Shown piece by piece: positions 1 through 64,000 of a stretch of DNA of 64,000 bases. The stretch's first letter is position 1, and each line of letters starts with the position of its first letter. Source of the DNA: Meghimatium bilineatum (Eukaryota > Mollusca > Gastropoda > Stylommatophora > Philomycidae); NCBI GenBank assembly GCA_034231615.1, contig CM067322.1, positions 63,503,032-63,567,031 of the forward strand. The letters run 5' to 3'. Both the position numbers and the translations under genes were made by a program. The notes beneath the pieces were generated by a model. It searched no databases. It saw only the letters and a list, made by a program, of their open reading frames with translations, and was not told the DNA's origin.

Positions 1-1984
1 TTTGCTGCATTATAACTTTTATTTAATAATAAATCATTGATACTTCTATATTATATTATTCATTTTACCAATTATAAAAGAACACATTCTTCCAGGAACT
101 GCTGTAATTTCATATAAATGACATGCATTTGTTGCGGCTGTTGATACACTTTTAACACACTTTGTTGTCAATCATTCACTACACGTTTTAGACCTGGACA
201 CTGGAGTATACACAAACCATTGAAAGATGTTGGTAATATGTGAAAAAACATAATTTTTGACGGAATGTCATGCATCAAATCATGTTGTAATCCTTTATAT
301 GTGAGTGAATGTATGTGGTGACAGTATGTTAGATGTAGACAATTGAACATGTTCAATACTATTATCATTTATATTGTGCACTGTTGGCAAGAACAATTTG
401 ATTGTTTTGATTACCTTATGATTCTCTTATTTGATATTATTTCCTGGTATCTCTTCACATATTGTTCTACGCAATGTTGTCTGTTTCAGATGTGAGCCTC
501 AGTGTTTGCCTGTGATTCATATTGGCATGCCTGATGTCAGTGACATGTGTGTGAGACACAATGAAGGCAGAGAGATGTAGAAGCACTGATAACATGAGTA
601 ATTACATTTGTAAAGAATTATAAATATTTGAACATTTGTCTTCTTGACTCTTTTAACTTATTACAGCAGATAAAGCTAGACTTTATAAAATAAGAACTGA
701 TAACACTAGAGATAATACATTACTGTTACTGTTGCAAATACAACTAATAAATAGTCAAAATACTAAATTTAAAATATTGCAAATTAAACATAGCAAACAA
801 TCAAAGGAGTAAGAACTCTTTCTACATTCTGGTCCAATAGGGAGCTTTGTTAAGAAATTAATAAACTAACAAGAATTAAATGGAACAATACACTGGAGAA
901 CTCTTACCACCTTATAAAATGGATTGGTCATGGAACACTTCATGAAGAGCAAGCTATATTTCCAAGAAGATCACACACTTATCAAATAGAAACACAGAAA
1001 ATTATTGTGGATGACAGGTAATTAAACTATAATGGCTCAATATACAAATGGCTAAAAAAAAACATGGCCTGAGAACATCATTAGTGATTTCCTTGAAATC
1101 CGCTTGACGATGGGTTTGCAAGTGTGGTCAGCAGGCAAAATCTGGCTGACCACGCCATTTTTTTCTATTCTGCCAGGCTAATCTAAAAATATTCTATGCA
1201 CTGGTTATCAGGCTCATAAAAAATTACTTGGAGCTCCAGAGTACTAAAAAACTCTTTTACCACATAAAAATGCTAACCAAAAAGGTTGCCCACCTCTGTG
1301 CTTGACAAATCACTATAAATTATTGCAGTGAGTCTTACATTAACGATGATGTTAAGAAGCTGTTTGGTCTTCCTTTGGACATCAAACATTTTTATAGGTG
1401 CTTAGATCTCTGCTTCAGTAAATCTCTCAGAGTATAAAGCCTGATGATTCTGGTTCTATTTAGGCTTGTGCTCTTTTTGAAATTTTGCTTTTTTTAGTTT
1501 ATATTTTTTTTAAATTCATCCTCTCAGGACAGTGTTATACTTATATGGTAGCTGTTTGTTAATTTCAGTTAAAATTGTTTCTCAAATGGGAATTTCTTAT
1601 GTGTTTTTTTTTCCATATAAAAGTAGGCAATGAATCTACATAAACAAACCCATAGATTTGGGTGGATGGGAGGTAACACCATCTCTATGAAATAATAATA
1701 GGACTTTTAGTACTACGAATTTATCCAATAGCAGGGTAAACACCACCCTACCCACCCCAAGTCTTTCATAAAAATCTCACCAGATGTGCCTAAAAATTGA
1801 AAGAATTGTGTGTGGAAACAACCTTTTTAATGCTAAACACCGCCCTCCCTTCCATGTACTGATGATGTATCTATGGCCCTGTGTATAGAAGTACACACAT
1901 CTTTTTCACAATCCACACATTCAGTGTGAATGGTGTCTAAATAGTGTTTTCTTCTTTTATTCATTACTTATCTAATTAAAACTT
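1..1984. other. No gene recognised
   Basis: AT-rich sequence with only short frames full of stops. A 9-bp hairpin (GTGGTCAGC at 1124, its complement at 1145) is the only local structure noted. It may hold the VASH promoter and 5' UTR exon, but nothing marks them. Confidence 0.4.
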
Positions 1985-2170
1985 GAACATTTAGTAACCA
2001 CCGGAAAGATCAAGAGACAGAGGAAGACAAAGAGATAAATTTGTGGATGGATTGTCACTAGCGCGAAAAGAAGTCTTCAACTGAATTAACAACACAAGAG
2101 ATAGAGAGTTGTGGAGAAACAGGATCGCCTACGCCACTCAGCATGCCATTTGGTTGATCTAATAATCCAT
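1985..2170 (+). mobile_element. RTE-like LINE, 3'-terminal scrap
   Basis: Reading with shifts gives the basic stretch SRDRGRQRDKFVDGLSLARK then RDRELWRNRIAYA, the usual C-terminal tail of RTE-type LINE polyproteins (GRQR ... W..... A). The same tail recurs at 53280-53350 and, with variation, at 39660-39770. Confidence 0.6.
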
Positions 2171-2789
2171 GAACTATGCTGGTGTGTGGTTTGTGAGATT
2201 CTGTTTTTGTTGCATATGACATTCCATTGGTGGTTGGCTGGTGGTTAGGTGGTTAAAATCTCTTTTGACTTGCTTCTTTCAACCATGGATGCTAATACTT
2301 TAAAAAAATTTTTTGTGTATCAGGGCAAGTAACAAATACAAATATTGGTTATTTGAGGTAGAAATTTTAGTAGTTCTGACATAATTACTTCCAAATATGT
2401 GTTCCATCCATCTGACTTTTAGCACATTTAAAATTATCCAATGCTGGATCTCATTAAGGTACTGGTTGCCATTATGATTGATTTTTTTTTTAGGGATGGC
2501 ATAGTAAATTGCATACTGTATCACATTAAATTTTGTGAAGTCCCTTAGACAATTAAAATGTAGGACCTACCTGATAAATAATAATACACAATATTATTAA
2601 ATAAACTTTAAAAATTGTAGATTGTCATGGGACCCTAAACTGTGTGGGGTCCGTAGACCTTAGTCTACTCTGCCTATTGAGTAATCCGGCACTGAACATT
2701 TATCCAACTTACCGTAGTCATTTCTACATACATAAATAAGTTATTTCTGTTCTGCTTCCCAGTTGGTCCTTCTTTAATATGGGCCTATT

Positions 2790-3120
2790 TTCTATTATCT
2801 TTCCCCACATGGTTTGTTATCCACTCTTTCCGTTAAGCATACTGGTGATTGAAGTTCGAGCTTGCGTTCTAAAGTCAGATGTGTGACCTTGTCTGTGCTA
2901 TGACCGTGTTTGTTCAGGATGTCCCTGACGCCCCGTTTTTTTATCCATCTTTTACATAGTCTTCCTCTGGCTTTGTTCCCTGATCTCATTTGGTTATATG
3001 CCTGTATGCGCAACTTGTCATGATGCATTCTCATAATGTGGCCAAACCACTTGATCTGCTGCCTTTCTATGTATTCTGTGCAAGGTATTATGCATGGGCC
3101 TACATGTGGCATAATTGGTT
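2790..3120 (-). pseudogene. LINE polyprotein C-terminal fragment
   Basis: A 105-codon open piece contains RQQIKWFGHIMRMHHDKLR, then GRLCKRWIKK and VTHLTLERKLEL. This is the C-terminal zone after the reverse transcriptase in RTE-like LINEs (W.GH.MRM ... RGR..KRW). The same tail is at 14870-15060 and 42540-42770 on the + strand. Confidence 0.75.
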
Positions 3121-3224
3121 TCTATTTTAATCCCTCTTTCCTGTTGTATAATTTGCTATGCTTCTACTTGACCTGTTAATTATGCTTACCTTTAGTGTTT
3201 ATAGATCATGATGTCTTGCATACA

Positions 3225-3315
3225 AGTGCATTTTTTTCGACATCCGTGGCAACAATCACTTGATGCTACAGAGTTATGTAACTGTGAGTGATACTCTTGA
3301 CAGGTGGCATTGTGT
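3225..3315 (+). repeat. Partial SINE, family S2
   Basis: The segment from GACATCCGTGGCAACAATCA to the GTGGCATTGTGTGCC tract matches 37555-37635 (GAGATCCCTGTGGATTATCG ... GTGGCGTGCAGC). It is the body of the tRNA-like SINE seen more fully at 37440-37650. The tRNA-like head is missing here. Confidence 0.55.
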
Positions 3316-3459
3316 GCCACTTTATTTAGAAGGGCAGATAAAATATGGGAAAATATGAGTATAATAAAATCAAATAATACCTTTTGAGCCCTTTTTTAAC
3401 CATCATCATAATTATAAATGTATATCTACTCTTCATCTTAATACTGTCTACTTTCAGTA

Positions 3460-3657
3460 ATGTCCGTGCCAATGGTTCAAGGACTTGAAAGCAAGAATGA
3501 AGCTCAATCAAGCAATGGGGTTCTTTTCTGGGTCAACAAAAGTGGCTTTCCTTTAGATGACCAGACCTGGGACAGAATGTGGAAGCATGTTACCATGATT
3601 CACCCTAATGGATATGAAATGGTCAGCAATATAAGAAATAAGAAGAGTCTTCCACCG
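3460..3657 (+). CDS. VASH: VASH coding exon 1 (residues 1-66)
   Basis: ATG at 3460 opens a frame whose residues 20-51 match the vasohibin N-terminal domain (FWVNKSG, then TWDRMWKHV and IHPNG). The frame ends at CCG followed by donor GTAAGG at 3658, phase 0. A pyrimidine tract and CAG at 3455-3457 sit only 2 nt before the ATG, so this is probably the second transcribed exon and a 5' UTR exon lies upstream. A second ATG at 3472 (codon 5) is a possible alternative start. The first 19 residues are low-complexity and show no clear homology. Confidence 0.93.
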
Positions 3658-6600
3658 GTAAGGATGTATGTAACATGCATATCTCTTGATTCTTGATTAG
3701 AAACTAGCATCATAACACAAGGGACATCCCCATAATTGCTCTGCTCTCATTTCTAACAGCCATTCAAGTGTATGTAGACTCAAAGTCCCAGTGAGGTGTT
3801 GATTATGTGATCTTCGGTTCTTTCCAAACCTGTTTTACTATTATATTCACTTTGATATTGCAAGCTGTGGTGTTTTGTTTCTTTGAAATAACCATTACTC
3901 CTGTTTTCTTAATGTTTAGGAAGAGGTCTTTCTCTTTACTGTTTGTCAATACTACATAAATTAATTCTTGAAGGTCGTCCTCACTTTTATTAATTAGAAC
4001 AGTGTCATCTGCATATCTTAGGTTATTTATGTTATGTCCTCCCACCGATATTCCTGGAATATCAACTATTGCACACATTCTGTTTTCACTGTATAAAGAG
4101 AACAGGTCTGGTGAAAGAACACATCCCTGTCTAACTCCTTGTTTTATTTTTTGAAAGGGGCCACATTCATTTCCTACTCATATTGCTGCTGTTGGTTGCC
4201 AGTGCATGTTCTTGATGATTCTTAAATCCTTACTGTCAATGTTCAAATTCTTTAGCATGTGTATAATTTGACTATGTTTAACTTTATCAAATGCCTTTGT
4301 GTAGTCTATAAAATGGAGGTACAGATCAGTTTTTACCTCTATAGACCTCTCTATTATTGTTCTAAAAAAATATATAGTATTGTTGGTACCTTTGCTTTCT
4401 ATGAAGCCATACTGTTCTGGACTTATTTCTGTTTTTATTTTGTTTCTCACTCTCTTCATGATGATTCTGAGAAGTATTTTTGTTATTTGGCTCATGAGGC
4501 TGATTTTATTGTGTTTTTCACATTCGGTGGCCCTTGGTTTCTTAGGTAAGGCTATGGATCTCATTAAGTCATTGAATATATGTCTGCTATTATATATGTC
4601 ATTCAGAATTTGGTGATTATTTCTACTCCAAATTCACCTAAATTTACTAATTCCTCTAATGTGATATTGTCTGGTCTTGGAACTTTGCCATATTTCATGT
4701 GCCTTAGGGTCTCCCTCACTTCTGCTGTGAGTAGTGATGAAACTTCACCATTATCTTGTATGCTTATCTAAGGTCTGTTGTCCTCAGTTCTTTAATATAT
4801 TCTGACCATCTCTGTACTGTATGATTTTTGCCCATTAATACCTGCCTTTTCTTAGATTTTTGACACCCTGTAACTGTTTGCGTTCGTTTCCCTGTTATCA
4901 CATTAATTTGCTTATGTAGTAGTGTTGTGTCTTGATTGTAATGTAATTCAATTTCTGTGCACTTCTTGTTCAGCCAGCTTACTTTTGCTACTTTGCATTT
5001 TTCTCTTATCTCCTTATGTATTTTCTGATATTCATCTATCTTGTGTTTATTTTTTCTTCTGGTGCTCATGTTTGGTTGGTTGGTTTTTGATCCAGCGGTT
5101 CATGGACTCATGCCCTGTGACCCAATGGCATTGTGTGATATATGCATGTGTTTGTGAGCTGTTGCTTTGTTCCATATAAGGTGTTCCATCTAGGTAGCCC
5201 TGGAGGAAGAAGCATGTACCTGGCATCATCCAGTGCTGTACATTCAAAAAGCTGGTGGTCAACAGTTTCATAGGGATGTGTGCACATCCGGCATCCTGGA
5301 GTGTGTTGTGATTGTATTCTGTTCAGGTGATTGTTAAGCTGTACATGTGTGCGAAGTCAGAGAATGATGCTCTGGTCTTTTCTTCCAGGAGGTTAATGTT
5401 GTCTTTAGGGTTTGGGCTGGTCATATACTTATAGATTTTCCTCCCAGTTTTTCCATGGTCCATCTGTTCATCCAATTTGTTTTTGTTCACAGATTTAAAC
5501 ATCATTTTAACTGTGTGCATGGTTGTTTGTGTATGTGGCTGTTCATGCTGTGCTCCCTTCATTGCTAGTATGTCTGTCTGCCTTGTCATTGCCAGGTGTG
5601 TTTGAGTGGCAGAAATCCACTGCATAACAATGCTGACTTCATAAGATGTAAGCATCTGGTTGGCATGGTGATTGATATATTTCAATTAGCTCAGGCATAC
5701 GATGCCCATCACATTCTAGTGTATGAAGAGCAGATATAGAGTCTGTAAAAATCACTATGATTTGGACTTTTGATGGAAAGGCATCAAATATAGTTTTCAG
5801 GTGGTACAAGAAAACTTTCAGTGCTGTTATTTTGGCTTTATAGTTAGAACATATCTCCCCACAGACATCAAACAATTCTTCAGATGTTACGTCAGGATAT
5901 TCTATAGACACCATAGCCTGCTTTGATGGTGACTTTGAAAGCAAACCCATCAGTATAGACATGAATCCATTGTTCTGTGTTGCTTTCATAAGATTTACTG
6001 GGTCTGAACTTTTTGTTGCATTATCTCTTAATTGTGCCTTGATTTCCAGCAATTTAAAACCTGCATGGGGTGGTAAACATTTTCCCACTCTTTGCAGTTC
6101 TTGTCTCTTGTGTGGGAGGGGATAGCTGTCTTTTATTTCATTGACATGGCTGAGAATTGAATTTTGTTTTATTCTGTGGTTTGGTTGCCATTTTTCTACA
6201 ATTTGTTTATTTGGGTGGTCTTTGTTCATTCTTTTGCTTCTTTCAAAAGCCTCAATTGCAGCCATATCTCTCAGCATCTCAAGGGGTTCTACAATTTTTT
6301 GTATTTCACATGCAACTATTGGTGTAAATCTCATTGCTCTACTAATAAGGTTTAGGGTATTGTTCTGCACTATGTCTAGAGATTCTACATTTATCTTCTA
6401 ACATGTTGTCAGGAGTGTACTGTTGTATTCTAAAACAGAACCTATGTAACCAAGAGTAAAGCAGGACGTATGTAACTTTAGTCCTCTAAGGAATCCTTGT
6501 CTGATTTCCAAAATGTCCCAGTAAGTCTTTTCAATAGTTGTAACCGTTTAAGTGCTTTATTTTTTACATTTTCTACATTCTTCTTTAGGGTGAGCTGCTG

Positions 6601-9600
6601 ATCAAGTGTGATTCCAAGATATGTTGGGTGTTCTTCTCTTGGCAATTTCTCTGTATCCAACCATAGACTAATATTTTCTTTGACTACGTTATGACTCTTG
6701 GTAAAGATGGTATAGACAATTTTCTCACAGTTTATTTTCAGTTTCCATGTTTTACAGTATTCATTTAGTCTTTTTAAATCTCCATTTAGTCTTTTAGCTA
6801 CAATTTCAACATTCTCATGGCTCTAACATATTGTTAGGTCATCAGCATAGAGGGCTTTTTCAGCTTTGATGTGTTTGGTAAGGTCACTAATGTAAATGAG
6901 AAAGAGGGTGCAGCTCAAAGCAGAACCTTGTGGTAAGCCTTCCTCTAGAACTTCATTAGATGAGATTGCATTATTTATCTTTGTCTGGATTGTTCTGTCA
7001 ATGAGGAAGTATTTTATCCAGATATAACTTTCCACTAATTCCCACTTCAATCATTTTCATCAAGAAATCCTTTCTCCATATTCGATCAAGCCTGTTGTAA
7101 GTCAAAGAATATGGCTACAGTGTGTTTGTTTTCTTGGAATCAATCATGGATTTTCTGTGTCAATCTAAGTAGTTGGTCTTCTGTGCAACTGCCTCTTCTG
7201 AAGCCAGTTGTTCATGGCAGAGGATATTTGACTCTCAAGCAACCAGTAAAATCGCAAGTTAACCATTCTTTCTGCCATTTTCCCAAGACATGATGTTAGG
7301 GATATGGGGTAGTAGCTTTTGGGTTGATCTGGAGGCTTATTACTTTTCAGGATAGAAAAAATGTGAGCATTGCTCCTGTTTTTAGGCAGTTTTCCATTTC
7401 TCCATGTCATATTTATTGGTTTACGGAGTACTTCTTCCTCTTATGTGACCATGTGTGTTAACATTTCATTATAAATTTTATCTGGTCCAGGAGACTTTCT
7501 TGGCTTTAGTTTCTTCAGCCCTTGTTGGAGTTCCTGCATATTGAAGTCATCTTCAAATATGGATGAGCTAGAAGTTTGGACTTTTTCTTTGCTTCTTCAT
7601 TAGGTACATTTTCAGCCTCGGACAGCTTCCCTACTCTGTTCAGACTGGCAAAAAAGTGGTTAAAGTGTTCTGCCTTTTTCTGATCTGTGGTGATTGTTGT
7701 GTTTCCATAACAGCTTTATTGTTTGTTCTTCTTCTTTTCCCAGACAAATTGTTTATCAGCCCCAAGCCTTTCTACCATTTTTAAAATTTTTCCTTAGATC
7801 TAAATTAGTGCATGTTTTTGCCCATTTATCATGTTTGGCCTTCTTCACTATTAGTTTTACATTAGCACATGTTTTATTGTAAAGGAATTTTGCTTCTTGG
7901 GAAGGTGTGATCTAGAGGGCCTCTTTTACTTTTTTCCTCTCAATGATTCCAGCTTGCATTTCTTTATTGTAGAATGGTTTGTAAGATTTCCTACAGCTTC
8001 TTGGGATGCTTTGTGATGCTGAATTTAGGATAACTTTTGTCACCTCAGTAGTAAGCAGTGGCCATTACAGTCACCAGTAAGTATTGTTTTGAGAAATTGT
8101 GTTGTATGGATTTCCGGTAAATTTCATGTTGTCTGAGGTGGGCTGTATATGTTGTAGATTGTGTATTTTCCTCCAGTGTGCCAGATGGTCACCTTCTGCA
8201 TGTCTATGGCATGGGCTGCTAGCTGGGTGACATGTCCTGTCGCTGAATGTCATTCCCATTATAAAGTAATTATGCCACGGCAGTTACACTTCTAGATAAA
8301 CAAGAAACTTGTACAATGTTAGTATCCTATGGTTTTTCTGTTAGTTTCACTAATATTATCCAATCTGATATTGACATGAAACCCTTCACAGTTTTTCCTG
8401 TTTCTGTGTCTAATACTACACCTATACCTCTTTCGTATTTTTGTCCACCTGAGTATATGACTTTAAATTTATCTAATTGAATTGCTCCAGTCCCATTCCA
8501 CCTCATTTTACTCAATCCTAAGATATTTTCTTTCCATTTCTTGTTTGATGTTTGTCTAATTTACCACTCTGTGCTAATGATCTGACATTCCATGTTGTAA
8601 TATTAACACTACATACTGTAGGATTACGTCTGTGTGTCACCATAACTTTCTTCTTGGGAAAATAATGTGGTAGTTTCTCGTGGCTTTCCACAGTCATATG
8701 GAGGTATCCATTTATATCCGCTACCTTTAACAATACTTTATGTTGGGACAAATATGTGCCTCACTCTGCCCAGTTACAAAACTACCACTTATACCGGTGG
8801 CTATCGATTGCTCCCTTGTTTGCACCTAATGAACATCATGACGGCAACAGTGATATTTAAACTTCCCTCTTGGAATATTAATATGTACATGATAGAAAAT
8901 ACACACTGCATTTTCTACACAGCTCAGTTGTTAGCAATTCACTTTTTAAAAGAAACACATGCTACGACATCAAATAATCATTAAGTGAAGACCAAGCGAA
9001 TAATGTCTGTGCCATGTTGAAACTGGAAAACTGAGATTACACATTAAACAATTGATACAGCTGTACAGAACCATTAAAATGATGACCTTCAACTACTTGC
9101 GTTACAAACAACAAATAGTGGTAGAATTTAATCTCATTGCTATAAAAGAAACTGTTGTGAATATTCACAATTGTTATTATCCTGTGTATCAAAGTTGTGC
9201 AGTTGTTGAAAGCACTGTTAGTGACTGGGCTCAGAGATTTAAAGTTTCAACAAGTAGAGTGATGAAGCTGCATGATCCATCACACTCTGAACATCTGGCA
9301 ACATCCACCTTGCAAGACATGTTGAAGCGGACTAATGTCATTATTAACATTGACAGATAAATGTCTAGTCAATAATTGACTTCACATTTTTCAGTCAGCA
9401 AGAGAAGTGCGATTGAAATGATCAAGTGAGATTTTCAAAGGTTTGAAGATATTGAGGATATGCTTCAAACAGTGAAGAATTAACTACTCGTTCATGATCA
9501 GTATAAAATAATCTGGTACAAGCAAAACAATCTTGCACTTATTTCATGCTGTCATAAAGTCATAAAGAGGTAAATGCTAATAAAGTAAATAGGTTACTAG

Positions 9601-9984
9601 AAAACTATCAATATAAAATTATAAAATATAGAAAATAACAATAAAACAAAGAACAAATACAATTGTCAACGTGTCGGTACAATTGGGACCTTTAAGTCAT
9701 ACAAGTAGATGGCAATTATGTTGATTGATAAAGATGTTCATGGGACATATCCATGTAAATTGTATACAAATTTCTTACACTTTAATAAAGAATTTGTGAG
9801 AAAAATAATGTAGTGCATTACTTTATGACATCCCCTTGTAACATGTGATGTGAAGAATTGTAAATTTGTTTTGGTAATATTATCAGAAATATGAATAACA
9901 TTTATTTTTAACATATTTATTATTTCCAATAATCAAATAATTTTCTAATATTTTAGGCTTCTGTAACATTTTCTTATTCAATGA

Positions 9985-10055
<71 letters not shown>

Positions 10056-13000
10056 TGCGTTGCGGTGTTGTGATGTTATGTTATTATGTATGCATGTGTG
10101 TACCTGTATAAATATTATGTGCCTTACTTACCATTATTTATGATGTGAAATGATAATGAAATAGGCTCAAAAATTGAACATAATTTTGGTCTAAAGTCCT
10201 GAAAGTTTTAAAGTGACTAAACATTATTAGAAATTATAGAATGTTTAATATGACAGAAGATGTTGATTAATAATTTGTTGAACATGCATGTTAACACTAT
10301 AGAATATTCTGAAAAGTCTATGATTATTAATGTTTTTTATTTAATGTCTTGTAAAGCACCAGCACTTTCTTCACATCTTTTAGACCCATACTCATTTTCT
10401 GCAATTTTTTTCCTAGGTTCCAATACCACAACCACCGATGTCATTTAGTATGTCGCTTTCTGTACAGGATAAGCTCAGGAAAATCCAAAATTATATGATT
10501 GAACTGCAGTAACCTTTTTTTCAGTATTCATTTCAGGCATATTTAATTATCAAACACTTAATAATGCTTCTGCTGCTTCTAACTAGGAAAGTTATGTTTG
10601 GAGGTGACATTTGTAGCATAGTTGTTGTTTCTGTGTGCACAGAAATTATGAGCAATTAGCTCTTACTTCCTGTGTGCAATGATGTTTTTCTAGAGCTCTA
10701 TTTCCTACCCAGAAGATTCCAACTCTCAGCGGTGTGAAATGCTTTGAGAAGAAGCCTGATACTCAGTGGGGTGTACAAATAAGAGGGCTGTACAAATATT
10801 TTTAACAAAATAGATAAGAATAAAGCTTAATCACATGGAACAGCTATCAATATAGATATGCCTTGATTGCAGCTATAGTTGCACATAAATTTGTGTGCTG
10901 ACTTTATAGCCCAGTAATTGAAAATGTATTCTTAGATTCAGAACATATTTTTGCTGTCATAAACAGCTCCTGGGTTAACTCTACCAAAGGAAATAGATAC
11001 AAGAATAAAGATGGGACTACCATCAAATAGCATACTACAGCAAGTTATGCTACACAGATACAGCGAAGGCAGACCTAGAGGCCAACCACAAAAACGATGG
11101 ACCATCAAAATAAAAGAGGTGACAAATTCCAAATATACTCAGCACATAAGATGGCCATCTCCAGAAAACTCTTCTACCCCTGACGGAGAAAGGCAACAAA
11201 GGGTTTCAGCAAATAGACAGAATAAAGATGGGACAGACTTTTTAATAGTATAAATAGTATTAAATTATGCAGATAAGTGAGAAAAACTGCAACATGAAAT
11301 ATGAATGATGGAATGAATATCAATCAGTATTGAAAAATAATTTATGTATGCACAGAGAAATGATCTGAACTAGAAAATGTAGGAGGCATGTTCAAATGAA
11401 ACCTACCTGTGCTGCGTCACCTATGCCAACAAATGAGGATCATGAAGACATCATCATTGAATAAGTACACATCAATGAACAGATGGTCACATGGAAATTC
11501 TCTTTGTATGCTTATGTCCTATGTAGACAATCGACAAACATGCCCAGTGTAATAATGAATCCGTTCAAATTTGATTCAGTGATTCAGTTTATTATAGTCG
11601 AATAGCCAACATTCATTTTAAAATGCAGACAGTGTATTGTAGAAAATGTGTTTCGAAAGTAACAGTGATGGATGGGACAGGAATGTTTTGGGAAGAGTGA
11701 CAGGTAATAAATGATCTTCCGTTACCGCATCAGGCACGTTTTGTGACAGAAGAAGCCATTGCTTGGATGAATACAGTAGTATATGTTGACCATCGTGGAG
11801 ATTGCATTCGCTAGCTAATGAGCTCGCTGTGTCATTAGTAACAGTACAAATGATATTTTAGAAGAAACTGATGTATTTTGATGGTGTGTTCTCAGGCTGT
11901 TTACTAAACATAAGGAAGAACAAATGGGTTGGAGTGTGAACCATTTGCAGTGTTACCATGCTGAGGGTAATGAATTTCTGTTGCACATAATGGCAGGTGA
12001 TAAATTATGTCACCACTTTGAATCTGCAGCAACGCACCCAGCATGAAATGGAAACTTCCTGGATCATCTTTCTTCTTTTTCTTTTCACTTTATACCCCTT
12101 TATTCCTTGCAGCATCAGGGGTAGAAGAGTTCTCTGGAGATGGCCTTTTTGTATGCCTCATATATATATTTGTTTATCCTGGATCATGACACAATAAAAT
12201 ATTTTCATTTAAATTTCTGCAGGAAAGGTTATGCTTAATGCCCCTTTTTGACTTGTTGTTGGACTTTAAAGAGCCTAATGTTAACATCAATGCTATCTGC
12301 TACAAGAACACACTAGGCAAGCTGCATACAACCATCAAGAATACACTTTCTGGAATGCTGTCCTGAAATGTCATTCTGTTGTACAACAATGCTCACCTGC
12401 ATTTCATGAAAGTTGGGTCTTCTGTCATAACAACATGTGTGTGACCCAGCTGCGGAAGGTCATTTTTTAACCTGTCGCCCGTCCCAAAACATTCCTATCA
12501 ATCCTTCACTATTGTCTTCAAAACACATTTTCCACCATGCACCACCTGTATTATTTGAATGTTGGTTGGTCGACATCCTTCAGCTGGAAGAAGCTCACTG
12601 CTCATTTGTGAATTTGGATGGATTCATTGTCACACCGGCCATATGATCAGCTGCATGAACAATATACTAAGCATATGAAGAGACTGATCAGACCATTTGT
12701 TCATCAATGTGTACTTATTACATCAGTGATGACATCTTCACACTCCTCACATGCTGGCATAGATGATGCAGTGTGGACGGGTTTTCTTTGAACATGTCTC
12801 ATTTATGTTTACAATTCAAGTGTTAGTGCAAGTCACCATATACAATTTCTATGTGGTGTATTTTGGGGGCAGAGTTTCTGAAAGTAAAATGTAAATTAAT
12901 TTAATAATTTGTTTTGTATTGTTATATACCTGGTACCCATGAGTTTTTTTAATGTTTTAAATAAATTAATTAGCAGACAAGAACCAGCCTTAACTCTTAC

Positions 13001-16000
13001 AGATACAATCACACAGGAACTCAGTTCTTTGAAATCAAGAAAAAGCGACCAATAGCTGGGTAAGATTTCTAAACATCAGAATCACAAGCACAGCTGTAAC
13101 AAAAAAACTTTTTCAATGCTTGTTTTATACCCAATCCAAAGAAATAGTAAAAGCCACCCATGATTGATAACAATTCATGTGAGGAATTACTAAGTAGTGG
13201 CCTTTCGTACACATATGCTTATGTACGGCATTGACAATAATCACGACGTGACAATCCTTTTGACTTGAACATTTGGTTGCGTGCCTGGAGCAATATAGAA
13301 GTTCGGCATAACCAGTAGTCAATTGGTGGCGGGGAATGAGCACAGTGAACTCTATCTTGGCTGCAGTGGCCAGGAGCAGTGCATAGGTTGAAAATTACCT
13401 TCCTGGAGGTGTGATAATTATTCTCTGGCTCTGGCCCAGGGTGGGCCGAAAATCCACAGACTTCCCAGCAGTATAATGCCATTTAATGGCATTGAGTCAA
13501 AGGGCAAGAGCCCATGGACCGCTGGATCAGCAACCAACCAACCCGACAATAATCACAATAGATTATGTTGAAATGTCCTAGAACATTGACAATAGTCACA
13601 ATAGATTATGTTGAAATGTCCTAGAACATTGACAATAGTCACAATAGATTATGTTGAAATGTCCTAGAACATTGACAATAATCACAATAGATTATGTTGA
13701 AATGTCCTAGAACATTGACAATAGTCACAATAGATTATGTTGAAATGTCCTAGAACATTGACAATAATCACAATAGATTATGTTGAAATGTCCTAGAACA
13801 TTGACAATAGTCACAATAGATTATGTTGAAATGCCCTAGAACATTGACAATAGTCACAATAGATTATGTTGAAATGTCCTAGAACATTGACAATAGTCAC
13901 AATAGTTTATGTTGGAATGTCCTAGAACATTGACAATAATCACAATAGATTATGTTGAAATGTCCTAGAACATTGACAATAAACACAATAGATTATGTTG
14001 AAATGTTCTAGAATATTAATTTTACAGTGACTATAGATCAATGTATATTTGAGGTTCGTGTCTTCTCTGAGACTTTGGAAAATTTGCACGTCTCAGGATC
14101 AGAATGCAAAAGCAAAAGATGCCATTATAAGATTCTATCGACAATATAGTGCTATGGAAATTAAAATTAAACACAAGCTAAGCTCCATCAGAACAGAATG
14201 TTCTGTATCATTAATGGTATCTCAGCAAGAAATGTTCTGAACCTGAAACAGCACATGGCAAGGACACTCTCAGAGTACACAAATCTGTGGAAGAGGCTTG
14301 TCCTCTCCTGCATTATGTGAAAAAATCTGCCATCTCCTCAACACAAGTAACAACGGCAGAAGAGAAGTTTTGAGAATTGCAGGGAATCACAGCAGACTTG
14401 AGAGTTGTAGAGGAAACTATTTATAGGTATGTGAAATACTGATATTCTTGTGCACGACGAGTGAATGGTTAGTGTTACATCAATAAGATGACACAAGTTG
14501 AGCTGTGAACCATATATCAGGGATGAAATTATAAATCAAAACAGATTAGCTTCAGGTATGTCTGTGATGTCAATACCAGCAAAGATGCTTGCATTGCTGG
14601 AAAGGATCTGATTGCAAAGGTACAGAGAAGCACTGAAAGAACACAAAAATAAACACACATATGTCCAACTATGACTATACATGTCTCCTAATTGTGGCAA
14701 AGAATTCTAAACAAGAATTTAGCTTTTTCGTAATTACACACACCAGAGAGATGCAATAACTCAAGCCAGAGACTGTTGTCATAGTCACTTGTATTAATAT
14801 GCCTGTAACGTCAATGTTTTTAATGTGTAATGTTGAGAATGAACCCAAACCAAATACCAATAAGAGCATATAACAAAATAATATCTGGGAGTAAAGCCAA
14901 AGGTAGACCAAGAAAACGGTGGATAGAAAACATCAAGATAGTCTTGAATAGACATGGACAAAATGCAGCAAGAGTGACACATCTGTCCTTGGAATGACAG
15001 CTTAAGCTCCCACCCTTATGGCAAGTGTGAATATGATCAACCATCATTCACCTGGGAACAGACAATAGTGATTGAATATTTAATAGCCAGAAAGTAAACA
15101 CTTGTGACATTCACCCTATAGGCTTCTGAACTTCAGGTTCTAACTCATTCCACACTCTCAATACTCACCAGATTTGTACAATTTGATTTTAATTTCTTCC
15201 CATATTTAAAGAGGGACCTTAAGGGCATTAATTTCATGAGTGGTTTTTTGAGGGTATGAATGCAGAAAGATTGCCAAAAATTTCCACTGATGAGAGGAGA
15301 AAATTTGTTCAATGTTGAGAGGAATATTCATCCGTAAATGGTTGAAAGTTAGTTAGTTAATCATCAGATCATCATCACTGCACCCTGGACAAATCCATAG
15401 GTGCTCCAATCTCTCCCTGAGTTTATCCGCTATACACCTCTGCTGACAGTTCCAGTTCTATGTTGGCTGACCGTCATTCTTGTGCAAACTGCTCCCCTCT
15501 GGTGACCCCAAATTTCAAATCCTGTTCGTTAATTCTAGCCATTGAATAAGAATCGTCATCCATGTCAAGTTCATGTGCTGTCTTCTGTAGGGAAGTCAAC
15601 AAATCTGCCCGATCCATTGCCCTTGCCAGGTGTATAACAAAAGCACCTGATGCCAGAAAGTCAGCTCTCTTGTTGCCCCAAACGCCAATATGCCTAGGCA
15701 CGAAAATAAAAGTCACCATCTCCAACCACAACCCTCTCAATATCTCAGTCCATTGTTCACAAACAAGACCCTTTTGTACTTTCATAAACATACTCATCGA
15801 GTCACTTAGGATACAGGTCCGTACAGCCCTCTGTGAGCTGATCCATTCTAATGCCATATTCACCACTCCATGATCTCCATAGTCATACTGCTCGTAGTCA
15901 CAGCAAAAACTCTGCTCTCTTCATTAACACATTTTCCTGCACACTTAGCTGTGAAGGCCCATAAACTATGAACATGTCTAACCACCAATCCACGTGTGTA

Positions 16001-19000
16001 TATCCTTTAGTAAGCTAGTTTACAATTATGTAATTTCTATCCTGACACCGGATAATTGTTAAAAAATTTGTGTTATTGTTTGTGGATGTTTTTGAAGGGC
16101 AATATTTTAATTTTTTTGTTGTTAGAGATATTTAAATAATATTTGTACATGTAAATAAATAATTGAATACTGCATATATTGGTATACGTTTTGTTTGTGT
16201 GTTTGTGGTACCAGACGTGTGAGAAAGTGGTAAAGACATTTTTTTCACACACAAAAAACAACAAATTATAACCACACAAAAAATTGTTATTAAAAAATTA
16301 CCTTTTTTTCTGAATTGTCTGAAGTAAATCATTCTCTGAAGCTAGGCCTAGCTGTATTTTGAATCGCTACAAACATTCAATGTCTGGCTTGTACATAACA
16401 AAATCAGCATGGTGTACTGTATATTCTACAGTGAAAACTAACTACATCCCAAGAATTCATCATCAGAATCATAATCCATAATGATTTTAATGAAAATATT
16501 ATAAAACAAGTCTATAAAACCTGACTCACTTTCATGACGCTGTGCCAGTTTGAAAATGTTGACAGATGTCGTGGATTTTGATATTACAGTGATTAGCCAT
16601 CTTTCTTGGGTCAGTACAATATTGGAAATGGAAGTTAATCAAACAAGAAAGCTATGATTCATCAATTTCAGTTACGTGAATACTAACATTGCTGTTTTCA
16701 GCCTCAAAAGAGCTCCATAGAAACCGGCAGATTCTTCTGCCGAAAGCGCTGTGAACCTTGTAAACAATGAGCAGAAATTTCTGCTAATGACTTGTTAAAG
16801 TATATAATCACATCCCCTTCACTGAAGTTCTCATTGACCAACACCTGCACCTCAGCCTCTACCGCCACTTGCCTCCATTCCTTGCTTGCCTGTCAAGTGT
16901 AAGCATAACTCTTTAAGAAGTTTTGCAATCCATGGGTGGGCGTATCCATTCTGCACCAGCAGCTACATCATGCAACGTACACACGCTTTGTATGATACCC
17001 TCTGCCTGTCCCATCTATGATTTTCCTCTCTTCAGTCTACTACCTTTGACTTTAAGGATTTCCTTAATCCTTATGTTGAAAAATAGAGGTACGCCCTTGT
17101 GGTCACGTTTGAACATAGTTTATATGTTATTATTTAACTTTAATATTTATTTTTCTTGTGAATTATGGGTGATTGCACAATTATTTTTCTTGTGAGTAAT
17201 TGATGAATGTGGCATAATTATTTTTGGAGTTAGTGGTGAATTTGGCATTATTTTTTCAGCCAGCATGTGTAATTTACATATTCATAAAATACTAATTAGT
17301 CTGTCAATATTAAAAAAACTTTGAATTTATAAAAAATCTAACTTTAGAAATGTTATTTTTATTTTTGCTTTATTTCAGATTGATGGATTGTGCTCGTGAA
17401 ATGATCAGAGAATCTCTGCCAATCAAATGTCTTGAAGCAGTTATTCTAGGAATGTATCCTTAATTATAAAGCCCTGGTATAATCTATTATTTTATGATAT
17501 TATTTCTAAACGGTCATGGTGACCTGATTGCCCTGTAATGCAGCAACCATTATTTGTTAATGTTATACATAAAGATATAACCAAATTGATCATCCACAGT
17601 TGAAAGGGTCATATCCATTTGCAAGCCCATTTACCCACTGGCATGAGTACTTTGCCTGTGTGATCATAAATATTATGGCATGTCAAAGTCAGGTTATCAA
17701 AACATTACCCCAAAAAAAGCAAACACATGTGGAAAAACCAGAAGTCATAAAAAATATGGCCGGTTGTCAGAGAAAGTATGGTTAAATTTTAGCTGGGCTG
17801 CTACAGATTAATGTATCGTTCAGAACCATGGACAGTAAATAAACAATTAAAAGACAGAAAGGATGCCTATGATATGTCGATATATAGAAGAATATGGAGA
17901 ATATCACAGAAAGAGAAGTAAATAAACAAAGAGGTTCTAACAATGCTTATAATAAAGAAAGAATATTAAAGGAAATCTACTTCTTCATCGTTCTTCAGTC
18001 AGATATCAGGTTACAGCACCAATAGCTTCAATGAATTATGTGATTCGCTTCAGGTCATCCATGGAACCCCTCAGGTCTGGAAGTAGTGCCATCTCAGTAG
18101 GCCATATTTTCTCCCTCTCTTCTTGGTAGGGTTGACAGGCATGTAGAATGTGTTCTGCAGTCTCTGGGCTCAGTCCACAGTTGCACAGGTCTGTCTCGCC
18201 AAACTTTGGCTTTCGGAACATGTGGCTTCTCAGTCTGTTGTGGTCAGTTCGTAGTCTGAAGATAATGGTTTGTTCCTTGCCTGACATTTGATGGAAGGGA
18301 TCATTTGGTTCTGCAGTTGAGTGCATGTGTTTCCACTTTTTCTTATATTCTGTTTTTATCATAGTCTTATATTCATAGTATTTATTATTACTTTCTATTT
18401 GTTCTAGTAATCCCCCTTTTCTTGCCAGGAGATCAGGTTTTTCTTTTCTAAGTATACCACAGTGACCAGGGATCCACTGCAGTACTGTTTCTTTGGTAGT
18501 ACTGCTGAGGTGTAGTAAGCAGGCCATAAGTTCATTCATGTTCTGTGGATCTTTCAATGCCTCCAATACTGACTTTGCATCAGTTAGAAAGACTATATAT
18601 CTGTTGTGACTCTGCAAGAAATTTATGAGCATTTTGGCTGCCTCTATTATGGCTTCCATTTCTGCTTTGAAATTTGTGGAATGTTTGACTGTGGGTATGG
18701 ATTTTTCCATTTCTTTTCCATCTTGTGTTACTATATATATTCCCACTCCTCCATTTAATACTGCTTCTTTTGCTGATCCATCTGTATATACATATATCCT
18801 TTGGGTATGCTTTCTGTATGTGATTCTTAGTTGTCTCTTTTAGTACTTGTATAGTAGTTTCTGTTTTGGAAATAATGCTTGGTATATTGTCCATACCGGT
18901 AATTCTTGGGAAGTTTTTCATGTCCCAGGTTGGATATGTGTTAAAGGTGTTTAGTGGTTTTAGGTTTTGCAGATCTGTATCTGTGAGCGATTTCTGAAGC

Positions 19001-22000
19001 TGTTTAGCGGAGTGTAGAAAGCTACGGGGTATCTCTTTTGAGTCACTCTTTTTTTAGGTCTGCTTAATCTTTGGTTCATTTGATGGCTTTCCAAACATTT
19101 GAATTTTGCATAATGTGTGAGAATTTTTTCATTTTTTCTTTCTCCTGCTGATGGTAAACTTGTGAATGTTTCCATTTCTGTGATTGGGGTAGTATTCATA
19201 CCTCTTGTTATAATTCTGAGATTGCGGTTTTGTATTTTTGAGATCTTTTGAGTGTTACTCTTGGCTTCAGTGCCCCAAGGTGACATTCCATATTCCAAAG
19301 CTGGTCTTATGTATCCTGTGTGTGCTCTATTTAGAATTTTTCCATTTGCACCCCAATTTGTTCCAGCCAATTTTTTACGGAGTGCTGTCCTCATTATACC
19401 TTTTGTTTAGCACTTGTCAATGTGCTGTTTCCATGTAAGTCTTGGATCAAAAGTGACTCCATGGTATGTAGGTTTCTCATATTTTCACAATATTTGACCT
19501 TTTATGGTTAGTTGGATTTTCTGTGGTTTGGTGGATATGCTAAAGATTGTATTGGTAGTTTTTTTGGACATTAATAGACAGGGCCCATTGGTCTGTCCAC
19601 TTGCCAAATTGTCCATAGTTTCCTGTAACTAATTTTGTTGTGCCTATACTCTCTTCACTGCACCATATTGCCAGATCGTCTGCATACATTGCAGCACTTA
19701 CTTTACATGAAAGGATTTGGCCAATGTCATTCATGAATATAAGGAATAAAGTGGGGATAGAACAACTCCCTGTGGTACTCCATGCTTGAAGAGTTTTTTT
19801 TCTGCTGTGCTTCATCTCAAGCTTCACTGCTGCTTTTTTGGTTGTGCTGGTAGTGTTTTATCTAGCAATACATGTACCTGGTCACTTTATTTTGATGTAA
19901 TTTAAGGAGGAGTCTATCTTTCCACACACAATCAAAGCCTTTAACCATGTCTACCCACACCACTGATGTCTGCTTTTTTCCTGAAAAACATTCTCTACTT
20001 CCTGAACAATTAGTGTGATCTGGTCCTCAGTTGATCTACACTTTCTGAAGCCATCTTGCTGGTTTAGTAGGATTTTATTTCTTTCTAGGAACCACATCAT
20101 TCTTTTGTTTACCAGGCGTTCCATCAGTTTGCACAAACAGCTGGTCAGACTTATTGGGTGATAGCTGTCCACCATGTTTTTTTTGGTTTGCCGTTCTTGT
20201 GAATGGGAATCATTATGGTGGTTTTCCACACCTGTTGCATTAGGCCTCTATTCCAACAATTGTTGAACAACTTTTATTAGTTGTTTTTTTGTTGGTGGTT
20301 CAATATGAATTACCAGTTTGTTTCGTATGTCATCTGGGCCAGGTGATTTCCTAAGTTTTAATACTGCTAGTTCCTCATTTAGTTCATTGATTGTGAATGG
20401 CATATTCATGACATCTTGCTTATCTCTGCTAATCTCTTTTTCTATCTTCCATAGCTGTTTTCTCTTACTTGTCTTCTCCTATTTTCATCAACTTTAGGGC
20501 AGGCAGTACTTTAGTAATTCTGTATAAAGTGATTTGAAGCCTTCTTTACTGTGAGTACATCTCCGCCATTCTCTATAGCCACTTGTGTTATTTTGTTATC
20601 TTCATTGTTGAGCATTTTTGTTATTTTCCATAATTTTCTTCCCTCTTTGTCGGAGTTTAACTTATCTGTTTTTTCATGCCAGCTTTTCCTTGTGTTTGTA
20701 ATTGTGGTTTTTCTTAGTTTGGCTATAGCAACTTTTAGTGATATGTTTCTGTGGATGGGCTTTTTTCTGCTGTGTGTGTCTCTGACCTTTGATACTTCTT
20801 TCTCCAACTCATCCAGTTCATCAGACCAGTACGGCTTGTAATTTATTTAGCACCTCTTGGTATGGTTTGCTTGCCTGCTTGAAGAAGTTCAGAAGCCAGG
20901 AGTTGTGCAGTTTTGTTCACATTTTTCATCCTAAGATTTAGGGTTTTTGTGAAGTTGTCTGTCAGGTCAGCATACTTACTCCAGTTTGCTTTCTTTAAGT
21001 TCCATCTAGATGTGGTTATGGGGCCAGCAAGAGTGTGGTTAATGTTAATGGTGAGTTTCATGGGGCGATTGTCACTTCTGACAAGCTGCTCCAGCATTTC
21101 CCTGTAAGTTATTTTGGCTAGAGTATCTGCTGCAAAGGCTAGGTCTGGGGTTGAGGTTGTGTGCCATCTTCTAGAATAGCAAGTTGGGTGGTCTTCAGGT
21201 TCATTAAGAAGTTGAAATTTCACTGCACACTGCCAGTCTTCCACTTCTTCTCCTCTAGGATCTTGTTCTGTATATCCCCAACTCTGTGAGTGACTGCTAA
21301 AGTCATCAATCACAAGACAGTTATCTTTTTCTGTGTTGATTGTGTGTAGAGATAGGCTCTTGTCTTGTGGACAGTAATAACTATATACTGTAACCTCTTT
21401 AGTTGGAAGGGTTAAACAGGCTCCAATTATTTCAGCCTGTTCTTTAGTGTTTACTCAGATTGCAGAGGCAGTTATATTGTTTTTAACCAGTATAAAGACT
21501 CCTCCTTTGTGTTTTGTGTCTCTTTTCTCTATCATTCTGAAATGTTTGGTATCCTCGGATGTTGAATCTATTGTTGTTTGTTAGGTGTGTTTCCTGTATG
21601 CATGCTATATCAATTACCTCTTTGTGTAATCAATTTGCAAGTATAGTTTTGTTATTGTAGACACCTTCAGCATTCCACTGCAATATTTTCAAGTGCTTAT
21701 TCTTGTCTTTGGAGTCTGCATCATGATCTTTATGTGTATTTTTTGAACCAGTAGTTATTTTCCTCTGATCTTTTTTTCTGGCTCCACAAATTGAGACAGA
21801 GGTACCACCAGTCACTGAGGGTGGACTCCTTCGAGACTTAGAGCCCAGCACTTCATCCGCCTGATGGGATTCCACAGATGAAGCACCAAAAGGAATAATC
21901 TGCAACCTTTTATTTTACATATGAAGTCATTGCTTGGCACTGTGGTTTTCAGCCTTGACAGTCATGCGCTGCTAGACTATTTTGTACCTTTCGGTCCAGT

Positions 22001-25000
22001 GTCTCCATCTTCTTACTTTTAGGTCAGGATGTGCTTCCTTATCCCTTATCCATCCAAGGATTGTCCACAGGGCAGTGGAGGTTTCATTTTGGAGTTTTTC
22101 TTCTCCTAGACAACCTGCCTACCAGGGTTAATGAGCACCATCTGCCCGGGATATAGTCAGAGTTTCCCTCTCCTAGGATAATTTTTTTCTTGCCAGCAAT
22201 TTATTATCCTTCCTCTGTGGTTTGTTTCTTGTGATCTAAGGTACCTCCAACTCAAGAATGATAATTTAAGAGTATTCCTCTCTGTTGTTCCAATATCCAT
22301 AATTCCCCCTTGCCCTACATAAACCTTATCCCTCCCCTCCACCCTGCACATTTCTGGAGTGGTGTCAGTGACACCCAGGACACATTAAAACACATGACAC
22401 CTTGTTGAAGACCATTTCTTGAGGGTAAAGTCAAAGGGAAGTGAGCAAGAGTTAGACAGATATACAAGTGGGAAGTGACATCACAAGATAGACAGGTTAC
22501 AGTCTAGCAGAGTGCACCACCAAAACAAAACAAGTGACAGGAGATGTTGGAGGTATGTTGCAGCCAACCAAATTAGTTGTGTCATCTCTACTCTTTGATG
22601 TTTCAGAGGTTTGACAGCACTTGACTAAATAACCTGAATCAAAACTAAACCTAATCCAGACATTTTTTTCCCCTAAGATGGTGTAACTGTAATCATAATT
22701 TCTACTGCAATCTTCTGTATTTGAATGGGCTATGAATAAGAACAATAGCTTGTTCTGCACTTTGTCTAAAAAAGTTGTTGTTGCCATTATTTCTCAGAAA
22801 TAAACAACTCATGTTAGAGTGAAAGCAATCAGTTTGTTGTTTTTGTGTGTAAGACAAAACACGCTTTTTTTTAGTGAAATAGGAAGTGGAAGTATTATCA
22901 TGTGTAGCAGTAAAGAATTTGATTACATAGAAACTAATATTAGCGAGTCATGAAATATAATTGATTGAAGTATGATCATTGAAAACTAAAAACCAAGATA
23001 TCAAATATTAGTCCCAAAAACTTCTTTATATTGACAATATATTTGTGATTGATCTGGAAAGAATACAGTGTATTATACTCAGTCTTATACTAAGATAAGA
23101 TTTGGAGAGTGTCTATTATTGAGATAATGTTGTTGAGATGTTGTAGAGTGTCTTTTAATGAGATGTTGAAGTGTAATTTATTGAGTTGATATGTTGAAGG
23201 GTGTCTATTATTGAGATAATGTTGTTCAGATGTTGTAGAGTGTCTTTTAATGAGATGTTGAAGTGTAATTTATTGAGTTGATATGTTGAAGGGTCTGTTT
23301 TATTGAGATAAAGATGCTGGAGTGAGTCTTCTGCTACTTTAAGAGTGTCGTTTATTGAGATGAATGCTGCAGTGTCTTTTACTAAGATTAGATTTTGGAG
23401 AGTGCCTTTAATTGAAAGGAGATATTAGAGTAGGTATTTTTTTATTAAAGTTGTGAGTGACATGATAGCTGATTCCCTTAGGGATGCTGAAATTCTGAGA
23501 ACATGCTACTTCTTAGGATGGAATATAGATGCTTTGTTTATAATGACTGTTGGTAGTCGATCTTCTACTTCTTGCTATTATTTCCATAACTATTATAGAT
23601 ATCTGACCAATGGTATGATGGGCGTGGAGCGTTTCACCCTTAGTTTTAAGACAGTTTTCAAGGGCCACCTACACAGACACATCGTCCTAGGAATCTCCTA
23701 TAGAGGTTGTTATGGAGCCATTGGAATGAGCAGACGAAATGATCTCATGTTTAAACCAGTACAGTTCAAGGTGAGAGTATTAACCTGATCGACATTTAAA
23801 CTTGAGATTTACATATAGAACTTGATCAATTGGTCAACTATCCCTGTTCATGCCGTTGAGATGTATGCATACCTGCCAACTTTTTAAAGGATGATTACAT
23901 ATAATGCCTTTCATATATCCGTAATGATACATAAAATTATGTATTTAGTAATAACACTGCGAACAAAAAAAAAGTTGTTTTTTTTACAAGTATAAAATTA
24001 GTCAATTCCTACTGAAAATGGGTTGAGAAAAACGAATATGACATCAGAAAATGTTTATTAGCTCTAGTTTTTGAGTTATTGTAATTTCAATATTTGTATT
24101 AAAAATCCTATTTCTTATTGTTTCCTTTTCCTCTTGTATACCACTTCTGGAGCTTCTCTTGTGACATTCCAGCAGTAGTCAGCAAGCATGGATGTATTCC
24201 ACTTACCCTGGTACCTTTTTTCCATCAATGCAATGTCTTGGTGGAAACGCTCCCCATGTTCATCACTTACTGCACCACAATTTGGAGGGAAGAAATCAAG
24301 ATGAGAATCCAGGAAGTGGATCTTAAGTGACATGTTGCAACCTAATTGTTGATATGCTGTCAGAAGTTCATTAATAGCAACAGGATAGTTCTCACTTCTA
24401 TGATTGCCCAGGAAATTTTGTACTACACATTTGAAAGATTGCCATGCACCTTTCTCATTCCCATGAATAATGGCATCAAAATGCTCATCTTTCAACAGTT
24501 CCTTTATCTGTGGGCCTACAAATAATCCTTCCTTTATTTTACCATCACTAAGGTAATGAAATTTTTTCCTCAAGTACTTAAATGCCTCTCCCTCCCTATT
24601 CATGCCCTTGATAAAGTTCTTCATTAGCCCCAATTTAATATGAAGAGGAGGTAGAATTATTTTATTTCTATCAACCAAAGAAATTTGCTGTACATTCTTT
24701 TCACCAGGCTCCATAACCTTCCTATCAGGCCAAGTTTTCCTCATGTAATGAGAAGTTCTCTGTCGACTGTCCCATTCACACAGAAAGCAACACTATTTTG
24801 TGTAACCTAATTGCATGCCAAGTAAAATTGCAATAACTTTCAAGTCTGCACAAATCTGCCACTGATGATCATCATATTTTATTGCTTTAAGAAGTAATTT
24901 CATATTTTCATAAGTCTCCTTCATGTTGACAGCATGGCCTATAGGGATAGAAGGTAATGAATTGCCATTGTGTAGCAAAACTGCTTTCAAACTTAACTTT

Positions 25001-28000
25001 GATGAGTCAATGAATAACCTCCGCTCTTGTTGTATGTGCTCTATTTTCAAAGCTTCCATAAGCCCATTAACATCATGGCAAGCAACAATGCTATTATTCA
25101 TTGTGAAAAATGGAGTTAGAGATTTCTGACGTTCTCTGTACATAGACACCTTAACATTTTTATCCAGGAGATTCCACTGCTGAAGTCTTGATGCAAGAAG
25201 TTCAGCTTTTGTTTTAGATAAGTCAAGATCTCGAATTAAGTCACTTAGTTTATTTTGAGAAATTCTATGTAGAATATCAACAGAACCTATTGGTGTGAAT
25301 TGAGTATCTTCCTGTTCAAACTCAGGTTGTATTTCTTGACCACAATCTGCATCAAGCTCTATAACTTTCTGGTTGGGTGAGATAGGAACAGGCAGATCTT
25401 TTCCATGTGGTACTGGCCGTATAGCTGTTGGAATATTGGGGTAATTCAAAGTCCACTTCTTCTTTTTAGATATTCCGTGTTGGAGAGGAGGCACCATACA
25501 AAAATAGCAGTCACTTACATGATCTCTCGGCTCTCTCCATATCATAGGAATCGCGAAAGGCATTGACCGCACTTTGCCATTCAGCCAACCACAGAGTTTC
25601 ACAGTACATGTAATACAGCAAATGTGAGGTGCCCAGGGTTTGTCTTGATCACCTATCTTACAGCCGAAGTAAAGATGATATGCAGTTTTAATTAAAGGTG
25701 TAATTTTCCGTTTTTGAGACGACAACGTCCCCTCGCCACAAACATAGCAAAAATTGTTAGCACTATTAACGCACTTTCGTGACATTATGGAATCCAATCT
25801 TTACACAAATTTAGACATTTATAGCACTGGAAAATAAAATATATATATACTACTTGAAAATATTAATTATATACACATGTTGAAATATGTGGTTTGTTTT
25901 TTACATCAACACACGATTTAAACAATATAGCGGCCATTGAGAGAAGTCGCACAGTGTCAACATGCATTCGTCGCTGAATCAATTTTTCGTAAGAAAAATT
26001 TTCCACTTTTTTCGACACAATAAACAAGGAATATCACAACAATAAGAGCAAACTGAGAATTTTTAATGTGTTATTCGTTTTTCTCACCACATTTCAGTAG
26101 GAAATGATTATTTTCATGTCTGTAATTTTTTATGTGTTGCGCAGTGTAATTACTGCAGTTCCTCCCTCTCTGGTTCACATTGAAATAAAAATTATCATTG
26201 ACAGCACAATAGATATGTTTTCAATTTTGGGGGGGGGGGGGGGTTAGGCCTTAACGAAGACTGGTCATTCACCATCTTTGTGTGAAAATCCACCTTTTTT
26301 ATGAGAATTTTGATGGCTTATTTTTGTAAAAATTCATGGGGTGGGGGCCCATCTCAAGAAGTTATGTTCTAATTTCCTGGGGGGAGGGGAGAGTCTAGTT
26401 GTCCTCGATTGATGATTAAAATATAGCATGCATTTTTTCTTCTTTTCAATCCCCAAGAATTGCAAGCAATTAACTCTTACTTCCTATGTGCAGTATGTGC
26501 TTACTTTATGCCCAGGAGACTTCAGCTTTTGGCTTAGTGCGATGCCTATTGAAGAAGCCTTCTACTTTACTTAGCAGGCAAAAGAGAGTAATTTTTGTTA
26601 CAAAATGTAATGTGCACTTGATTATCGTGAATCATATATTTTTTTAAGAAATTGACAATAATCAACATCAATTTTCAGGTTTACAATATACTGTAAATAT
26701 CAATATTCTATAGGCCTATTAGTAGACCCAATTGTAACACTTTGTTGCAGTTTCGCATATCAGGTATGACATTTTTTTACCATAGTGCAAAAATAACTGT
26801 ATTAATAAATTACAGCATAGGCCTTATAATTAGATACGGTAATTATTAAAACATGCAGATTATTTTTAAGTTTAAAAAAGGACTCGCCAATTAAGTCTTG
26901 TAAATACATTAGTTACAACTAGAACTGATAGTAGGCCTATAAATTTTGGTCTCTTGAATTGGGGTGTACTGAAAGCTTAGTATTATTCAAAATACACATG
27001 ATTGTCAATGTCACAAATAAAAACTGTGTAGTAGGCCTAATACTATATAAATTATTATGATTAGGACAAATAGAAGGAAAACATACAGAGGCAGCCTGTA
27101 TATTTGTAAAACTTATCTTTACTATTCACTGCAACACACTTTGCTCATACAGTTCCTAAGCATGTCACATGTCAGGTGTTCTGTTCAGAGACAAGAATTT
27201 GATTGGTTGTGATGGTATATTACAACTTGTGTTCAGGATTACCACACTGAAACATTTTACTTCAAATAATTTAAATCTGGTGTTATAAATGTTTTGTTGT
27301 AATCAAAGAAGTGATTTCACTTATTTGAATTTTCTTGGCTTCTTAAAAATGAGCTGCACAAATTAACTTCATCATCATCATCAATTACCGTCTCTGCAAC
27401 AAAGGTTGTCTGCAACAGACCTTCAACGTCCCCTGTCTCTAGTTTTGGTGATGTACTCTGCAAGACTGTAACCTGCCCATCTTGTGAAACTACACTCCCA
27501 CTTGTATCTCTGCCTACCTCTTCCTCACTTCTCTTTGACTTTACCCTCAAGCAAGGTCTTAAATAAGGTGTCATGTCTTTTAATCTGTCCAACATATTTT
27601 ATTTCACGATCTTTATTTCTCTTAGTAATTATTTCTTCATATTAAGTGTTTATAGAACCTCTTTGTTTGTTTTCTTCTCTTTCCATGATGTTCTCCCTAT
27701 TCTTCTATGTACCCACATCTAAAAAGGCATCAATGTTGTCTTCTAATTGTTTGTTTACTGTCCATATTTCTGAGCCTTACATCAATATAGAATAGATAGT
27801 AGCATTTTTATAATTCTCACTTTTAACTTGTTTGTAATTTGTTTAGATGTTACTATTTTCCTCATGTTATTGAAGGTACTTTTAGCCATTCCTATCTCCT
27901 TTTAACTTCTGTTTCACATCTGCAATCATTTGTTACTATGTGTCCAAGATAATGTTTTACTTGTTGTAGTTTCTCTCCATGTATTTTTATGTTTAGCTCT

Positions 28001-31000
28001 TGTTCTTCTGTGTCTTTGTTGATTATCATGGATTTTATTTTTTGGATATTTATATCCAGACCATATTCTTACTTGAATTATTGGCTTGATCTATTAGTCT
28101 TTGTAGTTTATGTGCACTTTCTGCTAAAAGAACAGTGTCATCTGCATATCTCAGGTTCTTATTATATTCGCATTGATCTTCAGTCCTGGCATTTCTTCGA
28201 TATTTTTATATATTCTCTGTGTAGATATTAAATAGGCTTGGTGATAAAATGCATCCTTGTCTTACCCCTCTTCTTATTTCTATGTATGGTGAGTACCTGT
28301 TTTCACACGGTATTGATCTATTTCACAACTTTCTATCTACTATTTATATAAAGGAAAATGAAATTTCTGTATACATAACAGTAATTGTGCTTCAGTAATG
28401 TTAATTATATTTACTCAAATCTGTAGGTAATTATTGTGGTAAAGAACAGTGAAATATGCCTTTATCAATTTATTAGGAAAGTTTGGAAACAGAATTGCCA
28501 TCCATGGCAGCTGTTTTAGGTGCTAGTATTAGAATTCTATCACAACATGAACAATAATAAAAATAAAAGGCAATACTCTCTCAGAAATATAAGAACAATT
28601 GAATTTAATAAAGAGTCACAGGAACAAAAAGTGATAAAATCGATGCATGTAGTATAGTTGTAAACATTATCAGAGTTTAGAGCGTTTCAATGTGAAGCAG
28701 GTATGAAAAATATAGTTCAACCTTGTCTGATGATGCAACAGATTTTGCAATAAACGTGCATGGAATGGATCCAACTTTACATACTTCAAATACTACAACC
28801 TGTGTAAAGTTGATTCCACTTTGCCTGGAACCTACCAATGTTGACTTGCCTGTGTTGAACCATGTTTATTGCTATTAATTATTTTGTCTCTTTGTATTTG
28901 GTTATGTCATCTATATTTATGCATAGCATGTGAATATGTGTGGCGCATATGAGGTACACAATTTTTAAAATCCATATAAATATGGAAACAGCTTATATTT
29001 TACAGTATTAGACTAGCATTTCTGTGATTACTGACATACATAGTGATGCTATATATCTCCCTTTACACACAAATAGCATGTACAATACTCATTAAAACTA
29101 GCCCCTCAAACGAATGTCACAATTAGATAAAAACCAACATCCCTGATAAAGCAATAGACTTTGGTCTTGGGGTGAAAAAAGTGTCATGGATCAAAGAGTC
29201 CTTAAGCCTTACAAAACAGTAATACCTATAGGTGATGTGGTCAATATCCCTCCCATCTTTACTTTCCCGGAGTATTTGGTATCTGTTTCCTTGACTGCGT
29301 CAGTCTAGGAGTCATTAGTGACCTAAATACAATTTATACCGGGTATTTACATTTTTTTTAAAACTTGAATTTAGTTTACTGAACTACATTACCTCATGGT
29401 AAGATACTTTATCATGTGGTTCATAGTTTTATTCTAGTATTCTCTATAATGGAATGATTCGATAATATCATTTAACTCTTTATCTCTGTTAAACTGATCA
29501 AATGTGCATTTAAGCTAACCCAATATGTCAGTAAGCTAATAAAATGTTCACTTAAAGTAACCCAATGTGCTGATAAGCCAATAAAACCGCAATTTGTATA
29601 GTGACTTCTAAATTTGTTTACAGCAGGATAGGACAACCCTTATGAAAACAAAGAGTTACTGTAAAATAAAACCCTCTAAGTAGAATATGTCTTCTCAATT
29701 CATTGGTTAATTGCTGAAAGCCGAATTCTTATTATTATGAAAGAAAATTCCTTATCCACTCCCACACCATTTGTACATAGACAAAATTGCAATATCTTTA
29801 ATACCTGTGAATGGAAACATACAATTCGCTGAAGACGGATGTGTCTGGCCATTGGTGAAAATAAAACAGCAGCACAATGTATTTGCATCATCTGGACTAC
29901 ATCCTGCTAGAAATCTAATAGGACCATGGTCCTGTTACAAGAAAGATCCAGTTGGAGTTTGAGAATGAATGCTGAAGAAGAGGAAACAAACAAAATCTAG
30001 ATTTACTATTTAATAAATAGGATGGTTTTCAATGGTCTACCAATTTTTTTTATCTCTTTTAACCAATAAAGTTCAGAATTTCAGTACACTTTATAGTTTT
30101 TCTGGCATGTACTTCTGTCCTAGCAAGACACTATTTCCCCTTTCTATTCAGAATGGTCTGTTCATTATTTTTATTACTTTCTGAACCACACAATGTATTC
30201 TATTCTCAGGACTACATCTTGTCAATGGACAGGAATGTTTTAGAACTAAGATAAAATAAAATGTTCTTATTTTTTTTTACCATTGTCTGTTACATTTTTT
30301 ACCATTGTCTAATCAACCTGTAGGCCGAATTGTTAGCTAATCATTTTTTACTAGCACTGTATCTTCATTATAATTTATGCACTTTCTTTTCATGTGTCTG
30401 ATTCCCCAGAGTTTGTCTGAACTTGTCTTTGACTTTGAAAGATGCTACAGAAAATGTAAGTGTATTTATCATTGATAATGTGAGTATTGTTGTTCACATA
30501 TTGTCTATTATACTTGTCAACTTCCAGAAGAATAATCTGTATTTAAGCCCGAAATACTTTAACTTTATTTATTTTTACCAAAATATCTGTCCATATTCTG
30601 TATAAAGATAAAGGTAGGTCCCATGGCAGCAACCAGTCGTCGAGATGAAGATAATTCTTCATATAGCCACAGCAACTATTATGTGGAGTGGCCAGTTCCC
30701 TTCCTTGCTGTCTTTACCTTCCCTAACTCATGCATCAGGTACTCATTTACAGCTGAGTCGACTGGAGGAGTGATCATGTCAAGTGAGAAATCACAACCCA
30801 AATTTTTGTATGTCTGGACGTGGTGTCAAACCTGCAAAGAAGACAGCTCAACACATGCAGAATTGGTGCGAATAAAATGGCAACACAATGCATTACCATT
30901 CTCTGGATGACATCCTGCTGTAAATTAAGTAGGGCCATGGTCCTGCTACAAGAGAGATTCAGCAGGAGTTTGAGAATGAACGCTGAAGCAGAAAATTAAT

Positions 31001-33494
31001 GAGAGGGTGGATGATTTAAATTCTCTATGGGCAGTAACAGTTGCATTGGGCCTCATAGAGTTTCAATTTTTTGGGCCTGATATAGTTCCTCATTTTTCAT
31101 GCACAATGATCAATTATTTGAAACTCATAAAACATTTTTATTGTAATAACAATAAATTAGCTCACACTTCAGATATATAAAAATATTGGCATGATGTCAG
31201 ATCTAACAAAAAATGAGTAATCACTGGCTATATTCATAGAACCTGATGCACTGAGCAAACTAAAATCAATGTATGTGATGTGTCCCTTACAGAAAGCTGT
31301 TCTCTCTGCCACTCTCTAAGTCTCTTGGTTCTGTGCAGCTGCCAAGCTTCTTCCAATCACATGTTCAGAAGATCTTTGAAGACTTCAATATCCTGTGTTC
31401 ATCAGTCTTGGTCTGCCTCTTGTTCTATTGCCTGGAACTTTTCCCTCCATGATTTTCCCTCCTTTCTATACCATTGTGTCTTTTTATATGTTCAAAATAT
31501 GTTAGTTATAATTCTTGATAATTTTGAGGATCCAGAGATCTATGTTCAGGTCTTTGCGAACATCTGTGTTGGTTCGTCTTTCTACCTATGATAATCTTAT
31601 GGCCTTTCTATAACATTTAATTTCAAATGCCGATATTTTCTTTTCCATTGTAGATGTCATTGCACAAGCATATGTTGCCACTGGAAAAATATAGCTTCTT
31701 AATAGATTTATTATGTTTTATTAACTTTATTTTTCTACACTTGTTGTCGATGTAGTTCATTTTGCATTGTCTAATCTTTCTTCCGATTTCTTTAGTTTGT
31801 TTCTTCTACTCTTGTCTTTGTTTGTCATCTTTTAGTGATATTAGTAGGTTTTTTTTGTTGTTTGTCTTTGTAATATCTTGACTATGATGTAATTTATTCT
31901 GTTTGTTATTCTTTGGGGTATGTGAGCTTGTACAGAAGATAATATTGAGTCTCTAATGTTATTTTTCAGTTTGTCCGGTGTCATCTCTTTTTGGACGGCC
32001 ATCAATGTATTGAACTTGTTCTGCACCTCCATGTTGTATTATGTTGGTATTGCTCAGTGTCATATCTGATGGGCCTGGTGCTCTTAGTTAACCTCTTGAG
32101 TCTAATCTTTACATCTGCAACTAAGAGCTTATGGTCAGAATCACAATTACTAAATCATTCACAATTACTAAATCATTCACAATTACTAAATCATTCACAA
32201 TTACTAAATCATTTCCTAGGCAAAATGTTAGCAGTATTTCTCCTCTTTCATTCTGCTGTCCTAATCCAAATGGACCTTTGACTCTGCATTCGTCGGGTCT
32301 TCTTTCTCTACCAACTTTTGCATTCAGGTCACCTATTATTAGTTTGACGTCTTTTTTACATGTTTTTTCTATTGTGTCCTGCAGTTTGTCATTAAAAAGC
32401 CTCTAGCTCGTGTTCTTTCAGCTGCAGATATTGGAGCACAAATTTGGATTATAATGATGTTGCATGTTGTTAAATTCAGTCTTATACATATGATTCAGTC
32501 ATTTATTGGATTGTATCCTAGCATGGTCATCATCACATTTACCAGTACTATCATTGTTTTCATTCTCTTCCCCAATTATTTTGGACCTGTCCTGCCTGGA
32601 CCCTTGAAACCTATTTATCATGGTTCTAAAAGTGAATTGTTAAATATTGAATCTCCACTAAACATTCATCATATTCTAATGCCAAAGCATGTAGGCAGAA
32701 GGCTGACAGCAATAAGAGTCCTGATGACTGGAAACATTTGAACCTACTTTTAACGCTATATCAGGAACTTGTTATATCTCATATAAATGTGTATTATTGC
32801 TATTGATAATGAAGTGACATCATTACACTATGGGCAAACTCAATTGTGTTCAGTCACCCCCAGCAGATGTTGAAGTTGTGTATTGTGATACCTCTTGTAG
32901 CTATATAATTAAAAATACTTCTTACTCTACCCACATAAATAAATATAACAATAGATATATAATAAGGAAATGAATATCTTAACTTTTGTTATTGCTTTAT
33001 TTCCTCAATTTATTAATGTAACTGTTTTACAGATTGGTACCTACATATATATATGTATTTGTATATGCATATTATTTTACATGGTCTATGTATCTATACA
33101 GCTGCTTTGGGTCACACATTTGTATGTGTTTATATTCTTGTGTTATACATGTGAATATCTTCATGTGAATCAATGTGTATGGAAATGCATGTATATGTCT
33201 CTTTTTTTGAGAATGTTCACGTTATATGTATATATGTGAGAAAATGTTTATGTGAATTCATTTATATTTATTTTGTGTCATTATGTACACCTATTCTTCT
33301 GTGACCCTTACTTGTGTTTGGACACATTAACATGACTGTGCATTTTGTGTGGGTATCTTTCTTATATCTATGTATTGATCTTGTTAGATATATATAGGTA
33401 CTTGTTTTTGTGTTCCTAGTAGACTTGTTTGTGTATGTATATTTGTTGTTAGATATATACTTGTTCCTAGTATACTTGTATTAGCATTTATATA

Positions 33495-33574
<80 letters not shown>

Positions 33575-33743
33575 TTTCATTTGAATAAACTGAAATACCT
33601 ATAGATATACATGCACATATACATACAAATATCTAAACATACATATAAAAGTACATATTGTTAGAAAGCATACATGTGAATACAAACACATACAAGTGTA
33701 TAGGTCCCTACATACACAACAACATATATTTATATACATATAT

Positions 33744-33794
<51 letters not shown>

Positions 33795-36700
33795 TATATA
33801 AATGCTGATACAAGTATACTAGGAACAAGTATATATCTAACAACAAATATACATACACAAACACCCCCCCTCCCTGCGCTTACTAATGTCTTTCTCTAGC
33901 CTCTCCCCTTTTATCTCCACTCCCCCCCCCCAATTCTTGCCATCAGAAATTGGTGTCCCATTTCTTTATTTTTACATTTTTCATCTTATAATTTGGGTTT
34001 CTATTTCATAATTTTTGCCATTACCATTTCTGCACCATATTTAAATGATGTGCCAAAACCACGACTCGGGCAATGGTATTTTGTAAGGAAGCCATTGTCT
34101 AAGTCTTGGCTATTTTTTACAGTTTTTTTAATAGTTGTGTTGTCTTAGCTGGTTTTTGTTTTTTGATAAAGATTCCAATAGGACAGACAGGTCGATAATT
34201 GTCTTTGTTCTATGTTTTATTGTTATTTCTGATTATTTTATACTGATAGTTATCTTCAGTAACCTGTATACTTATCTTTGTATTTACCTCTTATTTGTCT
34301 GGTTACTGTGGCACTTTCCATTTTATCAAACATCCTACGATATTTTGTTTATTTATATTTGCGGTAAATAAAACAGTGACACAACACATTTTCATTCTCT
34401 GTTCAACATCCTGCTGGAAATCAAGTAGAAACATTGCCGTGGTACAAGATAGATCCAGCAGAAGTTTGAAAATGCATGCTAAACTTTCTTTCGTTACTGC
34501 ATGTTTTCCTGTGAAGGAGAGCAGAGAGGCTTTCTATGGGCTGTGAAATAAAGACCACTTTGTAATAGTAGACACAGAAACATGTACATGAGGGAATTAG
34601 AATGCTAAACAGAATATAAAATTCTCAAAATCAGTCTAGTTGTGTCATCTATTGAATTTTCAACTTGTTGGGTTATCCCTGATACACCAGTGGTTTGATC
34701 TCTCAATCAACAAGCATGATTTCACTTGTGATTCGAGCCTGAGAATGGGAATACATTGTACTCTTAGTTTACAGAAGAAATCCAGCAGGCATGTGGAAAT
34801 TAACACTAACAAATAAAGTGCTAAGAATGGTAGTTGAAACAGCCAAAATTCATACAAGCAATGAACAGCTATCAAGCATTTTCTATTTTACTATAATCAT
34901 CCTATATTGTTTTTTACAATATTATCTCTTTATTTACAGACTCTCATACTGTAAAAAAGGTCAAGGTTGGTTTGCCCATTGTACATGATCAACACTCATA
35001 TGACATTATTTACTGGAAGGTCAGAATAACATTTATGTTTAGATGCAAGTTTTATAATTTTCTATGATATATTTTGAACTCTGAAATATTCTGTTTCAAA
35101 ACTGATGATGATTGTGGTGTTCCATACCTGCAAATTTCTACAGATTTTCTATATTTTACTCTAATTTAATTGAATATGCCAATATTTACCATTACTATTT
35201 GCCTTTAGTGAAAATACTTTGTATACAAAATTTGGGAATCAAATTATAGAATTTATGGTATATTTGTGTTTAAATACAGAATGGCTGTTTGTGTTCTTAT
35301 ATATTTAAATATATATAGATATATATAGGACATATGTATATGCCTTATAATACATATCAGTGCTGGGGTCTGAAAGTACTGGTTTCCTGACTTTCCTTAT
35401 GATAGTATTATTGTTGAGCAATAAGGAATATAATCTGCGATTCATGGCAATGATGGATGTGCCTGGTAAGATCAATCTGAGCCGCAAAGAACATTTCACA
35501 GCATGTACACGCAAACAGGACCACTTGTGCTATTTTGTGTCTCCTTAGTTGAGCTACCCTTGAACTATCTGCTATCACTTTCTCCTTTGTCTTATACCAG
35601 TCCTGATTTTTCCCCTTCGTACAACATGATCCATATCATCTTGTTTCCATGATTCTGTATAAATGCCTGTATCATGCATACTTCTATGTTCTAGTTAAAG
35701 TTGACCCTGAGATCTTTTCAGCTGTAATTCCCATTAAAGGAAATCTGGTATTCTGCCATCTTTCATCCCCCTGGTGTATCCCATCTAAGTCTATACAGAA
35801 CATGTAAAATGCTATAGTATTGCATTTTCTTTCTAATATATCAGTGTTAATGCCTTTGTCCTGAATATCTCCAGGAATTCTATGTAGACATGACATGTGA
35901 AATTGTTTAACCGTTTCTCCTGTTGCATATAGATTGTCCATATTTCACTGCTGTAATGATGAATGCATAGGATTCAATCATGGTAAACCACAAGTTTAAT
36001 TCATATAGTCATTGTTCTGTTTTCCCGTACTTTTTTTGGTTAGTCTGTTCATTGTTGTTGATGCCTTGCCTGTGCCAATCTTAATGCAGACTTTTTGATC
36101 CAGGAATAATAGGCTGTTGACATATCCTAGATATAAAATTGTCAACTTTCTCAAGCTCACCACCATCAATGGACTGACTATCCAATGAATGATAATTGTT
36201 TATTTCTCCTTATTGCATGTATTTTTAGAATAATTATTTTGTAATAGCAATTCATGTTTGGATAACATTTATAAAATATGCACTGATCCCAAATTTTGTT
36301 AGATTTCATGGCATCACTGTCTGCCGGCTCAGTTCTAGATACACAATGGATACTATAAGTTTCTTAAGCCTACCTGTGTCTGATAGAGGTGCATTACGCA
36401 TGTTACAGGTGCAACGTCTTTTCTCAGGTGCAAAGATATGCACGTAGGGCGGTCCTATGACCTTATACTACTGCAATAAGTCTTAAAATTTCCGGCCCAT
36501 ACATCTATCCCAAGTCTTTAGCTAAATAAACATCTCTGCATCCACCGACTGATGGATAATTATAGCCAAGAGAAATAATCAATTAAAAATTGAAGAACAC
36601 AGATTTGGCTGCCTCTTGTAATTTATTTCGTTTTGGTTGCCACAAAAAAGGTAGGTCGGTTAACCAAACATGAACCATTATAACAATTAACATTTACATT

Positions 36701-39700
36701 TCTTATACTTTCTCATATCCTAAAATTTAAAATAGTATAAATCAAGGCAATAGACAGAAGCTGTGGGAAATGAATGTGGAGTGGTTCAAATCTCCCTTTC
36801 CTATGAAAATATATCAAAACATTTAGTGTTAAGAGACAATTAGAAAGGAAGTAAAAACACTCTCTATCCACTTCCTTAGCAGTTTTTCATAAAGAAATAT
36901 AAAAAATTCTCAGAAGGGAAATTTCATAAGTCTTTTAATGCAAAGTTGTATTATTGGCCCTGCTAATAGCAACTAAAGAATATTGTAACATTATTTTATT
37001 TAAAAGAACATTGTATATGAAACTAATAAATATTAGATAAGATATGAAACTAATAAACATTAGATAAGATATGAAACTAATAAACATTAGATAAGATATG
37101 AAACTAATAAACATTAGATAAGATATGAAACTAATAAACATTAGATAAGATATGAAACTAATAAACATTAGATAAGATATGAAACTAATAAACATTAGAT
37201 AAGATATGAAATAGCCTGTGTGTTGTTGAGGTCCAGAGGTGAAGCAAAGAATAGTAGGACTGCTACCTTGCCATGTTATATATTTATACTGGTATATAGG
37301 CGGTGACTAAAATGATTTTTTGAAGAGTGGGGTTTGTTGTTCTATCCCACAAGATCAAAGTGACACAGAAACCATGCTAAAGTCAGATGTCATATTCCAA
37401 AGAAGAATATGTCGCAGCTACGCTGTAAACTATGACACAACACATTTCATTTGGGGATCTCCCTAGCTTAGTAGTTAAGCTGTTTGTCTTGTGTTCAAGA
37501 GGTCATGGGTTTGAATTTGGCTCATGTCCTCTTGTGTTTAAAGTGGATTTTTTCGGAGATCCCTGTGGATTATCGCTTGAAGCTACGGAGTTACATGCTA
37601 TGAGTGGTACTCTCAGCAGGTGGCGTGCAGCTTCATTGAGTGACGGAGTACATATGGGAAACAAAGTACAGGGAAATCAATCCTCTTTGTCGTTTGAACC
37701 TATTTTTAAAAAAATATTTCATTCTCTTACCTATATGTTGATAATCTGTAAGGGTTTGAGAACTAATGTAAAAGAAGAAGAAAATATGAAACATTTGAAA
37801 TAAGTAAATGGGAGAGGGGGAGAGAATAATGGGAGAGAGGGGGAGAATAATAGACAGGGGAAGGAATGAAAGAATTCAAATGATTGGAAATTCTTGCAGG
37901 CTTTGCTGGTAAACTTTTCAAAGTCAAGTGTAGAGGAGGCAACCCATGAATTGGACACACATGGTCGTAGAATGAAAAGTTTGGTAAGTTCATTATACTG
38001 TATGAATATCTTTTATAATTCTTTATATGTTTTGGTTTACATTATAAACATGTTTTATAAATTTATAATTAAATTAAAACATTCTGACCCAGTAAGTTTA
38101 ATGAAAGAAACACAGAAAACAATAGACATTCAGAACCCAGAACAATGGATTCATGTCAATAACTGATTGGTCTGCTTTCACAGCCACCATCAAAGCAGAT
38201 TATTGTGTCTATAGAGGCTTAAAGAATATGCAGACAAAATATCTGATCAGTTGTTTGATGCCTGTGGGGATATATGTTCTAACTACAAAGCTGAAATAAC
38301 AGCACTAGAAGTTGCCTTGTACCAGTTGAAGACTATATGTGATACTTTTTCATCAGAAGTCCACATTGTGATTTTTACAGAATCTTTATCCGCTCTTCAA
38401 GCACTAGAATGTGATGGAAGTTGTAAGCCTGAGCTAGTTCAAATATATCACCATTCCAACTAGTTGCTTACATCTTATGAAGTCAGCATTGTTAAGCAGT
38501 GGATTCCTGACCACTCAAACACACATGGCAATGACAAGACATACAGACTGGCAAAGAGGGAGAGCAAGACAAGAGCAGCCATACACACAAATGATCATGC
38601 ACAAAATTAAAAGGATGTGGAAATCTGTGAACAAAGAGAATTTGATGAGCCATCTGCTCATCTGTTTGTAATTTGCATTCTTTTCATTATGATCTACAGT
38701 AGTATTTTGCTGGCTTGACTAATTAGTGCTACTGTTCTATAGTTAGTACATTTTTGAAGGTCTCCTTTCTTTGGCAAGGGTATGTATACTGACTTTTTCC
38801 ATTCTTCCGGCTATATTCCACTTTTCCATATCTTGCAGCATAAAGTATGGTTTATTTGAACACTGGAATCTCCACCGGCTTATATAATCTCTGACGTTAC
38901 TCCGTCGTTACCAGAATCTTTTCTTTTTTTCAGATTTCTGATTTCGTGATGATTGTTCTGTTTCCGTCTATTCTGTCAGAACAAGAAGAATTAATGGGAG
39001 AAATTATATATATATATAAGGACAAATTATATTGTTTCTGATTGCAAAAAGTGAAGAAGACCTTCAAAATTTAATTAAAGTAGTAGTCAAAGAAAGTAAA
39101 GAGAAAGGCCTCTTCCTAAATATCAAGAAAACAGAAGTAATGGTTATTTCAAAGAAAGAAAATAACACACCTTGCAAGATCATAGTGAATGATATAGTAT
39201 TAAAACAGGTCCACCAATTCAAATATCTAGGTACAATTATAACAGCAGATGGAAGAAGTTCAACAGAAATAAGATGCAGAATAGGACAGGCAAAAACAAC
39301 ATTCAGAAAAATGAAAAATATACTATGTAATATGACCTTGTCATTAGAGGTGAGAAAGAGAGTTCTGCAGTGCTATATAACCCCTCTACTAACATATGGG
39401 TGCGAGTCTTGGACAATAAACAAACTGGAAAGTGGGAGATTGGAGGCAACAGAGATATGGTTCTACAGAAGAATGCTGAGAATACCATGGACTGCCAGAA
39501 AAACTAATGTAGAGGTGTTAAAAGAGTTAAATGCGAAACGGACCTTAATCAACAATATAAGAAAAAAGCAATCTTCCTTTTTTTTGGCCACTTCATGAGA
39601 CAGGCAGGTTTAGAGAACATAATCACAACAGGCAAGATTGAAGGCACCAGAGACAGAGGGCGACAACGTGAGAAAATATTAGTTTGACAACCTGGCACGG

Positions 39701-42700
39701 CAAGGAAACAACAACAACTTTGATACATAATACTGTGGACAGAGAGCTGTGGAGAGCCATGACAACCTAGGCATGGCACCTGATGATGATCATGATTGAC
39801 AAATATATAAATAAAGAGGTTCTAGCAACACATAGTTTGAAGAAAAATTATTATAGGAAATAAAAATAAAGCAAATAAAATATTTTGGACATTAAAAGAC
39901 TTGTCTCCCCTTTTTATTTGACACCTTATTAAGACATTTTCATTCATTCATTGGTACCATGCCTTACGACATAGGCGATCTAGTCTCTCCACAGTCCTCT
40001 GTTTGTTATACATTTAAATATAGTTTCTGGTTATTCTGCATCATACCAGTATTAAGACCTTACTTCAGAGTAAATCCAAGGGGAGACAAGCAAGAGGTAG
40101 GCAGAGATACAAGTGGGAGAGAAACATCATGAGATGGACAGGCTATAGTCTAGCAGCGTGTACCATGAAGAGAAGAGTTGGGATGTTGAAAGTCTGTTGC
40201 AGCCAGCCTTCATTGCGGTGATGGCACTTGATGATGATGATATTTAATGTGCAACAAAGCTGTCTCGATGTTATAAAACGTATTTATTATTTCAGAGTAA
40301 GTCATTCATGTTGGACAACTGTTGCAGCCTGAAGGTGCTTCCCAGTTCTGATTCAATAAGGACACTGTTGCCCTCACCGAACATAAATGGGAAAATTCAG
40401 AAAACGTAAGAAAAAACATTTGTTCTTATATATTAGATAGAGTCACAAATATGCAATGGCATCCTTATGGATGATAAAATCACTAACGTGATTGAGGTAC
40501 TGACTGAAATAGAATGTATTTGCTCCAGTAAACAAGCTGAACAAGACGTCGTTGCACAAGAGATATTCAGGAATACATGCACATGTTGCTAGAGGAAGTA
40601 GGACAACTTGCCAAAGACCATGAGGATTTCAGGAGATTCATAAGGAAGACTACATTTTGAACAAATACATCACATGACTCAAACAGGGATAATCTTTATT
40701 CATTTAATTTTTATGTTGAGTTTCGATGTTCCTGTTCACAAAATCTTTGTTTTTCTATCATTAAAATTATGCAGTGGAATTATAATTTAAAGAGCTGCAT
40801 GACAAACTCTTATTTTTTTTTCCATCTTGACTTGACAAGGCCCCTATAGTGCATTTCACAATTTTTTCTATACAATTCCATGCACAATCACAATAATCAG
40901 TGCAGAAATAGCATGAAAATTTGCATATAATCTTACAATTCAAATGTCTCCATGTTTTTATAATTGAAAATTCTACAGCTAGGGCTGATTTCTAACATTG
41001 GCACATTTCTTTGATCTTTGTAGATGCTAGAATTATTTTATCACGGAAACTGTTTAAAAAATGAAATTTATTTTTTTTTTCACCACTTTTGACCCATAGA
41101 TATTGTTCCAAACAAAGTTAAATGAGGGATTAATGTCTCTTAAAAAAAGAATTGGTAGCATATCCTTTACAGGACTTAGCTATCAACCCACCATTTGTTG
41201 GCTATGGTGGTTTTCTAGGCAATATAAATATGTTCAGTAGTTTGCCATTGCTTTCTGAACGGTCCAGATGTACAATTGCCTGTGGCGGGGATCGAACTCG
41301 GTACCTTGGCCATCACAGACGTGCTCTGTACCACTTCGCCACAGAGCTGGACAAAAGCCTCTTGCCCAGGAGTAATTCTTTCAACCTAAGATCAGAGCCT
41401 GTTTTAGATATATCAGCCATGTTTGCTTTTATCTTTGTGTGACCTTATGGACTGGAGCAGTATTTTGCGATTATTTCGAAAAGACTGGATATGCCAGGAG
41501 TTTTCTGTGGACAGTGTTCCTCTGTTCATGTGTCTAATAAAGAGTAGATAACCTGACTAAAATTAATGAGAATCACTAAAACGAGGACTTAGTGAAATTG
41601 GTGGAACACTGAACATATATACACAACAATGTCTGATGTATTAGATCATTTGCACAGATAAAAGGCTTAAAAATAAAGGTAATATGAATTCTATGCAAGC
41701 GTTATAGGACTCAATTTCCCATATGTGCTCAGCTACCTAGTCCGGGGTTGACCAGAGACCATCTCACTAGCATTATTCATCGCACTGGCTCAGTAGCAGT
41801 GATGCTATTTATGAGCCATCCCAGAGTATGAGCCTGGTACCTTACATCCTGGTGGCTAGATGAACCATGAGAGTAATTTTAAAATCATGAACAAGTGGAT
41901 TTGAAACCCGAATTTGCTGGTCAGCACGTGAATGACTTACATTACTGTGTGTTAAACCATAACACTGCCACACTAGACTATCCACCTTGGCAGCTGGCAT
42001 CAAATATTAAATACCGGTATGTCATAATATTGATTCACTATTTTGTCTATATCATCTATATCAATGTTTGCAAACGAAGAAGGATAAATGTTGTGATGTT
42101 GGTCTTAGATGATATTATTTGCATTTGAATCTCAGGAAATAATTGGTTGTGAAAATTGTTCAAACGTTTACTCTCCCATCCATCACTCACTCATCATGAG
42201 CCATGTACTCACAAGATAAGAAATGTGGGTGACAAAGTCAAAAGTTTTTTGATTACTAGATCATTTGTGATACAGCATTTCAAGTTATCAATGGCACAGC
42301 TCTCAAAATATCTCTATAATTATAGGCTTTGTTGACCATGTATTATGTAATATTGGTAATTAGCAAGATTGTGGACAATATAAAATGGTATTATTTGCTC
42401 CGAGGCATAATTATTTGGTCAGAGATTCAACTATCTTTGCTAATCACACTACACTGTTTCTAAGAGTAAGAATAATGTCTTGTATCAAATATATAGAATG
42501 TCAGCAGATAAAGTGATGTGGTCACCTTATAAGAATGGACCTAAGCCAAATACCACTTATAGATTATAACAAACAATCATCTGGATAAAAAGTCAAGGGA
42601 GGATTGAAAAAGAAATGGATCAATAACATCATGAGTACCACAAACACGGACTCAGTATGACTCAGGCGTCACATCTGGCATTAAACAGAAACTTACAGCT

Positions 42701-44027
42701 CCCACACCTCCGCTTAATGGCAAGTGTGGATGCTATCAACCAGCCTCTAACTGGTAATAGATAATTAAACTGTTTCTAAAGTCATAAGGGGCATACCTCA
42801 CAAGAACTTTAGATATAGGTATGTTCCAGGCGAACGAAAGAAGAATACATCACAAGCACTTTGGAGTCATTCTTAAATTTTGATCACACTGTTGTTTGGC
42901 AAAACCTGAGCATTTCTTCATGTGTTTTTAAGTCCTACAAAAATCTCCTATTCTCATCACAGTAGTAAGCTGCCATTTGCTTGCTTTCTCTCTATCATTT
43001 CTGTTCTAAGCTAAACTTGACCACCCCTTGCCAAATTTCTCCTCTAGACTTCACTGCATCTTGCAAAGATTTCTGCTTCTAGATTAAGCTGCCTCTCTAG
43101 CCTGACTTCACGCTTCATCTTTTATCCTGCTTGACCATTGGTCCCTGAAAAGTCTCAACACCAAAGTCATGATCTCAGTCGCTGATCCTGCATCTGCCAT
43201 AGTTCTCTGATAACCTTACATAAGAGCAAGACATTTGTCTTTAGATGGGTTTAACTATATCTCACAATCATGTGTGTGATCTTATGTCATTTCCAACAAG
43301 ATCCACATAGTAACAATGAAGCCCTATTTTTTATATACATCGCCCGTCAACTCATTGAAACACTTGCCTTAAGCATATATGTGTCCAGGAGCTAATTGTT
43401 TGACAGTGAAGGTATAATCCTCAGCATGTCTACAGCTGGGATGATCAAGGGTGGAAGGGAATAAATAAAAATATGTCCAGACCTAGTATCATCATCACTG
43501 GGACATATTCAGTATAAATAAATCTATAATGGGAGTTGTAGGAATGTAGTGTTAAGGTACTCCCGAGTCAACCAGCAAACCCAGATTTCAAGTTCACTCA
43601 TTATTCGTGGTTTCAAATAAGAATTACTCCATGTTTCACCCAGCCACAAGGAAGTGTGGTACCAGGGTTCATACTCAGTACAGGTCAAGAAATAGTACCA
43701 TAAGTTCTGAAATAGTGCATTAGGTGATGCTAATCAGTCAGTTTCTGGTTAACCACTGCGAAGGAAATTGGGCATTTATCGGAAAACTATTTCCTGTAAC
43801 ATTGGTGGTTTATAAATCAGCTTACCCTTTATATTTTAAAATTTACAACAATAAATCCATGTCATTTTTTCATCTTGAGTTATGCATATTTCTCACTCAA
43901 CCTACACATTAGACTACATTATGTATTTCTTCTTCACAGTATGCAGCTAATGAAGGACACAAGGGAGTCTTCAACTTCCAAAATTTGCGATGAATCTGCA
44001 GAAACGGCTTACCAAATACGAGTGTAA
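3460..44027 (+). CDS. VASH: Vasohibin (VASH1/2 family) tubulin tyrosine carboxypeptidase, ten coding exons
   Basis: Vasohibins, with the small partner SVBP, remove the C-terminal tyrosine of alpha-tubulin on microtubules (family knowledge). Coding segments: 3460-3657, 10417-10508, 13003-13059, 17379-17453, 23599-23770, 30410-30455, 34940-35019, 37900-37983, 40296-40405, 43940-44027. Joined they give 1002 nt, 333 residues plus TAA, with consistent phases and GT-AG introns. Visible landmarks: FWVNKSGFPLDDQTWDRMWK in the N-terminal region; YNHTGTQFFEIKK at 98-110; PIKCLEAVILG with C133; RHIVLG with H168; GMSRRNDLM with S185. The C-H-S spacing (35 and 17 residues) equals that of human VASH1 (C169, H204, S221). 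The protein ends YQIRV like vertebrate vasohibins. It is somewhat shorter than human VASH1 (365) and VASH2 (355), mainly in the N-terminus and the tail. VASH1 versus VASH2 cannot be assigned; an invertebrate probably has one pre-duplication gene. SVBP is not in the window. Confidence 0.95.
3690..3795. repeat. Interspersed repeat family C, copy 1
   Basis: TTGATTAGAAACTAGCATCA, then CACAAGGGACATCCCCATAA and the following ~60 bp, match 50112-50225 (TTGGTTAGAAACAAGCATTA, CACATGACATTCCCATAA). It begins just after the exon 1 donor of VASH. Nature unknown. Confidence 0.6.
3800..5075 (-). pseudogene. RTE-like LINE reverse transcriptase, broken
   Basis: Read from 5075 down: linker MSTRRKNKHKIDEYQKIHKE ... 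WLNKKCTEIE, then KKPRATECEKHNKISLMSQI, EQYGFIESKGTNN, LHFIDYTKAFDKVKHSQII (RT motif with catalytic D in YTKAFD), GVRQGCVLSPDLF (shifted frame), and NNLRYADDTVLINKSEDDLQ (YADD box). Frameshifts and stops separate the pieces. It lies antisense in VASH intron 1. The matching endonuclease half is at 8285-8760, beyond an I-like LINE. Confidence 0.85.
5076..8262 (-). mobile_element. I/jockey-like LINE with RNase H, decayed
   Basis: Read from 8262 down: end of an APE endonuclease (HAIDMQKVTIWHTGGKYTIY, NIYSPPQTT, TGDCNGH); RT piece 7165-7410 (SNKPPDQPKSYYPISLTSCL); RT piece 6823-7050 (EGLPQGSALSCTLFLIYISD, LYADDLTIC); HPTYLGITLD near 6600; RNase H 5639-6370 (SNYKAKITALKVFLYHL, IIVIFTDSISALHTLE); a CRMC...H..FEC knuckle near 5270; a 3' end near 5080 with GGATCAAAAACCAACCAACC. 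RT followed by RNase H suggests the I clade. Many stops and shifts; 5' truncated in the endonuclease. A related copy is at 38085-38660. Confidence 0.82.
8285..8760 (-). pseudogene. RTE-like LINE endonuclease N-terminal part
   Basis: Read from 8760: NITTWNVRSLAQSGKLDKHQ (start of an APE-type endonuclease, W-N-V-R-S-L), then WNGTGAIQLDKFKVIYSGGQ, GIGVVLDTETGKTVKGF, SDWIILVKL and TNIVQV. Same strand and family as 3800-5075. The reading stops near 8285, where the I-like LINE takes over. Confidence 0.8.
9050..9880 (+). mobile_element. Mariner-like transposase N-terminal fragment and tail
   Basis: Codons at 9196-9357 resemble the helix-turn-helix half of mariner transposases (VVESTVSDWAQRFKVS, then a degraded HLATS..Q), and continue across stops with SVSKRSAIEMI. 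Near 9775 the sequence TTACACTTTAATAAAGAATT and the following TTACTTTATGACATCCCCTT resemble the 3' end of mariner-type elements. No catalytic domain remains and the 5' end was not found. Confidence 0.5.
9984..10052. repeat. (TG)n(TA)n microsatellite
   Basis: A short GT run passes directly into about 25 TA repeats in VASH intron 1. Confidence 0.97.
10417..10508 (+). CDS. VASH: VASH coding exon 2 (residues 67-97)
   Basis: The acceptor TTTTTTTCCTAG ends at 10416. The 92 nt encode a segment starting VPIPQPP and ending KLRKIQNYMIELQ, matching the vertebrate proline-rich linker and following helix (IPIPSVP ... VQRYIRELQ). The donor is GTAACC at 10509. The exon leaves two bases (CA) of the Gln codon, which the first base of the next exon completes. 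Confidence 0.92.
10635..10790 (+). repeat. Interspersed repeat family F, copy 1
   Basis: GAGCAATTAGCTCTTACTTC, then CCCAGAAGATTCCAACTCTC and GAAGAAGCCTGATACTCAGT, match 26455-26590 in the same orientation. No coding potential. It lies in VASH intron 2, the other copy in intron 5. Confidence 0.65.
10985..11230 (+). pseudogene. LINE 3'-end fragment (tail type T1)
   Basis: Encodes GRPRGQPQKRWTIKIKEVT, then IRWPSPENSSTPDGERQQR. The basic motif GRPRG.P.KRW is typical of LINE C-termini. The end (GGCCATCTCCAGAAAACTCT and on) recurs inverted at 12068-12187 and 59740-59830. Confidence 0.65.
11382..12800 (+). mobile_element. Mariner-type DNA transposon with ~100-bp terminal inverted repeats, dead
   Basis: The left end 11382-11485 (GGAGGCATGTTCAAATGAAA ... 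AAGTACACATCAATGAACAG) is matched by the complement of 12697-12800 over about 100 bp at roughly 75-80%. TA precedes the left end at 11380; the right TA has mutated. Inside are decayed mariner transposase pieces: LTKHKEEQMG, YHAEGNEFLLHIMAGDKL (first catalytic D kept in GD), RTQHEMETSW, KVMLMPLFDLLLDFKEPNVN, LGKLHTTIKN, VILLYNNAHLH (the D of the usual LxDNAxxH box is N). Many stops. A LINE tail has inserted at 12068. Confidence 0.85.
12068..12187 (-). mobile_element. 5'-truncated LINE tail nested in the mariner, with 11-bp target duplication
   Basis: TCCTGGATCAT occurs at 12057-12067 and 12177-12187, flanking about 109 new bp. The insert carries GCATCAGGGGTAGAAGAGTT and CTCTGGAGATGGCC, the T1 tail found at 11100-11200 and 59740-59830. 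On the minus strand it ends in an A-rich stretch before the duplicated target, as expected for target-primed insertion. Removing it rejoins the mariner frame RTQHEMETS...KVM. Confidence 0.85.
13003..13059 (+). CDS. VASH: VASH coding exon 3 (residues 97-116)
   Basis: A 57-nt exon between acceptor CTCTTACAG and donor GTAAGA. It encodes YNHTGTQFFEIKKKRPIA, nearly identical to the vertebrate YNHTGTQFFEIKKSRPLT. Phases 2 in and 2 out fit both neighbours exactly: the length (1 + 54 + 2) was predicted from the flanking exons before it was found. It lies 185 bp upstream of a LINE insertion. Confidence 0.96.
13245..13544 (+). mobile_element. I-like LINE 3' tail, ~300 bp, with 12-bp target duplication
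   Basis: GACAATAATCAC occurs at 13233-13244 and again at 13545-13556. The right part, AAGGGCAAGAGCCCATGGAC then CGCTGGATCAGCAACCAACC, is the 3' end seen inverted at 5079-5150 and 55105-55165. Hence a short 5'-truncated LINE insertion at the left edge of the minisatellite. Confidence 0.75.
13545..14017. repeat. 43-bp minisatellite, 11 copies
   Basis: Units start every 43 bp from 13545 with GACAATARTCACAATAGATT and continue ATGTTGAAATGTCCTAGAAC ATT. Copies differ by only a few substitutions (A/G at the eighth base of most units), so the array is young. It lies in VASH intron 3. Confidence 0.96.
14018..14869. other. No gene recognised (intron 3)
   Basis: Short broken frames only. The part 14050-14280 looks like old repeat sequence, but I cannot name it. 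Confidence 0.4.
14870..15060 (+). pseudogene. LINE C-terminal tail
   Basis: Frame pieces KAKGRPRKRWIENIK and RVTHLSLE, then CTCCCACCCTTATGGCAAGT and GATCAACC. The same 3' end is at 42595-42770, and inverted at 2795-3000. Confidence 0.7.
15140..15345 (+). pseudogene. Mariner transposase C-terminal scrap
   Basis: With shifts it reads HSQYSPDLY, FFPYLKRDLKGINF, matching the mariner block HSPYSPDLAP.DF.LFP.LK..L.G..F. Only this block is visible. Confidence 0.55.
15450..15965 (-). pseudogene. LINE RNase H domain, C-terminal part
   Basis: Reads ESRVFAVTTSSMTMEI, then MALEWISSQRAVRTCILSDS, MSMFMKVQKGL and VTFIFVPRHIGVWGNKRADF LAS. These are RNase H motifs (E in TMEI, D in LSDS, H and D in RHIGVWGNKRAD) of the kind in LINE polyproteins. 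The 130-codon frame 15474-15866 is nearly intact. The 5' part of the domain may be at 16600-16935. Confidence 0.75.
15966..16599. other. AT-rich insertion between two RNase H fragments
   Basis: No coding motif. It separates the two minus-strand RNase H pieces and may be an insertion, but no target duplication or inverted ends were found. Confidence 0.35.
16600..16935 (-). pseudogene. LINE fragment, possible start of an RNase H domain
   Basis: Read from 16935: WRQVAVEAEVQVLVNENFSE then GDVIIYFNKSLAEISAHCLQ. GDVIIYFNKS resembles the DVIIYTDGS start of RNase H, with the catalytic D lost (FNKS for TDGS). With 15450-15965 it would be one domain split by about 630 bp of AT-rich sequence. Confidence 0.45.
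17379..17453 (+). CDS. VASH: VASH coding exon 4 (residues 116-141), catalytic cysteine
   Basis: Acceptor GCTTTATTTCAG, then 75 nt encoding LMDCAREMIRESLPIKCLEA and VILG. Cys133 in PIKCLEAVILG corresponds to the catalytic Cys169 of human VASH1. The donor is GTATCC at 17454, weaker than consensus. The AT left at the end joins the A of exon 5 to make the Ile of the conserved GIYLTN. Confidence 0.95.
17795..17995 (+). pseudogene. RTE-like LINE, post-RT fragment
   Basis: Reads MYRSEPWTVNKQLKDRKDA, then MSIYRRIWRIS and INKEVLTML, the block after reverse transcriptase (SW....L...LE..E...RRM.RI.W) also seen at 39390-39520. Confidence 0.65.
17998..22360 (-). mobile_element. Nearly full-length I/jockey-like LINE with RNase H, decayed
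   Basis: Read from 22360 down: an unplaced N-terminal piece with MCRVEGRDKVYVGQGG (possibly ORF1); endonuclease 20843-21905 (HLKILQWNAEGVYNNKT, VIDDFSSHSQSWGY, WHTTSTPDLAFA); RT 19540-20500 (PISLTSCLCKLMERLVNKRM, QQDGFRKCRSTEDQI, MYADDLAIW); post-RT 18960-19394 (RPALEYGMSPWG); RNase H 18036-18746 (FKAEMEAIIEAAKML, VFLTDAKSVLEAL, LQWIPGHCGI); terminal zinc knuckle DLCNCGLSPETAEHILHAC. Frameshifts occur at several places but each domain is recognisable. It lies antisense in VASH intron 4 and is related to, but distinct from, the copy at 5076-8262. Confidence 0.88.
22420..22560 (+). mobile_element. LINE 3'-tail fragment (T2)
   Basis: AAGTGAGCAAGAGTTAGACA, then GACAGGTTACAGTCTAGCAG and ATGTTGGAGGTATGTTGCAG CC, match 40075-40205. 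It abuts the I-like LINE. Confidence 0.6.
22560..23094. other. No gene recognised (intron 4)
   Basis: AT-rich, with no protein motif or repeat recognised. Confidence 0.35.
23095..23450. repeat. Degenerate repeat with two good 92-bp copies
   Basis: The segment starting GTGTCTATTATTGAGATAAT at 23109 is repeated at 23201, 92 bp later, almost unchanged. Both consist of smaller GAGTGTCTTTTANTGAGAT-like units that continue in decayed form to about 23450, just upstream of VASH exon 5. Confidence 0.85.
23599..23770 (+). CDS. VASH: VASH coding exon 5 (residues 141-198), catalytic His and Ser
   Basis: Acceptor CTATTATAG, then 172 nt encoding YLTN, ERFTLSFKTVFKG, HRHIVLGISYRG, YGAIGMSRRNDLMFKP and VQFK, ending at donor GTGAGA (23771). 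H168 and S185 fill the positions of human H204 and S221. This is the most conserved part of the family. A complete DNA transposon starts only 184 bp downstream in intron 5. Confidence 0.97.
23955..26146 (-). mobile_element. Complete 2.19-kb DNA transposon with terminal inverted repeats and TAA target duplication
   Basis: The left end CACTGCGAACA (23955) mirrors the right end TGTTGCGCAGTG (ends 26146). Further in, TTCCTACTGAAA and GTTGAGAAAAACGAATA at 24007-24040 match the complement of 26070-26103. The imperfect inverted repeat thus spans about 90 bp. TAA flanks both ends (23952-23954 and 26147-26149). One minus-strand gene (24115-25797) fills the interior. It lies in VASH intron 5. Confidence 0.88.
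24115..25797 (-). pseudogene. Transposase-like protein of an orphan animal family, one in-frame TAG
   Basis: The frame starts at ATG 25797 and runs in one frame to TAA at 24115-24117, about 560 codons, broken only by TAG at 24793-24795 after LGMQLGYTK. Beyond it the same frame continues CCFLCEWDSRQRTSHYMRKT. Visible: N-terminal Cys pairs (CYVCGEG, CCITC, CYFC) that could bind zinc; LSDLIRDLDLSKTKAELLAS; the hallmark FLDSHLDFFPPNCGAVSDEH then GERFHQDI, MEKRYQGKW and ADYCW. I recall this C-terminal block from many uncharacterised arthropod and cnidarian proteins. The inverted ends argue it is a transposase. No classical DDE triad was assigned. Confidence 0.8.
26223..26243. repeat. Poly-G run
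   Basis: An unbroken G tract of about 14. Similar runs occur at 51652, 58036, 61646 and 61929. Lengths are likely unstable or uncertain in assembly. Confidence 0.9.
26455..26590 (+). repeat. Interspersed repeat family F, copy 2
   Basis: AAGCAATTAACTCTTACTTC, CCCAGGAGACTTCAGCTTTT and GAAGAAGCCTTCTACTTTAC align with 10635-10790. Confidence 0.65.
26591..27299. other. No gene recognised (intron 5)
   Basis: AT-rich, several short AGGCCTA-containing stretches, no frame or repeat assigned. Confidence 0.35.
27300..28345 (-). pseudogene. RTE-like LINE, RT C-terminal half to 3' end
   Basis: Read from 28345: YSPYIEIRRGVRQGCILSPS LFNIYTE, MPGLKIN, a damaged YADD region followed by LFLLAESAHKLQRLIDQ, then SEIWTVNKQLE near 27780, and a C-terminal open piece 27317-27595. 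Stops in every frame. Confidence 0.75.
28346..29824. other. No gene recognised (intron 5)
   Basis: AT-rich sequence without long frames, splice-bounded exons or repeats that I can name. Confidence 0.35.
29825..29990 (+). repeat. SINE-like family A, copy 1
   Basis: GCTGAAGACGGATGTGTCTG, GGACTACATCCTGCTAGAAA and ends TTTGAGAATGAATGCTGAAG AAG. The core is shared with seven other places in the window: plus-strand copies at 30860, 34365, 47855 and 59618, and minus-strand copies at 50850, 51012 and 51910. Confidence 0.85.
30410..30455 (+). CDS. VASH: VASH coding exon 6, 46-nt microexon (residues 199-214)
   Basis: Acceptor GATTCCCCAG and donor GTAAGT bound 46 nt encoding SLSELVFDFERCYRK plus one base, matching TLSELVLDFEAAYGRC of human VASH1. 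The lone T joins AC of exon 7 to form Tyr214. The exon lies between two intronic SINE-like copies. Confidence 0.93.
30606..30985 (+). repeat. SINE-like family A, copy 2, with a unique 5' part
   Basis: 30860-30985 (CAGAATTGGTGCGAATAAAA to TTTGAGAATGAACGCTGAAG) is a family A copy. The preceding 250 bp (CAGCTGAGTCGACTGGAGGA inside) has no second copy here but looks like another repeat rather than coding sequence. Confidence 0.65.
31270..31620 (-). pseudogene. LINE C-terminal fragment
   Basis: Read from 31620: RKTNTDVRKDLNI, GGKIMEGKVPGNRTRGRPRL, HVIGRSLAAAQNQE. The GRPR motif and its position resemble other LINE tails in the window. Confidence 0.6.
31740..32440 (-). pseudogene. RTE-like LINE endonuclease C-terminal part and linker
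   Basis: Read from 32440: VKLIIGDLNAKVGRERRPDE then GPFGLGQQNERGEILLTFCL GNDLVI (APE endonuclease motifs GD.N and the start of the SDH region), a fourfold VNDLVI duplication, SDHKLLVADVKIRLKRL, then linker WRCRTSSIH and MTPDKLKNNIRDSI. It covers the part missing from the 3800-8760 copy. Confidence 0.8.
32143..32216. repeat. 18-bp tandem repeat, four copies, inside the LINE frame
   Basis: CACAATTACTAAATCATT repeats four times without change. The unit is six codons, so on the minus strand it repeats the residues NDLVIV before SDH without shifting the frame. Confidence 0.95.
32441..33426. other. No gene recognised (intron 6)
   Basis: AT-rich; 33030-33300 is rich in TATGTGTATAT-like simple sequence. 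Confidence 0.35.
33427..33865. repeat. Inverted repeat with ~88-bp arms and microsatellite-rich centre
   Basis: The left arm 33427-33516 (GTTTGTGTATGTATATTTGT ... TTCCTAGTATACTTGTATTA) is the complement of 33776-33865 with about one mismatch. Between them lie a long (TG)n(TA)n run, 160 bp of loop sequence, and a second (TA)n(CA)n run. Confidence 0.88.
34365..34490 (+). repeat. SINE-like family A, copy 3
   Basis: GGTAAATAAAACAGTGACAC AACACATTTTCATTCTCTG, CAACATCCTGCTGGAAATCA and AGATCCAGCAGAAGTTTGA match the family core. 450 bp upstream of VASH exon 7. Confidence 0.8.
34940..35019 (+). CDS. VASH: VASH coding exon 7 (residues 214-240)
   Basis: Acceptor CTTTATTTACAG, then 80 nt encoding SHTVKKVKVG, LPIVHDQHSYDIIYWK. 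It aligns without gaps to human WHVLKKVKLGQSVSHDPHS and the following EQIEWK. The exon ends AAG before GTCAGA, a weak donor at 35020. Homology and the phase-0 start of the next exon support this end. Confidence 0.93.
35020..35639. other. No gene recognised (intron 7, 5' part)
   Basis: AT-rich. 35440-35560 (ATGGCAATGATGGATGTGCC ... CACAGCATGTACACGCAAAC) is more complex and may be old repeat sequence. Confidence 0.3.
35640..36120 (-). pseudogene. LINE post-RT fragment
   Basis: Open piece 35684-35941 on the minus strand (MDNLYATGETVKQFHMSCLH RIPGDI) fits the LINE block in which a finger-like helix is followed by RRILGI, then W..HV.RR. Downstream WKQDDMDHVVRRGK and TGIRQRRK continue it. Confidence 0.5.
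37014..37211. repeat. 27-bp satellite, 7.3 copies
   Basis: Units of 27 bp start GATATGAAACTAATAAACAT and end TAGATAA. They are nearly identical. The complement (TTATCTAATGTTTATTAG) resembles the decayed satellite motif at 54.9-59 kb. A family D element follows directly. Confidence 0.95.
37215..37445. repeat. Interspersed repeat family D, copy 1
   Basis: GATCAAAGTGACACAGAAAC and GCTACGCTGTAAACTATGAC AC.ACACATTTC match 55285-55490 and 57530-57735. In all three places a tandem repeat lies just upstream. Confidence 0.6.
37445..37650 (+). repeat. tRNA-derived SINE, family S2
   Basis: The head reads CCCTAGCTTAGTAGTTAAGC (A-box like), with GGTCATGGGTTTGAATTTGG (B-box like) 45 bp later, as in RNA polymerase III promoters. 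The body (GGATTATCGCTTGAAGCTAC, GCAGGTGGCGTGCAGC) is shared with 3225-3315. It lies 250 bp upstream of VASH exon 8. Confidence 0.7.
37900..37983 (+). CDS. VASH: VASH coding exon 8 (residues 241-268)
   Basis: Acceptor TTCTTGCAG and donor GTAAGT bound 84 nt encoding ALLVNFSKSS, VEEATHELDTHGRRMKSL. It has the same length as, and is recognisably related to, the vertebrate helix SVLDVERLGRDDFRKELERH and ARDMRLK that closes the folded core. It is more diverged than exons 3 to 7. Confidence 0.9.
38085..38660 (+). pseudogene. I-like LINE RNase H to 3' part
   Basis: DPVSLMKETQK, then FDACGDICSNYKAEITALEV, VHIVIFTESLSALQALECDG, and MKSALLSSGFLTTQTHMAMT. It is the same family as 5323-6370 on the other strand (SNYKAKITALKVFLYHL, VIFTDSISALHTLECDG). 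The catalytic D of FTDS is E here. Frame breaks follow. Confidence 0.8.
38660..38990 (-). pseudogene. RTE-like LINE, RT N-terminal part (inverted half of a twin-primed copy)
   Basis: Read from 38990: RKQNNHHEIRNLKK, DSGNDGVTSEIIQAGGDS, EEWKKSVYIPLPKKGDLQK, CTNYRTVALISQASKILL, IIMKRMQITNR. This is the start of the RT domain, on the opposite strand to the adjoining 39005-39800 piece. Confidence 0.78.
39005..39800 (+). pseudogene. RTE-like LINE, RT C-terminal part to tail
   Basis: The frame 39032-39598 encodes the end of the YADD region (LIAKSEEDLQNLIKVVVKES), VHQFKYLGTIITADGRSSTE, CYITPLLTYGCESWTIN and RRMLRIPWTARKTNVEVL. A frameshift near 39585 leads to GHFMRQAGLENIITTGKIEG TRDRGRQR. It ends near 39780 with WRAMTT. 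It is the best-kept RTE reading frame in the window. Confidence 0.87.
40060..40240 (+). mobile_element. LINE 3'-tail fragment (T2)
   Basis: AGACAAGCAAGAGGTAGGCA, GACAGGCTATAGTCTAGCAG CGTG, GTTGCAGCCAGCC. It matches 22420-22560 and ends in GATGATGATGATA, 55 bp before VASH exon 9. Confidence 0.65.
40296..40405 (+). CDS. VASH: VASH coding exon 9 (residues 269-305), C-terminal tail
   Basis: Acceptor ATTATTTCAG and donor GTAAGA bound 110 nt open in the required phase (SKSFMLDNCCSLKVLPSSDS, then IRTLLPSPNINGKIQK). There is no clear sequence match, but the vertebrate tail is disordered and variable. The call rests on splice sites, exact phase continuity from exon 8, and the two leftover bases that fit exon 10. 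Confidence 0.78.
41190..41355 (-). repeat. tRNA-derived SINE, family S1, copy 1
   Basis: On the minus strand the head reads CTCTGTGGCGAAGTGGTACA (A-box TGGCGNAGTGG) and GGTACCGAGTTCGATCCCCG (B-box GTTCGATCC), then GTTCAGAAAGCAATGGCAAA and ATATTGCCTAGAAAACCAC. The same B-box and body occur at 55640-55770. Confidence 0.85.
41690..41945 (+). repeat. Interspersed repeat family E, copy 1
   Basis: CCTGGTACCTTACATCCTGG, TGGCTAGATGAACCATGAGA and GAATTTGCTGGTCAGCACG match the complement of 43555-43690. The 5' 130 bp has no second copy in the window. Confidence 0.65.
42540..42770 (+). pseudogene. LINE C-terminal tail
   Basis: Shifted frames give KKSRGGLKKKWINNIM and RHTHGLS-like debris, then CTCCCACACCTCCGCTTAAT GGCAAGTGTG. 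Same 3' end as 14870-15060. Confidence 0.65.
43555..43690 (-). repeat. Interspersed repeat family E, copy 2
   Basis: The complement contains CCCTGGTACCACACTTCCTT GTGGCTGGGTGAAACATGG and GGGTTTGCTGGTTGACTC, matching 41800-41945. 250 bp upstream of VASH exon 10. Confidence 0.65.
43940..44027 (+). CDS. VASH: VASH coding exon 10 (residues 305-333) with stop
   Basis: Acceptor TTCTTCTTCACAG is followed by one base completing Thr305 and then MQLMKDTRESSTSKICDESA, ETAYQIRV and TAA at 44025-44027. The final YQIRV equals the vertebrate VASH C-terminus, which confirms both the frame and the end of the gene. Confidence 0.92.
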
Positions 44028-44875
44028 CTGTGTTACATATGAGTTGCAGATTGCATAACACATTTTGAAATACGCTGGGAATGCACATTTGCAATTGAAT
44101 ATCTGTTCACAAATGATGCCCAAAAGAAATACTTTTATGTTTTGATAATTGTATGTGCCGTGCTATTTGATCAAAATAGAATGTGCTATTTTGTTTACAT
44201 GACCAGACACGTCCATTTCAAACATGGCATTTTTGGAACAGGTTTTCCTGTGCATCTTTTGTCCCTTCTTTTTCAGTAAGACTAAAGTGGTGTAGGCAGT
44301 TTTCCAGGTTCTATACTTGGAAGTCACATAGGGTTTTTATCAATCTCTCATTCCTAATCCCAATTAGTCTATCCCTGATTTCACCTTAGGAACTTTTGTG
44401 TACATATTATTACATACTGTGCTATTTCTGTGTGTATGATTATATATGTGTGCTGTGCTGTTTATGTGTGTATGATTATGTATGTGTGATGTGCTGTTTT
44501 TGTGTGTAGGATTATATATGTGGGATATACTGTTTTTGTATGTAATATTACATATATGTGATATGCTGTTTGTATGTGTATGGTTATGTGTGCTGCACTG
44601 TTTATATGTGTATTATTTTATATTTGGGTTGTGCTGTTTGTATGCTGCACAGTTTATGTGTTGCATAATAAATCTGGCAGAAGTGAAAATAATAAGATTT
44701 GTTTTGTTCTTTCTTGTTCTTACATGTTGTTGTTTTTTTAACTTCAAAAGCAGTAAAATATTTTTCAGGTTGAAAAATGTATGCTTAGCCACAGAATGAT
44801 TCTTATCTCACAATCAAACTAAACTATAATGTGGCACATTTTTATTTTACTCATTAAATCCTAACATGCAATAAA
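44028..44875 (+). other. Probable VASH 3' UTR
   Basis: No coding signal follows the stop. AATAAA occurs at 44667-44672 and again at 44870-44875, either of which could direct polyadenylation. A loose tandem repeat occupies 44402-44655. The transcript end is inferred, not shown. Confidence 0.4.
44402..44655 (+). repeat. Degenerate ~35-bp tandem repeat in the likely VASH 3' UTR
   Basis: About seven diverged units, each with a core like TGTGCTGTTTNTGTGTGTAT followed by GATTATATATGTG. Successive cores start near 44418, 44453, 44489, 44524 and 44562. Confidence 0.6.
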
Positions 44876-45429
44876 ATTTTGAAGATGAATGCACAAGTTA
44901 CTAATTTTGTTCAGTGTAAGCTCAAATAGTTATTTCTATAGGATGGACATTCGATGCCCTCTGTAATTTCAGAACAGACTGCATGAAAGGTGTTCATTCA
45001 TAGATGCTGATCACTGTAATTGTTGATGTAGAAGAAGATATAAACTCTATTGAAGAAAATGAGAAAAAAAGGAGCTAAATTTGGACAAGTGTTTCAATTG
45101 CATACTGCAAAATAAACAGGCAATGAGTATGCACAGAAAACTCATTTGTTTTACTTCTGGGCTCACAAAATTTCAGATTTGTGCTTCTCTCTGTGTGTGT
45201 TATTGATATCTTATAGTTCTATGCCTCATTTGTCCAAAGACCTTTGGGATAAGTATAGAGTTTATTAACCATCTGCAAACTTACAGACAAGAACATAGTA
45301 AAATGAATTGCATAATGTATCTGTAACATATGGTCATCAACACATGTGATAGATGTGCAACAAACAATGTTTCAATACTAGAGACAAAAAAAGCCTATCA
45401 CAAAATATTTCCCTGACTTATAATCCATG
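44876..45429. other. No gene recognised
   Basis: AT-rich sequence between the presumed VASH 3' end and the LINE carrying the 27-bp array. Confidence 0.4.
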
Positions 45430-45588
45430 ACGTGTGATGTTTCTTATCAGGTCTTTCCAAAGCCTTCTGTTTCATGCTCTATCAAGCATTTCTGATACAG
45501 ATATTCTTCCATGCCACAATATCATGTAGTGTAACATGTTCTCTCTTGGCCTTCCTGTAACTCTTCTAACTTTTTCACTTTCATGTCA

Positions 45589-46978
45589 TCACAATGTGTC
45601 CCATCTTTCCTCATCTCACAATGTGTCCCATCTTTCCTCTTCTCACAATGTGTCCCATCTTTCCTCTTCTCACAATGTGTCCCATCTTTCCTCTTCTCAC
45701 AATGTGTCCCATCTTTCCTCTACTTACAATGTGTCCCATCTTTCCTCTTCTCACAATGTGTCCCATCTTTCCTCTTCTCACAATGTGTCCCATCTGTCCT
45801 CTTCTCACAATGTGTCCCATCTGTCCTCTTCTCACAATGTGTCCCATCTTTCCTCTTCTTACAATGTGTCCCATCTGTCCTCTTCTCACAATGTGTCCCA
45901 TCTGTCCTCTTCTCACAATGTGTCCCATCTGTCCTCTTCTCACAATGTGTCCCATCTGTCCTCTTCTCACAAAGTGTCACATCTGTCCTCTTCTCACAAT
46001 GTGTCCCATCTGCCCTCTTCTTACAATGTGTCCCATCTGTCCTCTTCTCACAATGTGTCCCATCTATCCTCTTCTCACAATGTGTCCCATCTGTCCTCTT
46101 CTCACAATGTGTCCCATCTTTCCTCTACTTACAATGTGTCCCATCTTTCCTCTTCTCACAATGTGTCCCATCTTTCCTCTTCTCACAATGTGTCCCATCT
46201 GTCCTCTTCTCACAATGTGTCCCATCTGTCCTCTTCTCACAATGTGTCCCATCTTTCCTCTTCTTACAATGTGTCCCATCTGTCCTCTTCTCACAATGTG
46301 TCCCATCTGTCCTCTTCTCACAATGTGTCCCATCTGTCCTCTTCTCACAATGTGTCCCATCTGTCCTCTTCTCACAAAGTGTCACATCTGTCCTCTTCTC
46401 ACAATGTGTCCCATCTGCCCTCTTCTTACAATGTGTCCCATCTGTCCTCTTCTCACAATGTGTCCCATCTATCCTCTTCTCACAATGTGTCCCATCTGTC
46501 CTCTTCTCACAATGTGTCCCATCTTTCCTCTTCTTACAATGTGTCCCATCTGTCCTCTTCTCACAATGTGCCCCATCTTTCCTCTTCTTACAATGTGTCC
46601 CATCTTTCCTCTTCTTACAATGTGTCCCATCTTTCCTCTTCTTACAATGTGTCCCATCTGTCCTCTTCTCACAATGTGTCCCATCTTTCCTCTTCTTACA
46701 ATGTGTCCCATCTTTCCTCTTCTCACAATGTGTCCCATCTTTCCTCTTCTCACAATGTGTCCCATCTTTCCTCTTCTCACAATGTGTCCCATCTTTCCTC
46801 TTCTTACAATGTGACCCATCTTTCCTCTTCTCACAATGTGTCCCATCTTTCCTCTTCTTACAATGTGTTCCATCTTTCCTCTTCTCACAATGTGTCCCAT
46901 CTTTCCTCTTCTCACAATGTGTTCCATCTTTCCTCCTCTCACAATGTGTTCCATCTTTCCTCTTCTCACAATGTGTCC
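45589..46978. repeat. 27-bp minisatellite, 51.5 copies
   Basis: The unit starts TCACAATGTGTCCCATCTTT and ends CCTCTTC, running from 45589 to 46978 in exact 27-bp register. Variants: T/G/A/C in the CATCTNTCC position, C/T in CTTCTYAC. The unit has no stop in five frames over long spans, so overlapping open frames of 400-490 codons appear on both strands. They are artefacts. On the minus strand the unit reads MGHIVRRGK, a LINE motif. Confidence 0.98.
45690..46529. repeat. 405-bp higher-order duplication inside the minisatellite
   Basis: Rare variants repeat exactly 405 bp (15 units) apart: CTCTACTTACAATG at 45720 and 46125; CACAAAGTGTCACATC at 45968 and 46373; the CTGCCCTC unit near 46010 and 46415; the CTATCCTC unit near 46066 and 46471. 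Confidence 0.93.
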
Positions 46979-47180
46979 AAAAATGTGGACTGTCTATATC
47001 TGATGTGAGTTTGCAGCGCTATTTTTAGATTAACATTTTTCAAGATATCTTCATTACATTTTTTTATCTGTCCATCATGTTCATAACATTCTTCTATAAA
47101 ACCACATCTTTACTTCCTCTATATAATGTTTCACTTTTCTGCTAATTGTCCAAGATTCATTAGTTGTCAAGATCCTTTTT

Positions 47181-47854
47181 CTACCATGTGATGATTCTAA
47201 ACAGCAGGCCTCAACAGTGAAGTCTGGCAAAGAATTATATGTTGAAGGGTGAAAGCAACCTACTGCCCAGAAAAATGATATGCTTACGTTAGAAGTATAG
47301 GCCTATATCCAAAAGATATTACTGTAAATCATATCACATTCTCCTGACAAAATCCAGATAACTAACAAGAACTTGTCTCCACAGATCCCTGACTGGTTAT
47401 TTCAGATGTGCTAGTCATTGTACACCTTTCTAGGATCTTGGTGTTAAAGGATCAGTGGAAGCAGTGATTTTGTGAATAGCAGCACAGAATCAAACAACTC
47501 AACAAGCTTGCAGTAAAATATAGTGAACCATGCTTAATGTTATAAATGAGACTCATTCTTGGATCACCAGAACTTATTCAAAACTAACCATCCTGTGGGA
47601 AGATATTCAATATTTGAAGATCACAATGGTGCTCAGGATCAGTAGTTCTCACCTGTTTGTTTCTGATGGTCCACTATCAAGCACAACTTTTTTCATGACC
47701 TGTGGGGGAAAAGCTCATGAACTTCATTTGAACCTTTTTTTTAAATCCATGCTGTGCTTATGAGTAAAAAAAATCATGATTCAATATCATGTATTTTATA
47801 ATATTTTGCACTGCCCAAGTCAGATTTCTTGGACCAAGGTGCAAAAATAAAATA
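47181..47854. other. No gene recognised
   Basis: Short frames only; no repeat partner found in the window. Confidence 0.35.
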
Positions 47855-47965
47855 ATAGTGACAGATTACATCTTCATTCCCTGGACTATATCCTGCTGGA
47901 AATCTAGTAGACCATTGTCTTGCTACAGGAGAGATCCAAAGAAAGTTGAGAATGAATGCTAACAG
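47855..47965 (+). repeat. SINE-like family A, copy 4
   Basis: CTTCATTCCCTGGACTATAT CCTGCTGGAAATCTAGTAGA and GTTGAGAATGAATGCTAA match the family core. Confidence 0.8.
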
Positions 47966-47999
47966 AGAAACATACTATGTGCAAATAATTTCAGATAGT

Positions 48000-48829
48000 G
48001 ATCTTTCTATGGTCCTCTAAGACAAGTCTGTCGCTGCCAGAGATTCATTTTGCCTTAATAATTGAAGTGTGTCCTACACAAGACATTGCTATTAAACTAC
48101 TGTTTGAATTCTGAGGTGCCAGTAATACATCATATCATGTCGCTATTACAATGTGGATGGTCTGTGTTCAAACCATTTAGTTTAATGACATGGGTTAGTA
48201 AGGAGCTCAGTATCAACTCTGCTACCACATCCACTATTGTGTCTTAATTGACCCTTAAAGATCTATTTTGTCGTCATGGCCCAATGGCATAATGTAGAGG
48301 CCCACTCGTATTCATTTGACTCTTGTTAAGAACCGCTGTTGTGTAAATCAGTTCAACACGAAACAAATATACTTGTGATATTTTTTAGACAAGTTTGAGA
48401 TTATCTTGGGTGACGACAGCATCATCTGCTTCCAATTGTTTTCTGTCAAAGACTTCAGTATTCAAGAGAAAATTACCACTCTGAGAAGGTCTGTGTGTTA
48501 TTAACAATACAAGGTATTTCCATCATTTTATATGCAGACATCCAATCACATGAAAGCCTGCAACCAAGTGCTGGTATTAATGCTAGCTATTTTTGAACAT
48601 AGTCTATATAGCTGCATTACTTCCAATATGGTCAACAGTCCATATAGACAATTTGCCATTCATTGAAGATTATATTTTGTACAAAATATACTGTTAAAAA
48701 ACGCAACATTATTGCAGTGCGAAAAGACACAAAATTTCAAACGTGTGCCAAAATTGTATTTTACGGAATTAATGTTTCAACCTTGGCATGAAGATCCTTT
48801 CAGACTTTAACAATACAATGATGTTCATT
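48000..48829. other. No gene recognised
   Basis: AT-rich. 48700-48829 may include the 3' end of the Tc1 element, but no inverted terminal repeat was confirmed. Confidence 0.35.
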
Positions 48830-49175
48830 GCATTTAGTTTGGACTTTTATTCTTTGCGACTGAGACCTCCGTTTCAGTAAGGTATATGGCCTCCTCTATC
48901 AGAGAACGACATCTCCATGACATGGGTCCGAGTATCCGTTGGATCTGTTGCTGTGGATAGCTGCCAACTCTTTCCACAGTGCAAGAGACAACTGTCGGAG
49001 ATTGGCTGGAGCAAAATCTCGCTGGCGGAGTCGTCTTCGAGTTCATTCCATAAGTGTTTTATGGGGTTCATGTCTGATGACGTGGCTGGTCATGGAATCG
49101 TCTGGTCGTTGTTGTTAGAGAGGAACTGGGTGGTGAGTTGTGCCACATGAGGTCGAGCGTTATCCTATAAGGATA
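48830..49175 (-). pseudogene. Tc1-type transposase C-terminal fragment, catalytically dead
   Basis: Read from 49175: DNARPHVAQLTTQFLSNNND QTIP, a TGA where Trp of the usual PWPA is expected, then PATSSDMNPIKHLWNELEDD and RGGHIPY at the end. DNARPH carries the second catalytic Asp. The third acidic residue, Glu in the normal NPIEHLW, is Lys here (NPIKHLW). Other breaks lie between. It is the last third of a Tc1/mariner D34E transposase. Confidence 0.85.
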
Positions 49176-49790
49176 AGGTAGTTATCGCTGCTGTGATGCC
49201 CTAACACAATCCATCTGCATAGAGTGGCCAAAGCGGTGGAAACAAATGCCAGGTTTATGCTACTGTCAATGTCTCAGAATCGGATGGCAACTCTAGTTGC
49301 TGTGCCATCATTGTCACACGACATCGGCGGTTATCAACGCGTCCTCGAGGTCTACCCCTTGCTTGTTGGTAATGTCGTTTCCCCACTATCTTCCTCTTGC
49401 ATTGAAGTCTCCGCAAAAAACAATGTGATTTCATCTTACTCGATTAAGCTTTCCCACGTCGTTTTATCTATCTTGCCATTGCAAGCATACACGTTTTCGA
49501 TGAACATCGGCGTTTTTATTCTGACATCGTGAACTTGCATCTCGGTGCACACCAAGACATGTCCATCATAGATGCCGCTATGCTGCTACGTACCAGGATT
49601 GCCTGACCAAGGTGAGTCCCGATTGTAGAAGGATGTGAATCCGGTGGCTGAAATCGTGCCTCCCCCAAGGTTTGTCTCTTGAAAGCGATTATGTTGGCGC
49701 TGTATATGAGCTTATCGAGGGTGGTTTTTCGTTGGTTGACGCTCGAGTAATTCCAGGACAGGATGATCTCATTTTAGTCAATCCTTAGAT
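49176..49790 (-). pseudogene. LINE APE endonuclease fragment
   Basis: Read from 49790: EIILSWNYSSVNQRKTTLDK LIYSANIIAFKRQTLGEARF, a typical start of a LINE endonuclease (W-N..S, then I..F.E..L). Later pieces (FTMSE, MARXIKRRGKA) are decayed. Base composition is richer in GC than the surroundings. It abuts the Tc1 fragment on the same strand. Confidence 0.65.
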
Positions 49791-50111
49791 GAAAATAAAT
49801 CTTGAATGATACATTCTTGAGTGATAATCTGCTACCGCTGCAAGTTAGGAAAAGAACAAAGTTCTTTAGTTGTCTGGATACGGTGCTAACTATGCTACGT
49901 TCCTAATGTACTACATTAAATTCAACTCGACTGTTGATGGCCAAAGAGCATGTATGTATAGAGAGTGTAATGTCATGTCTAGATCGTGATTGTTGACATT
50001 ATTTTCTCCGCTTCAGAAGCTTCATTAGAAGATCTATTTGTATATATCTGAATCCATACTGTGACATTGCAGAGTTTATAATAGTTTGCATATTTTTTAA
50101 GGCTATTTTCA

Positions 50112-50225
50112 TTCTTGGTTAGAAACAAGCATTATAGCACACATGACATTCCCATAAGTTTTCCGCTCTCCGTTCTATTAGCCATAGAAAAGTATGCAGA
50201 CCCATTTTTGGTCAGAAGATAAAGA
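50112..50225. repeat. Interspersed repeat family C, copy 2
   Basis: TTGGTTAGAAACAAGCATTA and CATTCCCATAAGTTTTCCGC TCTC match 3690-3795. Confidence 0.6.
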
Positions 50226-50849
50226 TGAAATAATCCCTTTGGCTGTGAGCAGATAGCTCTTGGCAGCTTATAGCCTTCCTGACAAAAACACAGGTCCTCC
50301 TCAGTTGAGTAATTGTGACATCATCCGAGTTCGCATAAGGTGTGTTATATTTTGGGGAATTTCTATGCAGCAGTATCCCATACGTATCACATTCTGCCTA
50401 GTGCAGGATTTACGTATAAGCTAAACAAACTATAGCTTAGGGCCCCCACTTTCTGATTATCTTTGGCAAAGTTGCATCTTTGTCTACGCCAATTGGCTTA
50501 GACTGGCAGTAACCGTCATCTCCCAACACGCCTGTCATGTTTCTGGACGTATATATTTTACAGTAGCCATTGGTCTACTTTTTTCAGATCCCTACTTCTT
50601 TTATTATCAGACTAGGTTCGTTAGCAAAATGAGGTCTAAAAAGGAAATGAATTGTGTCATGGTCGATTAAAATTTGATTTGCAATTTGAGCCTTTTGACC
50701 TTTAATTAGATGTGATGACCAACTATATACTCATCCCTACTTAGTCACCTCTTATGATATTTATTCAGGTCTCAATGTAACTATTCTTTGTCGCCCTTTC
50801 GAGCCCATGTAACACATTATTGAAAATATGCTTGTAAATCTTCTTCTTC

Positions 50850-50930
50850 GTTCGTACGTTCTCAAATTCCTTCAGATTAGCAATATGTCATCCAGAGAAT
50901 GAAATGCAGTGTATCATGGTTTACAGATTA
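50850..50930 (-). repeat. SINE-like family A, partial copy 5
   Basis: CTTCGTTCGTACGTTCTCAA ATTCC and TCATCCAGAGAATGAAATGC are the complement of the family 3' half. Confidence 0.6.
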
Positions 50931-51011
50931 ACTGCGATATTTTTGTCTTTCTGTGTGTTCTCACATTTGACTTCAGCAGGACTCCTAATGACTTTGATCC
51001 TCTATGGGGGT

Positions 51012-51175
51012 TTCTTCTTCTTCAGCGTTCATTCTCAAACTCCCGCTGTATTTTTCTTGTAGCATGACCATGGTCCTACTAGATTTCCAGCAGGATGTAG
51101 TCCAGAGCATGGAAATGCGTTGTGTCGCCGTTTTATTTGAGTCAATGGCCCGGCACATCCGTCTTCGGCGACTAT
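51012..51175 (-). repeat. SINE-like family A, full copy 6
   Basis: TTCTTCTTCAGCGTTCATTC to GGCACATCCGTCTTCGGCGA C. It is about 90% like 51910-52078, 900 bp away in the same orientation. Confidence 0.9.
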
Positions 51176-51909
51176 GGGGAGGGGTGTTGAAAAGTCAACA
51201 TATCCCCCCAAAAATTATACTTTATCGCCTCTTGTGACATTCATGAAAGGTCACAGTGTTGCTACTGTTTTATCTCTTATTTGGGCCCTGCCACAAGAGA
51301 TCTAATGTACGCATGATTATTGTTATGCATGATTATTTCTATGATTATACACAAGCGTATACAGATCTGTCAAAATAGAAACAAATTAAGTGCTGATGGA
51401 GTTTTGTTGCCAACAAGCATGACAGGAAGGAGCATGAGAAAACTTCTGCTTACTCCACTACAACATCCAGCATGAAAACAGAAATGGTAGAGATGACGGC
51501 GATACTCGTTGGTGATGTCTACGCGTACAAAGATACTCTCAGACTCCAAAAGCATGTTGCGTAAGAAAGATGTATGTTAAAAATATTAATGGATAACGCT
51601 GCTGAACAACTCGATTGTCCAACGTGTAAATAGATATACTCCCTACTCATGCAGGGGGGGGGGGGTCACATACAGCGAAAGAACAGAGTCATTGGCAGGC
51701 AATGCTGAGATTGATGGCACATTATTGAAAAGAGGAGTGCCAACCTAATACTGCTTATAATGGCAGGCATGTGTTTACTACAGAATGAATAAGATGACAC
51801 TGGATGTGATTACGTGCGCTTACACAGAATGACTGCCGTGGAAGTGATTAGTGGTGAGGAAAAAAATATGTCCTCTCCGGAAAAATCCGAGGTCACATAA
51901 TCAACATCT

Positions 51910-52078
51910 GATTGGGACTTTCTTCTTCTTCATCGTTCATTCTCAAACTCCTGGCTCTCCCTTGTAGCAAGACCATTGTCCTACTAGATTTCTAGCAGGA
52001 TATAGTCCAGAGAATGGAAATGCGTTGTGTCGCCGTTTTATTTGCGCCAATGGCCCGACACATCCGTCTTCGGCGAGG
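51910..52078 (-). repeat. SINE-like family A, full copy 7
   Basis: TTCTTCTTCATCGTTCATTC to CGACACATCCGTCTTCGGCG AGG. With copy 6 it defines the full ~165-bp element. The 5' end is GCCGAAGACGGATGTGTCGG on the minus strand. Confidence 0.9.
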
Positions 52079-53269
52079 ATTGGGACTTTGAGTCTGCATA
52101 CTCTTGAATGCTGCTGAAACGTAGAGATTAGCACATAATGGAAACGTAGAGAGAAGCCGTGATGCTCGTTTCTGATCAAGAATCAAAATTATGTTTGCTC
52201 AGCGTACTGGTTCAAACTTGCGCACTGTCAAAATAACATGAAATACGTAGAAAAATCCAATACTAACTTGAAACACATGTTTATGTCACTTATGTGTAAC
52301 TCAAATACAATATTAAAATGTGATCGATTAGCAAAAACTGGAGAAATCAAACAGATAAAGAAAACATAAAAAGTAAAATGGATTACATACATATTTACTT
52401 GTATCAACATTTTACTTCATTGTTTATGCGCATAATTAGGAACTAGAACCACACAAGTATGCTGGTCTAAATCACTTTATTGACTGATGCAGAAGAAACA
52501 TTCATCTGCACTTTCTATAAAACATAATCATTTCCCACAAAGAAATAGATCATAAAATGTATGCTTCTGTTACTCTGTATGTGTGTGTTGCACTTGCAAT
52601 ATGTTTTGTTACGATCCTTCTTATTGTGTACACTTTGCTCCATAAACCATCCAAATAATGTATGGTCACTGTTTTGTTGGATAAGCTTTCCTTTTCCAAC
52701 AATATTGTAAAATATAGTTCCCGGACAGGTCTACATGTACAGAAATATGTACACTCAATGCGTTACACTTCTGCTGAAAGCGCCACGCACTAAATTGAAT
52801 ACCATATATTTAGAATTGTAGGCCTGAAAATAAAAGGACACCACAAGCGAATTAAGCTTGTCGTTCATTAGCTACCTCAATCACCATCTGATCCGATAAA
52901 CAGGGAGAATTTTCGAGGCATTGCAGGCAAATAACACCAGTTTGGAGAAGTTAACATTAAAAGTTGCTCTTTATACAGTGACAACTTTAAAGTCATTTCA
53001 AAGTGTTTGAGGGTCAAGAACCTGTTCTTATTTCTTCTAAATATCTATGACTAATCAATTGTCGAAAGATTCAAAAAGAATTAGTTTCCTCCAGAGTACA
53101 TAGTTAATGCTTGTTATTTGTTATCTAATTTACGCTCGTTAGTTTTTATCTAGTTGGTGTTTCTAAGTATCTAGTTTATGTTTGTTATTATCTAGTTACT
53201 AATTAGATTAGTTAATACAAAGAGAGAAGTTGCTAGATGGACTAGTATTGTGTAACAGTAGAAATTCAT
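52079..53269. other. No gene recognised
   Basis: AT-rich. The last 180 bp carries CTAGTTNNTGTTTGTTATTA motifs like the decayed satellite at 55-59 kb. Confidence 0.35.
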
Positions 53270-53800
53270 CAACCGAGCTTATTGACAGCACAAGAGACAG
53301 AGTCGTGGAGAAACATGGTCGCCTACGCCATTCGGCATAGCACTTGATTGATTAAATTAATAATTGTTACTTTCTGGTTGTTATTATTATTATTATCTAT
53401 TTAATGAGAATGTCTGAAAGTGTTTTGTATAATATGAGAAAACTGGTGACTTCTAAAGAAATCCCAAACTAAAAATTAGAGTTATTAAGCTCTTCGTATA
53501 AGTCTACTCATTAAGGTATGTTTCAGAAACATGAACAAAGAACAAAGAGATAGAAGACAATGGTGATGCCTATTAGCTGTAGATATATACATGAATTCGT
53601 TGAACTTCATGGAAAGAGAACAATAACAGGAATGTATACGAGTTAGGTATACCGTTAAAGTAAATAGAGAACAAACAAATACAATATTTTGGACATATAA
53701 AAAAGACATGATATGTTGATCCTTGATGGCGACATTGATGGTAAAGCTGAAAGGTGATGCGGAAGAGGTACTGTGAGAAACATGACTAAAACAGAGTAAA
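53270..53800 (+). pseudogene. Two RTE-like LINE tail scraps
   Basis: 53275-53350 encodes DRVVEKHGRLRHSA-like debris in the nucleotide pattern GAGTCGTGGAGAAACATGGT CGCCTACGCC, matching 2095-2145. 53500-53790 holds post-RT debris (NKQIQYFGHIKKT and following) as in 39560-39620. Confidence 0.55.
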
Positions 53801-53817
53801 GTCTGTAAGATTGTACT

Positions 53818-53819
<2 letters not shown>

Positions 53820-53848
<29 letters not shown>
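53820..53848. repeat. (GA)n microsatellite
   Basis: Fourteen AG repeats in a row. Confidence 0.97.
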
Positions 53849-53851
<3 letters not shown>

Positions 53852-53869
53852 GCTGTTGGAGGTCCATTA

Positions 53870-54170
53870 GTGACTGTCCATAAATTACGTCAACAATTAG
53901 GGAGGGGGTAGGAAAAAATTGGACAATTGTTGACAAGACGGAGGAGAGGTTTGATAAAATTGATTTTAGCAATGCTATTTTTAATACATCAATTAAATAG
54001 TTTTAATTAGAAACATTTGTTCCAAAGATGTGACACAATACAAGTTTATTTTGTGCTTTTTCTGCTAAAAGAATTGTTTGAAGGGGACGGGAGGTTGACA
54101 TACTGTGTAAAGGGGCGAGTCCCTTAATTATTGGTGATAGGGGAAGTAAGTCAAAAACTTGAAAGAAAAT
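53870..54170. repeat. MITE-like repeat, copy 1
   Basis: ACTGTCCATAAATTACGTCA ACAATTAGGGAGGGGG recalls non-autonomous DNA elements common in invertebrates. The body (TTGTGCTTTTTCTGCTAAAA) recurs near 63630-63650, and the head near 63725. Ends not defined. Confidence 0.45.
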
Positions 54171-54959
54171 ATTGACATTAATTTTGGAAGCCCCTTGCAG
54201 TAGGTCTAACCTTCAGTATGTTGTCATATCGGATTATTATGATGAGTTGATGATTGCCTAATTTTCTTTCACTTTTCTCAAGTCGATAAGCCTATATGTT
54301 ATTATTGTATTGTCTATCTACTTTGGATTCCTGCCATTCTGAAGTTTAGACCTCTGGTTTTTTTTAAATTATCTTCTCCATTACTTAACAGAGTCTCCAC
54401 TTTGTCACAGGTGGGCGTTTTTTTTTTTCTCACTATCTGGGGTTTTTGGCCGTCGTCTGTAGTATTTTTGGTCAAATTTGCCTTAATCTGAGGGGTGTTT
54501 TTTTGGAAGGGGGAGGGGAATCCTATGGATTTTACCAAATGGCAAGCACATCCCAATTTCTCAAAAATGTCACCAAAAGTATTAAATTACGATGGAGTTG
54601 CACTGCATACGAAAATGGGAGGATAAATTCTTTTACCTACAGCCCTCTATTTTTTACAGGACGATATAAGCTATGTCTAAAGCGTTAGTGGTACCACTGT
54701 CAATGTATTTGCGTTAAACAGTTGGTTACATGTCTGAAGCAACAGAGATGTTCAACATAACCAGTAAACAATGAGTGATGGAAAATCACCACAATGAACA
54801 TTATCTTGACTGCAGCACGTATACAACACATAGATACAAATCTGCCACCCATGAGGTATGACTGGTATTTTTTATCTTCTGATTTGGTTGGGTAGAAAAT
54901 GCAGGTTGCACATCATAACAGTGGGTCATATAGCATGATCTTATACCGCTGGACCAACA

Positions 54960-55260
54960 GCCACCAACAAATAATAGATGTTCTGTGGTTCATGCTTGTT
55001 ATCTAATAATTACCTGCTGTTTTGTATTTTACGTCTATTATTCTCTAATACATAATGTATTTTACGTCTATTATTCTCTAATACATAATGTATTTTAAGT
55101 TTTTTTAATATTGGTTGGTCGATTGCTAATCCAGATATCTTTGGACTCATGCCCTTTGACACAGTTTATTATTATTTAATAAGTGATGTATTCTACATTT
55201 ATTATCATCTAATTAATGTCATCTAATTAATGTCATCTAATTAATGTCATCTAATTAATT
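54960..55260. repeat. Satellite tract: 33-bp and 14-bp tandem units
   Basis: GTATTTTACGTCTATTATTC TCTAATACATAAT repeats at 55026 and 55059 with a partial third. GTCATCTAATTAAT repeats four times at 55206-55261. A truncated I-like LINE 3' end (GGTTGGTCGATTGCTAATCC) sits between at 55105-55165. Confidence 0.85.
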
Positions 55261-55284
55261 AGCTACCCTTTGCATGCTTTGTCA

Positions 55285-55490
55285 GGGCCCAGAACTGAAA
55301 CAAATAATAGCGGCACTGATAGTTGCCATGTATATCATTAGATGCGACTGAAATAGTTTCTAGAGAATACGGTTGGCTAAAGAAATCAAAAGAGAATCAA
55401 AGTGACCACTGAAGTTGGACATGTAGACGGAATGATACAGATATCCCAGCCAGGCTGTAAATCATAACACGGCACATTTCAGGAGTTTGA
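55285..55490. repeat. Interspersed repeat family D, copy 2
   Basis: AATCAAAGTGACCACTGAAG and CCAGGCTGTAAATCATAACA CGGCACATTTC match copies at 37215 and 57530. It follows the satellite tract directly. Confidence 0.65.
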
Positions 55491-55639
55491 GATAAAAGAA
55501 TACATTAGCTGTTGTGTATTTCATGCTTACTATAGGCTTATAATGAATAAAGGCTGTCAAGTAGTTCACATTTATTACAATATAACAAATAATAGCTGTC
55601 AGAAGTTTCATGCTTGTCGGGATCTGTGTTTGGGGTATA

Positions 55640-55770
55640 TATGGTGCGTCTCGTCCAAAGTACTGGGTTCAAATCCCGTCGCAGGAAACTGTACATTCGA
55701 ACTGTTCAGAAAGCAATAGCAAACCAATGAGCGTTGTTATATTGCCTAGAAAATCAATACAGCCAAAATA
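55640..55770 (+). repeat. tRNA-derived SINE, family S1, copy 2
   Basis: GTACTGGGTTCAAATCCCGT (B-box), CTGTTCAGAAAGCAATAGCA AACCAATGAGC and ATATTGCCTAGAAAATCA align with the complement of 41190-41330. The A-box half is degraded. Confidence 0.8.
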
Positions 55771-55787
55771 TTCTACATTGTAGGCTA

Positions 55788-56420
55788 CATTATGAATATG
55801 ATATGGATATGATGATAAGATTATTCTTCAATTATTAATATATCATAAATATGATAAGATTATTCTTCAATTATTAATATATCATAAATATGATATAGAT
55901 ATAGATAAGATGATAAGATTATTCTTCAATTATTAATATATCATAAATATGATATAGATAAGATGATAAGATTATTCTTCAATTATTAATATATCATAAA
56001 TATGATAAGATTATTCTTCAATTATTAATATATCATAAATATGATATTGATAAGATGATAAGATTATTCTTCAATTATTAATATATCATAAATATGATAT
56101 TGATAAGATGATAAGATTATTCTTCAATTATTAATATATCATAAATATGATATTGATAAGATGATAAGATTATTCTTCAATTATTAACATATCATAAATA
56201 TGATATAGATAAGATGATACGATTATTCTTCAATTATTAATATATCATAAATATGATATAGATATAGATAATATGATAAGATTATTCTTCAATTATTAAT
56301 ATATCATAAATATGATATAGATAAGATGATACGATTATTCTTCAATTATTAACATATCATAAATATGATATAGATATAGATAAGATGATAAGATTATTCT
56401 TCAATTATTAATATATCATG
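55788..56420. repeat. Tandem array of 12 units in three lengths (39, 53, 59 bp)
   Basis: The marker TTATTCTTCAATTATTAATA starts at 55821, 55860, 55919, 55972, 56011, 56064, 56117, 56170, 56223, 56282, 56335 and 56394. Spacings are 39, 59, 53, 39, 53, 53, 53, 53, 59, 53, 59. The differences are gain or loss of GATATAGATAAGAT-type blocks. Confidence 0.95.
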
Positions 56421-56799
56421 CTTATTAACATAATCGTTTGGAAGCTTTTCCTACCTATCGCTGTCTAATAAATAGACTAATTGCTGGTCTCTCTTTTGCT
56501 TTCTTGCTAATAGATCGTTTATTATTGTTAATCTTGATTAATAAGTGTTATTTAAGCATTACATTTAGGCTACGTATGTTGCACTCTTTTTGTTGGTTGT
56601 GGTTTAATTTATTAAAATACCTCTTATTGTGACACACGCTGATTTCAACCGCGGCCGTTAGTCCCTACTTGATTATACCAGAGTTTTTTAGCCATAAAAT
56701 AATAATGGAGGTTGCGATTTGACAAATCAAAACCTATGAAGTTTTACATAGTTCATAATATAATCGATTGGTGGCGGTAGGGATTCATTTCTAGTTTAT

Positions 56800-59030
56800 A
56801 GCAGAAATCCTCTAATGGAAGTTAGTTATTCTGTAGTCAATGGTCGTTATTCTCCGTTCACTTGTGACTACTCTCCGGTATCTTCTTTATTAGTCTGCAG
56901 GCACTAATCTCTTGTTGAGATTTGTCAATTTTATGGGTGTTTTTTTTTCCCAGTGCATTTCCATTTTATCCGTAATCTACTTTAGCTAACTCAGCGATTG
57001 TTGTTCTCTGATACTTGCTGTTTCTGAACGACACTTCTTATTAAATAGCTTTTAATTTCCATTCTCTTGCTGATTGTTTTAGTTCTCATGTTTATTATTC
57101 TTTAGTTGTAGAACACTATTCACTAAAACTTGTTAGTCAGACCTTAATGTTGTTATTATCAATTTAACACCCGTATTCTTGAGATTACTCTTGTTCTGAA
57201 ATTTAATTTTTTTTTCTCTAGTTCATGCTAAATTATTCATGACAAATGCTTGTTTTTAAATCTCTATTTTATAATTCATATTCTCTAGATGTATTTCGGT
57301 TTTATTTTTATTTTTTGTGTTTGCTTCTTGTTCTACAACTATTCTCGTGCACTCGTTGTTGTTATAGTTATTCTCTATATCTCATGTGTATATTTTGTGT
57401 GAAGTTTTATGTTCCTTAATAAATGGGATATTTTTTCCTGGTACTTGATGCTATTTTTATTTCTGTTTACTCGTTTATGCTCTACCTAGCTAATACTTTC
57501 GTTTAATAAATGCCAATTGACCCGTGGGTTGTCGGGACCAAAAAGGGAGAAATAGCAACACTGAATTTCTACCAATCACGTCGTAGAAGCTCGTTGTAAA
57601 TAGGTTTCGGGGTGTAATTGACTGCCCCATCCCATAGAGGGTCAAAGTGACCAAGAAGCTATACTGAAGTTGGATGCATCAGGCGTAAAGGCACATATAT
57701 CACGACTAGGCTGTAGACCAATACAGCACATTCCGTTCTCCAGATAACGCCCCTGCTAATCTGCATAAGTTTGAGAAGATTGTAGATGAATAAGAAACGT
57801 CAACTAATAATATTCCAATTACTGCCTGTCAATTTCACTCAATCTTATTATTATCCAGCTGGATGAACCAGTTGCAGAAACGTAGCTAGTGTATATGGCG
57901 CCAGGGGGCTAACTTAATAGTTAGGCGCCCCTGCCATACAGACACGGTGATCTTAACATAAGGTCGTCACCTAGTTTCATGCCAAATTTGGTAACATATG
58001 TCTCGTTGTTTGCTACTAAGTGGGACTAGGCGCGGGGGGGGGGGGGGGAAATAAATGAGCGACTGTGGCACCACTAAGATCGACGCCAGGAAAGAATTTC
58101 CACTCCCCCATCCCCTTTCTACGCCTCTGGCCAATTATTTTATAATTGATATCTGCCATTGTCCGGTTAATGTTTCTTATGTTCTAGTTCAACTGTATTG
58201 TTCTCTATTACTTATTTATCTTTGATGATATATGGCATTATCTAGCTTATTACGAGTTACTTTCCAGTTAATCTTTGTTTCACATATCTTCAAGCTTATT
58301 ATTCTCCAGTTGATATTTGATATTATGTAGCATATACTTGTTATTGGGTAACTGATACATGTTATTCTCTATGTCAGTGATTCTTGACCTGGTATCATTA
58401 GACCTCAGGTGTCCATAATGTACTCTTAAATCTAGAAGAAATTATACCAACTTTTACACTTTTAATAAAAAGGTTAATTAACTTCTAGAAAATAGAAAGA
58501 CTGAAATAATGTTTAATACTGCACAAACTAATTAAGACAATGTTCGCAGTTAGGTAATGTCAGTTTTACAGATAATTAATTCAAGGATAGTTTCATATAG
58601 GTCTATGGAATATTTCAGGAGTCTGTATAATTAATATATTTATATAGGTTTTGCAAAGAAAAAATATTTTTATAAGGCTCATTTGTAACAAAATAGGTTA
58701 ACTCTTAGTATACCACACACGTCTGTTAGGCGAGGAAGTATACATCGTTTACCATAATCCTTCTGAATAGCTATTTCTAATCTTCCTATCACATCAGCTC
58801 GCAAATATGTGGTTTTAGATATATACTAAGAATTAAGGTCCACAGTTGTAGTTGCTAATTATTATTTCGCTGCTTGGTCTCTGCTGCCCTCTAGTTGATG
58901 CCTGGTGTTTCTGAGTAGATGCTTGCTAGTGTTTGATTTTTCGTTTATGTTCTCTGAGGGTATGCGGGTTATCTTTAGTAGTGCTTGTTATACTCTAGTT
59001 GTTTCTTGATGTATTGATCTTCACAGCGCT
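56800..59030. repeat. Decayed satellite tract around family D copy 3
   Basis: Motifs like TTATTCTCTAGTTGATNCTT G recur at irregular ~25-40-bp steps: 56835-56885, 57005-57130, 57365-57440, 58165-58400 and 58860-59000. Family D copy 3 (57530-57735, CAAAGTGACCAAGAAGCTAT, GGCTGTAGACCAATACAGCA) lies inside. No open frame of note. Confidence 0.55.
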
Positions 59031-59617
59031 ATCAGTCAAGTAGAATCCATACTTGTGTGTGTCACAGAACTACTACTTGTTTTGCAATGTTAAACTTTTT
59101 TTCCTGAGGAAAAACAAATATAAATATGTAAATTTAAAAAATTTAAAAAAAAAAAAATGTCAATACTGCATTATACCAGTTCAGGCGTTGCAGGGAGGGG
59201 ATTGAATAGCTGTGTGATAAAGGCCGCATGCTCTTGCCACGTCATGAACAGGGTGAGTTTTTTATTTACCCTCCGACAGAAAAAAAACCCACTCCTTACC
59301 GGGGATAGAACTCTAGACCTCACTCGTGTGAGATTTACACACAATATGTAAATATGCTTATTGGTATAATTCTATAATTGTAAAGCACATTTGATGGAAT
59401 CTGTGACCAGGTTGATAGTGACAAAGACAGTAGCAAAATGTCAAGCACGCTTGAGCTTTGCTAGCACTTAGGTTGGTGACCAGTGTGCAGTAAGTGCAAT
59501 GTTTATAAACATATTGACATGTACGGCTGACCTTCTAACTATATGGTTACCGATGTACATCACTCAGTGGAATTTGTAACACACTGAACATATTACCTAC
59601 CACCGCCGAAGTATGAT

Positions 59618-59735
59618 ATGTCACAAATAAAACGGTGAAACAACGTATCTCTGTTATCTGGACTACATCAAGTTGGAAATATAGTAAGACGCCTGTCCTG
59701 ATACAATATAAATCAAGCAGGAGTTTTAGAATCTA
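59618..59735 (+). repeat. SINE-like family A, copy 8
   Basis: GTCACAAATAAAACGGTGAA ACAACG, GGACTACATCAAGTTGGAAA and CAAGCAGGAGTTTTAGAATC match the core, diverged. Confidence 0.7.
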
Positions 59736-59739
59736 TCTA

Positions 59740-60245
59740 TCTATGCGCTATGGCCCTTTTTTGTCTTGCGGCGTCAGGGGTAGAAGAATTCACTGGAGAT
59801 GGTCTTCTTGTGCACCGTTTGTAAACTTGTTCTTGTGGCTTCTTTGATTTATGTGACACATCTTTTACATGGTCTACCTCTGGCTTTATAGCCGTGATGT
59901 ATAAGTGTCATGGCCAGTTGTGGCATGCTGTCTGTTGATAGTCTGTAAGTGTGTGAAAACCAATTGATCTGTTGTCTTTTGGTGTGTTCTAATACTGGTA
60001 TTGCTGTGGTTATCTGATATTATCGTTTCTAATTCTATCTCTTAACGACACTCCGAGTATTCTTCGTAGACATATCATTTCTGCTGTCACTATTTTTCTT
60101 TTGTCTTGTGCCGTCATTGTCCAGCTCTGGCACTGGTAGCACAGTGATGGGATAATAATAATCTTGTATAATGCAACTTTAGTGTCACATTTTGTGTTCT
60201 TAAAAATAATTATCAACTGTGCTAGGATCTAGTATGTTTTGATGC
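59740..60245 (-). pseudogene. LINE post-RT region and 3' end (tail type T1)
   Basis: Read from 60245: KCDTKVALYKIIIIPSLCYQ CQSWTMTAQDKRKIVTAEMI CLRRILGVSLRDRIRNDNIR, then TKRQQINWF, and the T1 end CATCTCCAGTGAATTCTTCT and on, which links the orphan fragments at 11100 and 12068 to a LINE. Confidence 0.8.
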
Positions 60246-60890
60246 ATCTATTTTGAATCTCTTTACTGTTTTTCTCTTCACTCGATAGACTTCTAAAACG
60301 TTTAAAGTTTTTGGATTAAATCTAAAAAGTGACCTTAATGTTTATTTGAAACGTGACCTCTTGACAGCAGGCACGATTTGAAATGAGGACAACTGGCTTA
60401 TCAAAATAAACACTTTCTTAAGCTGGACATTGTACACAAACGTGAGATGATATACTTCATTTTATGATGCCGCCCCGCATACCATTTCCTGACTGTCCTA
60501 CCAATCCTGTAAGTTGTAATGATATCAGCAAAAGTTATACTCCAACGAAATACTAATGTATATTTCGTTACCTTTAGTGTACATATATTTACAAAGACAG
60601 ATGATAACGCCGATAGCCGTCCCTAACCAGGACCGTAGATATGATTTACCTGGGGCCCAATTCACCCCCCAAAAATGCCTTTTTTTAATTCATTCCCGTA
60701 AAAATATAATATTGGTTGTCTTTTTTTATGGTCAAAATGCATATTTCCAATAGGTGTATTTTACGGCGGTCTTGTGGGTGATTTAACATCTTTTCTATAT
60801 TTTGTATAGCTAAATATCTTGTTTTGTTTTTCTAATGGGAGTTTTAATTTCTCAACCCTAACACCCCTACGATATCCACATGTTTCACCC
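60246..60890. other. No gene recognised
   Basis: Short frames only. 60635-60680 (TTTACCTGGGGCCCAATTCA and a C run) may be the end of an old DNA element. Confidence 0.35.
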
Positions 60891-61412
60891 CCACTACATG
60901 TGTCTCCTGGTTCATCCCCACTACAATTGTATCCTGGTTCATCCCACTACAGGTGTCTCCTGGTTCATCCCCACTACAATTGTATCCTGGTTCATCCCAC
61001 TACAGGTGTCTCCTGGTTCGTCCCACTACAGTTGTATCCTGGTTCATTCCACTACAGGTGTCTCCTGGTTCATCCCCACTACAATTGTATCCTGGTTCAT
61101 CCCACTACAGGTGTCTCCTGGTTCGTCCCACTACAGTTTTATCCTGGTTCATTCCACTACAGGTGTCTCCTGGTTCATCCCCACTACAGTTGTATCCTGG
61201 TTCATCCCACTACAGGTGTCTCCTGGTTCATCCCACTACGGGTGTCTCCTGGTTCATCCCACTACAGGTGTCTCCTGGTTCATCCCACTTCAGGTGTCTC
61301 CTGGTTCATCCCCACTACAATTGTATCCTGGTTCACCCCCACTACAGTTGTATCCTGGTTCATCCCCACTACAATTATATCCTGGTTCACCACCACTACA
61401 GTTGTATCCTGA
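60891..61412. repeat. 26/27-bp minisatellite, 20 units of two types
   Basis: Units end CCTGGTTCATCC(C)CACTAC. Type A begins AGGTGTCT, type B begins AATTGTAT or AGTTGTAT. Order along the strand: six AB dimers, then AAAA, then BBBB. All three + frames stay open over the array; these are not genes. Confidence 0.95.
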
Positions 61413-62794
61413 TTGGATTAAAATTATTTGGTAAACCTCATGTACATACATATCATCAATCATTAGCACAAGTTTTTATGTTAAAATGTGATGTCAGCAG
61501 AATTGTGCTTCTCTATTGACAGAAAATGATATCTGTCAACCAATAAATAACATAAGCTGTCAGTTGTCGTATAATCGATACAAATCAAGTGCAGAATTAT
61601 TTGATTCGATCGGAGAATGACCGGACATTGATACGACTTGTAAAGGGGGGGGGGTGGAATATTTCACATAAAAATGCTGACCACTTTGTTTTTGTGAAAT
61701 TGTGCATGGTTTTCTTGCAAACAACACAAATGTCAATGTTTTGTCATCTGTTGTACTAGTTTCCTATTTATACATATCATCTTCTGTTTTCTTAGTAACG
61801 TGTTTGAACCTTCTCCCCCCCCCCTTCCACAAAAAAACCCCAGTAACATTGTTTATACACGGTCGTGGAGTAGAGCACATGTATAAACAATGTTTTTGTT
61901 TTGTTTTGCTTGTGGATTGGAATGGAATGGGGGGGGGGGGGGTTAAACCCGTTCTTTAGAAAACCCTTTTCTACTTTTGCTATCAATCTATATAATTGCT
62001 TGACTTGTCTTGTTTCAGCCAATTGTGCTTAGAAGCGTCGTGTGGAGCAGAAGTCTATGTTCTATTGCCTAATATGTTGCTGTTTTTGTTGCAATGCAAT
62101 GTGGTTGTAAAATATATCAGTTACTGTCGATCCGTTTATGTCTTGGTCTTCCTCTTTCCCTTATCCTGAATGTTCTGCTGTTTTTCGTTCTCGACGGGAG
62201 GCAGTCAGGCTATATTCTCATTAAATGTCCGAATAATTTTATTTGTTTTCTCTTGGTGTATTCACTGATTGATGTAGTTCCTACTATTTCTGTGATGTCA
62301 TCGTTTCGCCTTCTATCCATACTTGTGACACTTTTTAAAAACATTCCTTAGCACTTTTTTTCAAAAATTTTATCAGATCTTCCATCTAATAGAATGTCAA
62401 AATGAATGACAAAAATGTCAATCAGATCTTTCCTCAAATAGAAGATCTGACACACACAAATAAACACGATTTTAAAAAAAATTAAGTAAACCCTTCCTTG
62501 CATATCATTTTCTGACATCACCTGAAATAAGGTACACACCCACGATGATTTCATTTACCAACTGCAAGTGTGAAAAATTCAGCATCACGCAGATACCTCA
62601 TTCAAAGTGATACCTGAATACTATACCGTAAAATTATTAGATAAGGTCACGGAGAGTATAAGAAAGTTTCCATATGTTCAGTTTGATTAACAATGGTACA
62701 GTTATCATGTTTTACATATGATAACAACACATTGATACTAATCAAACGGCTAGCAAAACCAATGTCACACTCTAGGTGCACGCCATTTTGGGCT
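61413..62794. other. No gene recognised
   Basis: AT-rich, with G/C homopolymers at 61646, 61816 and 61929. GTTTATACACGGTCGTGG near 61850 and its near-complement TAAACAATG nearby give weak local symmetry only. Confidence 0.35.
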
Positions 62795-63253
62795 GTTACT
62801 GTGTGCACATTCTTTCAGTCTACTACTGAGTGCACATTCTTTCAGTCTACTACTGGGTGCACATTCTTTCAGTCTACTACTGAGTGCACATTCTTTCAGT
62901 CTACTACTGGGTGCACATTCTTTCAGTCTACTACTGTGTGCACATTCTTTCAGTCTACTACTGGGTGCACATTCTTTCAGTCTACTACTGTGTGCACATT
63001 CTTTCAGTCTACTACTGGGTGCACATTCTTTCAGTCTACTACTGGGTGCACATTCTTTCAGTCTACTACTGTGTGCACATTCTTTCAGTCTACTACTGTG
63101 TGCACATTCTTTCAGTCTACTACTGGGTGCACATTCTTTCAGTCTACTACTGGGTGCACATTCTTTCAGTCTACTACTGTGTGCACATTCTTTCAGTCTA
63201 CTACTGGGTGCACATTCTTTCAGTCTACTACTGTGTGCACATTCTTTCAGTCT
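62795..63253. repeat. 27-bp minisatellite, 17 copies
   Basis: The unit starts TACTACTGNGTGCACATTCT and ends TTCAGTC. Copies differ mainly at one base (G, T or A before TGCAC). Being nine codons long, it leaves several frames open; not coding. Confidence 0.97.
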
Positions 63254-63427
63254 ACTACTGGGTGCACAGACTTTTAGTATATTACAGATGATCACTCTTT
63301 CAGCAAACGGCTGTACTATAAATGGCGACAGTTCCCGTTGAAAACTGACTTACATGTTCCTTGGCTATATTAACGTCACATGACCATCTTTAATTATATG
63401 ACCTGCTGGCTTCTAGGGAATCATCCT

Positions 63428-63480
63428 CACTGAGAGGCCCCGTCACCCAATGGTCTTCTAGGGAAGTGGGCCTCTCAGTG
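63428..63480. repeat. 13-bp perfect inverted repeat, 27-nt loop
   Basis: CACTGAGAGGCCC at 63428-63440 and GGGCCTCTCAGTG at 63468-63480. The loop contains CACCCAATGG, resembling the A-box-like ATGGCCCAATGG near 48276. It may be a SINE scrap. Confidence 0.8.
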
Positions 63481-63534
63481 CATTGCGTGCAGATCGAATG
63501 AATGTTGCGTTGTACGAGCCTTTAGCTAAAATTT

Positions 63535-63800
63535 GTTAGATTATGTATCTTTTTTATGTGAAAAATGTGGGCATTTCATTCCGTTATGAACAGAAAAAAT
63601 ATTTTATGTGTTTAAAAATGTATTTTTGTGGCATCTTTTCTGCTAAAAAGTGGGGGATGTGGTCACAGTTGTTGACAATCGGGGAAAGGGTGAAATTTTG
63701 CAAAAAATTGTTGTATCGGGAGATATTCATAAACTACGTCATCAATTAGATGGGGAAACAGGGATTTGAAGAAATGTTAGAAGGTGGTTGGTTACAAAAA
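63535..63800. repeat. MITE-like repeat, copy 2
   Basis: GCATCTTTTCTGCTAAAAAG and ATTCATAAACTACGTCATCA ATTAG resemble parts of 53870-54170. Confidence 0.4.
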
Positions 63801-64000
63801 TTAACATCAACCAAAAAAAACTGATATACAAATTAAATTATTTGAAATTTGCTTCGAAAACTATGAAAATAAAATAATGTAGCTGTTTGTACTTTTTTCT
63901 TCAAAACAATTTTTTTTTAAATTTTAAAACGGCAGCTTGAGTTAACTTTTTTTGACATTTGTAAATAAATGGTATTCGTGAACTCTAGACAATCTGTTGA

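What the first reader, a model, noticed from the sequence alone, without database searches (positions are those of the whole stretch)
23955..26146. An orphan animal protein family caught inside a complete inverted-repeat transposon
The protein ending in the FLDSHLDFF...SDEHGERFHQDI block is, from memory, annotated only as hypothetical in many invertebrates. Here its gene lies between imperfect ~90-bp inverted repeats with CACTGCG/CGCAGTG tips and TAA flanks. That identifies the family as the transposase of a DNA transposon and gives its ends and probable target site.
Basis: partly seen in the sequence, partly recalled or inferred. Interest (0 to 1): 0.82.

Follow-up and report, generated by a model that had tools for sequence, protein, structure and literature searches.

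The report
Chapaev3-type DNA transposon, one stop codon
The window holds one copy, with both ends, of a cut-and-paste DNA transposon that fits a kind already described in animals (Chapaev3), its transposase gene interrupted by a single stop codon, so it is real but ordinary.

Summary
A 2,192-bp element (23955-26146) is bounded by imperfect inverted repeats: 106 of 137 aligned pairs identical over about 140-151 bp, alignment score 50 against a shuffle maximum of 26, 0 of 1000 shuffles reaching it. Tips are CACTGCG...CGCAGTG, with TAA on both sides. The ends are complete, but this copy cannot make full-length transposase without readthrough.

"Orphan family" is not supported. The anatomy fits Chapaev3 as published: CAC...GTG ends, a TWA duplication between A and T (here A-TAA...TAA-T), similar size (silkworm Garfield: 2,289 bp, 556 aa), C(2)C, LH and H(4)H motifs in order, and an N-terminal cysteine pattern compatible with the "Chapa" zinc finger. 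No alignment to a named Chapaev3 protein was possible: I reached none, Pfam gives no match, the window's genome is not held, and both structure models were too poor to use. Membership rests on anatomy and motifs. Best reading: a new, disabled member of a known kind.

The parts
23952..23954 (.). left copy of the putative TAA target site duplication, preceded by A
   Evidence: only 3 bp fits as direct repeat among lengths 2-11
23955..24105 (+). left terminal inverted repeat, tip CACTGCG (about 151 bp aligned)
   Evidence: 106 of 137 aligned pairs identical with the right arm, 0 of 1000 shuffles as good
24115..25785 (-). transposase gene, 556 codons plus stop, one in-frame TAG at codon 331; no intron needed to read it
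25498..25749 (-). N-terminal cysteine/histidine-rich stretch (residues 13-96): CxxC, CxxC, W...H...CxxC, compatible with the Chapa zinc finger
   Evidence: 1 of 20000 shuffles of the first 140 residues has the pattern, which was written after seeing the sequence; Chapa domain described in PMC4411706, its residue pattern not shown there
25006..25008 (-). D260, proposed first catalytic aspartate (LFIDSS)
   Evidence: assignment by eye, inference
24844..24846 (-). D314, proposed second catalytic aspartate (ICADLK)
   Evidence: assignment by eye, inference
24793..24795 (-). in-frame TAG stop, codon 331, between the second D and C(2)C
24778..24789 (-). C(2)C motif, C333-F-L-C336
   Evidence: motif set from PMC4079192 and PMC12730594
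24640..24645 (-). LH motif, L381-H382
24241..24258 (-). H(4)H motif, H510-GERF-H515
24220..24222 (-). E522, proposed catalytic glutamate (ALMEKRY)
   Evidence: assignment by eye, inference
26007..26146 (-). right terminal inverted repeat, tip CGCAGTG on the + strand (about 140 bp aligned)
26147..26149 (.). right copy of the putative TAA target site duplication, followed by T

Best explanation
A single insertion of a Chapaev3-type (CMC supergroup) cut-and-paste DNA transposon. Its transposase would bind the long inverted repeats, cut at the CAC/GTG tips with an RNase H-like DDE catalytic domain stabilised by a C(2)C...H(4)H zinc site, and join the element into an A-TWA-T target, which leaves a 3-bp TAA duplication. 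Shown: the ends, the TAA flanks, the gene and its motifs, and the stop codon. Inferred: catalysis, zinc binding, the assignment of the D, D and E residues, the target preference of this family and its membership in Chapaev3. The copy is probably unable to make its own transposase, since the TAG lies before the proposed E.
For: Inverted repeats far above chance. A-TAA...TAA-T flanks exactly as reported for Chapaev3, where the paper says all Chapaev3 elements examined had TWA duplications between A and T. 5'-CAC and GTG-3' ends. 2,192 bp and 556 codons against 2,289 bp and 556 aa for Garfield_BM and 2,451 bp and 78+484 aa for Merrow_PM. C(2)C, LH and H(4)H in the published order. Readable in one exon, said to be the case for most Chapaev3 transposases. 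N-terminal Cys/His pattern where a Chapa zinc finger is reported for Chapaev3.
Against: No alignment to a named Chapaev3 protein: none of the collections gave a relative and the one accession tried (EF710639) is not held. No match to Pfam, which includes DUF1280, the Pfam family said to hold animal Chapaev transposases. The motif order C(2)C-LH-H(4)H-E also occurs in 489 of 20000 shuffles of the whole protein, so it is moderate evidence on its own. Both AlphaFold2 models, made without an alignment, are unusable (mean pLDDT 39.6 and 34.9), so the RNase H-like fold is untested. One copy only; no empty site.
Confidence: 0.85

Rival explanations
1. An EnSpm/CACTA element rather than Chapaev3: same CMC supergroup, tips CACTR (recalled), 3-bp duplications.
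For: CACTG tip and 3-bp duplication are also compatible with EnSpm: PMC12730594 uses 5'-CAC..GTG-3' ends and 3-bp duplications to class elements as EnSpm, and C(2)C and H(3-4)H are shared by EnSpm, Mirage, Chapaev and Transib.
Against: The specific A-TWA-T context, the size, and the N-terminal Cys/His pattern fit Chapaev3; PMC4411706 says the Chapa domain is not encoded in transposons other than the Transib/Chapaev group. No Pfam Transposase_21 match. None of these excludes EnSpm alone.
Confidence: 0.06
2. A separate, not yet named lineage inside the CMC/Transib (CMCT) clade that has the same ends and duplication as Chapaev3.
For: No model in Pfam reaches the protein; no direct comparison with named Chapaev3 was possible.
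Against: Every feature that could be compared with published Chapaev3 traits agrees.
Confidence: 0.07
3. A host gene, or domesticated transposase, with chance inverted repeats around it.
For: The reading frame is open over 556 codons apart from one stop, so decay is slight.
Against: Inverted repeats reached by 0 of 1000 shuffles, tip-to-tip alignment, TAA on both sides; the stop disables the frame; the element lies in what looks like an intron of a vasohibin gene.
Confidence: 0.02

Closest known systems
Chapaev3 transposons (Merrow, Garfield, Conan and Repbase Chapaev3 families)
   Same: CAC...GTG ends, TWA duplication between A and T, about 2.2-2.5 kb for Garfield_BM and Merrow_PM, about 556-562 aa, C(2)C, LH, H(4)H, Chapa-like N terminus
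   Different: Sequence distance to named families unknown (no copy reachable); Garfield and Merrow genes have two exons whereas this one reads in one; this copy has an in-frame stop
Chapaev (sensu stricto)
   Same: CMC supergroup motifs, CAC...GTG ends, Chapa-type zinc finger reported
   Different: 4-bp duplications recalled for this group (PMC4079192 says generally 3-4 bp for Chapaev as a whole); here 3 bp. Two subgroups carry a RING finger, not recognised by Pfam here
EnSpm/CACTA
   Same: CMC supergroup, C(2)C and H(3-4)H, CAC..GTG ends and 3-bp duplications
   Different: No Transposase_21 match; TWA context and Chapa-like N terminus fit Chapaev3 better
Transib / RAG1
   Same: C(2)C and H(3-4)H between second D and E; Chapa domain said to be shared
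   Different: Transib duplications are 5 bp (recalled); no Pfam or PDB match to RAG1 or Transib

Membership tests
[quoted passage not shown]
   criterion
Chapaev3 | 3-bp TWA target duplication, A before and T after | tested here: met
   A-TAA...TAA-T in the one copy available; criterion. No empty site seen
Chapaev3 | C(2)C, LH and H(4)H motifs in the transposase | tested here: met
   C333-C336, L381-H382, H510-H515 in order; the order with an E also arises in 489 of 20000 shuffles
Chapaev3 | N-terminal Chapa zinc finger | tested here: inconclusive
   Cys/His pattern at residues 13-96; no Chapa model or sequence was available to compare with. Likeness to the RAG1 N terminus is recalled only
Chapaev3 | sequence similarity to / clustering with named Chapaev3 transposases | not testable with these tools
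   no named Chapaev3 sequence reachable; no relatives found in the collections searched
RNase H-like DDE transposases | RNase H-like fold with D, D, E | tested here: inconclusive
   single-sequence models with mean pLDDT 39.6 and 34.9; no fold search was run on them. D260, D314, E522 assigned by eye
Chapaev as Pfam DUF1280 (PF06918) | match to the Pfam model | tested here: not met
   0 families for both ORFs at E up to 10 and for the read-through at E up to 1. PMC3985635 equates DUF1280 with Chapaev transposases; whether it covers Chapaev3 is not stated in the passage seen
EnSpm/CACTA | match to Pfam Transposase_21 | tested here: not met

The most novel reading that the evidence does not exclude
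The protein belongs to a distinct, unnamed lineage of the Chapaev/Transib/RAG1 (CMCT) clade that has kept a RAG1-like Chapa zinc finger and Chapaev3-like ends, and so would add a branch to the history of the V(D)J recombinase.
Probability: 0.06. Interest if true: 0.5.

Novelty: new member of a known kind. Interest (0 to 1): 0.18.

Why it matters
If the filing is right, the gain is mainly one of annotation: proteins with this C-terminal block, which Pfam does not recognise, can be named Chapaev3-type transposases, with their ends and target site. It adds one decaying copy to a superfamily known for horizontal transfer between animals and distantly related to RAG1. It raises no new biology on present evidence.

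Tried and rejected
Inside the window, tblastn of the read-through gave itself and three weak hits (E 0.33, 5.5, 8.3), and blastn of the ends gave themselves, each other, and otherwise nothing better than E 0.30. CACTGCGAA recurs at 43754 but without further likeness.

Relatives elsewhere: viral contigs with the C-terminal ORF (3 stretches matched a pattern, 0 confirmed) and the N-terminal ORF (8 matched, 0 confirmed); two degenerate motif patterns gave one contig each, L002 and L003, neither a relative (best E 0.26 and 2.0). Genome contigs with the C-terminal ORF: 50 stretches, 1 confirmed by the tool, L001, which I reject: 33% over 60 residues around the shared word KDEHFDAI in what looks like a RHGE-type phosphatase (the name is recalled). 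phages, C-terminal ORF: 4 records at E 0.2, 24% identity, rejected as chance. plasmids, C-terminal ORF: no match at E up to 1. The N-terminal ORF was not searched in genome contigs, phages or plasmids. PDB by sequence: 4 and 2 chains, best E 0.59 and 1.3, rejected.

Structure: two single-sequence AlphaFold2 jobs failed to give a usable model; I ran no fold search on them because the matches would mean nothing.

Papers: literal protein strings found in 0 papers (four strings). Yuan and Wessler 2011 is not held. PMC3630058, PMC13282606 and PMC4202319 (passages only) gave nothing decisive. Considered and set aside: that the element ends 8 bp further out, because the inverted symmetry continues there with one mismatch; no direct repeat of 2-11 bp was tested for that outer boundary by script, and by eye the next flanking bases (TGTATTT and GCAGTTC) do not match.

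Full report
What is there. The element spans 23955-26146, 2,192 bp, G+C 35.9% against 35.8% for the window. Its ends are inverted repeats that start at the tip CACTGCG and align for 151 and 140 bp, 106 of 137 aligned pairs identical. The local score is 50; 1000 dinucleotide-preserving shuffles gave mean 14.7, SD 2.5, maximum 26, and none reached 50. TAA flanks both sides, and 3 bp is the only direct-repeat length that fits among 2 to 11. In random pairs of window positions a shared 3-mer arises in 2.1% of draws and the A-TWA / TWA-T arrangement in 0.016%.

The joined flanks with one TAA read AGTAATAATTACT, a palindrome around a single central base (from the flanks printed). This means that the inverted symmetry extends 8 bases beyond the tips with one mismatch. 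I read that as a palindromic A-TWA-T target plus three further matching bases, but it leaves the outer boundary dependent on the TAA repeat and the CAC tip until other copies are seen.

The gene. The minus strand reads 556 codons from ATG at 25785 to the stop at 24117-24115, without an intron, with one TAG at codon 331. The two ORFs that the ORF list shows are one frame. The stop falls between the second proposed D and the C(2)C motif, so a terminated product would lack the proposed E.

Motifs. C(2)C at 333-336, LH at 381-382 and H(4)H at 510-515 are in order. [quoted passage not shown] My assignment of D260, D314 and E522 is by eye. As a control, C(2)C-LH-H(4)H-E in order with loose spacings occurs in 489 of 20000 shuffles of the protein, so the motif set alone is moderate evidence. 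The N terminus has CxxC (13-16), CxxC (57-60) and W...H...CxxC (83-96); 1 of 20000 shuffles of the first 140 residues has that pattern, but the pattern was written after seeing the sequence. PMC4411706 says Chapaev3 transposons carry a complex zinc finger named Chapa, shared with Chapaev and RAG1 (passages seen). My impression that the stretch resembles the RAG1 N terminus is recalled and untested.

Comparison with the known kind. PMC4079192 reports for Chapaev3 the CAC and GTG termini, TWA duplications, and an A on the 5' side and a T on the 3' side in all Chapaev3 elements examined. The copy here has all of these. Sizes agree: Garfield_BM 2,289 bp with 78+478 aa, Merrow_PM 2,451 bp with 78+484 aa; Conan_ET is shorter, 1,865 bp and 461 aa. 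Most Chapaev3 transposases are said to be encoded by a single exon. The same work includes Chapaev3 in hosts from Hydra and a leech to lamprey and tenrec (names in the legend and table), so an invertebrate host is no surprise.

What does not help or speaks against. Pfam-A matches neither ORF up to E = 10, nor the read-through up to E = 1. It includes DUF1280, which PMC3985635 equates with animal Chapaev transposases. No relative was found in viral contigs, genome contigs (C-terminal ORF only), phages or plasmids (C-terminal ORF only); these collections hold viruses, prokaryotes and plasmids, so absence of an animal transposon there means little. The PDB sequence search found only chance matches. 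Structure models without an alignment had mean pLDDT 39.6 and 34.9 and say nothing about the fold. A direct sequence test of Chapaev3 membership was therefore not possible, and the confidence of 0.85 rests on anatomy and motifs.

Surroundings. A Vasohibin domain match (E 5.8e-21, Pfam residues 121-178 of 245) lies in the ORF 23429-23788 on the plus strand, and a GT that could be its splice donor lies at 23771, 184 bp before the element. The element thus probably sits in a vasohibin intron, antisense to the gene. No downstream exon was sought.

Verdict. A new, disabled member of a known kind; interest 0.18.

Noticed in passing
window 23429-23788 (+): Exon of a vasohibin gene (Pfam Vasohibin, E 5.8e-21) with a possible splice donor at 23771; the transposon lies 184 bp downstream, antisense.
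   Followed up: partly
window 3803-4177 (-), 18036-18839 (-), 20843-21454 (-), 39020-39598 (+): Broken retrotransposon pieces: reverse transcriptase, RNase H, endonuclease-reverse transcriptase and again reverse transcriptase (the last is below Pfam's cut-off).
   Followed up: partly
window 45589-46978: Tandem array of a 27-bp unit, 51.5 copies, 95% matches, open in several frames. Further 27-bp arrays of unlike sequence at 37015-37211 and 62797-63268.
   Followed up: no
window 43754-43762 (+): A second CACTGCGAA on the plus strand, preceded by AAC rather than TAA; no further likeness to the element ends was reported.
   Followed up: partly
window 23947-26154: The target site with one TAA is a 13-bp palindrome around one central base (AGTAATAATTACT); the symmetry outside the tips reaches 8 bp with one mismatch.
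   Followed up: partly
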